A stretch of DNA of 64,000 nucleotides from positions 85,500 through 149,499 of the forward strand of contig NW_024883013.1 in NCBI RefSeq assembly GCF_019059575.1. Direction: 5' to 3'. The translations under genes were made by a program, and so were the position numbers. This document shows, piece after piece, positions 1 to 64,000 of this stretch; the first letter of the stretch is position 1, and the number at the start of each line of letters is the position of its first letter. The stretch comes from Amphibalanus amphitrite. Its lineage: Eukaryota > Arthropoda > Thecostraca > Balanomorpha > Balanidae. Under the pieces are notes generated by a model. The model had not been told where the DNA came from. It did no database searches and saw only the letters and a program-made list of their open reading frames with translations.

Positions 1-3000
1 AAAATGGGTATCCATCGAAAGCTCTCGTTTACCCAGACACAGTCCTGCAGGAAAATTCCATTTTTCCCCATAGGAAAGTTTGTACGGGAAAATCAAAATT
101 TTGGGTCAATGGGGGGTCCCCCCGATTTCATTCAAAATCGGCACACAGGTGCCCCACCACCAGCCGAGAAACTTTCCCCAAAACGGTCCCCGTTGCATTG
201 ACGTTTAAGGCCCGTAAAGCCCCCTAGACTCGTAAAATATCCGTAAAATCGCCTTTGTACGGACAAAAAAGTGGTGCTATGGTAAAAATGGGTATCAATC
301 GAAAGCTCTCGTTTACCCAGACACAGTCCTGCAGGAAAATTTCACTTTTTCCCCATAGGAAAGTTTGTACGGGAAAATCAAAATTTTGGGTCAATGGGGG
401 GTCCCCCCCGATTTCGTTCAAAATCGGCACACAGGTGCCCCACCACCAGCCGAGAAACTTTCCCCAAAACGGTCCCCGTTGCATTGACGTTTAAGGCCCG
501 TAAAGCCCCCTAGACTCGTAAAATATCCGTAAAATCGCCTTTGTACGGACAAAAAAGTGGTGCTATGGTAAAAATGGGTATCAATCGAAAGCTCTCGTTT
601 ACCCAGACACAGTCCTGCAGGAAAATTCCACTTTTTCCCCATAGGAAAGTTTTTACGGGAAAATCAAAATTTTGGGTCAATGGGGGGTCCCCCCCGATTT
701 CGTTCAAAATCGGCACACAGGTGCCCCACCACCAGCCGAGAAACTTTCCCCAAAACGGTCCCCGTTGCATTGACGTTTAAGGTCCGTAAAGCCCCCTAGA
801 CTCGTAAAATATCCGTAAAATCGCCTTTGTACGGACAAAAAAGTGGTGCTATGGTAAAAATGGGTATCAATCGAAAGCTCTCGTTTACCCAGACACAGTC
901 CTGCAGGAAAATTCCACTTTTTCCCCATAGGAAAGTTTGTACGGGAAAATCAAAATTTTGGGTCAATGGGGGGTCCCCCCCGATTTCGTTCAAAATCGGC
1001 ACACAGGTGCCCCACCACCAGCCGAGAAACTTTCCCCAAAACGGTCCCCGTTGCATTGACGTTTAAGGCCCGTAAAGCCCCCTAGACTCGTAAAATATCC
1101 GTAAAATCGCCTTTGTACGGACAAAAAAGTGGTGCTATGGTAAAAATGGGTATCAATCGAAAGCTCTCGTTTACCCAGACACAGTCCTGCAGGAAAATTC
1201 CACTTTTTCCCCATAGGAAAGTTTTTACGGGAAAATCAAAATTTTGGGTCAATGGGGGGTCCCCCCGATTTCGTTCAAAATCGGCACACAGGTGCCCCAC
1301 CACCAGCCGAGAAACTTTCCCCAAAACGGTCCCCGTTGCATTGACGTTTAAGGCCCGTAAAGCCCCCTAGACTCGTAAAATATCCGTAAAATCGCCTTTG
1401 TACGGACAAAAAAGTGGTGCTATGGTAAAAATGGGTATCAATCGAAAGCTCTCGTTTACCCAGACACAGTCCTGCAGGAAAATTCCACTTTTTCCCCATA
1501 AGAAAGTTTGTACGGGAAAATCAAAATTTTGGGTCAATGGGGGGTCCCCCCCGATTTCGTTCAAAATCGGCACACAGGTGCCCCACCACCAGCCGAGAAA
1601 CTTTCCCCAAAACGGTCCCCGTTGCATTGACGTTTAAGGCCCGTAAAGCCCCCTAGACTCGTAAAATATCCGTAAAATCGCCTTTGTACGGACAAAAAAG
1701 TGGTGCTATGGTAAAAATGGGTATCCATCGAAAGCTCTCGTTTACCCAGACACAGTCCTACAGGAAAATTCCATTTTTCCCCATAGGAAAGTTTGTACGG
1801 GAAAATCAAAATTTTGGGTCAATGGGGGGTCCCCCCGATTTCATTCAAAATCGGCACACAGGTGCCCCACCACCAGCCGAGAAACTTTCCCCAAAACGGT
1901 CCCCGTTGCATTGACGTTTAAGGCCCGTAAAGCCCCCTAGACTCGTAAAATATCCGTAAAATCGCCTTTGTACGGACAAAAAAGTGGTGCTATGGTAAAA
2001 ATGGGTATCATTCGAAAGCTCTCGTTTACCCAGACACAGTCCTGCAGGAAAATTTCACTTTTTCCCCATAGGAAAGTTTGTACGGGAAAATCAAAATTTT
2101 GGGTCAATGGGGGGTCCCCCCCGATTTCGTTCAAAATCGGCACACAGGTGCCCCACCACCAGCCGAGAAACTTTCCCCAAAACGGTCCCCGTTGCATTGA
2201 CGTTTAAGGTCCGTAAAGCCCCCTAGACTCGTAAAATATCCGTAAAATCGCCTTTGTACGGACAAAAAAGTGGTGCTATGGTAAAAATGGGTATCAATCG
2301 AAAGCTCTCGTTTACCCAGACACAGTCCTGCAGGAAAATTTCACTTTTTCCCCATAGGAAAGTTTGTACGGGAAAATCAAAATTTTGGGTCAATGGGGGG
2401 TCCCCCCCGATTTCGTTCAAAATCGGCACACAGGTGCCCCACCACCAGCCGAGAAACTTTCCCCAAAACGGTCCCCGTTGCATTGACGTTTAAGGTCCGT
2501 AAAGCCCCCTAGACTCGTAAAATATCCGTAAAATCGCCTTTGTACGGACAAAAAAGTGGTGCTATGGTAAAAATGGGTATCAATCGAAAGCTCTCGTTTA
2601 CCCAGACACAGTCCTGCAGGAAAATTCCACTTTTTCCCCATAGGAAAGTTTGTACGGGAAAATCAAAATTTTGGGTCAATGGGGGGTCCCCCCCGATTTC
2701 GTTCAAAATCGGCACACAGGTGCCCCACCACCAGCCGAGAAACTTTCCCCAAAACGGTCCCCGTTGCATTGACGTTTAAGGCCCGTAAAGCCCCCTAGAC
2801 TCGTAAAATATCCGTAAAATCGCCTTTGTACGGACAAAAAAGTGGTGCTATGGTAAAAATGGGTATCAATCGAAAGCTCTCGTTTACCCAGACACAGTCC
2901 TGCAGGAAAATTCCATTTTTTCCCCATAGGAAAGTTTGTACGGGAAAATCAAAATTTTGGGTCAATGAGGGGTCCCCCCCGATTTCGTTCAAAATCGGCA

Positions 3001-4762
3001 CACAGGTGCCCCACCACCAGCCGAGAAACTTTCCCCAAAACGGTCCCCGTTGCATTGACGTTTAACCCTATTCCTGGCGGGGGGGGGGCCTCAGGAGCCC
3101 CCCCCTGAGGTTTTTTGGTTATATCTCCCAAACGCGTTGAGCTAGGAAGCTCAAATTTTCTGACTTTTCCTAAAAGGCTTCTACGCAACATGTCTGAAAA
3201 TTTTGAGTTGATCTGACCTCAGGTCAGGTCACCAGAGGCGGTTTGGTGACGCTACCTCAGAAAAGTTTGCAATCACGCCAGAGCTAGAGTTTTTGACCGA
3301 TCAATTTCTTCTCTTCAGGCTTTAGTTAGGGTACCAGTATGTGCAATTTGTATATCTCGGAATTTTGATATCGGTGACCTAAGGTCAGGTCAATTTCGCG
3401 ACCTGCCCATTATAAGTCAATGGGGGAAAAATCAACTCCCTGTTTTTACCACTAAAACGGGTCGGAATGGCCCCATATACCATACATGACTTCATATACG
3501 ATCAACCTTCACTACCTTGAGGTCTGTTTTGCTGTTGGGCAGCTGTGAGGTCATGTGACGTCATCAAAGGTCACCAAAGGTTTTTGGCCAATAACTCCGT
3601 ACAGGAACAAGATACAGACGCGTGGATGGTCTCATTGTGTTCAGCTCGTCAAGACGCATCGAATGATATACATGATGACCTCGAGGTCACGTGACCTGAG
3701 GTCAACCTTTGACCTTGACCTTTCAAGGTCAACATATATCATTCGATGCGGATTGACGAGAGGATCACGATGATGCCCTTAGTTTGTTCCTATCTTGACT
3801 AATTCGAAAGTTATTCGAGAAAAACTCTCTCCATATCTAGTGCCGCCATTTTGACTTTTTCGACCCCTGTGACGTCATCTTTGACCTGACCTGAAAATGA
3901 CCTTTGTAAAAATTGTAGATCTTGGCCGTGCGTATCCGATGCCGTTTACCGCTTGTCGCTATCTTGCTTCGTTCTCGAGATCTCAGGGGGGGGGGGGCCG
4001 AATCGGCCCCCCCCCGCCAGTTTCTTGTCCCGGCGGAGCCCGCCAGGAATAGGGTTAAGGCCCGTAAAGCCCCCTAGACTCGTAAAATATCCGTAAAATC
4101 GCCTTTGTACGGACAAAAAAGTGGTGCTATGGTAAAAATGGGTATCAATCGAAAGCTCTCGTTTACCCAGACACAGTCCTGCAGGAAAATTCCACTTTTT
4201 CCCCATAGGAAAGTTTGTACGGGAAAATCAAAATTTTGGGTCAATGGGGGGTCCCCCCGATTTCGTTCAAAATCGGCACACAGGTGCCCCACCACCAGCC
4301 GAGAAACTTTCCCCAAAACAGTCCCCGTTGCATTGACGTTTAAGGTCCGTAAAACCCCCTAGACTCGTAAAATATCCGTAAAATCGCCTTTGTACGGACA
4401 AAAAAGTGGTGCTACGGTAAAAATGGGTATCAATCGAAAGCTCTCGTTTACCCAGACACAGTCCTGCAGGAAAATTCCACTTTTTCCCCATAGGAAAGTT
4501 TTTACGGGAAAATCAAAATTTTGGGTCAATGGGGGTTCCCCCCCGATTTCGTTCAAAATCGGCACACAGGTGCCCCACCACCAGCCGAGAAACTTTCCCC
4601 AAAACGGTCCTCGTTGCATTGACATTTAAGGCCCGTAAAGCCCCCTAGACTCGTAAAATATCCGTAAAATCGCCTTTGTACGGACAAAAAAGTGGTGCTA
4701 TGGTAAATGGTTGGGTCAATGGGGGTCCCCCCGATTTCGTTCAAAATCAGCACACAGGTGCC
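1..4762 (+). repeat. 286-bp satellite, left arm
   Basis: Head-to-tail tandem copies of a ~286-bp unit. The landmark CCCCTAGACT recurs at about 221, 507, 793, 1079, 1364, 1650, 1934, 2220, 2506 and 2792, then after an inserted element near 4070, 4356 and 4641. Spacing is 284-286 bp and the copies differ by only a few bases each. The last copy has an internal deletion (about 4707) and stops at 4762, where orientation flips. The array runs off the left edge. Short frames of 74-86 codons open on both strands in nearly every copy. I treat them as a by-product of the repeat: they overlap on opposite strands and have no start context or recognisable domain. Confidence 0.95.
3066..4054. mobile_element. 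piggyBac-like non-autonomous element (989 bp) in satellite
   Basis: The element interrupts one satellite monomer exactly at its TTAA (in GACGTTTAAGGC). TTAA is present on both sides (3062-3065 and 4055-4058). The ends are a perfect 16-bp inverted repeat, CCCTATTCCTGGCGGG. A TTAA target duplication with CCC-starting termini is the hallmark of the piggyBac superfamily. There is no transposase frame, so it would move only in trans. The interior has poly-G/poly-C stretches just inside both ends and many TGACCT/AGGTCA hexamers (for example 3209-3233, 3366-3390, 3680-3731). The subterminal 3105-3172 region resembles the reverse complement of the element at 47261-48136. Confidence 0.9.
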
Positions 4763-6756
4763 GATATTTTACGGATTTATTTTAAGGATTTTACGGATAT
4801 TTTACGAGTCTAGGGGGCTTTACGGGCCTTAAACGTCAATGCAACGGGGACCGTTTTGGGGAAAGTTTCTCGGCTGGTGGTGGGGCAACTGTGTGCCGAT
4901 TTTGAACGAAATCGGGGGGGACCCCCCATTGACCCAAAATTTTGATTTTCCCGTACAAACTTTCCTATGGGGAAAAAGTGGAATTTTCCTGCAGGACTGT
5001 GTCTGGGTAAACGAGAGCTTTCGATTGATACCCATTTTTACCATAGCACCACTTTTTTGTCCGTACAAAGGCGATTTTACGGATATTTTACGAGTCTAGG
5101 GGGCTTTACGGGCCTTAAACGTCAATGCAACGGGGACCGTTTTGGGGAAAGTTTCTCGGCTGGTGGTGGGGCACCTGTGTGCCGATTTTGAACGAAATCG
5201 GGGGGAACCCCCATTGACCCAAAATTTTGATTTTCCCGTAAAAACTTTCCTATGGGGAAAAAGTGGAATTTTCCTGCAGGACTGTGTCTGGGTAAACGAG
5301 AGCTTTCGATTGATACCCATTTTTACCATAGCACCACTTTTTTGTCCGTACAAAGGCGATTTTACGGATATTTTACGAGTCTAGGGGGCTTTACGGGCCT
5401 TAAACGTCAATGCAACGGGGACCGTTTTGGGGAAAGTTTCTCGGCTGGTGGTGGGGCACCTGTGTGCCGATTTTGAACGAAATCGGGGGGGACCCCTCAT
5501 TGACCCAAAATTTTGATTTTCCCGTACAAACTTTCCTATGGGGAAAAAGTGGAATTTTTCTGCAGGACTGTGTCTGGGTAAACGAGAGCTTTCGATTGAT
5601 ACCCATTTTTACCATAGCACCACTTTTTTGTCCGTACAAAGGCGATTTTACGGATATTTTACGAGTCTAGGGGGCTTTACGGGCCTTAAACGTCAATGCA
5701 ACGGGGACCGTTTTGGGGAAAGTTTCTCGGCTGGTGGTGGGGCACCTGTGTGCCGATTTTGAACGAAATCGGGGGGGACCCCCCATTGACCCAAAATTTT
5801 GATTTTCCCGTACAAACTTTCCTATGGGGAAAAAGTGGAATTTTCCTGCAGGACTGTGTCTGGGTAAACGAGAGCTTTCGATTGATACCCATTTTTACCA
5901 TAGCACCACTTTTTTGTCCGTACAAAGGCGATTTTACGGATATTTTACGAGTCTAGGGGGCTTTACGGACCTTAAACGTCAATGCAACGGGGACCGTTTT
6001 GGGGAAAGTTTCTCGGCTGGTGGTGGGGCACCTGTGTGCCGATTTTGAACGAAATCGGGGGGGACCCCCTATTGACCCAAAATTTTGATTTTCCCGTACA
6101 AACTTTCCTATGGGGAAAAAGTGAAATTTTCCTGCAGGACTGTGTCTGGGTAAACGAGAGCTTTCGAATGATACCCATTTTTACCATAGCACCACTTTTT
6201 TGTCCGTACAAAGGCGATTTTACGGATATTTTACGAGTCTAGGGGGCTTTACGGGCCTTAAACGTCAATGCAACGGGGACCGTTTTGGGGAAAGTTTCTC
6301 GGCTGGTGGTGGGGCACCTGTGTGCCGATTTTGAACGAAATCGGGGGGGACCCCCCATTGACCCAAAATTTTGATTTTCCCGTACAAACTTTCCTATGGG
6401 GAAAAAGTGGAATTTTCCTGCAGGACTGTGTCTGGGTAAACGAGAGCTTTCGATTGATACCCATTTTTACCATAGCACCACTTTTTTGTCCGTACAAAGG
6501 CGATTTTACGGATATTTTACGAGTCTAGGGGGCTTTACGGGCCTTAAACGTCAATGCAACGGGGACCGTTTTGGGGAAAGTTTCTCGGCTGGTGGTGGGG
6601 CACCTGTGTGCCGATTTTGAACGAAATCGGGGGGGACCCCCATTGACCCAAAATTTTGATTTTCCCGTAAAAACTTTCCTATGGGGAAAAAGTGAAATTT
6701 TCCTGCAGGACTGTGTCTGGGTAAACGAGAGCTTTCGATTGATACCCATTTTTACC
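4763..6756 (-). repeat. 286-bp satellite, right (inverted) arm
   Basis: About seven copies of the same ~286-bp unit in the opposite orientation to the left arm (reverse-complement landmark near 4808, 5093, 5378, 5664, 5950, 6236 and 6522). The array ends abruptly inside a monomer at about 6756, followed by unrelated sequence. The flip at 4763-4800 is a short scrambled stretch with repeated TTTTACGGAT words. The two arms could pair over about 2 kb as a giant hairpin. Confidence 0.93.
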
Positions 6757-6916
6757 TCTTTGTGACGTCATTTCTAGGGGAAAACGGGTCATAAAGGTTT
6801 CCCTCTACCGGGGCCTTTTTTCCCCCTACCGAATCTGTGCTGTGCTGAATCTGTGCTGAATCTGTGCCAACTTCCGTTACATCTTCCAAATGTACCTAAT
6901 ATGGAAGCAAGCTATG
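6757..6916. other. Unique spacer between satellite and E1
   Basis: About 160 bp without a gene. It has a small direct repeat of GAATCTGTGCT near 6832-6865 and nothing else I can name. The bases just before E1 (6917-6925) are its 9-bp target duplication. Confidence 0.5.
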
Positions 6917-7549
6917 CCACAAGCGGCGTATTTACAAATTGCAACCGAGCTCCGCCGTAGGGTATTTTATTTCCGCCGTAGTGTATTTCACTTGGGGGAT
7001 TCTCTACCATACATCTGCCTGAGCTTAGGGTAATTACAATTTGTCGGCGACGTTAAAAAATGATGGACCTTTTTTCGCAGTATAGGATATCGCATGTGCA
7101 TATTTCTGCCTTTTTGGGTGCGCTTTATCGGTTTTTCGTGAGTAACTCGCGTAAAAACCGTCCGATCGCGACGAAACTTTCAATGCCCCCGATTTTATCA
7201 ATTTTACACCTACCCTGAAAATTTCATGACCCTGACCCAAATGACCTTTGACCTGTGACCTATTTCTCGAGACCATGTTTGGCCCGAATCGCGATTCGGC
7301 GTATGTCGGCTCGCATTAGCCGCGCGGTTGCAGTTTTCACGTGGTTTCAAGCGTTGAAATATGTGATATGATGCTGGTCCCATGCATTAGGGTGGGTGTC
7401 AAGGTCACCTGAAGGTCAGGTCAGCTCAATGACCTTTGATGACCTCGGTTCCTTTTTCGAGTTTTACATGTTTCTAGGCTAGTTTTTGGAGCTGATTTCG
7501 AATTTAGCAACCATTTGAACATTACAGGGGATGTAACGAAATTATCCGG

Positions 7550-8250
7550 ACACCTTTCTTCCCGCTGTAATTAAAAAGCAAAACAATCTGGTACTTTTTA
7601 TTTTAACTGAGCTTGTAGCCACCTTTCATAAAAAACACAGTGATGAATGTTCTGGAGCATTTCAGCCAATGGATTCTCCAGCACATTGGCTTTGATGCGG
7701 ACCAACGCCGTCTAAACCTGTGCCTGCGGTTGAGCAGTGCTTATGGCGGGTGTATGTATGTATGTATGTATGTATGTATTGACGATCAAGAGCAATCCAC
7801 AATCGGCGTGGCGATTACACTCCGAGTCCGAGCTGGTTGAAGATAACACAAAAAATACCTATACAAGAAAACGCACACACTTACGGATACGAAAATGCAC
7901 AACGCGAACGCCGAACACGCACATACTTGGAGTAACCCGCACGAAGCCGCGTTCATAACCATACACACAGACTCGTTTGCCTTTCATAGTCCAAGAGTCA
8001 TGAGGCTAGCTACTATGGCTACTTCATGGGTGGCTGGGTGGCTCTTCATACACCTCCTGCTGAACAAGAGCCCACAGGTTTTCGATTGAATTGGGATCGC
8101 GACTTTTTCCAAGTCATAAGCGTTAGCCCAGAATGGTTGAAGGTTCTATCGGCATCACTTCCCGTTCTTTTAGGGATCTTTAAGTAGCGCGCCGCCCCGC
8201 ATGAAGACAGCGTGGCTTGAATCAGGCATCAGTGCGCGTTCAGAAACCGT
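7550..8250 (-). pseudogene. Degenerate Tc1/mariner transposase relic (copy 1)
   Basis: On the minus strand, the stretch near 8050-8115 reads DPNSIENLWALVQQEVY, matching the conserved C-terminal part of Tc1-type transposases around the third catalytic residue (family motif PDLNPIENLW). The rest is broken by stops and frame changes, and I cannot trace clean termini. It is a fossil inside E1 and not a source of activity. Identical copy at about 18564-19264. Confidence 0.6.
7751..7779. repeat. (TGTA)n microsatellite
   Basis: About seven uninterrupted TGTA units. The same length occurs in the second copy (about 18765-18793), consistent with a very recent duplication, because such tracts change length quickly. 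Confidence 0.9.
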
Positions 8251-9664
8251 GCCCTCCTATGCCGTCTGGTTGAGCGCCTCCAATCATGCTCCACCACCTT
8301 CCCTGGAAAAGCTCCACCCCATGCCTATGGGGCAAAATATAAGGGAGAAAACACAAAACAAGACAGATAAAAACAAAGCAAAATTAACTCATTACCTAAT
8401 GAAATTCAGGCTTGAGCAAAAACATAGGTAATAGGTATCTATGTCAAATTAGAATGAAAGATTAAAATCAACCTGACCAGGCCTTACGGTCTGACCTGGT
8501 CCTAACCACCTTACTTCGCCTAACTTAACCCAATTCAACCTAGCCTACCACAACACCTGCAGAGGTAGGTACCTTCCTGGAAAAATGGCGCTCAGGGAGG
8601 TGACTGTCCAACTTATTGGAATACTACCATGATTGCTTGTCAAAATGTGTGTCATCATGCTCTTGTTTGACAAGTGATGTATAATAAATGTGATATTCAT
8701 AATTCAATAATTATCTCCTGACTGCTGTCTGTTGAGTGATCAAAATATTCAAATAATCAGGGTACAATGCTGTGCATAGTGCACACTTATCATGTTGTTT
8801 TTGTGTAGGCCCTCTGCACATTGTTGTGTGCACTGCAGTGCTATGTGCACCTTAAGTAAAAAAGTGACTGGTGGTACATGACAAAAGGTTGTGCAACTGT
8901 GAAGTTCATGCCCTTGGTCAAGCTGGTGCCAAATGCCTATAGCTATAGCAGGATCAGTGAGGGTTGTAGACATGCTACATACATTGTGCATTGAAGATCT
9001 TGGCACAAAGTTCATCCGTAATTACTATGCTTAACACCTAATGTAAGAAGCGACATAAATGCCTAGATGATAAAACTCTCTGGTCAACATCACACAAATT
9101 TATTGACATACTTTGCAGGTACATATTTACATTCATGGCAAAATATACTTTCGATTTGATTCAGAACCTAGTTGCTAGTAAGCTTGCATTTTTGTAGGTA
9201 CAACAGTCAACAACGACCATACATTGAATCATAAAAAACCTTCTCATGGCATTCATCACATATCTTTGTACCGAACAAGTACCAAGCTACCATGCAATGA
9301 TTCTAAAATTTTCCGCAATCCATCTATATCTCAACTGACACAATGAATTTAAAATACCCTAACAAAACCTATAACTGTATATAAAAAGAATGCAATACTA
9401 CAAGAACTATGAATTTCTGAAGTTATTCTCACATGCTGGAACGTTGAAACTCTACTTTTGTCGTCCATTTCCACGTTTGATTGAGCCATCATATCGAACT
9501 GCTTTCGTTCTTCAGTCACAAGCTTTCTCACAAATCTTGAATTTTTACACATCATCTTGAACCATGCTCCAGTCTTTCCAACAAGGTACTATGTAACATC
9601 AAAGCAATTTTGATTTGTTACAACAGCTTCAGATCATGATAGGCTTGAGGTTGTTACACCATTT

Positions 9665-12600
9665 CAGTCGGTGACACACCAGGGAAATAAGCTAAAATAA
9701 GAGCGCTCTATTTATTGCTCCCGCTACTTCACCGTCTCCCATAGGGTCCTGTGTTGAGCTGGTGTCGAGGCTCTAAAAATGACGCCGATTTTTGCACCCT
9801 TCTCACGAAAACCGCTCGGACCGCCTGGAAACTAATTGTTCCGCTCTAAAAATTTCATGATCGACGGGAAAATGAATGAGGAAAAGATTGGTCCTGAAAT
9901 AATTCTGAACTCCCTGTAGAACATATCGAAATATGGCTGCAAACTAGGAGCATGTCAAAATCGACAAAACAATACAAATAAACTTACCGGGATTTTTTTA
10001 TTTTCCATGCATCTGTGTATGAAATCAGTCGGTTTTTCGGAAAGATCATCTTCTGTTTAATAAATAATTCCACAATTGCAATCGAGAAAAAAAAAACATT
10101 TCCGCTGTGACAGCAGTTTTGGCATTGTGCCAGTAGTGTGGCGTGCGCGGCGCTGCGTGGTCGTCGGGACGGAGTTGTGAGTATTTTCGGTGTTTTAAAT
10201 GGTTGATGGCCATTTGAACCAGCTTTATATTATTTCCTACAAATTTTTGCATCAAATTATTGCTTTGAAAGACCATTGAAACCCCTTATCTCTTCATGAA
10301 ACACGATCATATTCATCGTCGACGAAAATGGCGCGGGACTCCATGTGCATTCCGATCGAAATAAATCGTAAATTAAATAATATTCGATGATAAGTATCAT
10401 ATTCTAGTGACACGTTTTCATAAAATAAGGCATAAACTTTGCAAGGAAGTCAACATAGGATAATTGGATTCTTATTTTGCTCACATATCCTTGTAGTAGT
10501 CAAATGGCTCAATTGTTAGATAAATGTAAGTATATGTTTTGGCTTGATGTTTGCTGTGAAACCACCCAGCCACTTGCTGGTTGAGTGGTTTTCTGATAAT
10601 TACCTGATAATCATTTCTCCTTTTCCTGAAAAGAAACTAAAATTCCTTTCAAAGTAATCCCTTTTTAGGAAAGGCGGATTGCTCATTGACATTTCATGTT
10701 CTTGTTTTGTTATTGCTGGCAGTATTTTGATACAATAATGCAATATGATTTTTTTTTGCAATAAGAAAACCTAAGACAAACTTAGTTAATGCGTCAATCA
10801 AACACCCAACAGAAAGATTGTGAGTCCTTGTGACGTGAAGTAGAATATTCCATGAATGTGTTATATAGAATATGCCAAATATTAAATTAATTATTATTTG
10901 ATACTGATAGCTGAGCATGTGAATTATGCCACAATATAATTACATTTTCTGGTTTTGAAATAGCCAGCAGTATTTTACTTCAACAAATGTAATATACATG
11001 GAATACATGTTGTTATGTTATGTTAAAAGTTTAATAACAGCCAATTGAAGGGGCTGTTTCAGCAGATAATGTTTGTACCTTATGCATTACCTTTCTTTTC
11101 TGCAGGACCATGCTTCCGCTGGGTGGTCGACATTTGCCTCCTGAAGAAGTTGAGCAACATGAAGACCACCAGATGAGGTGTCTGCAGTTCATGTGGAACT
11201 CTGCAGACTACAAGTGTTATGCCAACCACAACCAAAGTGCTGTGATCATGGAGGCATGAACCTCATGACAACACTTCAGATTTGCAGTTGAATCAAAGTG
11301 TGATTCAAACCACCTGTGGCATCTCACTCAATGTGTGAACAGTGTGATTATTGTGCAGTGTTCAGCTGCAACTAAGACATTTATTAGTGACTCGTTTTGC
11401 AATTAGCCACCAAAAGCATTTTTTGGGCTAGCTGCTGTAATTTGTTGTGCACTGCGCAATAGTGGTAGTGTTTTGTCACTTGTCAAGTTGTCAGTTGTGC
11501 ATGTTGCATGTTTCTCTTCCCTCGGCCCTCATTATCAGTTAAGTGGTGAATTGGCATCACTCAGTCTCCCCAGATCTCCATTGACTGTCTGTCAACCACC
11601 CAACTTGAGATGGTATTTGCTAATAGTGTCAGAAAAGAAGTGATTGTAGACATTTTTAGGGATATGAGCTCCGTTTCATGCGTGTTCCAGTTGTCATTTT
11701 GTCACATGTCCCATAGTGTAATAAATGGAAACTGTTGTTCCCTTTTGAAGGTACTCGCGGATGCAGAAAGCGTTGGGCCTAATTATTAAACGCACCCTCC
11801 TATCAGCGACGCACGAAATCGACAAATATCATCCTTTCTAGAACAGGAGGAAACGAAAACTTGTGAACATAGCTGTACCTACAACAGTGCATAAGGAATT
11901 GAAATTCTGGGAGTTTTTGAAATTCGGAGAAACTCATGTTGTCGACAGGTATGCCCCCTTGCACGTCAAAGACCGCCTAAAAAAACAAACGTCTACAAAT
12001 GAAGGCAGTATTCGTATGTTCGTTGTAATTGCAGCAGCCTAGCAACATGCATTGCGGCCCGATGGCGAATTACACTCGTGCTCAAAAACTATGCCGGTAA
12101 CTGCCAATGCACTTAGGTCATAGGTGAGGAGAGGAAGGGTTATGTCATATGTCAACATCATAGAAATGGCTTCATCTGAGCTGTGCCTATTGTACATAAT
12201 TCAACCAATCTATGCATTTCGTTTCTTGCAATCTACTCATGCCTTCACTCCAGCTTCAGAGTAATCATCCCATATTGTACGTATTGATTTCTATGGCGGT
12301 TTGCAATTGCTAGCCGCGTCTCACCTCAGTTTGGTGGCCCCGCATCGGCCCACTCGGCCGCTCTAAAATTGACTTACGGAGGAGGATGGTGGCTTTTATT
12401 TTAGCTTCTCCGCTGACTGCGGGGAGCGCCGTCGCCGAGGTAGGAGCAATAATTAGCTTATGTTTGGGACTAATTTCCACGCTTAATTAACATTTTAATG
12501 TTATTTTTATTAATTCATGTTAATCTTTGATGCATTCTCTTTCTATTGATACCATCCACCGGTCTGAGAATTACTGCCTTGCTGCGTAAGGGCCGATAAA

Positions 12601-12695
12601 AGATCACGCTTTTAGGGGTATCTCTTCAACATGGGGCAGGAGCAATAAATAGAGCGCTCTAATTTTAGCTTATTTCCCTGGTATGTCACCAACTG
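9665..12695. mobile_element. E2: nested ~3.0-kb TIR element (copy 1)
   Basis: Left end 9665 and right end 12695 are an imperfect inverted repeat of ~55 bp beginning CAGTCGGTGACACACC on the left and CAGTTGGTGACATACC on the right, continuing through AAATAAGCTAAAAT and the palindromic AGAGCGCTCT. Flanking ATTT at 9661-9664 and 12696-12699 may be a 4-bp target duplication, but this is weak. A subterminal partial repeat of the TIR (AGGAGCAATAATTAGCTTA) sits near 12440. No transposase is visible and I cannot assign a superfamily. Apart from an exon-like piece (11110-11259) the 3 kb is AT-rich and non-coding. Confidence 0.7.
11110..11259 (+). CDS. Exon-like 49-codon frame inside E2 (possible captured terminal exon)
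   Basis: A pyrimidine-rich acceptor (CTTTCTTTTCTGCAG, ending 11105) is followed by an ATG at 11110 and an open frame of 49 codons to a TGA ending at 11259. A polyadenylation signal AATAAA lies about 460 bp downstream (11720). This looks like the 3' terminal exon and UTR of a gene carried inside a transposon. The peptide (with a Glu/His-rich stretch EEVEQHEDHQ) matches no family I recognise. No upstream exon or promoter is evident, so coding is uncertain. Identical copy at about 22125-22274. Confidence 0.3.
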   Translation: MLPLGGRHLPPEEVEQHEDHQMRCLQFMWNSADYKCYANHNQSAVIMEA

Positions 12696-13066
12696 ATTTG
12701 CCAGACAAATCTCTACAAAATGTGTATCAATTCCCAAACTAAGTAATTGATCACATCAGTATTTCCAGTTTCCACACAATGTTTCATAATACTATTCTAT
12801 GTTTATATAAAGAAACTCAAATAATCCACAAATTGTTATTGAAACACTCCCTCTTCAAGAATTCACAGCAATAACAGTACAAGTTCAGAAGCAAACAAAC
12901 ATTGCGCCAGATTTCGTATGAAACGCGCCATCGTCCTGAAGTTTCTACCACAGACGGTAGTTCAACCGCAGCCGTAGTGCGAAAACCCCTGCCCACCTTA
13001 CCCCACGGCGGAGCTCGGGTGCAATTTGTAAATACGCCCACAAGCGTGGTGTGTGTTCATGTTGGG

Positions 13067-14731
13067 GCACAGCAATCCCGTTCGCAGTTACGGGAGAGGA
13101 AGGACGTGTTATCGCAAAGCTCTTGATTGTGATCGGCGAGGCCGGGAAGAAGGAAGAGGACTATTTAAGTCCAATTTGTTTTTGTTTATTCAATTCTTTT
13201 GGAGAAGCATCCATTTTTCTTTTTCTTCCATTTCGTTTTGATTAATTGTCGGGTGGAAGCTCGGCCACGTGGTGAGTCACAATCGCCTCAATGAGTGATT
13301 GGGATCCATTGCGGAAGTGTAGGCTGGTGTGTAAATGATGGGGATACCCAGAGCTACAAAGAGGTCTAGAGTAGATAACATGAGAGAGACCTTTTGGGGT
13401 GATGAGGACTCGGGATTATACCTGAGTGTCACCCTGAAGTCAGGGAGTCCGATCAAGGGCAAAGGCTGGCCTTGGGTTCAGACTTGCATTAGGGGCATCT
13501 TAGGAGGACAAGATCGAGTATCAAAGGCGACATTTCAGAATGATGGGAGTCTGTTGCTGAAAACAAAAAATGAAAGGCAATCTGACAGACTGCTGAAAGC
13601 GACAATGTTCGGAAGTGAGGAGTGCAGTGTTCAGAAAGCAGAGAAACTTAACACGAGCAAAGGCACTATCTATGCCTTTGACCTGACGGAACTTACCGAA
13701 CAGGAGGTAGTGGGATGGCTCCAGGAGTTTGGAGTGGTTGGAGCGAAACGGGTGACAAGGAGGGTGGGAACTCACAGGGAAAACACCCCTCTGCTCATCC
13801 TGACATTTGACAAGCCAACGTGCCCAACACAACTACATTTTGATTATGTGTCCTATGAGGTGCGAAGGTACATTCCTAACCCTCTGCTCTGCAATCAGTG
13901 TGGCAAATATGGTCATGTTCAGGCCAAGTGCAAAAGTGTTGCGTTGTGTCTGAAGTGTGGGGGTGAGAAACATGAAGGGGACTGCTCCCCCAAATGCATT
14001 AACTGTACTTCTGATGACAGACACCCTTGTTACTCCCACGACTGCCCAGTCTGGAGAAAGGAAAAGGAGGTGTGTGAAATCAAAGTGACACAGGATATTT
14101 CATACGCTCATGCTCGGAGGGAGTATGAGAAAAAGCACCAAAGACCCACGACACCGGCATATTCTGCTATACTTCAGACATCACCGACCACACAGCAACA
14201 GAACCACCTGGATACCTCTTTGAGGGAGCGGGTTGATGTACTGGAAACAAAGGTGGATAAGATGCTGTCCCTTCTCAACAAACTGGCGAGTCAGGCAGGG
14301 GTTAACACCTCTGATGAGACACTCCAGATCCCAAACCGAGAACCTGAACTGAGAGACTGTGTCCCAACCCCTGCACAACCACCACGTGAGGTGGGAGATA
14401 GCATGGCTGAGGACAATCCCATTCCAGGTAGTGGGAATGGGAGTAGCCAAAAGGCCCAGGTCGTCGAAGAGACTGACACCTCTGATGACATGGACGATGG
14501 GGAAAGCCAAGAGATTGGTAGGAAGGGAGTGGAGTGGACCAAAGTGGACCGTTGTGGTAGACAACGTAGGAGTAGAGGTGGAGGAAAAGGCAAACATCCA
14601 ACTTCCCAAATGCATCCCTCCTCTCATGAGGACACAAGAGGTAAACAGGTACCTCCCACAGTACAGGGTACAGAGAAACGAATGCCTAGTCTCACTAGGA
14701 TGGTTCTCAAACCCACTTAGTAGAAGGTCAG
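13067..14731 (+). mobile_element. 5' part of I-type LINE (copy 1)
   Basis: Same sequence as 24082-25746. It begins directly after GTTCATGTTGGG (13055-13066), which in the second copy is a 12-bp target duplication. It contains the 5' UTR and ORF1 and is cut at 14731 by the Gypsy LTR. In this copy the rest of the LINE (ORF2, 3' end) is missing because the duplicated block ends in Gypsy pol. Only 8 bp separate E1's right target duplication (ends 13046) from this element's left one. Confidence 0.9.
13335..14720 (+). CDS. LINE ORF1 protein, CCHC nucleic-acid chaperone (copy 1)
   Basis: This 461-aa protein is the RNA-binding, Gag-like ORF1 of an I-group non-LTR retrotransposon and would coat the element's RNA. 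An N-terminal globular part (about residues 1-180) is followed by clustered Cys/His knuckles at about residues 186-234 (CNQCGKYGHVQAKC, then CLKCGGEKHEGDC and a third cysteine cluster), as in I, Jockey and R1 ORF1 proteins. The C-terminal 200 residues are polar and low-complexity, with a short heptad-like stretch (about residues 295-320). The frame is intact. In this copy it has no downstream ORF2, so the element cannot move on its own. Confidence 0.88.
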   Translation: MMGIPRATKRSRVDNMRETFWGDEDSGLYLSVTLKSGSPIKGKGWPWVQTCIRGILGGQDRVSKATFQNDGSLLLKTKNERQSDRLLKATMFGSEECSVQKAEKLNTSKGTIYAFDLTELTEQEVVGWLQEFGVVGAKRVTRRVGTHRENTPLLILTFDKPTCPTQLHFDYVSYEVRRYIPNPLLCNQCGKYGHVQAKCKSVALCLKCGGEKHEGDCSPKCINCTSDDRHPCYSHDCPVWRKEKEVCEIKVTQDISYAHARREYEKKHQRPTTPAYSAILQTSPTTQQQNHLDTSLRERVDVLETKVDKMLSLLNKLASQAGVNTSDETLQIPNREPELRDCVPTPAQPPREVGDSMAEDNPIPGSGNGSSQKAQVVEETDTSDDMDDGESQEIGRKGVEWTKVDRCGRQRRSRGGGKGKHPTSQMHPSSHEDTRGKQVPPTVQGTEKRMPSLTRMVLKPT

Positions 14732-17700
14732 TGTAGTATATTAACGTAAAGCAAGAATGAAATACGTAACGAAAGAGTTCAAATAAGCGCCAAAAGAACA
14801 CATCAGCCTCGACCGGCCGCACCGCGCGCACTGTCTGACCCGACCGCCGCGCCGGTCAGCTCGGCGGGGTCACCGCGGTCGTGGCGGCTGCCGATTGGTC
14901 CGCGCGCTCGAGTCCGCGCCCGCGCTACTCGGCCGGCGCCGCCCGGCGCACACAGGCACGGCATGATGGAAAGTTCCCAACACAGGATCACGATACCACA
15001 CTTTTCTCCCCCCTTAAACAAAGCGATCCGGCGCACGTACGACACGTCCACTACGCGTTCGATACGGCGAAGCCGGCTCCGAAGATGACGCCGACTCGTC
15101 ACCCGCACGCTCGGTCGTCGTCGTCCCGGTTTCCGCCTGGTGATCTCCTCCAGCACGATGAACAGCACCATCGCCAGCGTCGCGAGGTAGGCTAGGCGCT
15201 GCGGCTGCTCCGGCGACGGACGACTGCTCCGACGTCACGTCACCAGTGGCAGCGCTGGCAGCGGCGTCGACTGCGATTGGCGCTCGCCGTCGCAGCCCGA
15301 CGGTCGACGACGCAGCAGAGTCTGTGACTGGCTGACAGGGCAGGTCCACCTCGGCCTCCGGTACTCCAGTGCACTCAGGAGACGGTGCAGACCTGGGAAG
15401 ATCGGGTGGTGAGCAGCGAGACAGGCGCTCCGCGTGGACACGCACTCCACCCTCCAGCTCATACGAAGCAGGTCCACGACGAGCAGTTACACGACACGGT
15501 GACGAGAAACGCGGGCGTCCTTTACGTGGCCGCGGCATCACCCGATACCGGACCCAGTCTCCCACCTGGATGGTCGGTGCACAGACCCGCTTCCTGTTGT
15601 CGAAGTGTCGCTTCATCTGGCGCTGCTTTCGGCTGACCCGTTGTCGCAAGGCGGCGTCTCCGGTGCTGCCACCTTCCGGTGCGACTGCGCTGTCCAGGTC
15701 CGTCCGCATCTGCCGGCCGTGGAGCAGCTCGGACGGGCTCCGGCCGGTCGTTCCGTGCGGCGTCGCTCGGTACGTGCGGAGGTAGGACTGCAGGTACTGT
15801 CGGCGGTCCACCGACTGCTGGTCCGCCATCTGGAGAGCAGATTTGATGTCACGATTCAAACGCTCTACAGCACCACTACCTGCAGGGTGATACGGTGACA
15901 CTCTGACATGCTTGACACCATGCTTCTTCAGAAACTGTCCAAACTTCACAGATGTGAAGTGAGTACCGTTATCAGTGACAACCTCCCTTGGCCATCCCTC
16001 CCGTGACGTCACAGTCAGCAGAAAGTCAATGACAGCATCACTTGACGGTTCACGGACAAACGCCATCTCTGGCCATTTCGAGTAATAGTCTACGAGGACT
16101 ATCGCATACCTTTGATTTGGTGGTCCTGTCATCGGGCCGATGAAGTCAAGTCCCACCTTATCCCAGGCTGCAGCTGGCAGGGGAACAGGACTGAGTGGCG
16201 CGAACCTCGTCTTCGCCGTCTTGTCGGCCACGATGCAGGCTGGGCACTCCTTGATGGTCGTCTCCACCGCTGCGTCCATTCCGGGCCACCAGAACAGCGC
16301 TCGAAGCCGCTGTTTGGTCCGGACGATGCCCTGGTGGGATTCATGCGCCAGCGTCAGCAACCGAGGTCTGAGCACAGTGGGAACCACGATCCGTTCACCA
16401 CGCAAAATCAGCTCACCGTCGATAGCTAGCTCCTGCTTACAGCGGAAATACGGCCTGAGGACGTCATCAACATCACTGAAGCGACGGGGCCACTCCCGAG
16501 GGATCTGGTCCATCAGGGCCCTTACCTCAGCGTCTTCCCGTCCCGCTACTGCTAGCTCCTCACGGCTGACGGCTGACGTCTCGTCGGCGAGGCAGGCCAC
16601 CAGCTCGGACTCGTCATCCTCGACCTCTTGCTCCGGTCCCGGCAGTCTGGAGAGGCCGTCAGACGGGTTCAGCTGGCCCTTGACGTGTTCCACTGCAAAC
16701 GAGTAGTTCATCAGGCGCACCGCCCAGCGAGACATCCTCATGCCGGCACGACCAACACCCCTGACAGTCAACAGCGATTTCAAGGCAGCATGATCGGTAC
16801 GTAGCACAAACTCTTGACCCCACAGATATTTGTGCCATTTTTCACAGGCCCAGACGCACGCTAACCCCTCACGCTCTGTGACACTGTACCTCCGTTGTGC
16901 AGCGTTGAGCGTGGACGAAGCGAAGGCGACGACTCTCTCGCCCTCAGGATGTACCTGGCTCAAGACGGCTCCCAAGCCGACATCACTGGCGTCCGTCGTG
17001 ACAACGGTCGGCAGGCTGGGGTCGAACATCGACAGGGCGTCAGAGTCGAGGATCGCCTGCCGGACGTCGTTGAACGCCGCATCCATCTCTGGAGTCCAGG
17101 CGAACTCTGGAGCATCCTTCCTCAGCTGGCGTCTGAGAGACTCGACGCGGGTACTGTAACCTGGAACAAACTTACAGTAGAAGCCCAGGGAACCCAGCAC
17201 AGCCTGCAGCTCCTTCTTCGACTTCGGCACCGCCAGGCTACGCAAGCCCTGGACGCGCTCAGACGACACGGAGATCCTGCCGTCAGTCACGGTGAAACCC
17301 AGGAAGTCCACCGACGTCACTCCGATCTTGCACTTCTGACGGTTCAGCGTGATGTTGTGGTCCTCCAGTCGCCGAAGAACCTGTTGGAGGTGGTCATCGT
17401 GCTCTTGCCGGCTGCCCCCAGTGACGATCACATCGTCGAGGTACACATGCACCCCTGGAACACCGGTCAGCACACACTCCATCAGCTTCTGGAAGCACTG
17501 CGGCATGCTCTTCAACCCAAAGCAGCATCTTCGATACCTCCAGGTCTGGCCGTCGTGGATGAACGCCGTCAGGTCCCTGGACGACTCGTGGAGCTCCAAC
17601 TGGTGGTACGCCGACTTCATGTCTAGAGTCGACATGCACTTCGCACCACGCAGCTTCTCCAGCATCTCCTGCATGTCAGGAATTGGATGACCATTTGAGA

Positions 17701-17939
17701 TGACAGCTCTGTTCACCTCAGACAAGTCGAGGCAAATCCGTAGACCTTTACCTCCCCTTTTACGGATGGCTACGATCGGTGAGAGCCATGGAGATGCAGC
17801 ACGATCCACTCGCTCGATGATACCTTGCCACTCCAAGTCCTCCAGATGGGCACCTACCTCATCTCTCAGAGCGTACGGCATTGTCCTCAGCGGCAGCTGC
17901 ACGGGGACGGCGTCAGGTCGAAGACGTACCTTGTGCACG
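14732..17939 (-). mobile_element. Truncated Ty3/Gypsy element: 3' LTR plus pol (copy 1)
   Basis: Holds the 269-bp 3' LTR (14732-15000, TG...CA ends), the polypurine tract next to it on the minus strand (GGGGGGAGAAAAG, about 15001-15013), and most of pol. It stops at 17939, the duplication junction, where E1's left end begins. The 5' LTR, primer site, gag, protease and start of pol are absent. Confidence 0.92.
15014..17938 (-). pseudogene. Ty3/Gypsy pol fragment (copy 1), 5'-truncated
   Basis: 974 codons identical to the C-terminal part of the full pol at 26029-29265: reverse transcriptase (YLDD), RNase H, and integrase with HHCC and DDE residues. The missing N-terminus (protease remainder and about 100 residues before RT) results from the duplication breakpoint and is not mutational decay. 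Without gag and a 5' LTR promoter it is not an independent element. Confidence 0.9.
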
Positions 17940-20900
17940 GCGTATTTACAAATTGCAACCGAGCTCCGCCGTAGGGTATTTTATTTCCGCCGTAGTGTAT
18001 TTCACTTGGGGGATTCTCTACCATACATCTGCCTGAGCTTAGGGTAATTACAATTTGTCGGCGACGTTAAAAAATGATGGACCTTTTTTCGCAGTATAGG
18101 ATATCGCATGTGCATATTTCTGCCTTTTTGGGTGCGCTTTATCGGTTTTTCGTGAGTAACTCGCGTAAAAACCGTCCGATCGCGACGAAACTTTCAATGC
18201 CCCCGATTTTATCAATTTTACACCTACCCTGAAAATTTCATGACCCTGACCCAAATGACCTTTGACCTGTGACCTATTTCTCGAGACCATGTTTGGCCCG
18301 AATCGCGATTCGGCGTATGTCGGCTCGCATTAGCCGCGCGGTTGCAGTTTTCACGTGGTTTCAAGCGTTGAAATATGTGATATGATGCTGGTCCCATGCA
18401 TTAGGGTGGGTGTCAAGGTCACCTGAAGGTCAGGTCAGCTCAATGACCTTTGATGACCTCGGTTCCTTTTTCGAGTTTTACATGTTTCTAGGCTAGTTTT
18501 TGGAGCTGATTTCGAATTTAGCAACCATTTGAACATTACAGGGGATGTAACGAAATTATCCGGACACCTTTCTTCCCGCTGTAATTAAAAAGCAAAACAA
18601 TCTGGTACTTTTTATTTTAACTGAGCTTGTAGCCACCTTTCATAAAAAACACAGTGATGAATGTTCTGGAGCATTTCAGCCAATGGATTCTCCAGCACAT
18701 TGGCTTTGATGCGGACCAACGCCGTCTAAACCTGTGCCTGCGGTTGAGCAGTGCTTATGGCGGGTGTATGTATGTATGTATGTATGTATGTATTGACGAT
18801 CAAGAGCAATCCACAATCGGCGTGGCGATTACACTCCGAGTCCGAGCTGGTTGAAGATAACACAAAAAATACCTATACAAGAAAACGCACACACTTACGG
18901 ATACGAAAATGCACAACGCGAACGCCGAACACGCACATACTTGGAGTAACCCGCACGAAGCCGCGTTCATAACCATACACACAGACTCGTTTGCCTTTCA
19001 TAGTCCAAGAGTCATGAGGCTAGCTACTATGGCTACTTCATGGGTGGCTGGGTGGCTCTTCATACACCTCCTGCTGAACAAGAGCCCACAGGTTTTCGAT
19101 TGAATTGGGATCGCGACTTTTTCCAAGTCATAAGCGTTAGCCCAGAATGGTTGAAGGTTCTATCGGCATCACTTCCCGTTCTTTTAGGGATCTTTAAGTA
19201 GCGCGCCGCCCCGCATGAAGACAGCGTGGCTTGAATCAGGCATCAGTGCGCGTTCAGAAACCGTGCCCTCCTATGCCGTCTGGTTGAGCGCCTCCAATCA
19301 TGCTCCACCACCTTCCCTGGAAAAGCTCCACCCCATGCCTATGGGGCAAAATATAAGGGAGAAAACACAAAACAAGACAGATAAAAACAAAGCAAAATTA
19401 ACTCATTACCTAATGAAATTCAGGCTTGAGCAAAAACATAGGTAATAGGTATCTATGTCAAATTAGAATGAAAGATTAAAATCAACCTGACCAGGCCTTA
19501 CGGTCTGACCTGGTCCTAACCACCTTACTTCGCCTAACTTAACCCAATTCAACCTAGCCTACCACAACACCTGCAGAGGTAGGTACCTTCCTGGAAAAAT
19601 GGCGCTCAGGGAGGTGACTGTCCAACTTATTGGAATACTACCATGATTGCTTGTCAAAATGTGTGTCATCATGCTCTTGTTTGACAAGTGATGTATAATA
19701 AATGTGATATTCATAATTCAATAATTATCTCCTGACTGCTGTCTGTTGAGTGATCAAAATATTCAAATAATCAGGGTACAATGCTGTGCATAGTGCACAC
19801 TTATCATGTTGTTTTTGTGTAGGCCCTCTGCACATTGTTGTGTGCACTGCAGTGCTATGTGCACCTTAAGTAAAAAAGTGACTGGTGGTACATGACAAAA
19901 GGTTGTGCAACTGTGAAGTTCATGCCCTTGGTCAAGCTGGTGCCAAATGCCTATAGCTATAGCAGGATCAGTGAGGGTTGTAGACATGCTACATACATTG
20001 TGCATTGAAGATCTTGGCACAAAGTTCATCCGTAATTACTATGCTTAACACCTAATGTAAGAAGCGACATAAATGCCTAGATGATAAAACTCTCTGGTCA
20101 ACATCACACAAATTTATTGACATACTTTGCAGGTACATATTTACATTCATGGCAAAATATACTTTCGATTTGATTCAGAACCTAGTTGCTAGTAAGCTTG
20201 CATTTTTGTAGGTACAACAGTCAACAACGACCATACATTGAATCATAAAAAACCTTCTCATGGCATTCATCACATATCTTTGTACCGAACAAGTACCAAG
20301 CTACCATGCAATGATTCTAAAATTTTCCGCAATCCATCTATATCTCAACTGACACAATGAATTTAAAATACCCTAACAAAACCTATAACTGTATATAAAA
20401 AGAATGCAATACTACAAGAACTATGAATTTCTGAAGTTATTCTCACATGCTGGAACGTTGAAACTCTACTTTTGTCGTCCATTTCCACGTTTGATTGAGC
20501 CATCATATCGAACTGCTTTCGTTCTTCAGTCACAAGCTTTCTCACAAATCTTGAATTTTTACACATCATCTTGAACCATGCTCCAGTCTTTCCAACAAGG
20601 TACTATGTAACATCAAAGCAATTTTGATTTGTTACAACAGCTTCAGATCATGATAGGCTTGAGGTTTGTTACACCATTTCAGTCGGTGACACACCAGGGA
20701 AATAAGCTAAAATAAGAGCGCTCTATTTATTGCTCCCGCTACTTCACCGTCTCCCATAGGGTCCTGTGTTGAGCTGGTGTCGAGGCTCTAAAAATGACGC
20801 CGATTTTTGCACCCTTCTCACGAAAACCGCTCGGACCGCCTGGAAACTAATTGTTCCGCTCTAAAAATTTCATGATCGACGGGAAAATGAATGAGGAAAA

Positions 20901-23900
20901 GATTGGTCCTGAAATAATTCTGAACTCCCTGTAGAACATATCGAAATATGGCTGCAAACTAGGAGCATGTCAAAATCGACAAAACAATACAAATAAACTT
21001 ACCGGGATTTTTTTATTTTCCATGCATCTGTGTATGAAATCAGTCGGTTTTTCGGAAAGATCATCTTCTGTTTAATAAATAATTCCACAATTGCAATCGA
21101 GAAAAAAAAAACATTTCCGCTGTGACAGCAGTTTTGGCATTGTGCCAGTAGTGTGGCGTGCGCGGCGCTGCGTGGTCGTCGGGACGGAGTTGTGAGTATT
21201 TTCGGTGTTTTAAATGGTTGATGGCCATTTGAACCAGCTTTATATTATTTCCTACAAATTTTTGCATCAAATTATTGCTTTGAAAGACCATTGAAACCCC
21301 TTATCTCTTCATGAAACACGATCATATTCATCGTCGACGAAAATGGCGCGGGACTCCATGTGCATTCCGATCGAAATAAATCGTAAATTAAATAATATTC
21401 GATGATAAGTATCATATTCTAGTGACACGTTTTCATAAAATAAGGCATAAACTTTGCAAGGAAGTCAACATAGGATAATTGGATTCTTATTTTGCTCACA
21501 TATCCTTGTAGTAGTCAAATGGCTCAATTGTTAGATAAATGTAAGTATATGTTTTGGCTTGATGTTTGCTGTGAAACCACCCAGCCACTTGCTGGTTGAG
21601 TGGTTTTCTGATAATTACCTGATAATCATTTCTCCTTTTCCTGAAAAGAAACTAAAATTCCTTTCAAAGTAATCCCTTTTTAGGAAAGGCGGATTGCTCA
21701 TTGACATTTCATGTTCTTGTTTTGTTATTGCTGGCAGTATTTTGATACAATAATGCAATATGATTTTTTTTTGCAATAAGAAAACCTAAGACAAACTTAG
21801 TTAATGCGTCAATCAAACACCCAACAGAAAGATTGTGAGTCCTTGTGACGTGAAGTAGAATATTCCATGAATGTGTTATATAGAATATGCCAAATATTAA
21901 ATTAATTATTATTTGATACTGATAGCTGAGCATGTGAATTATGCCACAATATAATTACATTTTCTGGTTTTGAAATAGCCAGCAGTATTTTACTTCAACA
22001 AATGTAATATACATGGAATACATGTTGTTATGTTATGTTAAAAGTTTAATAACAGCCAATTGAAGGGGCTGTTTCAGCAGATAATGTTTGTACCTTATGC
22101 ATTACCTTTCTTTTCTGCAGGACCATGCTTCCGCTGGGTGGTCGACATTTGCCTCCTGAAGAAGTTGAGCAACATGAAGACCACCAGATGAGGTGTCTGC
22201 AGTTCATGTGGAACTCTGCAGACTACAAGTGTTATGCCAACCACAACCAAAGTGCTGTGATCATGGAGGCATGAACCTCATGACAACACTTCAGATTTGC
22301 AGTTGAATCAAAGTGTGATTCAAACCACCTGTGGCATCTCACTCAATGTGTGAACAGTGTGATTATTGTGCAGTGTTCAGCTGCAACTAAGACATTTATT
22401 AGTGACTCGTTTTGCAATTAGCCACCAAAAGCATTTTTTGGGCTAGCTGCTGTAATTTGTTGTGCACTGCGCAATAGTGGTAGTGTTTTGTCACTTGTCA
22501 AGTTGTCAGTTGTGCATGTTGCATGTTTCTCTTCCCTCGGCCCTCATTATCAGTTAAGTGGTGAATTGGCATCACTCAGTCTCCCCAGATCTCCATTGAC
22601 TGTCTGTCAACCACCCAACTTGAGATGGTATTTGCTAATAGTGTCAGAAAAGAAGTGATTGTAGACATTTTTAGGGATATGAGCTCCGTTTCATGCGTGT
22701 TCCAGTTGTCATTTTGTCACATGTCCCATAGTGTAATAAATGGAAACTGTTGTTCCCTTTTGAAGGTACTCGCGGATGCAGAAAGCGTTGGGCCTAATTA
22801 TTAAACGCACCCTCCTATCAGCGACGCACGAAATCGACAAATATCATCCTTTCTAGAACAGGAGGAAACGAAAACTTGTGAACATAGCTGTACCTACAAC
22901 AGTGCATAAGGAATTGAAATTCTGGGAGTTTTTGAAATTCGGAGAAACTCATGTTGTCGACAGGTATGCCCCCTTGCACGTCAAAGACCGCCTAAAAAAA
23001 CAAACGTCTACAAATGAAGGCAGTATTCGTATGTTCGTTGTAATTGCAGCAGCCTAGCAACATGCATTGCGGCCCGATGGCGAATTACACTCGTGCTCAA
23101 AAACTATGCCGGTAACTGCCAATGCACTTAGGTCATAGGTGAGGAGAGGAAGGGTTATGTCATATGTCAACATCATAGAAATGGCTTCATCTGAGCTGTG
23201 CCTATTGTACATAATTCAACCAATCTATGCATTTCGTTTCTTGCAATCTACTCATGCCTTCACTCCAGCTTCAGAGTAATCATCCCATATTGTACGTATT
23301 GATTTCTATGGCGGTTTGCAATTGCTAGCCGCGTCTCACCTCAGTTTGGTGGCCCCGCATCGGCCCACTCGGCCGCTCTAAAATTGACTTACGGAGGAGG
23401 ATGGTGGCTTTTATTTTAGCTTCTCCGCTGACTGCGGGGAGCGCCGTCGCCGAGGTAGGAGCAATAATTAGCTTATGTTTGGGACTAATTTCCACGCTTA
23501 ATTAACATTTTAATGTTATTTTTATTAATTCATGTTAATCTTTGATGCATTCTCTTTCTATTGATACCATCCACCGGTCTGAGAATTACTGCCTTGCTGC
23601 GTAAGGGCCGATAAAAGATCACGCTTTTAGGGGTATCTCTTCAACATGGGGCAGGAGCAATAAATAGAGCGCTCTAATTTTAGCTTATTTCCCTGGTATG
23701 TCACCAACTGATTTGCCAGACAAATCTCTACAAAATGTGTATCAATTCCCAAACTAAGTAATTGATCACATCAGTATTTCCAGTTTCCACACAATGTTTC
23801 ATAATACTATTCTATGTTTATATAAAGAAACTCAAATAATCCACAAATTGTTATTGAAACACTCCCTCTTCAAGAATTCACAGCAATAACAGTACAAGTT

Positions 23901-24052
23901 CAGAAGCAAACAAACATTGCGCCAGATTTCGTATGAAACGCGCCATCGTCCTGAAGTTTCTACCACAGACGGTAGTTCAACCGCAGCCGTAGTGCGAAAA
24001 CCCCTGCCCACCTTACCCCACGGCGGAGCTCGGGTGCAATTTGTAAATACGC
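17940..24052. mobile_element. E1: TIR element, copy 2 at the duplication junction
   Basis: Same as 6926-13037 except for one extra T. The right end has the original flank (CCACAAGCG at 24053-24061). The left end abuts Gypsy pol (CTTGTGCACG ending 17939) instead of CCACAAGCG, so this copy has mismatched flanks. Contents repeat copy 1: Tc1/mariner relic (about 18564-19264), (TGTA)n (about 18765-18793), E2 (20680-23710) and the exon-like piece (22125-22274). Confidence 0.85.
20680..23710. mobile_element. E2: nested TIR element (copy 2)
   Basis: Duplicate of 9665-12695 with the same imperfect terminal inverted repeats and ATTT on both sides. The single-base difference between the 11-kb copies lies just outside it (about 20664). 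Confidence 0.7.
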
Positions 24053-24349
24053 CCACAAGCGTGGTGTGTGTTCATGTTGGGGCACAGCAATCCCGTTCGC
24101 AGTTACGGGAGAGGAAGGACGTGTTATCGCAAAGCTCTTGATTGTGATCGGCGAGGCCGGGAAGAAGGAAGAGGACTATTTAAGTCCAATTTGTTTTTGT
24201 TTATTCAATTCTTTTGGAGAAGCATCCATTTTTCTTTTTCTTCCATTTCGTTTTGATTAATTGTCGGGTGGAAGCTCGGCCACGTGGTGAGTCACAATCG
24301 CCTCAATGAGTGATTGGGATCCATTGCGGAAGTGTAGGCTGGTGTGTAA

Positions 24350-25735
24350 ATGATGGGGATACCCAGAGCTACAAAGAGGTCTAGAGTAGATAACATGAGA
24401 GAGACCTTTTGGGGTGATGAGGACTCGGGATTATACCTGAGTGTCACCCTGAAGTCAGGGAGTCCGATCAAGGGCAAAGGCTGGCCTTGGGTTCAGACTT
24501 GCATTAGGGGCATCTTAGGAGGACAAGATCGAGTATCAAAGGCGACATTTCAGAATGATGGGAGTCTGTTGCTGAAAACAAAAAATGAAAGGCAATCTGA
24601 CAGACTGCTGAAAGCGACAATGTTCGGAAGTGAGGAGTGCAGTGTTCAGAAAGCAGAGAAACTTAACACGAGCAAAGGCACTATCTATGCCTTTGACCTG
24701 ACGGAACTTACCGAACAGGAGGTAGTGGGATGGCTCCAGGAGTTTGGAGTGGTTGGAGCGAAACGGGTGACAAGGAGGGTGGGAACTCACAGGGAAAACA
24801 CCCCTCTGCTCATCCTGACATTTGACAAGCCAACGTGCCCAACACAACTACATTTTGATTATGTGTCCTATGAGGTGCGAAGGTACATTCCTAACCCTCT
24901 GCTCTGCAATCAGTGTGGCAAATATGGTCATGTTCAGGCCAAGTGCAAAAGTGTTGCGTTGTGTCTGAAGTGTGGGGGTGAGAAACATGAAGGGGACTGC
25001 TCCCCCAAATGCATTAACTGTACTTCTGATGACAGACACCCTTGTTACTCCCACGACTGCCCAGTCTGGAGAAAGGAAAAGGAGGTGTGTGAAATCAAAG
25101 TGACACAGGATATTTCATACGCTCATGCTCGGAGGGAGTATGAGAAAAAGCACCAAAGACCCACGACACCGGCATATTCTGCTATACTTCAGACATCACC
25201 GACCACACAGCAACAGAACCACCTGGATACCTCTTTGAGGGAGCGGGTTGATGTACTGGAAACAAAGGTGGATAAGATGCTGTCCCTTCTCAACAAACTG
25301 GCGAGTCAGGCAGGGGTTAACACCTCTGATGAGACACTCCAGATCCCAAACCGAGAACCTGAACTGAGAGACTGTGTCCCAACCCCTGCACAACCACCAC
25401 GTGAGGTGGGAGATAGCATGGCTGAGGACAATCCCATTCCAGGTAGTGGGAATGGGAGTAGCCAAAAGGCCCAGGTCGTCGAAGAGACTGACACCTCTGA
25501 TGACATGGACGATGGGGAAAGCCAAGAGATTGGTAGGAAGGGAGTGGAGTGGACCAAAGTGGACCGTTGTGGTAGACAACGTAGGAGTAGAGGTGGAGGA
25601 AAAGGCAAACATCCAACTTCCCAAATGCATCCCTCCTCTCATGAGGACACAAGAGGTAAACAGGTACCTCCCACAGTACAGGGTACAGAGAAACGAATGC
25701 CTAGTCTCACTAGGATGGTTCTCAAACCCACTTAG
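24350..25735 (+). CDS. LINE ORF1 protein, CCHC nucleic-acid chaperone (copy 2)
   Basis: 461 aa, identical in sequence to the protein at 13335-14720. It has a globular N-terminal half, a triple Cys/His knuckle region at about residues 186-234, and a polar C-terminal tail rich in Asp/Glu then Arg/Gly/Lys (RSRGGGKGK). It packages element RNA into RNP particles in I-group LINEs. Here it sits upstream of an intact ORF2, but a Gypsy element lies 11 bp after its stop codon, so a transcript reaching ORF2 would have to read through 4.7 kb of antisense-oriented retrovirus-like DNA. Confidence 0.88.
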   Translation: MMGIPRATKRSRVDNMRETFWGDEDSGLYLSVTLKSGSPIKGKGWPWVQTCIRGILGGQDRVSKATFQNDGSLLLKTKNERQSDRLLKATMFGSEECSVQKAEKLNTSKGTIYAFDLTELTEQEVVGWLQEFGVVGAKRVTRRVGTHRENTPLLILTFDKPTCPTQLHFDYVSYEVRRYIPNPLLCNQCGKYGHVQAKCKSVALCLKCGGEKHEGDCSPKCINCTSDDRHPCYSHDCPVWRKEKEVCEIKVTQDISYAHARREYEKKHQRPTTPAYSAILQTSPTTQQQNHLDTSLRERVDVLETKVDKMLSLLNKLASQAGVNTSDETLQIPNREPELRDCVPTPAQPPREVGDSMAEDNPIPGSGNGSSQKAQVVEETDTSDDMDDGESQEIGRKGVEWTKVDRCGRQRRSRGGGKGKHPTSQMHPSSHEDTRGKQVPPTVQGTEKRMPSLTRMVLKPT

Positions 25736-25746
25736 TAGAAGGTCAG

Positions 25747-26015
25747 TGTAGTATATTAACGTAAAGCAAGAATGAAATACGTAACGAAAGAGTTCAAATA
25801 AGCGCCAAAAGAACACATCAGCCTCGACCGGCCGCACCGCGCGCACTGTCTGACCCGACCGCCGCGCCGGTCAGCTCGGCGGGGTCACCGCGGTCGTGGC
25901 GGCTGCCGATTGGTCCGCGCGCTCGAGTCCGCGCCCGCGCTACTCGGCCGGCGCCGCCCGGCGCACACAGGCACGGCATGATGGAAAGTTCCCAACACAG
26001 GATCACGATACCACA
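25747..26015 (-). repeat. Gypsy 3' LTR
   Basis: 269 bp, TG...CA, same sequence as 30201-30469 and 14732-15000. Very GC-rich in the middle, with overlapping CGCG words. In the minus-strand sense it follows the polypurine tract at 26016-26028. Confidence 0.95.
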
Positions 26016-26028
26016 CTTTTCTCCCCCC

Positions 26029-29000
26029 TTAAACAAAGCGATCCGGCGCACGTACGACACGTCCACTACGCGTTCGATACGGCGAAGCCGGCTCCGAAGA
26101 TGACGCCGACTCGTCACCCGCACGCTCGGTCGTCGTCGTCCCGGTTTCCGCCTGGTGATCTCCTCCAGCACGATGAACAGCACCATCGCCAGCGTCGCGA
26201 GGTAGGCTAGGCGCTGCGGCTGCTCCGGCGACGGACGACTGCTCCGACGTCACGTCACCAGTGGCAGCGCTGGCAGCGGCGTCGACTGCGATTGGCGCTC
26301 GCCGTCGCAGCCCGACGGTCGACGACGCAGCAGAGTCTGTGACTGGCTGACAGGGCAGGTCCACCTCGGCCTCCGGTACTCCAGTGCACTCAGGAGACGG
26401 TGCAGACCTGGGAAGATCGGGTGGTGAGCAGCGAGACAGGCGCTCCGCGTGGACACGCACTCCACCCTCCAGCTCATACGAAGCAGGTCCACGACGAGCA
26501 GTTACACGACACGGTGACGAGAAACGCGGGCGTCCTTTACGTGGCCGCGGCATCACCCGATACCGGACCCAGTCTCCCACCTGGATGGTCGGTGCACAGA
26601 CCCGCTTCCTGTTGTCGAAGTGTCGCTTCATCTGGCGCTGCTTTCGGCTGACCCGTTGTCGCAAGGCGGCGTCTCCGGTGCTGCCACCTTCCGGTGCGAC
26701 TGCGCTGTCCAGGTCCGTCCGCATCTGCCGGCCGTGGAGCAGCTCGGACGGGCTCCGGCCGGTCGTTCCGTGCGGCGTCGCTCGGTACGTGCGGAGGTAG
26801 GACTGCAGGTACTGTCGGCGGTCCACCGACTGCTGGTCCGCCATCTGGAGAGCAGATTTGATGTCACGATTCAAACGCTCTACAGCACCACTACCTGCAG
26901 GGTGATACGGTGACACTCTGACATGCTTGACACCATGCTTCTTCAGAAACTGTCCAAACTTCACAGATGTGAAGTGAGTACCGTTATCAGTGACAACCTC
27001 CCTTGGCCATCCCTCCCGTGACGTCACAGTCAGCAGAAAGTCAATGACAGCATCACTTGACGGTTCACGGACAAACGCCATCTCTGGCCATTTCGAGTAA
27101 TAGTCTACGAGGACTATCGCATACCTTTGATTTGGTGGTCCTGTCATCGGGCCGATGAAGTCAAGTCCCACCTTATCCCAGGCTGCAGCTGGCAGGGGAA
27201 CAGGACTGAGTGGCGCGAACCTCGTCTTCGCCGTCTTGTCGGCCACGATGCAGGCTGGGCACTCCTTGATGGTCGTCTCCACCGCTGCGTCCATTCCGGG
27301 CCACCAGAACAGCGCTCGAAGCCGCTGTTTGGTCCGGACGATGCCCTGGTGGGATTCATGCGCCAGCGTCAGCAACCGAGGTCTGAGCACAGTGGGAACC
27401 ACGATCCGTTCACCACGCAAAATCAGCTCACCGTCGATAGCTAGCTCCTGCTTACAGCGGAAATACGGCCTGAGGACGTCATCAACATCACTGAAGCGAC
27501 GGGGCCACTCCCGAGGGATCTGGTCCATCAGGGCCCTTACCTCAGCGTCTTCCCGTCCCGCTACTGCTAGCTCCTCACGGCTGACGGCTGACGTCTCGTC
27601 GGCGAGGCAGGCCACCAGCTCGGACTCGTCATCCTCGACCTCTTGCTCCGGTCCCGGCAGTCTGGAGAGGCCGTCAGACGGGTTCAGCTGGCCCTTGACG
27701 TGTTCCACTGCAAACGAGTAGTTCATCAGGCGCACCGCCCAGCGAGACATCCTCATGCCGGCACGACCAACACCCCTGACAGTCAACAGCGATTTCAAGG
27801 CAGCATGATCGGTACGTAGCACAAACTCTTGACCCCACAGATATTTGTGCCATTTTTCACAGGCCCAGACGCACGCTAACCCCTCACGCTCTGTGACACT
27901 GTACCTCCGTTGTGCAGCGTTGAGCGTGGACGAAGCGAAGGCGACGACTCTCTCGCCCTCAGGATGTACCTGGCTCAAGACGGCTCCCAAGCCGACATCA
28001 CTGGCGTCCGTCGTGACAACGGTCGGCAGGCTGGGGTCGAACATCGACAGGGCGTCAGAGTCGAGGATCGCCTGCCGGACGTCGTTGAACGCCGCATCCA
28101 TCTCTGGAGTCCAGGCGAACTCTGGAGCATCCTTCCTCAGCTGGCGTCTGAGAGACTCGACGCGGGTACTGTAACCTGGAACAAACTTACAGTAGAAGCC
28201 CAGGGAACCCAGCACAGCCTGCAGCTCCTTCTTCGACTTCGGCACCGCCAGGCTACGCAAGCCCTGGACGCGCTCAGACGACACGGAGATCCTGCCGTCA
28301 GTCACGGTGAAACCCAGGAAGTCCACCGACGTCACTCCGATCTTGCACTTCTGACGGTTCAGCGTGATGTTGTGGTCCTCCAGTCGCCGAAGAACCTGTT
28401 GGAGGTGGTCATCGTGCTCTTGCCGGCTGCCCCCAGTGACGATCACATCGTCGAGGTACACATGCACCCCTGGAACACCGGTCAGCACACACTCCATCAG
28501 CTTCTGGAAGCACTGCGGCATGCTCTTCAACCCAAAGCAGCATCTTCGATACCTCCAGGTCTGGCCGTCGTGGATGAACGCCGTCAGGTCCCTGGACGAC
28601 TCGTGGAGCTCCAACTGGTGGTACGCCGACTTCATGTCTAGAGTCGACATGCACTTCGCACCACGCAGCTTCTCCAGCATCTCCTGCATGTCAGGAATTG
28701 GATGACCATTTGAGATGACAGCTCTGTTCACCTCAGACAAGTCGAGGCAAATCCGTAGACCTTTACCTCCCCTTTTACGGATGGCTACGATCGGTGAGAG
28801 CCATGGAGATGCAGCACGATCCACTCGCTCGATGATACCTTGCCACTCCAAGTCCTCCAGATGGGCACCTACCTCATCTCTCAGAGCGTACGGCATTGTC
28901 CTCAGCGGCAGCTGCACGGGGACGGCGTCAGGTCGAAGACGTACCTTGTGCACGTACCCTCGGATCGCTGGCAGCACCTGACTGCTCACCTGACAGACCA

Positions 29001-29265
29001 CGTTGCCGTGACGCACGGTCAGTGCCAGCTGCTGCTGCAGGTCCCTGCCCATGAGTGGCAGCTGTCCCACCGCGACGTAGATGTCCGCGAGCACCTCTCC
29101 AGAGTCAGATCCACGTTCCACTGAGACAGCGGACCAGCTGGCCGCAGCTGAACGCTGCTGAAGTTCTGGTGGTAGAGCCTCGCTGGAATGATGCTTACCG
29201 CAGAACCGGTGTCGACTAGCATCCTCACTGGGTGTCTGTTGATGGTCACGGTGTAGTACGGACAT
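26029..29265 (-). CDS. pol: Ty3/Gypsy pol: RT, RNase H, integrase
   Basis: 1078 codons. Residues about 45-80 carry the later part of an aspartic protease (ending LMGRD). RT follows (about 125-320, LDMKSAYHQ and the catalytic YLDD at 270-273), then RNase H from about 419 (TTDASDVGLGAVLSQ). The integrase zinc domain has H635, H639, C669 and C672; the catalytic triad is at about D702, D760 (TDNGTHF) and E796. The tail is basic. Domain order RT-RNase H-integrase is that of Ty3/Gypsy, and the GLDFIGP and chromodomain-less end suggest a Mag-like lineage (inference). Pol lies in the -1 frame relative to gag and overlaps it inside the protease domain. The first methionine is arbitrary, since expression is as a Gag-Pol fusion. 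Confidence 0.95.
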   Translation of the reverse strand: MSVLHRDHQQTPSEDASRHRFCGKHHSSEALPPELQQRSAAASWSAVSVERGSDSGEVLADIYVAVGQLPLMGRDLQQQLALTVRHGNVVCQVSSQVLPAIRGYVHKVRLRPDAVPVQLPLRTMPYALRDEVGAHLEDLEWQGIIERVDRAASPWLSPIVAIRKRGGKGLRICLDLSEVNRAVISNGHPIPDMQEMLEKLRGAKCMSTLDMKSAYHQLELHESSRDLTAFIHDGQTWRYRRCCFGLKSMPQCFQKLMECVLTGVPGVHVYLDDVIVTGGSRQEHDDHLQQVLRRLEDHNITLNRQKCKIGVTSVDFLGFTVTDGRISVSSERVQGLRSLAVPKSKKELQAVLGSLGFYCKFVPGYSTRVESLRRQLRKDAPEFAWTPEMDAAFNDVRQAILDSDALSMFDPSLPTVVTTDASDVGLGAVLSQVHPEGERVVAFASSTLNAAQRRYSVTEREGLACVWACEKWHKYLWGQEFVLRTDHAALKSLLTVRGVGRAGMRMSRWAVRLMNYSFAVEHVKGQLNPSDGLSRLPGPEQEVEDDESELVACLADETSAVSREELAVAGREDAEVRALMDQIPREWPRRFSDVDDVLRPYFRCKQELAIDGELILRGERIVVPTVLRPRLLTLAHESHQGIVRTKQRLRALFWWPGMDAAVETTIKECPACIVADKTAKTRFAPLSPVPLPAAAWDKVGLDFIGPMTGPPNQRYAIVLVDYYSKWPEMAFVREPSSDAVIDFLLTVTSREGWPREVVTDNGTHFTSVKFGQFLKKHGVKHVRVSPYHPAGSGAVERLNRDIKSALQMADQQSVDRRQYLQSYLRTYRATPHGTTGRSPSELLHGRQMRTDLDSAVAPEGGSTGDAALRQRVSRKQRQMKRHFDNRKRVCAPTIQVGDWVRYRVMPRPRKGRPRFSSPCRVTARRGPASYELEGGVRVHAERLSRCSPPDLPRSAPSPECTGVPEAEVDLPCQPVTDSAASSTVGLRRRAPIAVDAAASAATGDVTSEQSSVAGAAAAPSLPRDAGDGAVHRAGGDHQAETGTTTTERAGDESASSSEPASPYRTRSGRVVRAPDRFV

Positions 29266-30152
29266 GGCACCTCACGAACAGCATTGACATCTTGGGCAGA
29301 CACTGACAGAATTTGCACAGCATCGACACTCTTACTCTGGTTGGGACAACAGTTGCTGAAGTGGCCCAGAGACCCACACTTCCAACACTTCTGAGACTTG
29401 GCTCGACAGACTTTATCCTTAGCCCAGTGGCCCTTCATACCACACGCCCGACATGTCCCAGACTTCCCACCTGCAAGCTGTTTCTGTGGTGTCCTCCGCG
29501 CTGGGGCGCTGTTCCGGCGTCCGGCGAACGCGACCTCCACTGGTGCTGGTGACTGGAAGCTCACGGTGCCCTGCAGCAAGGCCTTCCGCTGCAGACCACG
29601 ATCGTGCGCGGCGGCCAGTTCCTCCAGTTGGGAGAGGGTCAGTCGGTCAGTCATGATCAGTTTGTCACGTAACGGATCAGACATGCATCCTTCAATGAAA
29701 GCATCGCGCAGCATTTCATCAGTCAGTTCCCCAAAATTACATTTTGCGACTGCCTCCCTCAGGTTTGCCAGAAAAATGACATTGGACTCTCCATGACGCT
29801 GCTTAATCTGTCGAAACTGCAAACGTGCCGAACGAACATCAGCGTCACTGGCAAACAGTTTCTTGAGAACGCTTACGGCCTTATCAAAACGTAGGTGCGT
29901 TCCGGAATGATCATCAGACACGCTACCTTCGCTCTTAAGGTCAGCATCGTCAACTGAGACTGCAGCGCGGTACAGACGACGTGCCTCTGCACCGACAGAT
30001 GTCAACAGAAACGCCGTCCTGCGGAGGTCAGGCCAATCAGACCACCCGCTGGCCTCACCGTACATGATGAAGTCCTCGAACCACGCCTGCCAGTTACCAG
30101 GACGCTGTCCCGGCTTGGAGAGGAACTCCGGCGGAGCTGGTGCCTGATACAT
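29019..30152 (-). CDS. gag: Ty3/Gypsy gag with start of protease
   Basis: 377 codons. The N-terminal capsid-like region (about residues 1-200) is followed by two zinc knuckles at about 234-269. The second (CWKCGSLGHFSNCC) is canonical CX2CX4HX4C; the first has a longer last spacing. A protease active-site motif LVDTGSAVS lies at about 312-320. The frame then leaves protease: the continuation of the domain is found in the -1 frame of pol. In most gypsy elements any programmed shift lies between gag and protease, so a switch inside protease is odd and may be an inactivating indel or an unusual shift site. The start at 30152 is 49 bp inside the 5' LTR edge, a short leader. Confidence 0.9.
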   Translation of the reverse strand: MYQAPAPPEFLSKPGQRPGNWQAWFEDFIMYGEASGWSDWPDLRRTAFLLTSVGAEARRLYRAAVSVDDADLKSEGSVSDDHSGTHLRFDKAVSVLKKLFASDADVRSARLQFRQIKQRHGESNVIFLANLREAVAKCNFGELTDEMLRDAFIEGCMSDPLRDKLIMTDRLTLSQLEELAAAHDRGLQRKALLQGTVSFQSPAPVEVAFAGRRNSAPARRTPQKQLAGGKSGTCRACGMKGHWAKDKVCRAKSQKCWKCGSLGHFSNCCPNQSKSVDAVQILSVSAQDVNAVREVPCPYYTVTINRHPVRMLVDTGSAVSIIPARLYHQNFSSVQLRPAGPLSQWNVDLTLERCSRTSTSRWDSCHSWAGTCSSSWH

Positions 30153-30200
30153 CTTGATATCTTGAGCGCTATTAACTTAATTCTTGATCCTCGTCGCCAA

Positions 30201-30469
30201 TGTAGTATATTAACGTAAAGCAAGAATGAAATACGTAACGAAAGAGTTCAAATAAGCGCCAAAAGAACACATCAGCCTCGACCGGCCGCACCGCGCGCAC
30301 TGTCTGACCCGACCGCCGCGCCGGTCAGCTCGGCGGGGTCACCGCGGTCGTGGCGGCTGCCGATTGGTCCGCGCGCTCGAGTCCGCGCCCGCGCTACTCG
30401 GCCGGCGCCGCCCGGCGCACACAGGCACGGCATGATGGAAAGTTCCCAACACAGGATCACGATACCACA
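30201..30469 (-). repeat. Gypsy 5' LTR
   Basis: 269 bp, identical by eye to the other LTR copies. It would contain the element's promoter. The primer-binding site starts one or two bases inside it (TTGGCGACGAGG on the minus strand). The outer side meets GTCAG, the target duplication. Confidence 0.95.
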
Positions 30470-30676
30470 GTCAGGCAGTAGAAAGACCAAATATAGTGCA
30501 GAGTATCTATATGTTTTTAGTGCTGTATTGCGCCATGTTTGATGGCGCATATGGCACTGAGTGCTACATACAGCACACTGATGGTGTACACAATCCATTT
30601 TTGCTCACATTATTGAAGTTTTAGTTTGAAGTGGTATCTATTTATTTTATGATCAGTTACACCTTCAGTTTTTCTC

Positions 30677-33600
30677 ATGGGTCTTAGCTTCCTACAATGG
30701 AATGCACGAGGGCTCATTGGCAAATGGGCCGAGGCAAAACCCATGTTCATGCATGGTAACTTCAGCCTCATATGTATTCAAGAGACTCATTTCATCATGA
30801 ATGACAGGTATACTTTTCGACTACCTGGTTTTTCTGCGTATCATGGATACTCACGTCAGGGAGGACGAGGTGGAGGAGTGTCGATTTATGTGTCAAACAG
30901 GTTATCACATTTTCAGGTAGACGTGCACACCACATTACAGGCAGTGGTATGCTCAATACGGGTCCAAAACCGTCGAATTGCTGTGTGTTCGTTGTACTTA
31001 CCACCAAATGAGACTTTCTCTTTTACTGAGCTGGATCAGCTGATCAAAGAGCTTCCTAAGCCCTTTGTCATCTGCACGGATGCTAATAGCAAACATATGA
31101 TGTGGGGTAGCCAAATAAATGATGCTCGAGGAAATATCTGGATGGATGTGATCAACCTGAATATGCTGTGTGTTTTGAACGATGGGCAGCCCACTAGAAT
31201 AGACGACTTTACAGGCAACGAGTCGTTTATTGACTTAACTGTTACAACAAGCGATATTGCACCCATGATGGAATGGAATACTGACAAGGACCTCCACTCA
31301 AGTGACCATTTCCCCGTACTTATCAGAATGGGCTCTGATACTGGCCCACCACCTCCAATTGTTCCACCTCTGTTTCTAGGTTGGAATATTAAACGAGCAG
31401 ACTGGACTGAGTTTCAGAGACACTATTCTTTTAAGTTTGATAGTAGCAATGGCGTTGACAATTGTGACAACATGGTGGCAGCAATGATGGAAACGGCTAC
31501 ACAATTTATTCCCACCCGCAACTGTAACTCTAAATACCAATGCCCATGGTGGAATGACCAATGCCGAAACGCCATTAGGGAGAGACGGCGTGCTCAGAAC
31601 CGGATGAGGAGAGACCCATACTCTGAGTTCCTGCGAATTGAATATCGTCGTGCCAAAGCAAAGGCTCATCGCACAGTTCGTGAGGCACAGGTAACTGCAT
31701 GGAGGGAGTTCATATCTATGTTTAATCACCGAACACCAATGAAGAAGCTGTGGGAAACGCTTCGGAAATTCAATTACAAGGGTCGCATATCCCGACAATA
31801 CCCGGTACTGTTTGAAAATGACGCCACAATCGATGATCCTCTTGAGGTTGCTAATACGTTTGGACGTTTCTTTGCCGGACTGAGTGGCCGTTCTATGTAC
31901 TCTGAAGCATTTTTACTAAGAGAACGGACACTCATTGATACCATGCCAGACTTTGGGAATGAGAACACCGAAGACTATAACAAAGAGTTTTCATTCTCTG
32001 AACTAACTAAGGCGATATCTCGATCAGGCTCTACGTCAGTTGGGCCGGACAAAGTGCACTACGAATTTTTTAGACACATGGATGATGGGCAATTACGAGA
32101 ACTGTTGGCGCTTTTCAACTTTTTATGGTTGAACAATGTTTTCCCACAAACATGGAAACATTCGTATGTTGTTCCTATATTGAAGCCGGGTAAGGACTGT
32201 AATAAAGTCAAATCATACCGCCCAATCCAGCTAACATCTGTTTTGTGTAAACTGATGGAAAGAATGATCGGGAAAAGACTTAGCTGGTACTTAGAAAGGT
32301 ATTGCCTACTATCTAGGTTTCAGAGTGCTTTTCGGGAGAACAGGAGCACAATGGACCACTTGCTACGACTGGAGTCACAGATTCGAGATGGATTTCTCCA
32401 TCACAGCACCACAATAGGGATTTTTCTCGATTTAAAATCGGCATACAACATGGTGTCTCCTACTGTGCTCTTGCATCGCCTTTTTGACATGGGTTTTCGA
32501 GGACACCTGATGTACTTTGTCCAATCGTACCTAAGTCGTCGAACGTTTCAGGTTCGATGTGGTGCGTTATCGGACACATTCACTCAAGAATATGGACTTG
32601 TGCAGGGTGGGGTGCTTTCGCCATTGCTTTTCAACATTGCTATCAACTCGATGTTTGATGATATCCCTCGAGGTGTCTCGTATGCCATCTATGCTGACGA
32701 TTGCACGATTTGGACACAGGGTCGACAATTACCTCAACTGTTTCACAAAAGTCAGCAGGCTCTGCACAAAGTTGGGGAATGGGCGCTTAACAATGGATTT
32801 TCTTTCTCGGCAGAAAAATCTACAGCGGTCATGTTCAGACGTGGATTAAAACATGTTGACTTGGAATCTTACCCCACACTTGTTATCAACAATGCAAACA
32901 TTCCTTTTGCTGAGCAGGTGAGATACCTGGGAGTTCTGCTAGACAGCAAACTCAACTTTAGAGCGCATGTAGAGTATACTAAAGCGAGGGCGCAGAAACG
33001 AATCGCTCTTCTTAAATGCATATCAGGTAAATCGTTTGGCGCTGATCGAGTGATTCTCCTTCGAATGTATAAAGCTTTAATTCGTCCAATCCTCGAATAT
33101 GCTGCAGTGATATTAGATGGGCCGGGCAGTCGCATTATTGATTCACTTGAGTGCGTGCAAAACACAGCACTACGTATCGCGACTGGAGCGCTACGTTCCA
33201 GCCCTGTACGGTCGTTGCAGGTTGACACTAACGTGGTTCCTCTCAGCCTCAGGAGGCAAGACCTATCACTTAGATATTATCTCAAGGTACAGGGAGACAT
33301 TCGACATCCATGTCACAAATTGGTTGATATGGAGAGCAACCAACACGTGTATGAAGGGATATCCGAACACTATATGAAAAGGATTTCTGGATTCCCTGTA
33401 TCACAAAGGTTGTCCACAATGTGCCGGGAACTTGGTCTCCGAATACCAGTAAACACGGTGAACTCACGTGGACTGATATCTCCCTGGCTCTTACCCGACG
33501 TCACCACTGTGATGTTACTCGATGGCACGAGACACAGGACAGAAACTGACATTCATGTAGCGTTCCAAGAGGTGCTTGCACAATATCCAGGGTTTCGGAG

Positions 33601-34429
33601 ATTCTATACTGACGGCTCCAAGATTGACGGATCGACTGGCTGTGCTTTTACAGTGAACAATGCTTTCTTTTCACACAAACTGGATCCGTGGATGTCAGTG
33701 TTTACTGCGGAGTTGGTGGCAATTCGCGAAGCACTTCGATTCATTTCGAATCATCGGGTTGACAAAGCAATGATCTGTTCGGACTCGCAATCCGCGATAC
33801 GTGCTATAGCGTCTCACAATCGTGAACATTGCATTGTTATAGAGATTTCTGAGATTCTCTACCAGCTTTCACGTGACCGATGCCAATGTATTTTTCTGTG
33901 GATACCAGGACACAGCGGTGTAGCAGGCAATGTCAGAGCCGATCATTGGGCCAGACTGTCTCACCAGAAACCGAATGTCACGCATGTTAATGTAGGGTAC
34001 AGAGAGTTTCTGCCTATGGTTCGTAAGAGTATCAAAGACAAGTTCGCTGAGCTATGGCATGATTACCGCCCGACACTCCTTAAAGAGATTAAGCCAAATG
34101 TCGGCCAATGGATGTCTAGTTCTCGCAGAAACCGCAGGGAAGAAATCATACTGACTAGGATGCGAATAGGGCATACTCATCTTACTCATAGACATATTCT
34201 CGATCGCGAACCACCACCGATATGTGACCGTTGCCGATGTCCACTTGACGTTCCGCACATCTTGCTGCATTGTCGGAAATTCTGTGCCGAAAGATGGAAC
34301 CTGGAAACAGAATGTCGCATATCCAATGTCCAGATGAGTGTTGCATCTCTACTGGGAAATGAATTTCCCTTGATCACGGATGCGGTGTTTGCATATCTTA
34401 CTGAATGCAATGTTGCTCAGAGATTGTGA
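30677..34429 (+). CDS. LINE ORF2: endonuclease, reverse transcriptase, RNase H
   Basis: 1250 aa, intact. It nicks target DNA and copies element RNA at the nick. An N-terminal AP-like endonuclease carries N9 (QWNARG), E36 (IQETHF) and SDHFPV at about 209. A reverse transcriptase follows (about 460-760), with the catalytic YADD at about 672-675. The RNase H domain starts near 975 (FYTDGSK, then AELVAIREAL, CSDSQSAI and WIPGHSGVAGN). A C-terminal Cys/His knuckle lies near 1182-1205 (CDRCRCPLDVPHILLHC). An RNase H domain after RT places it in the I group, not Jockey, which lacks it. The ATG at 30677 follows 24 bp of pyrimidine-rich sequence. No frame breaks. Confidence 0.95.
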   Translation: MGLSFLQWNARGLIGKWAEAKPMFMHGNFSLICIQETHFIMNDRYTFRLPGFSAYHGYSRQGGRGGGVSIYVSNRLSHFQVDVHTTLQAVVCSIRVQNRRIAVCSLYLPPNETFSFTELDQLIKELPKPFVICTDANSKHMMWGSQINDARGNIWMDVINLNMLCVLNDGQPTRIDDFTGNESFIDLTVTTSDIAPMMEWNTDKDLHSSDHFPVLIRMGSDTGPPPPIVPPLFLGWNIKRADWTEFQRHYSFKFDSSNGVDNCDNMVAAMMETATQFIPTRNCNSKYQCPWWNDQCRNAIRERRRAQNRMRRDPYSEFLRIEYRRAKAKAHRTVREAQVTAWREFISMFNHRTPMKKLWETLRKFNYKGRISRQYPVLFENDATIDDPLEVANTFGRFFAGLSGRSMYSEAFLLRERTLIDTMPDFGNENTEDYNKEFSFSELTKAISRSGSTSVGPDKVHYEFFRHMDDGQLRELLALFNFLWLNNVFPQTWKHSYVVPILKPGKDCNKVKSYRPIQLTSVLCKLMERMIGKRLSWYLERYCLLSRFQSAFRENRSTMDHLLRLESQIRDGFLHHSTTIGIFLDLKSAYNMVSPTVLLHRLFDMGFRGHLMYFVQSYLSRRTFQVRCGALSDTFTQEYGLVQGGVLSPLLFNIAINSMFDDIPRGVSYAIYADDCTIWTQGRQLPQLFHKSQQALHKVGEWALNNGFSFSAEKSTAVMFRRGLKHVDLESYPTLVINNANIPFAEQVRYLGVLLDSKLNFRAHVEYTKARAQKRIALLKCISGKSFGADRVILLRMYKALIRPILEYAAVILDGPGSRIIDSLECVQNTALRIATGALRSSPVRSLQVDTNVVPLSLRRQDLSLRYYLKVQGDIRHPCHKLVDMESNQHVYEGISEHYMKRISGFPVSQRLSTMCRELGLRIPVNTVNSRGLISPWLLPDVTTVMLLDGTRHRTETDIHVAFQEVLAQYPGFRRFYTDGSKIDGSTGCAFTVNNAFFSHKLDPWMSVFTAELVAIREALRFISNHRVDKAMICSDSQSAIRAIASHNREHCIVIEISEILYQLSRDRCQCIFLWIPGHSGVAGNVRADHWARLSHQKPNVTHVNVGYREFLPMVRKSIKDKFAELWHDYRPTLLKEIKPNVGQWMSSSRRNRREEIILTRMRIGHTHLTHRHILDREPPPICDRCRCPLDVPHILLHCRKFCAERWNLETECRISNVQMSVASLLGNEFPLITDAVFAYLTECNVAQRL

Positions 34430-34904
34430 GACGATGTGATGTTGTGATGTCAAACATGTGACTTTGGCGAACTACTTAGAGTGAGTGTTATCGACGACAA
34501 TTGCTCTCTATTGACTGTTTTTGCAGTGTATTTCGATTATAGTTAGTTTTCACCCCAAAGTAGTTCTTTCAGAATCTATCGTATTTAGACCACCTCTCTT
34601 GGTCTATGTAGCCTAGTTGAAACCTCAGTAGTGTAACCATCAGGATGCCACAACTATGGCTGAAAACTAACCACTTCTGTCTTCTGCAGAAATCTTCATC
34701 GCTACATCCTCCCAAAGCAAGTTCACACCACGGCTATACCTATCCTAAATCCGTAACCCTGCTTAGTCACCCTGCTTAGTTCCCTTTACCCACAAAGAAG
34801 AAGAGAAGAAGAAGAAAGACTGTCATCAAAAGAAGTTGGACGCAAGAGCCAAGTTGCTACGCGCCCTAACCCACAACAACAACAACAACAACGTTCATGT
34901 TGGG

Positions 34905-35818
34905 TGTGTGAGATGGTGAGAGTGTGAGAGAAGCCGGATAAATATAATTTGTGAGTTGTGACCCGTGATTATAAGCAAATATTCTATATTGGGGGCGAGT
35001 GGGTTGAAAAATAATTTCTATTTCGTGTCCTCATTACAGGCTTCCAATATGTTCTGGTCGTGTTATCATATCGATATCCCATACATACACTGGCTATTTT
35101 ACATGGTAGGCACTGGCACGCGGCGTTGATAAATCGATTTCAAAATTCAATCTCGATGAATCTTGGTGGCTGGTTTGGTGGACTTTCGTGGGAGGTAAAT
35201 GGGTGGCATGTATTTTGAGACTGCAACACAAATTGTGGCGCTTTTTAATAATTTTATTTTAGATTATTTTAGGTTGTAAATTATTAGATTTTGTAAGCTA
35301 TACCTACATTTTTAAACTTGTTAATTTTCCAGTAATTCAGGGACTTTCGCTGTTGTATGACCTGCGGCCACCTCTCCAAATCAGCCACCTGAATCTTGAA
35401 CAAGTTTTTGTTTTAAAAAATCTGGTCTGGCCGTCTTCAAGTGGGAAAAATGAAAAAGCCATCAGCTTATGAACTTAACTAGGTATTTTATCTACTCTAC
35501 CCTCACAGGCACAGTCTCAATTTGAGTAATTTCAACTATTATTACCTTTAGACTTTCAGAAGTTTCACGTGGCTGTGGAATTTGAGTTGACAGTTTTGGT
35601 TTTTGTCTTGGTGACTGTGAGTCCAAGTTTGACTCAAGGCTTCCATTTTAAGATACACTCAAAGTTGAAACAGAGGTAACTTATGTCTTCCAGTTTGGCG
35701 AACAGTCTATAAATTGGACTGTTTAGTGCACTAGCCAGGTCACTGGCCTGAGTCCTATTCTCCAGTGACCTCATAGTGACTTCCCATGGTTTGTGGTTAA
35801 AACAGTTTTGTCCTTGTC
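34905..35818. other. Intergenic, no gene seen
   Basis: About 0.9 kb of ordinary AT-leaning sequence between the LINE and the hAT element. I see no long frame, RNA gene or clear repeat. The LINE 3' target duplication ends at 34904. Confidence 0.5.
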
Positions 35819-35826
35819 CTTGTTGG

Positions 35827-37584
35827 CAGTGGCGGATCCAAGGGGGGGGTCACATGGGTCATGGCCCCCCCTTGAGGCCCGGGGGCCCAAAGACCTGCCA
35901 GGGGCACCACCGGCCTATCAGAGGTATCACAGTCCTGACAGGGGCACCACAGGACCGCCAGGGGCACCACAGGCCTAGCAGGGACACCACGGGCCTGGTA
36001 CCCCTGGGCCCTGACAGGACTGTAACGCCCCTGACAAGCCTGAAGTGTCCCCGGCAGGCACGTGGTGGCCCTGACAGGCCTGAGGCGCCCCTGCAAGGCC
36101 GGCAGTGCCCCTGGCAGGCCTGTGGTGTCCATGGCAGGCCTGTGGTGCCCTTGCTAGGCCTCTGGTGCCCCTGACAGGCTTGTAATGCCCCTGGAAGGAC
36201 TGTGGTGCCCCTGGGCCCTGACAAGCCTGAGGTGCCCCTGACAGGCCAGTGGTGCCCTTGCTAGGCCTGTGGTGCCCCTGGCAGGCCTCTGGTGCCCCTG
36301 ACAGGCTTGCGGTGCCCTTGGAAGGACTGTGGTGTCCCTGGGCCCTGACAAGCCTGAGGTGCCCCTGACAGGCCCGTGGTGCCCTTGTTAGACCTGTGGT
36401 GCCCCTGGCAGGCCTCTGGTGCCCTTGCTAGGCCGCTGGTACCCCTGCGCCCGGAGAGGACTGGTGCCCCTGAAAAGTCTGAAGTGCCCCTCGGCAGGGC
36501 CGTGGTGCCCCTGACAGGCCCAAGGTGCCCCTGCGAGGCCGGTGGTGCCCCTGGCAGACCTCTGGTGCCCCTGGCAGGTCTGTGGTGCCCCTGGCAGGTC
36601 TGTGGCGCCCCTGGCAGACCTGTGTTGACTGGTGCCCCTGCTAGGTCGCTGGTGCCCCTCACAGACCTGTGGTGCCCCTGGGCCTTGACAAGCCTGAGAT
36701 GCCTGGCTATGACAGGCTCGTGGTGCCCCTGATAGACCAGTGGTGCCCTTGCTAGGCCTGTAGTGCCCCTGGCAGGCCTCTGGTGCCCCTGCTACCCCTG
36801 CGCACGGAGAGGACTATGGTGCCCCTGAAAAGCCTGAAGTGCCTCTCGACAGGCCCGTGGTGCCCCTGGGCCCTGACAGGCCCAAGTTACCCCTGCGAGG
36901 TCGGTGGTGCTCCTGGCAGGCCTCTGGTGCCCCTGGCAGGTCTGTGGTGCACCTGGCAGGCCTGTGTTGACTGGTGCCCCTGCAAGGCCGCTGGTGCCCC
37001 TCACAGGCCTGCGGTGTCCCTGGAAGGACTGTGGTGCCCCTGCCCCTAGGGGTGCTCATGGGCCCAACAGGCCCGTTGTGCCCCTGACAGGCCTGTCGTG
37101 TATACTTGCTAGACCTGTGGTGCCCCTGCTTCCTGGCAGGCCTGTGGTGCCCCTGGCGGGCTTGTGGCGCCCCTACAAGGCCGTAGGTGCCCCTGACAGG
37201 TTTGTGGTGTCCCTGGAAGGACTTTGGTGCCCCTGACAAGCCTGAAGTGTCAAGAACAGACCCTTTAGACGCCAGGGTCAAGTTCGTCGGACTGACAACG
37301 ATTTGCTTACCTGATAACGTTCCTGGTAAGTACTCACTACTCAGCATCCACAACATATATACACATAGCACATTCATATATACTTGCTTACAATTGGTAA
37401 ATGTGGTTGTGGCTAAGAGTTAAGATACTGACTAAAAATAAAAAATAAAGATGAAAAAACTGAAAATGGGGGCACCACCAAAATGAAGTGGACGAAATCC
37501 GTTGAGTTTTTAATTTTGGGTATAGGTAGAGGCACCACTTCGATTCATGACCCTCCCCTTGGAGTTTTCCTGGATCCGCCCCTG
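35827..37584. mobile_element. hAT-type non-autonomous element filled with minisatellite
   Basis: The termini are CAGTGGCGGATCCA on the left and CAGGGGCGGATCCAGG (reverse complement) on the right, typical hAT ends. The 8-bp target duplication CTTGTTGG is at 35819-35826 and 37585-37592, the length expected of hAT. The 1758-bp body holds no transposase. It is mostly a GC-rich tandem array, followed by a short AT-richer stretch (37255-37560). It lies about 375 bp upstream of the NOC3L start, so it could affect that promoter. Confidence 0.9.
35890..37250. repeat. ~30-bp GC-rich minisatellite inside hAT element
   Basis: Around 45 degenerate copies of a ~30-bp unit built on GGTGCCCCTGGCAGGCCTGT, with dispersed longer variants (CCTGGGCCCTGACAAGCC). 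Because the unit length is a multiple of three and stop codons are rare, open frames of 110-190 codons appear in several frames on both strands. I regard them as by-products, not genes. Confidence 0.9.
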
Positions 37585-37959
37585 CTTGTTGGTCATCTAG
37601 GTTTCATCTAGGAGCCTGGATATAATCCCACCAGCTCAGCAAGAGGTGACACGGGGTTGGACATAGCCACATTTAATGTGACAAAAGAGGGCACACAGAA
37701 ATTGCAGTCCTAAGTTGATGCAGAGTGATAAGTAACCATTGAATATATGATGCATCCCATGTGGTGCAAGCATGCATTATATCACAAACTTTTGTTATTT
37801 TAATGAACAAATTGATTTATTAGCTATACCAGATTTTGGTTTGACATTTATCTGGCTTTGGGTCCTTATAGACAATACCTATCCTGCTAAATTCAAATGC
37901 AGATTAGATCAACCATAAGACAAAATCTTGCTTCCACAGAAACTCATTCCATTTCAACT

Positions 37960-40900
37960 ATGATGAAGAAGAAAGGCAAGAAATCCATCCTTCCTAAATC
38001 AAAGAAATCTCAGAGCTCTGGGAAAGCCAAGCATGGGCGTCCGCCTGGCGGCGCCCCACGGCGGCCGGGCGGCGCGGCGAAGGGCGGCGGCCGGCGGCAG
38101 CGGCGCGCGCCGGCGGACGGTGCTGACGACGAGCTGCAGCAGCGTCAGCAGCGGATCGAGGAGCTGCGCCGCTCACTGGGCATGCCGGCCCGCGCGGCAC
38201 GCGCCGGCGCCGAGCGGCCAGGAGGACCAGGTGAGGCCGGGGGGGGGGGGGGGAAGCAATGTCGGGAGATGTGGGAGGGACGTGACCTGGTGACGTCAGT
38301 TGTAATTTGACCTGCTACGGAGGTGACCTGATTATGTGGTGTAATGTAACCCCAACCCGTGAGACGTTCGGGTAGTTTAGTTTGTTGACTGATGACCAGT
38401 ATAGTTATTGATTGATGACTGATTAACTTGGGTAATCGTTTTACCTTAAATCTTTTAGAATTAGAGACCAAGGTCCATACAAAACGCTGGACACTCGTAT
38501 CAAAAACTCCCGTGCAAGATCAGTAACACTATCATATTGAGAGCCTGAGTAAGGCCAACAACAAGTGAACCATTGTGCATTCCATGTTGATGCATTTAGA
38601 ACATGGTACATCGATTGTGATGCAACATTTATATATTTTCACAGCATGATAATAGGTGCTCCGATTGCTGCACATATTTGACATACAGTAGTGGCGGTCG
38701 TTATATCGCTGAACCAGTATTTACGCGGGTTTTGTTTGCAGACGCTCCCTCCGATGAAGTGGACACGGAGGGCCTGGAGCACCTGCTAAAGGCTGCCAAA
38801 CGCGGTCACATCTCTCTAATGGAGGACGAGGACAGGTGAGATAAGACGCATCCCAACGCTGAAAAAAGGGGCGAACACTGCCAATGTACCAATTGCTGCT
38901 CGATTGGTTTGTTTTGTTTTATTTATTTTCTCACTTATGATAGTCTGTGGGTTGCATATCACTTATCAATCTTACTACAAGAAATCCTACTTGAATGTGT
39001 GAAGAAAATGCAGTTATAATTGATGAGCTGCAGCCAGTTATTCCTGTCATATAACCGCCTTACAAAACCCGTCTGGGCGCAGCGGCGAGGAGGGAGCGGC
39101 GGACGGTGCCGGGCCGGGCCGGAGGAAGCGGCCGCGCGCCGAGGACTCCTCCTCCTCAGAGGACGAGGACGAGGAGCGCGAGTATGAGCAGGAGCCGCGC
39201 TCCTTCCCCGTCGTCCGCGACCTGCTGCCCATCAAAACCAAGGTCGGCGTCGTCAAACGCAAGATGCTCGTCAAAACTCGTGAGTAACAGCTCCACTATG
39301 GTGATGTGGTACTTAGAAGCGCAGTTTTGACGTGATTTAAAGCGGGACAATATGTGCTCCTTATTGGGGGCTGCAACTGTGGAATGCGACACAAATAACA
39401 TTTTTCTCCTCGTTTCGATGTTATGTTCTCCAAGCTTATGAGCACGACCCGTTTTTTTCTTTTAACTTCATTACATTCTTTCATTCAGCTAACTGCGATC
39501 ACTCGACCACACTCCACCGCGAACCCACACAGCTCTTCAGCCGAATACTGGTCGTTTGATGAACGCGCTCCTCTTCCCAGCCGAGGACCCGGACCGTCCT
39601 CAGGAGGAGGAGCAGGACGCTCAGGAGGAGGGGGAGGAGGACACCCAGGCCGCTCCTCCGCCGCCGGCTGACGCTACCCGCAGCGTGGCCGAAATCTACG
39701 CCGAGCGCAGGGCAAAGATCGACGCGGCAAAGCTGCGCATCGGACTGCTGTCACGTGCCCTGCTGGAGACGCCTCAGGAGAAGGTGAGGCGATTTACGTC
39801 ACTCGTTTTATCCTGCTACTTGACTGCGGGTGTCTTCCACCTACACTCATCGTGACACTGTCCGTCGTTTTTTTTTTTTTTTTTTTACTGTCGGCTGGTT
39901 AACGTCCTTTTTGGATCGCTGAGTTTTACCGGGCTAAAAGGATGACTGAACTCCGCAATGCTTCAACGACGAGCAGCGGAGGCTAAAACCCAAGCGATTC
40001 TCTAAAGGCGACCTGTACCGCCTTTTCGGCCTAATGTGCCTTTGCAGCTCATCCGCTGTGACAGTATAACATCTTCTCTTCTCAGTTCGACAACCTGTAC
40101 CGGCTGCTGGACCTGCTGTGACGTGACGCCCCGTTCCTGTCCGCTCTCAGTTCGACAACCTGTACCGGCTGCTGGACCTGCTGTGACGTGACGCCCCGTT
40201 CCTGTCCGCTCTCAGTTCGACAACCTGTACCGTCTGCTGGACCTGCTGTGACGTGACGCCCCGTTCCTCTCCGCTCTCAGTTCGACAACCTGTACCGTCT
40301 GCTGGACCTGCTGTGTGACACTGTAACGTCCCGTTCCTCTCAGTTCGACAACCTGTACCGTCTGCTGGACCTGCTCGCGGAGCGCGACCCGGCGGTGATG
40401 GTGACGGTGCGGAAGTACGCGGCCGCCTCGCTGCTGGAGGTGTTCAAGGACCTGCTGCCCGGCTACCGACTCCAGGAGCACGACCTCACGCAGAAGCTGA
40501 AGAAAGAGACGATCGCCACGTACAAGTACGAGAACGCGCTCATTAACTCGTACAAAAAGTACCTCATCAAGCTGGAGGAGTACACCAAGGCGCTCGGCTC
40601 CGATCAGACGCCACTCAAGGTAAGGAGACGGGGCGACGGAACCATCGCGGAATGCTGAGTTTAGGGGCAAGACGACTCATCAGCAGACATGTGCATGGAT
40701 CCGAGAAAATGGATCTGGGATCTGATCTCACGGATCCTGATCTCGGATCCGTCGGGATGATAGATCCAGCTCTGTAATTTATCGAGAGATCCATAGGGAT
40801 CACATATCCGAGTCTCATTTTTTGCTTGAGATCCGGTGAGATCATAGATCCTCACTTATTTTTTGATAACACATATATCCCAAAAAAGCACTTGATTCAA

Positions 40901-43900
40901 CTCACAAACGTTCTGCTGTAGTGATTTCATGTGATCGCACGTCATAATCCATAGTTTTGTGTCACTAATTGGCATAGAAACCCTTTAAAACATGGTTTCA
41001 AATGTGGTGCATGGTGGGATCCACTCAGATCATAGATCCATGTTCTTAATTTATCGTCAGATCATATGAGATCATAGATCCAAGATGTATTTTTCACGCC
41101 GGATCCGGTGGGATCATAGATCACAACCTGTACTTTGCTTCGATATCCACTGAGATCATAGATCCATCACTCGGATCCATGCACATGTCTGCTCATCAGT
41201 ATCTTCGTCGATAAGTAAATAGTGTTTAATCTTGCAATGTTGCAGCTTATTTCGTTTGTTTTATAAGTATCAGCGCATAAATACAAGTAAATAATATTTG
41301 TTTTTTATGTTGATAGTGCTAGCTGGTGAATGGATTTATTGTAGTGCAATGTTTTTTTTCATGAATATCGTGGTGTCACATTTTCCCTTTTTGTGCTTAG
41401 TTTTTTTCCTCCGGCCGGCAGGGCCTTGCGATGTTCTGCCTGGACTGCATGTGCCAGTGTCTGGTGCGGTTCCGCGACTTCAACTTCGCGTCGAACCTGG
41501 TGGGCGCACTGGTGCCGCACACCTCCCACCGGGACGAGGCGGTGCGCGCGGCGGTATCGGCAGCCATCCGGACAGTGTTTGCCGAGGACCGGTCGGCAGA
41601 GCGGACGCTGGAGGTGAGGAGAAGGACCGCTCAGTAGAGCGGGCTGCAGAGGGTGGGACAGAGCTGCTGAGCAGGGAGAACGCTCGAGGCGAGAGAGGAA
41701 GGAGGAGGGGCAGTCAGGCGGCTGAGCTGTTCGATATTTTATCTTGTTGAAGTCGTAGTTGCCTGTGGCATTACTGCTAAACATGATTATGAATTTATGA
41801 ACTGCATGCAATTAGCTTGCTGCTCCCTTTCTGTAACGACTCAATGAGAGCAGAGCCTTTGTTATTACGTCGGGGAAAATTATCGATGATTGCGGACTCG
41901 TAGAGCAGTATCTGCCAAACCGCTGGTGACTGAAGTCGTTTCCAATCAGCCATCACCCTGCCTCCTCTAGCCCCACCTCCCGTCACCAGTCTGACCCTAT
42001 TACCCCGACTCCGCCCGTCAGATTGTCCGTAAGCTCAGCCAACTGATCAAGGCCAAGCAGTTCGACTGCCGACGCGACATCACCGATCTGTTCCTGGCGC
42101 TGCGCATCAAGAACGTCGACCTGGACCGGGAGCGGGACGCAGACGCCAAGGCCAAGAAGTTCATGAACTTCAAGGAGAAGCTGAAGGCCATGTCCCGCAA
42201 GGAGCGGAAGGTATGTGGTAGTGGTACGGGATCTGAGTTATCTTAGCGTTTCCGGTTTAGTAGTGAGTTTATGATTTAGCCAGGAAATGTGGGGCCTCAA
42301 TGCTGTATTAGTAAAGCTACATAATAATCTAGTAGCACTGTTAACCATTATTCTTAATCAATCTCTGAGACATTTGGTCCCTGCCAAAAACTCTGTGGTA
42401 TTTCATATCATTTACTTAATTGCCCCTTGTTATCAATCTCCATCCCCCTCTTTTCCCGTGCTCACTGCCCGTCGCTCGGTGCCGTCCGCAGCGCTCCAAG
42501 AAGCTGGAGGCCCTGGAGCGCGAGCTGATGGCCACGCGGGCCGAGGAGAACAAGCAGGACAAGCAGAAGCGGCACTCGGAGATCCTCACCGTCGTCTTCA
42601 CCGTCTACTTTAAGATCCTGCGTCAACTGCCCCGCTCGGCGCTGATGTCGTCAGTGCTGGAGGGACTGGCCAAGTGAGTGGCGCGGCGGCACGGAGACGG
42701 TTTGTAACGGGATGAATAGGGCTAGATGGGAGAGGTGAACTGGGCTGGGTATGCTTTGTTTTGTAGGCTGTCCTCATTTTGTTGTATTATCTAGCCATCC
42801 CGTCCATTCAAACGCATATCCTAATCGCATTTATGGCCAACCCATCGATTATTGCTAATCATTCGTGTTTTTGCATTTTAATAATTATGCATCTATTATC
42901 CAAATGCCTCAATCAATTAGTTTGGTACATGTCATTTTTTCCACTCATTGTCGAATTTTCATTCCCTCACCTTTACAGTGAATATAACAACCTTTCAAAT
43001 ATTGATATCTTGTCGCGCTAAGCTCCCGGTAAGCGAAATCCCGCCCTCATGCGTTCACATCGCACTCTAACCACACTGTCCTTCCTCTGGTCACAGGTTC
43101 GCTCACATGATCAACGTGGACTTTTTCCACGACCTGGTGGACAGTTTCCACGGCCTGCTGGCCTCGGGCACCCTGCAGACCACGCGTCAGGTGCTGCTCT
43201 GCGTGCAGACCGTGTTTGTCATGCTCTCCGGACAGGGAGAAGCCATCAACATCGACCCGCAGCGCTTCTACGGCCACTGCTACCGGGCCCTCAACGACGT
43301 CTGTCTAGGTGGGTTGGGACCTCGCCTAACGCACAGTGATGTCTTCCTTGGTGGGTTGGGATAGGTGGGACCGGGTGGTCGGGTTGGGCCGTGCTTCCAG
43401 TGCTGGATCCTTGATGAGAGCCCACCCACAGGGTATCGGCTTGTGCAGCGAACTCCAGAATAATATAGATAATCGTCTCAAAAGTAGCCGTCTTGGCTCA
43501 CGTCGTCTGACTCACTTCGTTTTATTCAGGTTTTCTCCACATAGAGCTGGCTTAAAAACTGTTGAATTTAATTTAACTATGTCATTATCTGATCTTCCGG
43601 CTGACACGAAATGTTTTGCGAAAGGAGCAGTGAGGCAGAGCGCCCTATTCCCTCAAGTTCGGCTGCTCACAGACCATAACACGCCCCTCTGTCGCGTCCC
43701 GCGGGGTCGATGGCTCGGGGGAGCGGCTACCCCCCCCCCCCCCCTCCCCCGGACCAGGGGAGTGCTCGGGCACCCTCACCCCCGTCCCGGACTGTAGCTG
43801 TGACACATCAAACAGACTCCAGTTTGGTCGATTGCTTCCTGCCATTTCCCCTGCACTTACGCGATCGCGACTAACGCCAACCGCTTTGGCGTAGATTGTA

Positions 43901-46900
43901 TTGTGGGTCCACCACCTTCCGATTACTGCTTGTACAGTACAATAACCTTTGAGCTCCTACGTATGTGTGAAGGCTGTTCAATGTTAATCAATCGCCATTC
44001 GCCACTTATGTTTTCTATTTTCGTTGCCGTTTCTATGTGCGATGTTCCACGAGTTTGCCGAGCTCGGTTATCTGACATCATCCCACTTCCGCCGTGGTGT
44101 TTGTTTCGTCAGTATAACCAAGATTACTTTACTACTCAGTATAACCGGGTGCGCTGCGCCAGATGCAGCTTTATACCCCCTCCCTCCCCTGCCTGACCTC
44201 GCCGGCAGCCTAGTCCCTAACCTCCCCAGACTGACTCCCCTGCCCTCCGCTCCCCAGACTGACTCCCCTCCCCTCCGCTCCCCAGACTGACTCCCCCTCC
44301 CCTCCGCTCCCCAGAGGACACTAGTGACGAGTTCCGGATCGCGCTCTCCTCCCTGGACGTAATGCTGATCCGACGCCGCAAGAAAATCTCCCCGCAGCGG
44401 GTCCTCTCGTTCACCAAGCGGCTGGCGTCGCTGGCTCTGAGGGCGCCCCACCCGGCCGCCGCCGCCGCACTCATGATGATCAGGGCTCTCTCCATGGTGA
44501 GGAAGGGGCTGGCGTTAGTGGGAGGCTGGGGAGGGAAGAATGTTTGTGTTTTGGCTATTTGGAATGTTCCCTAGTTTTTTTTTGGGGGGGGGGGGTCTAC
44601 ATTGGATTTCCGCATTTTATTTAGTTCGTCGAAGCTAGTTGACAAGCGACGAGCAATGGAATAGTCTGTCTGTGGCCACGTTCTATTGGCTGTCTCTCTG
44701 ACTGTTCCACTGCTCGTGCCAGGTGCACTCGTGTACGAGCCGCCTGCTGGACACGGAGTCGGTGGCCAGCGGTCTGTACCGGCCCGAGGTCGATGACCCC
44801 GAGTACTGCGGCGCCGGCAACACCCTGCTCTACGAGCTCACTGCACTCCGGGTGAGTCCCAGCGGGTCAGACCTTAGCACCACGTGGTGGGCAGCGATCC
44901 CTCAGTGGGCGTCATCGGGCTATTACGATGGGAGCCATGATTGGTGGTCTCTTTGATCTATTTTGAATTTGGGAGGCAACATCGTAAGCATCGGTGGTTC
45001 AGTGGTAGAATGCTCGCCTGCCACGCGGGCGGCCCGGGTTCGATTCCCGGCCGATGCATTTTCGACTGGCTCGTCAGGAGTTTTGTGGCTGCATACGGCC
45101 TTGGCTGCGTCTACCGCTTATCTCGGCGATAGAGCTTACCCGACTATTTTACATAGTTACAAAGCATCACAAGTCTGCAGTGGCAGGCGGTCAACCCATA
45201 CGGAGCTCTTCAGTGAATCAGATTTTGGCGCCGTTCTGCCCAACTGAAATTGTTTCCATATAATTGTTTCAAGTTGTGCAAATCCTATTTTTTCCTAGCC
45301 GTGTGTTTCATAATTGTTTATTTTGCTATTACGGCAACGGCAACCATTTAGTCCATGGACTGGCATGTTTGCCGACATAATGCATCCTTGGTTGTGCCAA
45401 TTACCCTAGTCACAGACTTCTCTATATTGCCCTAGCCTTATGTCGGTGAGGCACGGGCTATTTCTGGGAAGTGCGTCGCGCTCCCCCTCGGTGGCGCACA
45501 CATTGTGGCGTGTCGGGCTGTCCGGTCGAACTCGAGCTCTGTGGAAACTGTGTGTGGAACCTGCTGTGCCGCGAGGGTACCGGGCAGGACGTACCCCCTC
45601 CTCCCCATGTGTAGCCTATCCTCCGTCAGGTCGGTAAGCCACCGCGATCGATACGGACCGAGGTGATTGGGTCGGCTATGGAGCCTCGTTCCCAATGGTT
45701 ATAGCCTTGACACGGCACCGAATGGCCATTTATAAACAAATTCTGCTGACCGTCCATCAAAGTCGTGTTTCATTGTGACATAGACTTCTGATGAACGATT
45801 TTCAGCTGCATGTTTCGCGGCTGACGGTGTCGGTGTCATGACACCCCGCAGTTTTCGTGGGGTGCATGCAGTGTCATTAATCAGTGGCACCGTCGCTGCG
45901 AGTCCACCGATAACTACTGGAGTCCATCAATAAATATCGCCGGCCCGGAGCCCATCAATAACCACCGCCGTCCCGGAGCCTTCCACCAATAACTACCGGA
46001 GTCCACCAATAACCACCGGAGTCCACCAATAACTACCGCCGTACCGGAGCCTTCCACCAATAACTACCGGAGTCCACCAATAACTACCGCCGTAGCGGAG
46101 CCTTCCACCAATAACTACCGGAGTCCACCAATAACTACCGGAGTCCACCAATAACTACCGCCCCGGAGTCCACCAATAACTACCGCAGTCCGGGAGCCCC
46201 GACCAATAACTACCGGAGTCCCGGAGCCCAACCGATAACTATTAACTACCACCGTCCTGGAGCCCCGACCAATAACTACCGGAGTCCACCAATAACTACC
46301 GTCCCGGAGCTCACCAATAACTACCGCCGTCCCGGAGCCTTCCACCAATAACTACCGGAGTCCACCAATTACTTCTGGAGCCCACCAATAACTACCGTCC
46401 CGGAGTCCACCAATGACTACCGCCATCCCGGAGTCCACCAAGAACTACCGCTGACTCGGAGCCCTTAGGCTTAGTCCGACCGATACACGCTGCCCGCTAC
46501 TGACCTGACGGCTTCTTATAGTGTGTCCGGCGTCAATAGTTTGCTATTTTATCATATCGCCTTCCTGTAGTGAGTGCTGTACGGCAGTGCAGAATGTTCT
46601 TTGGACGTCTTTCGTGCAGACACTTTTCGAATATTTTATAGAAGCAGTCTCAAGGATATTTAGTTAATAGTTCATATTAAATCAGAATTGTGCATTTCAT
46701 TTGTCTTCGCTCGCCTCTGGTAGTTTTTTTTTTTTGAGTGATGGTAAGAAATTGAATAAAACGCGCTCTTATACATTTCTCGGTATTTATTCCTAGGTCG
46801 CCATTTTCTACTGGCTGCTTCGGAATCGGAAAGGCGTATTGGTACTACAGAGTATAGAGCATGCTATAAAAATGTGTTCCTCCAAATTATGCTGGCTGCC

Positions 46901-48504
46901 CCCATTCTATGTTTTCCGTGCCTTATGCACTGCTGCTACATTCAGTCACGGTTTATTTCCCGTACGGTGCCCTCAGCGAAGCTACCATCAGCCGGTGCGC
47001 ACTCTGGCCGCCCACGTGATGCTCTCGTGTCCAGTGCAGGGCGACTTCGCGCTGCCGGCCGCCCTTCGTCAGCAGTGAGTTATTAGTGATGTATGAAGGG
47101 TTTAGATAATTACAACCAAGTCTAACGTAAAAGATAAACTTGCAAACCATTGTATTGCTTTGTATTATTTTTTAAATATAAATTATATTATGCTTCGTCG
47201 TTTTAATAATGGTGTGATCCGCTGGCCTTTTTACTTCTTGTAGTTCCCTTGGACCCTTAACCCTGTTAGTGGCAGGCTCCTGGCTACCCCATATTAGTGG
47301 CAGGGGGGGCTGTTTACGACCCCCCCCCCCTTGATATCTCGAGATCTAACCGGCCGATTTTCAAAATTCAAACGGCATTCGATTTGGCTCAACGAGATCT
47401 ACATTTCTAAAAAAATAAAATTATAAAATGTCAATAGGGGGGTAGAGGGGGGTAAAAACGGGCAAATTGCAGATACATTTTAGACTGTTTATCACGGCCA
47501 GGTTTCTGAACCAATCTTAACGCAACTTTTGCCGATCGATAGAGAATGAACCAGGAATTCACATGGATCCTAAAAATATGCATTTTCAAAAATCATAGGC
47601 GGATACAGATCATTGAGATTGGGGGTACACAAAAAGTATAGTAAATAAGGTTTTTGTTGGTACTGTTTCTAAAAAGGGTGGCAATGGTCTTGTTATGTTA
47701 CAATTTTCTTATGAGAGAACGACTAAAATTGTATTGGTCATGCATAGGCGGTGTCAGGGCACCATGTTGGGAGGTAAAAAATAACCCCCCTTTTTGGACG
47801 CCTGGATCCGCCTATTATAGCAAAAACGTGTCAAAAGAGGATGCACAATAACTTTGTATATGTTATCACATGATACCTTTCATTCACTGTTCGTAAAACT
47901 GGTGCAGCATCGTGATCTTCGCCCAAATGACTCGCTTCACGAATAGGACCCCCAATTCCCAGTGCTCTGGAGCCGCCCCTGGTAAAGTTATGAACTTGAA
48001 ATTTTCAGGGAATGTGCCCAATTTAGTTTTAGGAAAAGTCAGAAAATTTCAGCATCGTAGCTTCAGCGGTTTCGGAGATATTCCCGAAAAACCTGAGGGG
48101 TGGATAAAAACAACCCCCCCCCTGCCACTAATAGGGTTAAACGCGTTTGTTTTATTTTACATTATGTCTATTTTTACTGATAGGTATATTTAATGTGTCG
48201 CCTGAGGCACGTTGACCGCACCACGGCTCCTACTCTCTCCAGGTCTGCGACGGACATCCTGGACATGTACAGCACTGCCGAGATGCGCTTCACGCCGGCC
48301 GTCACGCCGCCCTCCATTGTGAAGAAGCGCTCCCGCAAGGCGCGGCCGGCCGCCGCCGGCGACTCGCAGTGGCTCCTGGACCAGGAGACGGCGGCCGGCA
48401 GGGCCTCCGAGGCGCGCGTCGACTTTGCCTCGTGTCTGCGGGCAGATAGTACCGGAACTGCCTGTGCCGGGGTGTCAGGGAGACCAGAGTGGCCGCCGGG
48501 CTGA
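37960..48504 (+). CDS. NOC3L: NOC3L, nucleolar complex protein 3 (13 coding exons)
   Basis: NOC3 partners NOC2 in the nucleolus to mature and export 60S pre-ribosomes; the yeast protein is also tied to replication licensing. Exons I can join with GT/AG borders and matching phases: 37960-38230, 38742-38835, 39083-39279, 39581-39783, 40344-40619, 41422-41613, 42022-42210, 42492-42673, 43097-43308, 44315-44496, 44723-44851, 46977-47074, 48243-48504. They give 828 aa (human about 800). There is a basic N-terminus, an acidic [10 protein letters not shown] stretch (about 150), a NOC3-type N-terminal domain (about 225-320, [34 protein letters not shown]), and a CBF/Mak21-type C-terminal domain (about 540-760, [25 protein letters not shown]). 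I chose ATG 37960 because a likely acceptor (CTTCCACAG, ends 37939) excludes the in-frame ATG at 37897. No frame breaks. Confidence 0.93.
40066..40343 (+). repeat. Four tandem copies of the NOC3L exon-5 splice acceptor and exon start
   Basis: Upstream of the true exon 5 (40344) a 65-bp unit is repeated. TTCGACAACCTGTACC occurs at 40086, 40151, 40216, 40281 and finally 40344, each preceded by a CTCTCAG acceptor. In the first four copies the coding stretch breaks into TGA right after the codons for LLDLL (last variant TGTGACACTG), and only the fifth continues in frame. Using any of the first four acceptors would add a premature stop. Confidence 0.93.
40684..41191. mobile_element. 508-bp hAT-like MITE in NOC3L intron 5
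   Basis: Perfect terminal inverted repeats starting CAGACATGTGCATGGATC, with an 8-bp target duplication CTCATCAG at 40676-40683 and 41192-41199. The TSD length and CAG start fit hAT. The interior is built of degenerate GATCATAGATCC words in both orientations, so the whole element is strongly self-complementary. No coding capacity. Confidence 0.88.
44219..44314 (+). repeat. Tandem acceptor-like repeats before NOC3L exon 10
   Basis: About three to four ~31-bp copies of CTCCCCTCCGCTCCCCAG followed by ACTGACTC, ending in the true acceptor at 44314. Each copy supplies a good polypyrimidine tract and a CAG. The true site differs only in being followed by AGGACACT. Confidence 0.85.
44988..45058 (+). 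tRNA. tRNA-Gly (GCC)
   Basis: 71-nt cloverleaf. The acceptor stem pairs GCATCGG with CCGATGC, the B box is GGTTCGATTCC, and the anticodon arm (45013-45029) carries GCC at 45020-45022. No intron. A TTTT run right after the gene (from 45059) can end Pol III transcription. It lies in the sense direction in intron 11 of NOC3L, between exons ending 44851 and starting 46977. Confidence 0.97.
45900..46465. repeat. ~20-bp minisatellite in NOC3L intron 11
   Basis: About 25 irregular copies of GAGTCCACCAATAACTACCG, with interspersed longer variants carrying CCGTCCCGGAGCCTT. It spans roughly 570 bp, and the unit's regular CGG/CCG content makes it GC-rich against the surrounding intron. Confidence 0.9.
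47261..48136. mobile_element. piggyBac-like non-autonomous element (876 bp) in NOC3L intron 12
   Basis: TTAA at 47257-47260 and 48137-48140 flank terminal repeats CCCTGTTAGTGGCAGG (left) and CCCTATTAGTGGCAGG (right end, reverse complement). There are poly-G/poly-C stretches inside both ends and no transposase. The stretch 48028-48105 (TTTAGGAAAAGTCAGAAAAT onward) matches the reverse complement of 3105-3172 in the element at 3066-4054, so the two are related families despite different TIRs. It ends about 100 bp before exon 13. Confidence 0.9.
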
Positions 48505-48855
48505 CGGTGTTACGAATTGTGAATACAGATATTGTGGGAACCGAAACTGTTTGGTCTGCAGGCAGGTGAAGAAGGGCTTGATGGCGGGAAGTTTACATAT
48601 TCATCTTTTTTGTTTGAATGCTTTGTCCGCCAAATTCATGTGATGGGAAGACCAATGCGATTATATTTCAGACGAAACGATTGTATGCATACTGGTAATA
48701 ACGTTTCATTTTTCACTTCTGTCATCTGAAGAAACATATTTGAGGCAAAGACAAAAATTAAAAAGCAGTCGAAACAATGCATGGATCGCATGGAATTCAG
48801 TTTGAATTTTGCGACATTTGGTCTGCGTCATTAATGATGTATGCAACACTGAGTA
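48505..48855. other. NOC3L 3' flank
   Basis: Presumed 3' UTR and downstream sequence, AT-rich. I see no canonical AATAAA close to the stop codon, so the poly(A) site is unplaced. The foldback element's target duplication starts at 48856. Confidence 0.4.
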
Positions 48856-49039
48856 CCCTGCAATATGTCCATAAAGTTAGCGTCGTATTCGTATTCGGAT
48901 TCAAATTCGAGTAATGATTTCGCTCAAAATTGGCATACAGATAGCCCATGGCACGCTGAGTTCGAAAATGGTGACCTTTTTTTCCTAGGTCAAACCGTTT
49001 GACCTTGAGAGGTCAAAATACTGCGTACCCTGTAGAATC

Positions 49040-52000
49040 TTTGTTTATGGTCCGATTTGAAAAATTCGACCACCAGTGTGTTCGTCTCATCGAGAAGCAG
49101 TAGCACATTCAAAAAAATCCGAGGTCAAGGTCATAGGTCAAGGTCAAGGTCACTTTAAAAAACGCCGTACCCTATAAAATCTTCATTTTTGGAGCTATCG
49201 GAAAATTTCGGCCACCACTGTGTTCGTCATCGAGAAGCAGTAGCACATTCGAAAAAATCCGAGGTCAAGGTCATAGGTCAAGGTCAAGGTCACTTTAAAC
49301 GTTAATTTTAGTCCCCGTACCCTGTAGAATCTTTCTTTATGGTCCGATTTAAAAATTTCGGCCACCACTGTGTTCGTCTCATCGAGAAGCAGTAGCACAT
49401 TCGAAAAAATCCGAGGTCAAGGTCATAGGTCAAGGTCAAGGTCACTTTAAACGTTAATTTTAGTCCCCGTACCCTGTAGTCTTTGTTTATGGTCCGATTT
49501 GAAAATTTCGGCCACCACTGTGTTCGTATCATCGAGATGCAGTAGCACATTCGAAAAAATCCGAGGTCAAGGTCATAGGTCAAGGTCAAGGTCACTTCAA
49601 ACGTTAATTTTAGTCCCCGTACCCTGTAGAATCTTTGTTTATGGTCCGATTTAAAAATTTCGGCCACCACTGTGTTCGTCTCATCGAGAAGCAGTAGCAC
49701 ATTTGAAAAAAATCCGAGGTCAAGGTCATAGGTCAAGGTCAAGGTCACTTTAAACATTAATTTTAGTCCCCGTACCCTGTAGAATCTTTGTTTATGGTCC
49801 GATTTGAAAATTTCGGCCACCACTGTGTTCGTCTCATCGAGAAGCAGTAGCACATTCGAAAAAATCCGAGGTCAAGGTCATAGGTCAAGGTCAAAGTCAC
49901 TTTAAACGTTAATTTTAGTCCCCGTACCCTGTAGAATCTTTGTTTATGGTCCGATTTGAAAATTTCGGCCACCACTGTGTTCGTCTCATCGAGAAGCAGT
50001 AGCACATTCGAAAAAATCCGAGGTCAAGGTCATAGGTCAAGGTCAAGGTCACTTTAAACGTTAATTTTAGTCCCCGGACCCTGTAGAATCTTTGTTTATG
50101 GTCCGATTTCAAAATTTCGGCCACCACTGTGTTCGTCTCATCGAGAAGCAGTAGCACATTTGAAAAAATCCGAGGTCAAGGTCAAAGGTCAAGGTCAAGG
50201 TCACTTTAAACGTTAATTTTAGTCCCCGTACCCTGTAGAATCTTTGTTTATGGTCCGATTTGAAAATTTCGGCCACCACTGTGTTCGTCTCATCGAGAAG
50301 CAGTAGCACATTCGAAAAATCCGAGGTCAAGGTCATAGGTCAAGGTCAAGGTCACTTTAAACGTTAATTTTAGTCCCCGTACCCTAAAATCTTCATTTTG
50401 GAGTTATCGGAAAATTTCGGCCACCACTGTGTTCGTCTCATCGAGAAGCAGTAGCACATTCGAAAAAATCCGAGGTCAAGGTCATAGGTCAAGGTCAAGG
50501 TCACTTTAAACGTTAATTTTAGTCCCCGTACCCTGTAGAATCTTTGTTTATGGTCCGATTTGAAAATTTCGGCCACCACTGTGTTCGTCTCATCGAGAAG
50601 CAGTAGCACATTTGAAAAAATCCGAGATCAAGGTCATAGGTCAAGGTCAAGGTCACTTTAAAAATCGCCGTACCCTATAAAATCTTCATTTTGGAGCTAT
50701 CGGAAAATTTCGGCCACCACTGGTTCGTCTCATCAAGAAGCAGTAGCACATTCGAAAAAAATCCGAGGTCAAGGTCATAGGTCAAGGTCAAGGTCACTTT
50801 AAACGTTAATTTTAGTCCCCGTACCCTGTAGAATCTTTGTTTATGGTCCGATTTGAAAATTTCGGCCACCACTGTGTTCGTCTCATCGAGAAGCAGTAGC
50901 ACATTCGAAAAAATCCGAGTTCAAGGTCATAGGTCAAGGTCAAGGTCACTTTAAACGTTAATTTTAGTCCCCGTACCCTGTAGAATCTTTGTTTATGGTC
51001 CGATTTGAAAATTTCGGCCACCACTGTGTTCGTCTCATCGAGATGCAGTAGCACATTCGAAAAAATCCGAGGTCAAGGTCATAGGTCAAGGTCAAGGTCA
51101 CTTTAAACGTTAATTTTAGTCCCCGTACCCTGTAGAATCTTTGTTTATGGTCCGATTTTAAAATTTCGGCCACCACTGTGTTCGTCTCATCGAGAAGCAG
51201 TAGCACATTTGAAAAAATCCGAGGTCAATGTCATAGGTCAAGGTCAAGGTCACTTTAAACGTTAATTTTAGTCCCCCTACCCTATAAAATCTTCATTTTT
51301 GGAGCTATCGGAAAATTTCGGCCACCACTATGTTTGTCTCATCGAGAAGCAGTAGCACATTCAAAAAAATCCGAGGTCAAGGTCATAGGTCAAGGTCAAA
51401 GTCACTTTAAACGTTAATTTTAGTCCCCGTACCCTATAAAATCTTCATTTTTGGAGCTATCGGAAAATTTCAGCCACCACTGTGTTCATCTCATCGAGAA
51501 GCAGTAGCACATTCGAAAAAATCCGAGGTCAAGGTCATAGGTCAAGGTCAAGGTCACTTTAAAAATCGCCGTACCCTATAAAATCTTCATTTTTGGAGCT
51601 ATCGGAAAATTTCGGGCACCACTGTGTTCGTCTCATCGAGAAGCAGTAGCACATTTGAAAAAATCCGAGGTCAAGGTCATAGGTCAAGGTCAAGGTCACT
51701 TTAAACGTTAATTTTAGTCCCCGTACCCTGTAGAATCTTTGTTTATGGTCCGATTTAAAAATTTCGGCCACCACTGTGTTCGTCTCATCGAGAAGAAGTA
51801 GCACATTCGAAAAAATCCGAGGTCAAGGTCATAGGTCAAGGTCAAGGTCACTTTAAACGTTAGTTCCAGTCCCCGTACCCTGTAGAATCTTTGTTTATGG
51901 TCCGATTTGAAAATTCTGGCCACCACTGTGTTCGTCTCATCGAGAAGCAGTAGCACATTCGAAAAAATCCGAGGTCAAGGTCATAGGTCAAGGTCAAGGT

Positions 52001-52762
52001 CACTTTAAACGTTAATTTTAGTCCCCGTACCCTGTAGAATCTTTGTTTATGGTCCGATTTGAAAATTTCCGCCACCACTGTGTTCGTTTCATCGAGAAGC
52101 AGTAGCACATTTGAAAAAATCCGAGGTCAAGGTCATAGGTCAAGGTCAAGGTCACTTTAAACGTTAATTTTAGTCCCCGTACCCTCTAGAATCTTTGTTT
52201 ATGGTCCGATTTGAAAATTTCGGCCACCACTGTGTTCGTCTCATCGAGAAGCAGTAGCACATTCGAAAAAATCCGAGGTCAAGGTCATAGGTCAAGGTCA
52301 AGGTCACTTTAAACGTTACTTTTAGTCCCCGTACCCTGTAGAATCTTTGTTTATGGTCCGATTTGAAAATTTCGGCCACCACTGTGTTCGTCTCATCGAG
52401 AAGCAGTAGCACATTCGAAAAAAATCCGAGGTCAAGGTCATAGGTCAAGGTCAAGGTCACTTTAAACGTTAATTTTAGTCCCCGTACCCTGTAGAATCTT
52501 TGTTTATGGTCCGATTTGAAAATTTCGGCCACCACTGTGTTCGTCTCATCGAGAAGCAGTAGCACATTCGAAAAAATCCGAGGTCAAGGTCATAGGTCAA
52601 GGTCAAGGTCACTTTAAACGTTAATTTTAGTCCCCGTACCCTGTAGAATCTTTGTTTATGGTCCGATTTGAAAATTTCGGCCACCACTGTGTTCGTCTCA
52701 TCGAGAAGCAGTAGCACATTTGAAAAAATCCGAGGTCAAGGTCATAGGTCAAGGTCAAGGTC
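49040..52762 (-). repeat. Foldback left arm: ~24 copies of 152-bp unit
   Basis: Each unit has CCACCACTGTGTTCGTCTC, GAAGCAGTAGCACATTCG, a cluster of five AGGTCA hexamers, then ACGTTAATTTTAG and GTACCCTGTAGAATC. Two variants of one segment alternate irregularly: GAATCTTTGTTTATGGTCCG (type A, the majority) and AAATCTTCATTTTTGGAGC (type B, for example near 49180, 50385, 50685, 51290, 51440 and 51580). Confidence 0.93.
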
Positions 52763-52939
52763 GAATTTTTCAAATCGGACCATAAACAAAGATTCTACAG
52801 GGTACGCAGTATTTTGACCTCTCAAGGTCAAACGGTTTGACCTAGGAAAAAAAGGTCACCATTTTCGAACTCAGCGTGCCATGGGCTATCTGTATGCCAA
52901 TTTTGAGCGAAATCATTACTCGAATTTGAATCCGAATTT
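52763..52939 (+). repeat. Internal copy of the foldback right terminus at the arm junction
   Basis: Matches 58256-58434 (GGTCGAATTTTTCAAATC, through CAGCGTGCCATGGGCTATC, to AATTTGAATCCGAAT) in the same orientation as the right end, but lacks the outermost ~28 bp. It sits exactly where the left arm stops and the right arm begins. Confidence 0.9.
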
Positions 52940-55900
52940 TAACGTTTAAAGTGACCTTGACCTTGACCTATGACCTTGACCTCGGATTTTTTCGAATGTG
53001 CTACTGCTTCTCGATGAGACAAACACAGTGGTGGCTGAAATTTTCCTATAGCTCCAAAAGAAGATTTTATAGGGTACGGGGACTAAAATTAACGTTTAAA
53101 GTGACCTTGACCTTGACCTATGACCTTGACCTCGGATTTTTTCGAATGTGCTACTGCTTCTCGATGCGACGAACACAGTGGTGGCCGAAATTTTCAAATC
53201 GGACCATAAACAAAGGTTCTACAGAGTACGGGGACTAAAATTAACGTTTAAAGTGACCTTGACCTTGACCTATGACCTTGACCTCGGATTTTTTCGAATG
53301 TGCTACTGCTTCTCGATGAGACGAACACAGTGGTGGCCGAAATTTTCAAATCGGACCATAAACAAAGATTCTACAGGGTACGGGGACTAAAATTAACGTT
53401 TAAAGTGACCTTGACCTTGACCTATGACCTTGACCTCGGATTTTTTCGAATGTGCTACTGCTTCTCGATGAGACAAAACAGTGGTGGCTGAAATTTTCCT
53501 AGCTCCAAAAATGAAGATTTTATAGGGTACGGGGACTAAAATTAACGTTTAAAGTGACCTTGACCTTGACCTATGACCTTGACCTCGGATTTTTTCGAAT
53601 GTGCTACTGCTTCTCGATGAGACGAACACAGTGGTGGCCGAAATTTTTAAATCGGACCATAAACAGATTCTACAGGGTACGGGGACTAAAATTAACGTTT
53701 AAAGTGACCTTGACCTTGACCTATGACCTTGACCTCGGATTTTTTCGAAGGTGCTACTGCTTCTCGATGAGACGAACACAGTGGTGGCCGAAATTTTTAA
53801 ATCGGACCATAAACAAAGATTCTACAGGGTACGGGGACTAAAATTAACGTTTAAAGTGACCTTGACCTTGACCTATGACCTTGACCTCGGATTTTTTCGA
53901 ATGTGCTACTGCTTCTCGATGAGACGAACACAGTGGTGGCCGAAATTTTCAAATCGGACCATAAACAAAGATTCTACAGGGTACGGGGACTAAAATTAAC
54001 GTTTAAAGTGACCTTGACCTTGACCTATGACCTTGATCTCGGATTTTTTCGAATGTGCTACTGCTTCTCGATGAGACGAACACAGTGGTGGCCGAAATTT
54101 CAAATCGGACCATAAACAAAGATTCTACAGGGTACGGGGACTAAAATTAACGTTTAAAGTGACCTTGACCTTGACCTATGACCTTGACCTCGGATTTTTT
54201 CGAATGTGCTACTGCTTCTCGATGAGACGAACACAGTGGTGGCCGAAATTTTCAAATCGGACCATAAACAAAGATTCTACAGGGTACGGGGACTAAAATT
54301 AACGTTTAAAGTGACCTTGACCTTGACCTATGACCTTGACCTCGGATTTTTTCAAATGTGCTACTGCTTCTCGATGAGACGAACACAGTGGTGGCCGAAA
54401 TTTTCAAATCGGACCATAAACAAAGATTCTACAGGGTACGGGGACTAAAAGTAACGTTTAAAGTGACCTTGACCTTGACCTATGACCTTGACCTCGGATT
54501 TTTTCGAATGTGCTACTGCTTCTCGATGCGACGAACACAGTGGTGGCCGAAATTTTCAAATCGGACCATAAACAAAGGTTCTACAGAGTACGGGGACTAA
54601 AATTAACGTTTAAAGTGACCTTGACCTTGACCTATGACCTTGACCTCGGATTTTTTCGAATGTGCTACTGCTTCTCGATGAGACGAACACAGTGGTGGCC
54701 GAAATTTTCAAATCGGACCATAAACAAAGATTCTACAGGGTACGGGGACTAAAATTAACGTTTAAAGTGACCTTGACCTTGACCTATGACCTTGACCTCG
54801 GATTTTTTCGAATGTGCTACTGCTTCTCGATGAGACGAACACAGTGGTGGCCGAAATTTTCAAATCGGACCATAAACAAAGATTCTACAGGGTACGGGGA
54901 CTAAAATTAACGTTTAAAGTGACCTTGACCTTGACCTATGACCTTGACCTCGGATTTTTTCGAATGTGCTACTGCTTCTCGATGAGACGAACACAGTGGT
55001 GGCCGAAATTTTTAAATCAGACCATAAACAAAGATTCTACAGGGTACGGGGACTAAAATTAACGTTTAAAGTGACCTTGACCTTGACCTATGACCTTGAC
55101 CTCGGATTTTTTCGAAGGTGCTACTGCTTCTCGATGAGACGAACACAGTGGTGGCCGAAATTTTCCGATAGCTCCAAAAATGAAGATTTTATAGGGTACG
55201 GCGATTTTAAAGTGACCTTGACCTTGACCTATGACGTTGACCTCGGATTTTTTCGAATGTGCTACTGCTTCTCGATGAAACGAACACAGTGGTGGCCGAA
55301 ATTTTCAAATCGGACCATAAACAAAGATTCTACAGGGTACGGGGACTAAAATTAACGTTTAAAGTGACCTTGACCTTGACCTATGACCTTGACCTCGGAT
55401 TTTTTCGAATGTGCTACTGCTTCTCGATGAGACGAACACAGTGGTGGCCGAAATTTTTAAATCGGACCATAAACAAAGATTCTACAGGGTACGGGGACTA
55501 AAATTAACGTTTAAAGTGACCTTGACCTTGACCTATGACCTTGACCTCGGATTTTTTTGAATGTGCTACTGCTTCTCGATGAGACGAACACAGTGGTGGC
55601 CGAAATGTTGAAATCGGACCATAAACAAAGATTCTACAGGGTACGGGACTAAAATTAACGTTTAAAGTGACCTTGACCTTGACCTATGACCTTGACCTCG
55701 GATTTTTTCGAAGGTGCTACTGCTTCTCGATGAGACGAACACAGTGGTGGCCGAAATTTTCCGATAGCTCCAAAAATGAAGATTTATAGGGTACGGCGAT
55801 TTTTAAAGTGACCTTGACCTTGACCTATGACGTTGACCTCGGATTTTTTCGAATGTGCTACTGCTTCTCGATGAAACGAACACAGTGGTGGCCGAAATTT

Positions 55901-58255
55901 TCAAATCGGACCATAAACAAAGATTCTACAGGGTACGGGGACTAAAATTAACGTTTAAAGTGACCTTGACCTTGACCTATGACCTTGACCTCGGATTTTT
56001 TCGAATGTGCTACTGCTTCTCGATGAGACGAACACAGTGGTGGCCGAAATTTTCAAATCGGACCATAAACAAAGATTCTACAGGGTACGGGGACTAAAAT
56101 TAACGTTTAAAGTGACCTTGACCTTGACCTATGACCTTGACCTCGGATTTTTCAAATGTGCTACTGCTTCTCGATGAGACGAACACAGTGGTGGCCGAAA
56201 TTTTCCGATAGCTCCAAAAATGAAGATTTTATAGGGTACGGCGATTTTTAAAGTGACCTTGACCTTGACCTATGACCTTGACCTCGGATTTTTTCGAATG
56301 TGCTACTGCTTCTGGATGAGACGAACACAGTGGTGGCCGAAATTTTCCGATAGCTCCAAAAATGAAGATTTTATAGGGTACGGCGATTTTTAAAGTTACC
56401 TTGGCCTTGACCTATGACCTTGACCTCGGATTTTTTTTTAATGTGCTACTGCTTCTCGATGAGACGAACACAGTGGTGGCCGAAATTTTTAAATCGGACC
56501 ATAAACAAAGATTCTACAGGGTACGGGGACTAAAATTAACGTTTAAAGTGACCTTGACCTTGACCTATGACCTTGACCTCGGATTTTTTCGAAGGTGCTA
56601 CTGCTTCTCGATGAGACGAACACAGTGGTGGCCGAAATTTTCCGATAGCTCCAAAAATGAAGATTTTATAGGGTATGGCGATTTTTAAAGTGACCTTGAC
56701 CTTGACCTATGACGTTGACCTCGGATTTTTTCGAATGTGCTACTGCTTCTCGATGAAACGAACACAGTGGTGGCCGAAATTTTCAAATCGGACCATAAAC
56801 AAAGATTCTACAGGGTACGGGGACTAAAATTAACGTTTAAAGTGACCTTGACCTTGACCTATGACCTTGACCTCGGATTTTTTCGAATGTGCTACTGCTT
56901 CTCGATGAGACGAACACAGTGGTGGCCGAAATTTTTAAATCGGACCATAAACAAAGATTCTACAGGGTACGGGGACTAAAATTAACGTTTAAAGTGACCT
57001 TGACCTTGACCTATGACCTTGACCTCGGATTTTTTGAATGTGCTACTGCTTCTCGATGACGAACACAGTGGTGGCCGAAATTTTTAAATCGGACCATAAA
57101 CAAAGATTCTACAGGGTACGGGGACTAAAATTAACGTTTAAAGTGACCTTGACCTCGGATTTTTTCAAATGTGCTACTGCTTCTCGATGAGACGAACACA
57201 GTGGTGGCCGAAATGTTGAAATCGGACCATAAACAAAGATTCTACAGGGTCCGGGGACTAAAATTAACGTTTAAAGTGACCTTGACCTTGATCTACGACC
57301 TTGACCTCGGATTTTTTCAAATGTGCTACTGCTTCTCGATGAGACGAACACAGTGGTGGCCGAAATTTTCAAATCGGACCATAAACAAAGATTCTACAGG
57401 GTACGGGGACTAAAATTAACGTTTAAAGTGACCTTGACCTTTACCTATGACCTTGACCTCGGATTTTTTCGAATGTGCTACTGCTTCTCGATGAGACGAA
57501 CACAGTGGTGGCCGAAATTTTCAAATCGGACCATAAACAAAGATTCTACAGGGTACGGGGACTAAAATTAACGTTTAAAGTGACCTTGACCTTGACCTAT
57601 GACCTTGACCTCGGATTTTTTCGAATGTGCTACTGCTTCTCGATGAAACGAACACAGTGGTGGCGGAAATTTTCAAATCGGACCATAAACAAAGATTCTA
57701 CAGGGTACGGGGACTAAAATTAACGTTTAAAGTGACCTTGACCTTGACCTATGACCTTGACCTCGGATTTTTTCGAATGTGCTACTGCTTCTCGATGAGA
57801 CGAACACAGTGGTGGCCGAAATTTTCAAATCGGACCATAAACAAAGATTCTACAGGGTACGGGGACTAAAATTAACGTTTAAAGTGACCTTGACCTTGAC
57901 CTATGACCTTGACCTCGGATTTTTTCGAATGTGCTACTGCTTCTCGATGAGACGAACACAGTGGTGGCCGAAATTTTTAAATCGGACCATAAACAAAGAT
58001 TCTACAGGGTACGGGGACTAAAATTAACGTTTAAAGTGACCTTGACCTTGACCTATGACCTTGACCTCGGATTTTTTCGAATGTGCTACTGCTTCTCGAT
58101 GAGACGAACACAGTGGTGGCCGAAATTTTCCGATAGCTCCAAAAAAATTTTATAGGGTACGGCGATTTTTAAAGTGACCTTGACCTTGACCTATGACCTT
58201 GACCTCGGATTTTTTTTAATGTGCTACTGCTTCTCGATGAGACGAACACACTGGT
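52940..58255 (+). repeat. Foldback right arm: ~35 copies of 152-bp unit
   Basis: Same unit as the left arm in reverse orientation, with A and B variants mixed (B near 53045, 53505, 55165, 55765, 56210, 56355, 56645 and 58135). A block of A-A-B units repeats with shared oddities (GACGTTGACC, TTCGAAGGTGC) near 55110-55260, 55700-55850 and 56590-56735, which shows multi-unit duplication within the arm. Short and long units differ by small deletions. Confidence 0.92.
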
Positions 58256-58471
58256 GGTCGAATTTTTCAAATCGGACCATAAACAAAGATTCTACAGGGT
58301 ACGCAGTATTTTGACCTCTCAAGGTCAAACGGTTTGACCTAGGAAAAAAAGGTCACCATTTTCGAACTCAGCGTGCCATGGGCTATCTGTATGCCAATTT
58401 TGAGCGAAATCATTACTCGAATTTGAATCCGAATACGAATACGACGCTAACTTTATGGACATCCCTGCAAT

Positions 58472-59942
58472 GGCATCGTTGCCCTTCCCCGAACGCTGTT
58501 GTGGGTCATGGTCAGAAGGTCCGTCGAATAATGGGATGCCTTGACATACCGCCAACAGAATGTGACGATCGGAGACTAGTAACGAAATGCGGCGACCCAG
58601 TTTTGCTGCAGTGTCGAGTTTTTCATGCACTGAAAGGGCGAAAAACCAGGCTCGATGACGCTCAATGCCCAATGATAACAAAAAGGTTAAATACCATTAG
58701 TCCGGGCGCACGGAATGGACATTACACGAAAGATGGACCAACAAAAAAAAAAGACAGCCACAAATTTTATTTTTCGTTTAAAATTGGTCTGAGGGGTTGT
58801 GATGGGAATACGAATTGGGATTTTCCGTTAGGACTGAAAGATGTCAGCCAATTCGATTCTCAGTCGTCACTCGTCATAATACAGTACAAACCATAAAGGG
58901 CGCACTGTATAGGTCGCACTCAAAGCTAATACCTACCTCATATCCGTATTCTCATTAGCTGCCCAAATCGGTAGCAGAATAGCGGAATTTACATTTCTTC
59001 CTGAATGGCTAGACTCCCGCTTTTGCTTGTATAAAATCGCAAACATTCTTTTCAAACTCACAGCTCTATCGATTCCTTGATTCCTTGTTTGTACTATTAC
59101 GGCATCGGTGAGTTTACACGATACCGTACTAGCTTACGCAGTTCGTCCCTAGATGTCGCTAGTGATAAACGCCTGCAGTAGTAGCTGTGCCGCCGAGCTC
59201 TCAATTCCGCATCCTAGAGCCCGGCGCATGAAACTAGTTAGGCTGTGCCGCCTAGCTCGCTTTCCAGGAATGGATGTCGCGTGACGTCTAAAGCAGTGCT
59301 GTAAAGCATAGGCAATGGGACAGTGATCAAAGATGTTCTGTATTGATGGCATTTATTCGACGAGGAATCGAATGCTAAGTTATAACCATATGTTGTAATA
59401 TCGAATGCAGGCATCTGAGTGGCTGACAAAATAACACCTTCTTACACCCAATGCTACTGATTTTTTTCTCGGACAAGCTGTCAGGGCCCTTCCTATCACT
59501 CAAATTCTGGCCAATCACCACACTGATGCGCGGTTGTCTACAGTGAAGGATGAACGCGGACTGGACAGTAATGTCCCACCCCACCTCATCCCCAACTGAG
59601 CCGTACCCCAAGCCCGAACCGGGGCGGGTCTTTGGCCATTGGCCACCGCTACCGAGCGAACCGATTCCTGGAACGACCTCGGGGTAACCTAGCGCCCGGG
59701 GCTGACGCGCCGGCATTGACCCCACCTTGTATAAGCATTACGTCAGGCAGGAGGGGCTGTCGGGCGCTGCTGATAAGCGTTCCTGGAACCCGGCACCTCA
59801 ACACACCAACCTCCCCCCCCCCCCCCACCACCAGCGTTTATGTGGGACATACAGCATACACTGTGCCGTTGTTCGTCGTTACCTATTTGTCTGGACAGAG
59901 TTGACATGTTCTCCATCACCCGCGCGCTCTTCACCGTATAGC
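58472..59942. other. Intergenic, no gene seen
   Basis: About 1.5 kb without a recognisable gene. It includes an A-run near 58742 and a C-run near 59813-59826. Open frames of 60-170 codons occur on both strands but none shows a domain or start context. The longest (58378-58896) begins inside the foldback terminus. Confidence 0.5.
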
Positions 59943-59944
59943 TA

Positions 59945-60931
59945 TGGGTGGACCAAAAAGGATGGAAACATTTTAAACTCGTATAAAACATGTATCATTG
60001 CATGCATGTGACTGGGAATGATACCAAACAAGAGTACATTTCGTGGAAATTCATAACGGCATCACTCTCACATGCTTTCTTTCGTTTTCAGTCTCTCACA
60101 GCAGATGTTCGAAGTGACCACCTTCGCGAGACAGGCACAGAGTGGCTGGTTTGGCTGCTGACACGATAGCCCGCTTGTATGGTTCACACAGCCTTGCTGA
60201 TCGCTCTCTTCAGTTCAGAGGCTTTTTGGACCTTCATTGTAGACCTGGCCCTTTAGATGACCCCACAGTAAAACATCCATAGGGTCAGGTCGGATGAGCA
60301 GGTAGGCCAGTTCCGACTGGCACCGCGGGATATCAGCCAGTCACCGAAGTGGTTTTCGATGCACTTGAGCGTTGTTTTTGCGATGTGAGGAGGCGCACCG
60401 TCTTGCTGGAACCACATAAGGTCTATGATGAGGCTGCCATGCTTCATTTGGACTCGCTCTCAGAACTTCCTCAGCGCCGCCTGGTATGCGCTGTTGATTG
60501 ACGGTCACGGTGTCGCCGCTCCCTTCCTCGAACCAAAGTGGACCCCAATTCCTTTTCCGCTGAGGCACACCATTTCGGTGACCTTCCTGCTGTGCAGTGA
60601 CTTCTTTATCATCTCATCTCAAGGGCCAGGTCAACAAGGAAGGTCTCTGTGACCTGAAGAGAGCGATCACCAAGACTGTGTGAGCCATACCAGCGAACAT
60701 GTGTCGTCGGGCTATCGCGTCAGCCACCAGACCGGCCGCTCTGTGCCTGTCTCGCGAAGGCGGTCTCTTCGAACATTTGCTCTGAGAGACGAAAACGAGA
60801 GAAAGCAGAAGAGAGTGATGCCGTTATGAATTTCCACGAAATGTACTCTCGTTTGGCACCATTTCCAGTCACATGCACGCAATAATGCATGTTTTGCGAG
60901 TTCAAAATGTTTCCATCCTTTTTGGTCACCC
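59945..60931 (-). mobile_element. Shortened mariner-type element
   Basis: TA dinucleotides flank it (59943-59944 and 60932-60933). The ends are imperfect inverted repeats of nearly 200 bp, starting GGGTGGACCAAAAAGGATGG on the left and GGGTGACCAAAAAGGATGG on the right, and including GAGACAGGCACAGAG further in. At 987 bp it is too short for a full transposase, of which only a minus-strand C-terminal part remains. Confidence 0.82.
60253..60447 (-). pseudogene. mariner transposase fragment
   Basis: The frame reads WFQQDGAPPHIAKTTLKCI, then ENHFGDWLISRG, then an eroded SDLTLWMF. This matches the family pattern FQQDGAPPH...SPDLTPLDFF, which contains the second catalytic Asp and the region of the third. 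The N-terminal DNA-binding part and first catalytic Asp are gone. Not functional. Confidence 0.82.
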
Positions 60932-60941
60932 TAATGAGTGG

Positions 60942-61812
60942 GGGAGAGTGGGGCAAAGCGGCCACCCGGGGCAAAGCGGCCACCCATCGTTTTAGCCCTT
61001 CATAGCTGGCGTCAGTTCAAATTTATGGTTTCCAATTATGCTCTCTTCACGGTCGTTCGAATGAGCCAGACCGGGGTTTCAGGCCCATCACCATTGTTCT
61101 GTGAAACACGGAAAAGCATTTCTTGCCAGGTTACCAACTATGTTTACAATTTTTAAATGTTATGTTATTCCATAACCGTTTGGAATTTTTATAAGCGTTC
61201 TTGTCCATGCATTGCATGGTTATCGTACATGTATTCTACCAATTTTAATGTCTTTTACCCCACTAATAGCTAAGCTGGAATATTTTGTCTCGGACGGTAT
61301 GCGCGGGGCAAAGTGGCCGGGGCAAAGTGGCCACCCCCAATTGGCCATAAGTTGCTTCCATCTGGATAAAAAACATTATTTATCTTCAAATGTGTCGTCA
61401 TACATTCATCTTGGCCACTTTTCAGTTGCATGAGTTACCAAATAATGCAATTAAATGTTTATTTTCATGAAAACTTTCTTTGAAGATGATAAAGTAAACA
61501 TCCATCCTCGCTTAACCTTGTCACCATCAAATACCCTAGTCGTACACGAGGCAACTATTTGTTTCTCATATCGGGACTTGAGAAGACGCCGGTGGCCGCT
61601 TTGCCCCAGGGTATGGGGCAAAGTGGCCAATATGCATAGGTTTAAAGTTTTGTCAATATCTTTCATATGTGAACGCCTTTGGAAAAAAACGCAGTTGAAA
61701 TAAAGGCAACTTAATAGGGATCACATTGGTATAGAAAGAATCTTACCAAGTTTAAAAATCAAGCGTTGGCATCGTGAGAAGCGTTAGGGTGGCCGCTTTG
61801 CCCCACTCTCCC
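60942..61812. mobile_element. 871-bp element with GGGAGAGTGGGGCAAAGCGG ends
   Basis: An inverted repeat of about 26 bp, starting GGGAGAGTGGGGCAAAGCGG and followed by CCACCC, marks both ends (left 60942, right ends 61812). The motif GGGGCAAAGYGGCC recurs internally at about 60969, 61307, 61320, 61590 (inverted) and 61616. I see no target duplication and no transposase, so the class is open. Its left end lies 10 bp from the mariner element's right end. Confidence 0.65.
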
Positions 61813-62431
61813 TGCACCGTGTATCGTTAGGTACATGATATTTACCAACCATGCTCATATAGCGCGATATATACAAACACGCGTTACCTATCACCCGGTC
61901 TGACTGCGTGCGGCGGCCCGCGCACGGTAGCCAGTCCGGCCCACCGACCGCTACTGACCCTCTGTCGGGGTGTCAATGACCGGGCATCGTGTGAGGCTCG
62001 ACGCCACCGGTCGATGGTGGCTGTTTCCTAGCCGGGTACCGCACCACATCGTTACGGTCCCAGAGACATGCTATTGGCCGCTCGGCACTGGGCCGTCGCT
62101 AATGACAGGTGAAATAGACGTGCATACTGCATAGTGAATGATCGCCAGCACCCGGGTTGACTGGCCGTTCCTGAGGGCTGAATGTATGGCGATTGGCGAG
62201 GAATGTCGACCGGCCACCAAAATTAAATGAGTCGGTACCTCTAAAGGTTCTAAAATACGTGTTTGTGGGGACTTACCAAATGGATGGAAATTTGAGTTTT
62301 GTCGTTACAATAGATAAGAAATTTTTGTATGAAAAATTTGGAGCTCCATAATGGAAACAAGTTATCAGGACGCGCGACTCTTAATAAAGCAGCAAGGTCC
62401 TTGCTTGGGATCTAGGCATGCGATATAGGCA
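61813..62431. other. Intergenic, no gene seen
   Basis: About 620 bp. The first half is GC-rich with CGG/GGC clusters, the rest AT-rich. I see no RNA gene, repeat or frame I can support. Confidence 0.5.
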
Positions 62432-62437
62432 TTTATT
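62432..62437 (-). terminator. Polyadenylation signal AATAAA (minus strand)
   Basis: Canonical AATAAA 78 nt past the predicted minus-strand stop codon at 62515-62517. It supports a real transcription unit ending here. Confidence 0.6.
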
Positions 62438-62514
62438 CAACACATCATGCTACAGTTGACACGAAAGCAACACACTGCATTTTTTCAAAACACTCGTGAT
62501 TCCGAAATGATCCG

Positions 62515-64000
62515 TCAGCCGACCTCGACACATTGGCTCTCCCTGCTGCCGCCGGAGCGTTTCTTGGCCAGGCTGCGGCACGCGCCGGCCTCGGGCGCCG
62601 CCCGCTTCCTCTTCTCAGTGCTGATGCCGACATCGAGCAGGTGCAGCATCTGGTTGACGCGGTGTGCTCGCGCTGCAGCAGCTGGTGGAGGTGCTCGGTG
62701 GTGAGCAGCGCGCGCCGCTGCCGGCGCACCTCCCGTCGCCGCCGCCGACCCGCGGGCCCGCCTCGGCCGCCGCCGCTCCGGTCATCTCCCGCAGCAGGAA
62801 GCTGATCTTGTTCTGGTAGCGCGCCAGATCGGCGGCCACCCGCTCCTTCTCCTTCAGCACTGCGCGCATCACCAGGTTCAGTCCCTTCTGAATCTGCAGG
62901 GTCTGCTGGATCAGGTCGCGGCCGCTGCCGCTCGCGCCGCCGCCGCCGTCGCCGCCGCCGCCGCCGTCGCCGCCGCCTGCTCGACGGCCGCCGCCGTGCC
63001 CGGCGAGTTCTCTGTGACGATGACCGGCGGCGGACGGGCGGCCGCCTCGATTACCGCCTCCTCGACAGCAGCGGGCGCCGCCGCCGAGTCGGTGACGATG
63101 ACGGGACTGCTCTGCTGGGCGCCGGCCACGATCACCGGCGCGGCGCCGGCCAGTGCCGCGGCCGCCGCCTGGTTCTCGGCATCCACGATCTGCTTGGCGG
63201 CGTTCTGGGACGCGGCGCCGATCGCGGAGGCCACCGACTTCATGGCGTTGCTGGCCGCCTGGCTGGTCACGTCCATGTTCAGTTTGGCGGCTGTGGAGGC
63301 GGCTTTTGCTGCGTTCTCGCCTCGCTTGAAGCAAGGACGGCCGCAGCTTTTGTACCTTTTTCATAGCGGCGTGCAGTGTTGCTAGTCTTTATAATTTCAT
63401 CGTCGTCATCGCCATCGTCACTTTTAGAAGATGCAGCTTCACGCTTCCTCCTGGTCCTTGACTTCATGTAGGCAATGTATTGTCTTCTACAGCATTACAA
63501 CATTTTCGATGCCCGCTGCGATGGCCTCTTCGGCCCAGTGGAGTAAATCGGGAGTCAGGCCCTCTTTAATGTCCTCCAAAATCTCATGCCGACCCTCTTT
63601 GATGGCTGTGGTAACTTTATTATTTTTGCCCATGTTTTCGATGTCAATGTCCTCGGGATTTGGCACTATCTCTTCTATAACGACGTCTCCGTTCTTGTTT
63701 TTGGCTGATTCAATCTCGATGACCTCAGGCGTCTCTGGGGGCGTGGTTGCCACCTCGACAATCTCCTCAGCACCTGAAGGCTCAATGACTTCGACCACCT
63801 TGTCGCCCTTACTCCTTGGCCCTGGTGGCTCTATGACCTCGATGACCTTTGGCTCGGGTGGTTTGGGCGGTTTAACAACCTCTATCACTTCCTCTGATGA
63901 TTCAGTCACCGGTTCTACTTCGATCACTTCCTCCTTTCCTCCTTCGACATCGATGATTCCTCCGTCTTAGTGCCACTAGACTGCACGTCGATTACCTCTT
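62515..64000 (-). pseudogene. Acidic/Ala-rich coiled-coil protein gene, frame-broken, partial
   Basis: Not a family I recognise. From the right edge: acidic repeats of the type VIEVIEP (to about 63600), then EDIDIENMGKNNKVTTAIKE and WAEEAIAAGIENVV; a basic/acidic linker (MKSRTRRKREAASSK, DDGDDDDE); an alanine-rich helix (about 63300-62950); a helical coiled-coil region (LIQQTLQIQKGLNLVMRAVL, then ARYQNKISFLLREM; about 62930-62780); and a basic tail ending at TGA 62515-62517. These pieces lie in successive frames, with about six apparent frame changes (near 63957, 63480, 63320, 62930, 62760 and 62655) and no room for introns. Reading them as one protein is inference. Either this is a decaying gene or the assembly has indels in GC-rich sequence; intact ORFs elsewhere in the window favour decay. 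Confidence 0.5.

Follow-up and report, generated by a model that had tools for sequence, protein, structure and literature searches.

In the 64-kb stretch of Amphibalanus amphitrite DNA analysed here (the window), an 11-kb segment occurs as two head-to-tail copies, each of which starts exactly at the left end of the element E1, and this coincidence suggests that the duplication was made by a mobile element. We regard it as a young tandem direct duplication generated via E1, most likely by alternative transposition, a reading to which we assign a probability of roughly 0.4. According to PMC3744419, the prevailing view is that tandem direct duplications arise by unequal (non-allelic homologous) exchange.

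When the window is compared with itself, positions 6924-17939 match 17938-28954 over 11,017 columns with 0 mismatches and 1 gap. The two copies of the block, at 6926..17939 (11,014 bp) and 17940..28954 (11,015 bp), both on the plus strand, each consist of E1 and a segment b, and the repeated segment measures 11 kb with E1 and 4.9 kb without it. They show no substitutions and a single 1-base indel: copy 2 carries an extra T, first seen at 20667 as compared with 9653 in copy 1, and after this shift the copies are again identical. The element order of the region is a-E1-b-E1-b-c, as the first-pass annotation had proposed; self-comparison, E1 termini and flanks all bear this order out, and the claimed start of the block on the first base of the E1 left TIR (6926) proves exact to the base. 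The near-identity and the single indel recorded there also hold, whereas the age of "very young" has to be widened, as 0 substitutions in 11,014 bp supports either extreme youth or an artefact.

E1 occupies 6926..13037 in copy 1 (6,112 bp) and, with the extra T, 17940..24052 in copy 2 (6,113 bp). Its TIRs are about 40 bp long, the left and right ends matching at 37 of 40 bases. The terminus GCGTATTTACAAATTGCA was searched for throughout the window with up to 3 mismatches allowed (chance expectation 0.06), and it occurs four times, always exactly, once at each end of either E1 copy; neither a second E1 nor a further E1 end was found elsewhere in the window, which covers 6.9 kb upstream of the block. 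Copy 1 is bordered by a matched 9-bp target duplication, CCACAAGCG, at 6917..6925 and 13038..13046. Copy 2 retains it on the right side only (24053..24061), while its left flank at 17931..17939 is TTGTGCACG, which belongs to Gypsy pol. The original flank at the right end of E1 had been recognised in the first-pass annotation, and the sequence CTTGTGCACG given there is correct.

Mutator-like elements typically have target duplications of 8-10 bp. With its TIRs and 9-bp target duplication, E1 is consistent with a Mutator-like (or other 9-bp-TSD) DNA transposon, and a hAT element (Ac/Ds) is rejected, the duplication being 9 bp and not 8 bp. There is no stop-to-stop frame of at least 120 aa within E1, and thus no transposase was seen; Pfam gave 0 matches for 3 of the 63 frames of at least 45 aa that overlap the element. 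The E1 terminus, as a 32-base pattern, had 0 matches in viral contigs, and the 4 matches to its bare 18-mer in prokaryote genomes are regarded as chance. Nested in E1 is another inverted-repeat element (9665..12695, ends CAGT(C/T)GGTGACA...), which recurs in copy 2 and has a possible 4-bp target duplication, ATTT.

Segments b and c hold a Gypsy element nested in a LINE, between its ORF1 and ORF2. In b are found the LINE ORF1 (461 aa, plus strand, 13335..14720, recurring at 24350-25735) and the Gypsy 3' LTR (269 bp, minus strand, 14732..15000, recurring at 25747-26015), and in c the Gypsy 5' LTR (minus strand, 30201..30469) and the LINE ORF2 (1,258 aa, plus strand, 30653..34429). The Gypsy target duplication GTCAG lies at 14727-14731 on the 3' LTR side and at 30470-30474 on the 5' LTR side. 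Since the LTRs are identical over 269 bp, the Gypsy element is young; the one mismatch in a wider alignment of 272 columns falls outside them. ORF1 has 46 relatives, including one from Amphibalanus amphitrite at 53% identity, and ORF2 has 72, including one from Paspalum notatum at 24%. For the Gypsy piece there are 271 relatives, the named sources being scattered among the 120 listed (fish, tick, algae, fungi and others), where a record labelled as a cyanobacterial MAG (55%) also appears. An Rfam scan returned one tRNA only.

The left end of E1 copy 2 adjoins Gypsy pol (TTGTGCACG) at 17939/17940, and the corresponding far site at 28946..28963 reads TTGTGCACG|TACCCTCGG, an unbroken ancestral b|c join without footprint. 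The pol frame (1,080 aa, minus strand, 26029..29271) runs continuously over 28954/28955; its counterpart in copy 1 is truncated where E1 begins. Of 30 relatives in the comparison, 21 extend over the site, which is gap-free in 21/21 over residues 104-118 and in 20/21 over residues 103-110. Because the b|c site is intact, 17939/17940 is the new joint. The fusion of the same TIR end to Gypsy pol, with TTGTGCACG as left flank, had been described in the first-pass annotation and is upheld, as is the intact target site. A randomly placed breakpoint is rejected in view of the coincidence with a 40-bp TIR end and a 9-bp target duplication. At the far breakpoint there is neither an element nor an excision footprint, which speaks against a third E1 excised from 28954, precise excision being formally possible.

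The products of transposition and crossing-over routes were enumerated and compared with the observed order a-E1-b-E1-b-c. For a sister pair with one E1 per chromatid, none of the 16 outcomes (9 distinct) has this order, the closest product being a-b-E1-b-c plus a-E1-c, and single-step sister-chromatid transposition is rejected. The route favoured in the first-pass annotation, one E1 with ends taken from two sister chromatids, fails on this count, and PMC3744419 gives other products for it. In sister-chromatid transposition the ends employed are directly oriented and lie on the two sisters, and bridges, breaks, inverted duplications and deletions can result, whereas the direct tandem duplications of maize are attributed to reversed-ends transposition, in which two elements are used (Zhang et al. 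2013, PMC3744419). In the enumeration, the observed order is reached in one reaction by hybrid-end insertion into a homologue bearing E1; a single reaction also suffices if another E1 lies upstream, whichever way it is oriented. When the homologue lacks E1, the configuration of the usual P-element assay, hybrid insertion gives the order in 0/24 enumerated products. Exchange inside E1 between a-E1-b-E1-c and a-E1-b-c gives exactly this order; NAHR in which each partner carries two E1 copies, one per site, does not, nor does exchange between a-E1-b-c and a-b-E1-c.

By alternative transposition, the E1 left end would have been cut free from one chromatid and joined, probably by a transposase, to the Gypsy pol target TTGTGCACG at a distance of 4.9 kb; the receiving chromatid would have been a different one, with its own E1 still in place. 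The participating right end may have belonged to the E1 of the sister chromatid, in which case the target lay on the homologue (hybrid-element insertion), or to another, more distant E1 on the same chromatid (reversed-ends transposition). This route is favoured because the breakpoint is no more than 2 bp away from the end of E1 and because copy 1 has matched target duplications while the site opposite is unoccupied and footprint-free. Against it stand the lack of a partner E1 for reversed-ends transposition in the window, with 6.9 kb upstream read, the lack of a visible transposase in E1, and the fact that crossing-over between insertion haplotypes, or an assembly walk, predicts the same bases.

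As in maize reversed-ends transposition, there are exactly two direct copies, each begun precisely by a transposon terminus; the first element has both target duplications, the second has one of them and a non-matching flank, and the far breakpoint has no element or footprint. The differences lie in the host (Amphibalanus amphitrite instead of a plant), in the 9-bp instead of 8-bp target duplication, in the lack of a recognisable transposase in E1 and of a partner element in the window, in the near-identity of the copies, which are 93-99% alike in maize, and in the repeat length, which is 116-1,262 bp in three natural maize cases but 11 kb here, or 4.9 kb if E1 is not counted. In Drosophila P-element hybrid element insertion (Gray et al. 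1996, described in PMC2775673 and PMC3744419), ends likewise act jointly although they belong to copies on different sister chromatids or homologues; here, however, the observed order requires that the homologue also bear E1.

Unequal crossing-over inside E1 is a substantial rival, although we consider it unlikely. E1 or a sibling copy would have inserted earlier at TTGTGCACG on a chromosome already bearing E1 at the first site, and exchange of the resulting a-E1-b-E1-c with a-E1-b-c would give a-E1-b-E1-b-c and the reciprocal a-E1-c. The order and the flanks follow, and E1 offers 6.1 kb of near-identical homology; the earlier assertion that unequal crossing-over cannot break at a TIR end is thus wrong, as a haplotype exchange yields the same product. 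The exchange nevertheless requires an additional, unseen insertion haplotype, and with E1 copies one base apart there is no chimerism to reveal it. When transposon copies lie at each end on both partners, ordinary exchange leaves three copies (enumeration; PMC3744419); because the far end of the array has no E1, the second insertion must have been polymorphic under exchange. The argument against NAHR as given in PMC3744419, that three copies or a footprint would be expected, leaves out such insertion polymorphism. A parallel comes from the white locus of Drosophila, where unequal exchange between copies of roo (Goldberg et al. 1983, as referenced by PMC7003089) shows that non-allelic transposon exchange produces a duplication and a deletion.

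The array is presumably present in one DNA molecule, and it is improbable, but worth weighing, that it is an assembly artefact. With E1 collapsed in the assembly graph, an E1 insertion that is heterozygous at 28954, or that lies in another, near-identical copy of the Gypsy, could produce the path a-E1-b-E1-b-c, an order then found in no molecule, with the junction b|E1-left still real in some haplotype. The absence of substitutions between the copies is in line with this, as is the youth of the Gypsy element, of which near-identical copies may exist, and E1, at 6.1 kb, is about as long as or longer than the typical reads of some long-read projects. In one barnacle assembly, taken only as an illustration, reads had a mean of 6.84 kb and a median of 4.74 kb, and before filtering the arthropod core genes were duplicated to 21.1% (PMC8917513). 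On the other hand, one base differs between the copies, and many differences would be expected between uncollapsed haplotypes in an animal as variable as Balanus improvisus, where average coding diversity is about 5% (PMC8270832); such diversity bears on plain uncollapsed haplotypes and is no argument against a graph walk.

Still less probable is a one-ended or repair event, in which transposase or fork trouble would have broken the DNA at the E1 left end only, and end joining or microhomology-primed replication would have linked this end to broken Gypsy pol DNA of the sister. Of the E1 ends, the left alone is involved in the product, and the two E1 left flanks have 2 bases (CG) in common, which makes the breakpoint ambiguous by 2 bp. 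However, the joint contains no filler and is clean right up to the terminal base, and when pairs of positions are picked at random within 100-30000 of the window, 16% have at least 2 bases in common, so the overlap is at chance level and is no evidence for or against microhomology. A two-step route is very improbable, in which single-E1 sister-chromatid transposition would give a-b-E1-b-c and an a-E1-b-c chromosome would then supply the left E1 by allelic crossing-over within the first b; it demands an extra event without evidence, and its single-step form is excluded.

Another animal duplication with a DNA transposon at its breakpoint is that of CYP6CY3 in Myzus persicae, a hAT-associated mobilisation for which the authors leave both NAHR and alternative transposition open (PMC7202869). 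There, by contrast, the copied gene was carried to a different locus, the hAT has an 8-bp target duplication, and the passages of PMC7202869 considered here describe no a-E-b-E-b-c array. The type of pattern, of which the E1 case is a new example, is already known from maize reversed-ends transposition. This case also reveals a gap in the published test: with insertion polymorphism, ordinary crossing-over gives the same two copies with mismatched target duplications, and this pattern alone is therefore no proof of alternative transposition. Young, and with ends still legible at single-base resolution, the duplication offers a clean natural case for the question of whether tandem copies are directly built by transposases in hosts other than plants and Drosophila. 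That alternative transposition of a 9-bp-TSD element, neither hAT nor P, produced a natural tandem direct duplication in one step in an animal genome is a tentative proposal that we think may well not hold. If true, it would mean that another transposase superfamily also synapses ends from different copies, and that such transposases build new tandem arrays.

Two copies of an 11-kb block lie head to tail in the window (6926-17939 and 17940-28954 by self-comparison), each headed by E1, a transposon of 6,112 or 6,113 bp with terminal inverted repeats (TIRs). The near-identity claimed in the first-pass annotation is borne out: over 11,014 sites there are no substitutions, which limits divergence to at most 2.7e-4 per site (95% upper bound), and the only difference is one extra T in copy 2. 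The inverted ends of E1 measure about 40 bp, with 37 of 40 bases identical between them. Its 18-base terminus, searched with up to three mismatches, occurs in the window only at the four E1 ends; outside the block, the window shows no similarity to E1 at an E value of 1e-3 or below. CCACAAGCG flanks E1 copy 1 on both sides as a normal target duplication of 9 bp. At copy 2 it recurs only on the right; on the left stands TTGTGCACG, and the DNA there belongs to the middle part of a Gypsy pol gene. Nested in E1 is another element with inverted repeats (9665-12695), with ends CAGT(C/T)GGTGACA(C/T)ACCAGGG and a possible 4-bp target duplication, ATTT.

The pol frame (26029-29271, 1,080 codons; reverse transcriptase, RNase H, and integrase domains, found by searching the frame in pieces) runs unbroken through 28954/28955. 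Comparison was made with the first 30 relatives among 120 matches listed, of 271 found; 21 cover the site. Residues 104-118, around it, align without gaps in all 21, and residues 103-110 in 20; over the wider range 94-118 only 4 of 18 are free of gaps, owing to a variable linker, upstream of the site, that this range includes. The Gypsy element, with two identical LTRs of 269 bp and the target duplication GTCAG, interrupts a LINE between its ORF1 and ORF2; the only ORF1 relative with an organism name is 53% identical and comes from the barnacle Amphibalanus amphitrite. Followed from block copy 2 into the DNA right of 28954 (c), this nest of elements is complete. Read from the sequence, the join at 28954/28955 is therefore ancestral and, given the mismatched flanks of E1 copy 2, the new joint lies at 17939/17940. 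This upholds the order a-E1-b-E1-b-c (a, left of the first E1; b, about 4.9 kb after E1).

Other repeats include a foldback-like element of 9.6 kb (48865-58462) with ends ATGTCCATAAAGTTAG, the direct repeat CCCTGCAAT on both sides (9 bp, the same length as for E1), and inverted arms in which a 152-bp unit is tandemly repeated about 24 and 36 times; it is reminiscent of Rehavkus-type Mutator relatives. At 1-3065 and 4787-6756 a 286-bp repeat forms two arrays, oppositely oriented, about 98.7% alike, and with a fragment (4055-4707) between them; they are possibly another such element, cut by the window edge. A NOC3 domain frame (40257-40655; PF07540, E 1.7e-15) starts within a 65-bp tandem repeat (40080-40375) whose consensus holds similar coding sequence. 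A 20-bp minisatellite of about 60 diverged copies (36009-37244) and a tRNA-Gly (GCC) gene (44988-45058) are also present.

Candidate rearrangements were written as a graph and their products enumerated, in a model without gap repair or sequential events. The first-pass annotation had proposed transposition of one E1 using ends from two sister chromatids, and here its interpretation is only partly supported. Allowing one E1 per sister, every choice of left and right end, and a b|c target on either sister, the model yields 16 outcomes, 9 of them distinct; the observed order is absent from all, and the single-step reaction is rejected; the proposed case gives a-b-E1-b-c plus a-E1-c, the sole E1 of the duplication sitting between two b's. 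In the maize work (PMC3744419), sister-chromatid transposition accounts for bridges and breaks as well as inverted duplications and deletions. A two-step route, with a crossover in b after such a transposition, would presumably also lead to the observed order.

The leading explanation, at a probability of roughly 40%, is alternative transposition involving a homologue or a second E1. E1 ends acting with a homologue that also bears E1 would give a-E1-b-E1-b-c in one reaction: among the 54 outcomes, one distinct product set contains it, together with a-E1-c and a-b-c. A homologue lacking E1 yields it in 0 of 24. Alternatively, a second E1 upstream may supply the partner end; whether it is direct or inverted, one distinct product set among the 64 outcomes for that orientation has the observed order. 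In the maize cases described in PMC3744419, Zhang, Zuo and Peterson (2013) characterized nine tandem direct duplications from an Ac/fAc allele and three natural ones among 7,611 hAT insertions. They looked for exactly two copies with a transposon initiating each, and in two of the three natural cases the second element has one original target duplication and one non-matching flank. The E1 array resembles them in all these respects.

Crossing-over inside E1 is a less likely origin. The first-pass annotation took it to be unable to break at a TIR end, a view that does not survive enumeration: exchange gives the observed order when one haplotype carries E1 at both sites and its partner carries only the first-site E1, and the three other haplotype pairs tried do not give it. 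The maize authors argue that such recombination should leave three elements or a footprint (PMC3744419), an argument that fails here if the second E1 insertion was polymorphic. For an aphid case with a hAT element at a breakpoint, the authors are undecided between the two routes (PMC7202869). About as probable as crossing-over is an assembly artefact, in which a graph path through a collapsed E1 with a heterozygous insertion at 28954 would yield identical letters; even then, the joint of b with the left end of E1 would still be real in some haplotype. Ordinary haplotypes left uncollapsed become less probable if the animal varies strongly, as does the barnacle Balanus improvisus (PMC8270832). 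End-joining or another origin is improbable, and the composite insertions described for re-replication (PMC4270019) are not seen at the E1 array. As far as its sequence can tell, the duplication is young and legible to the single base.
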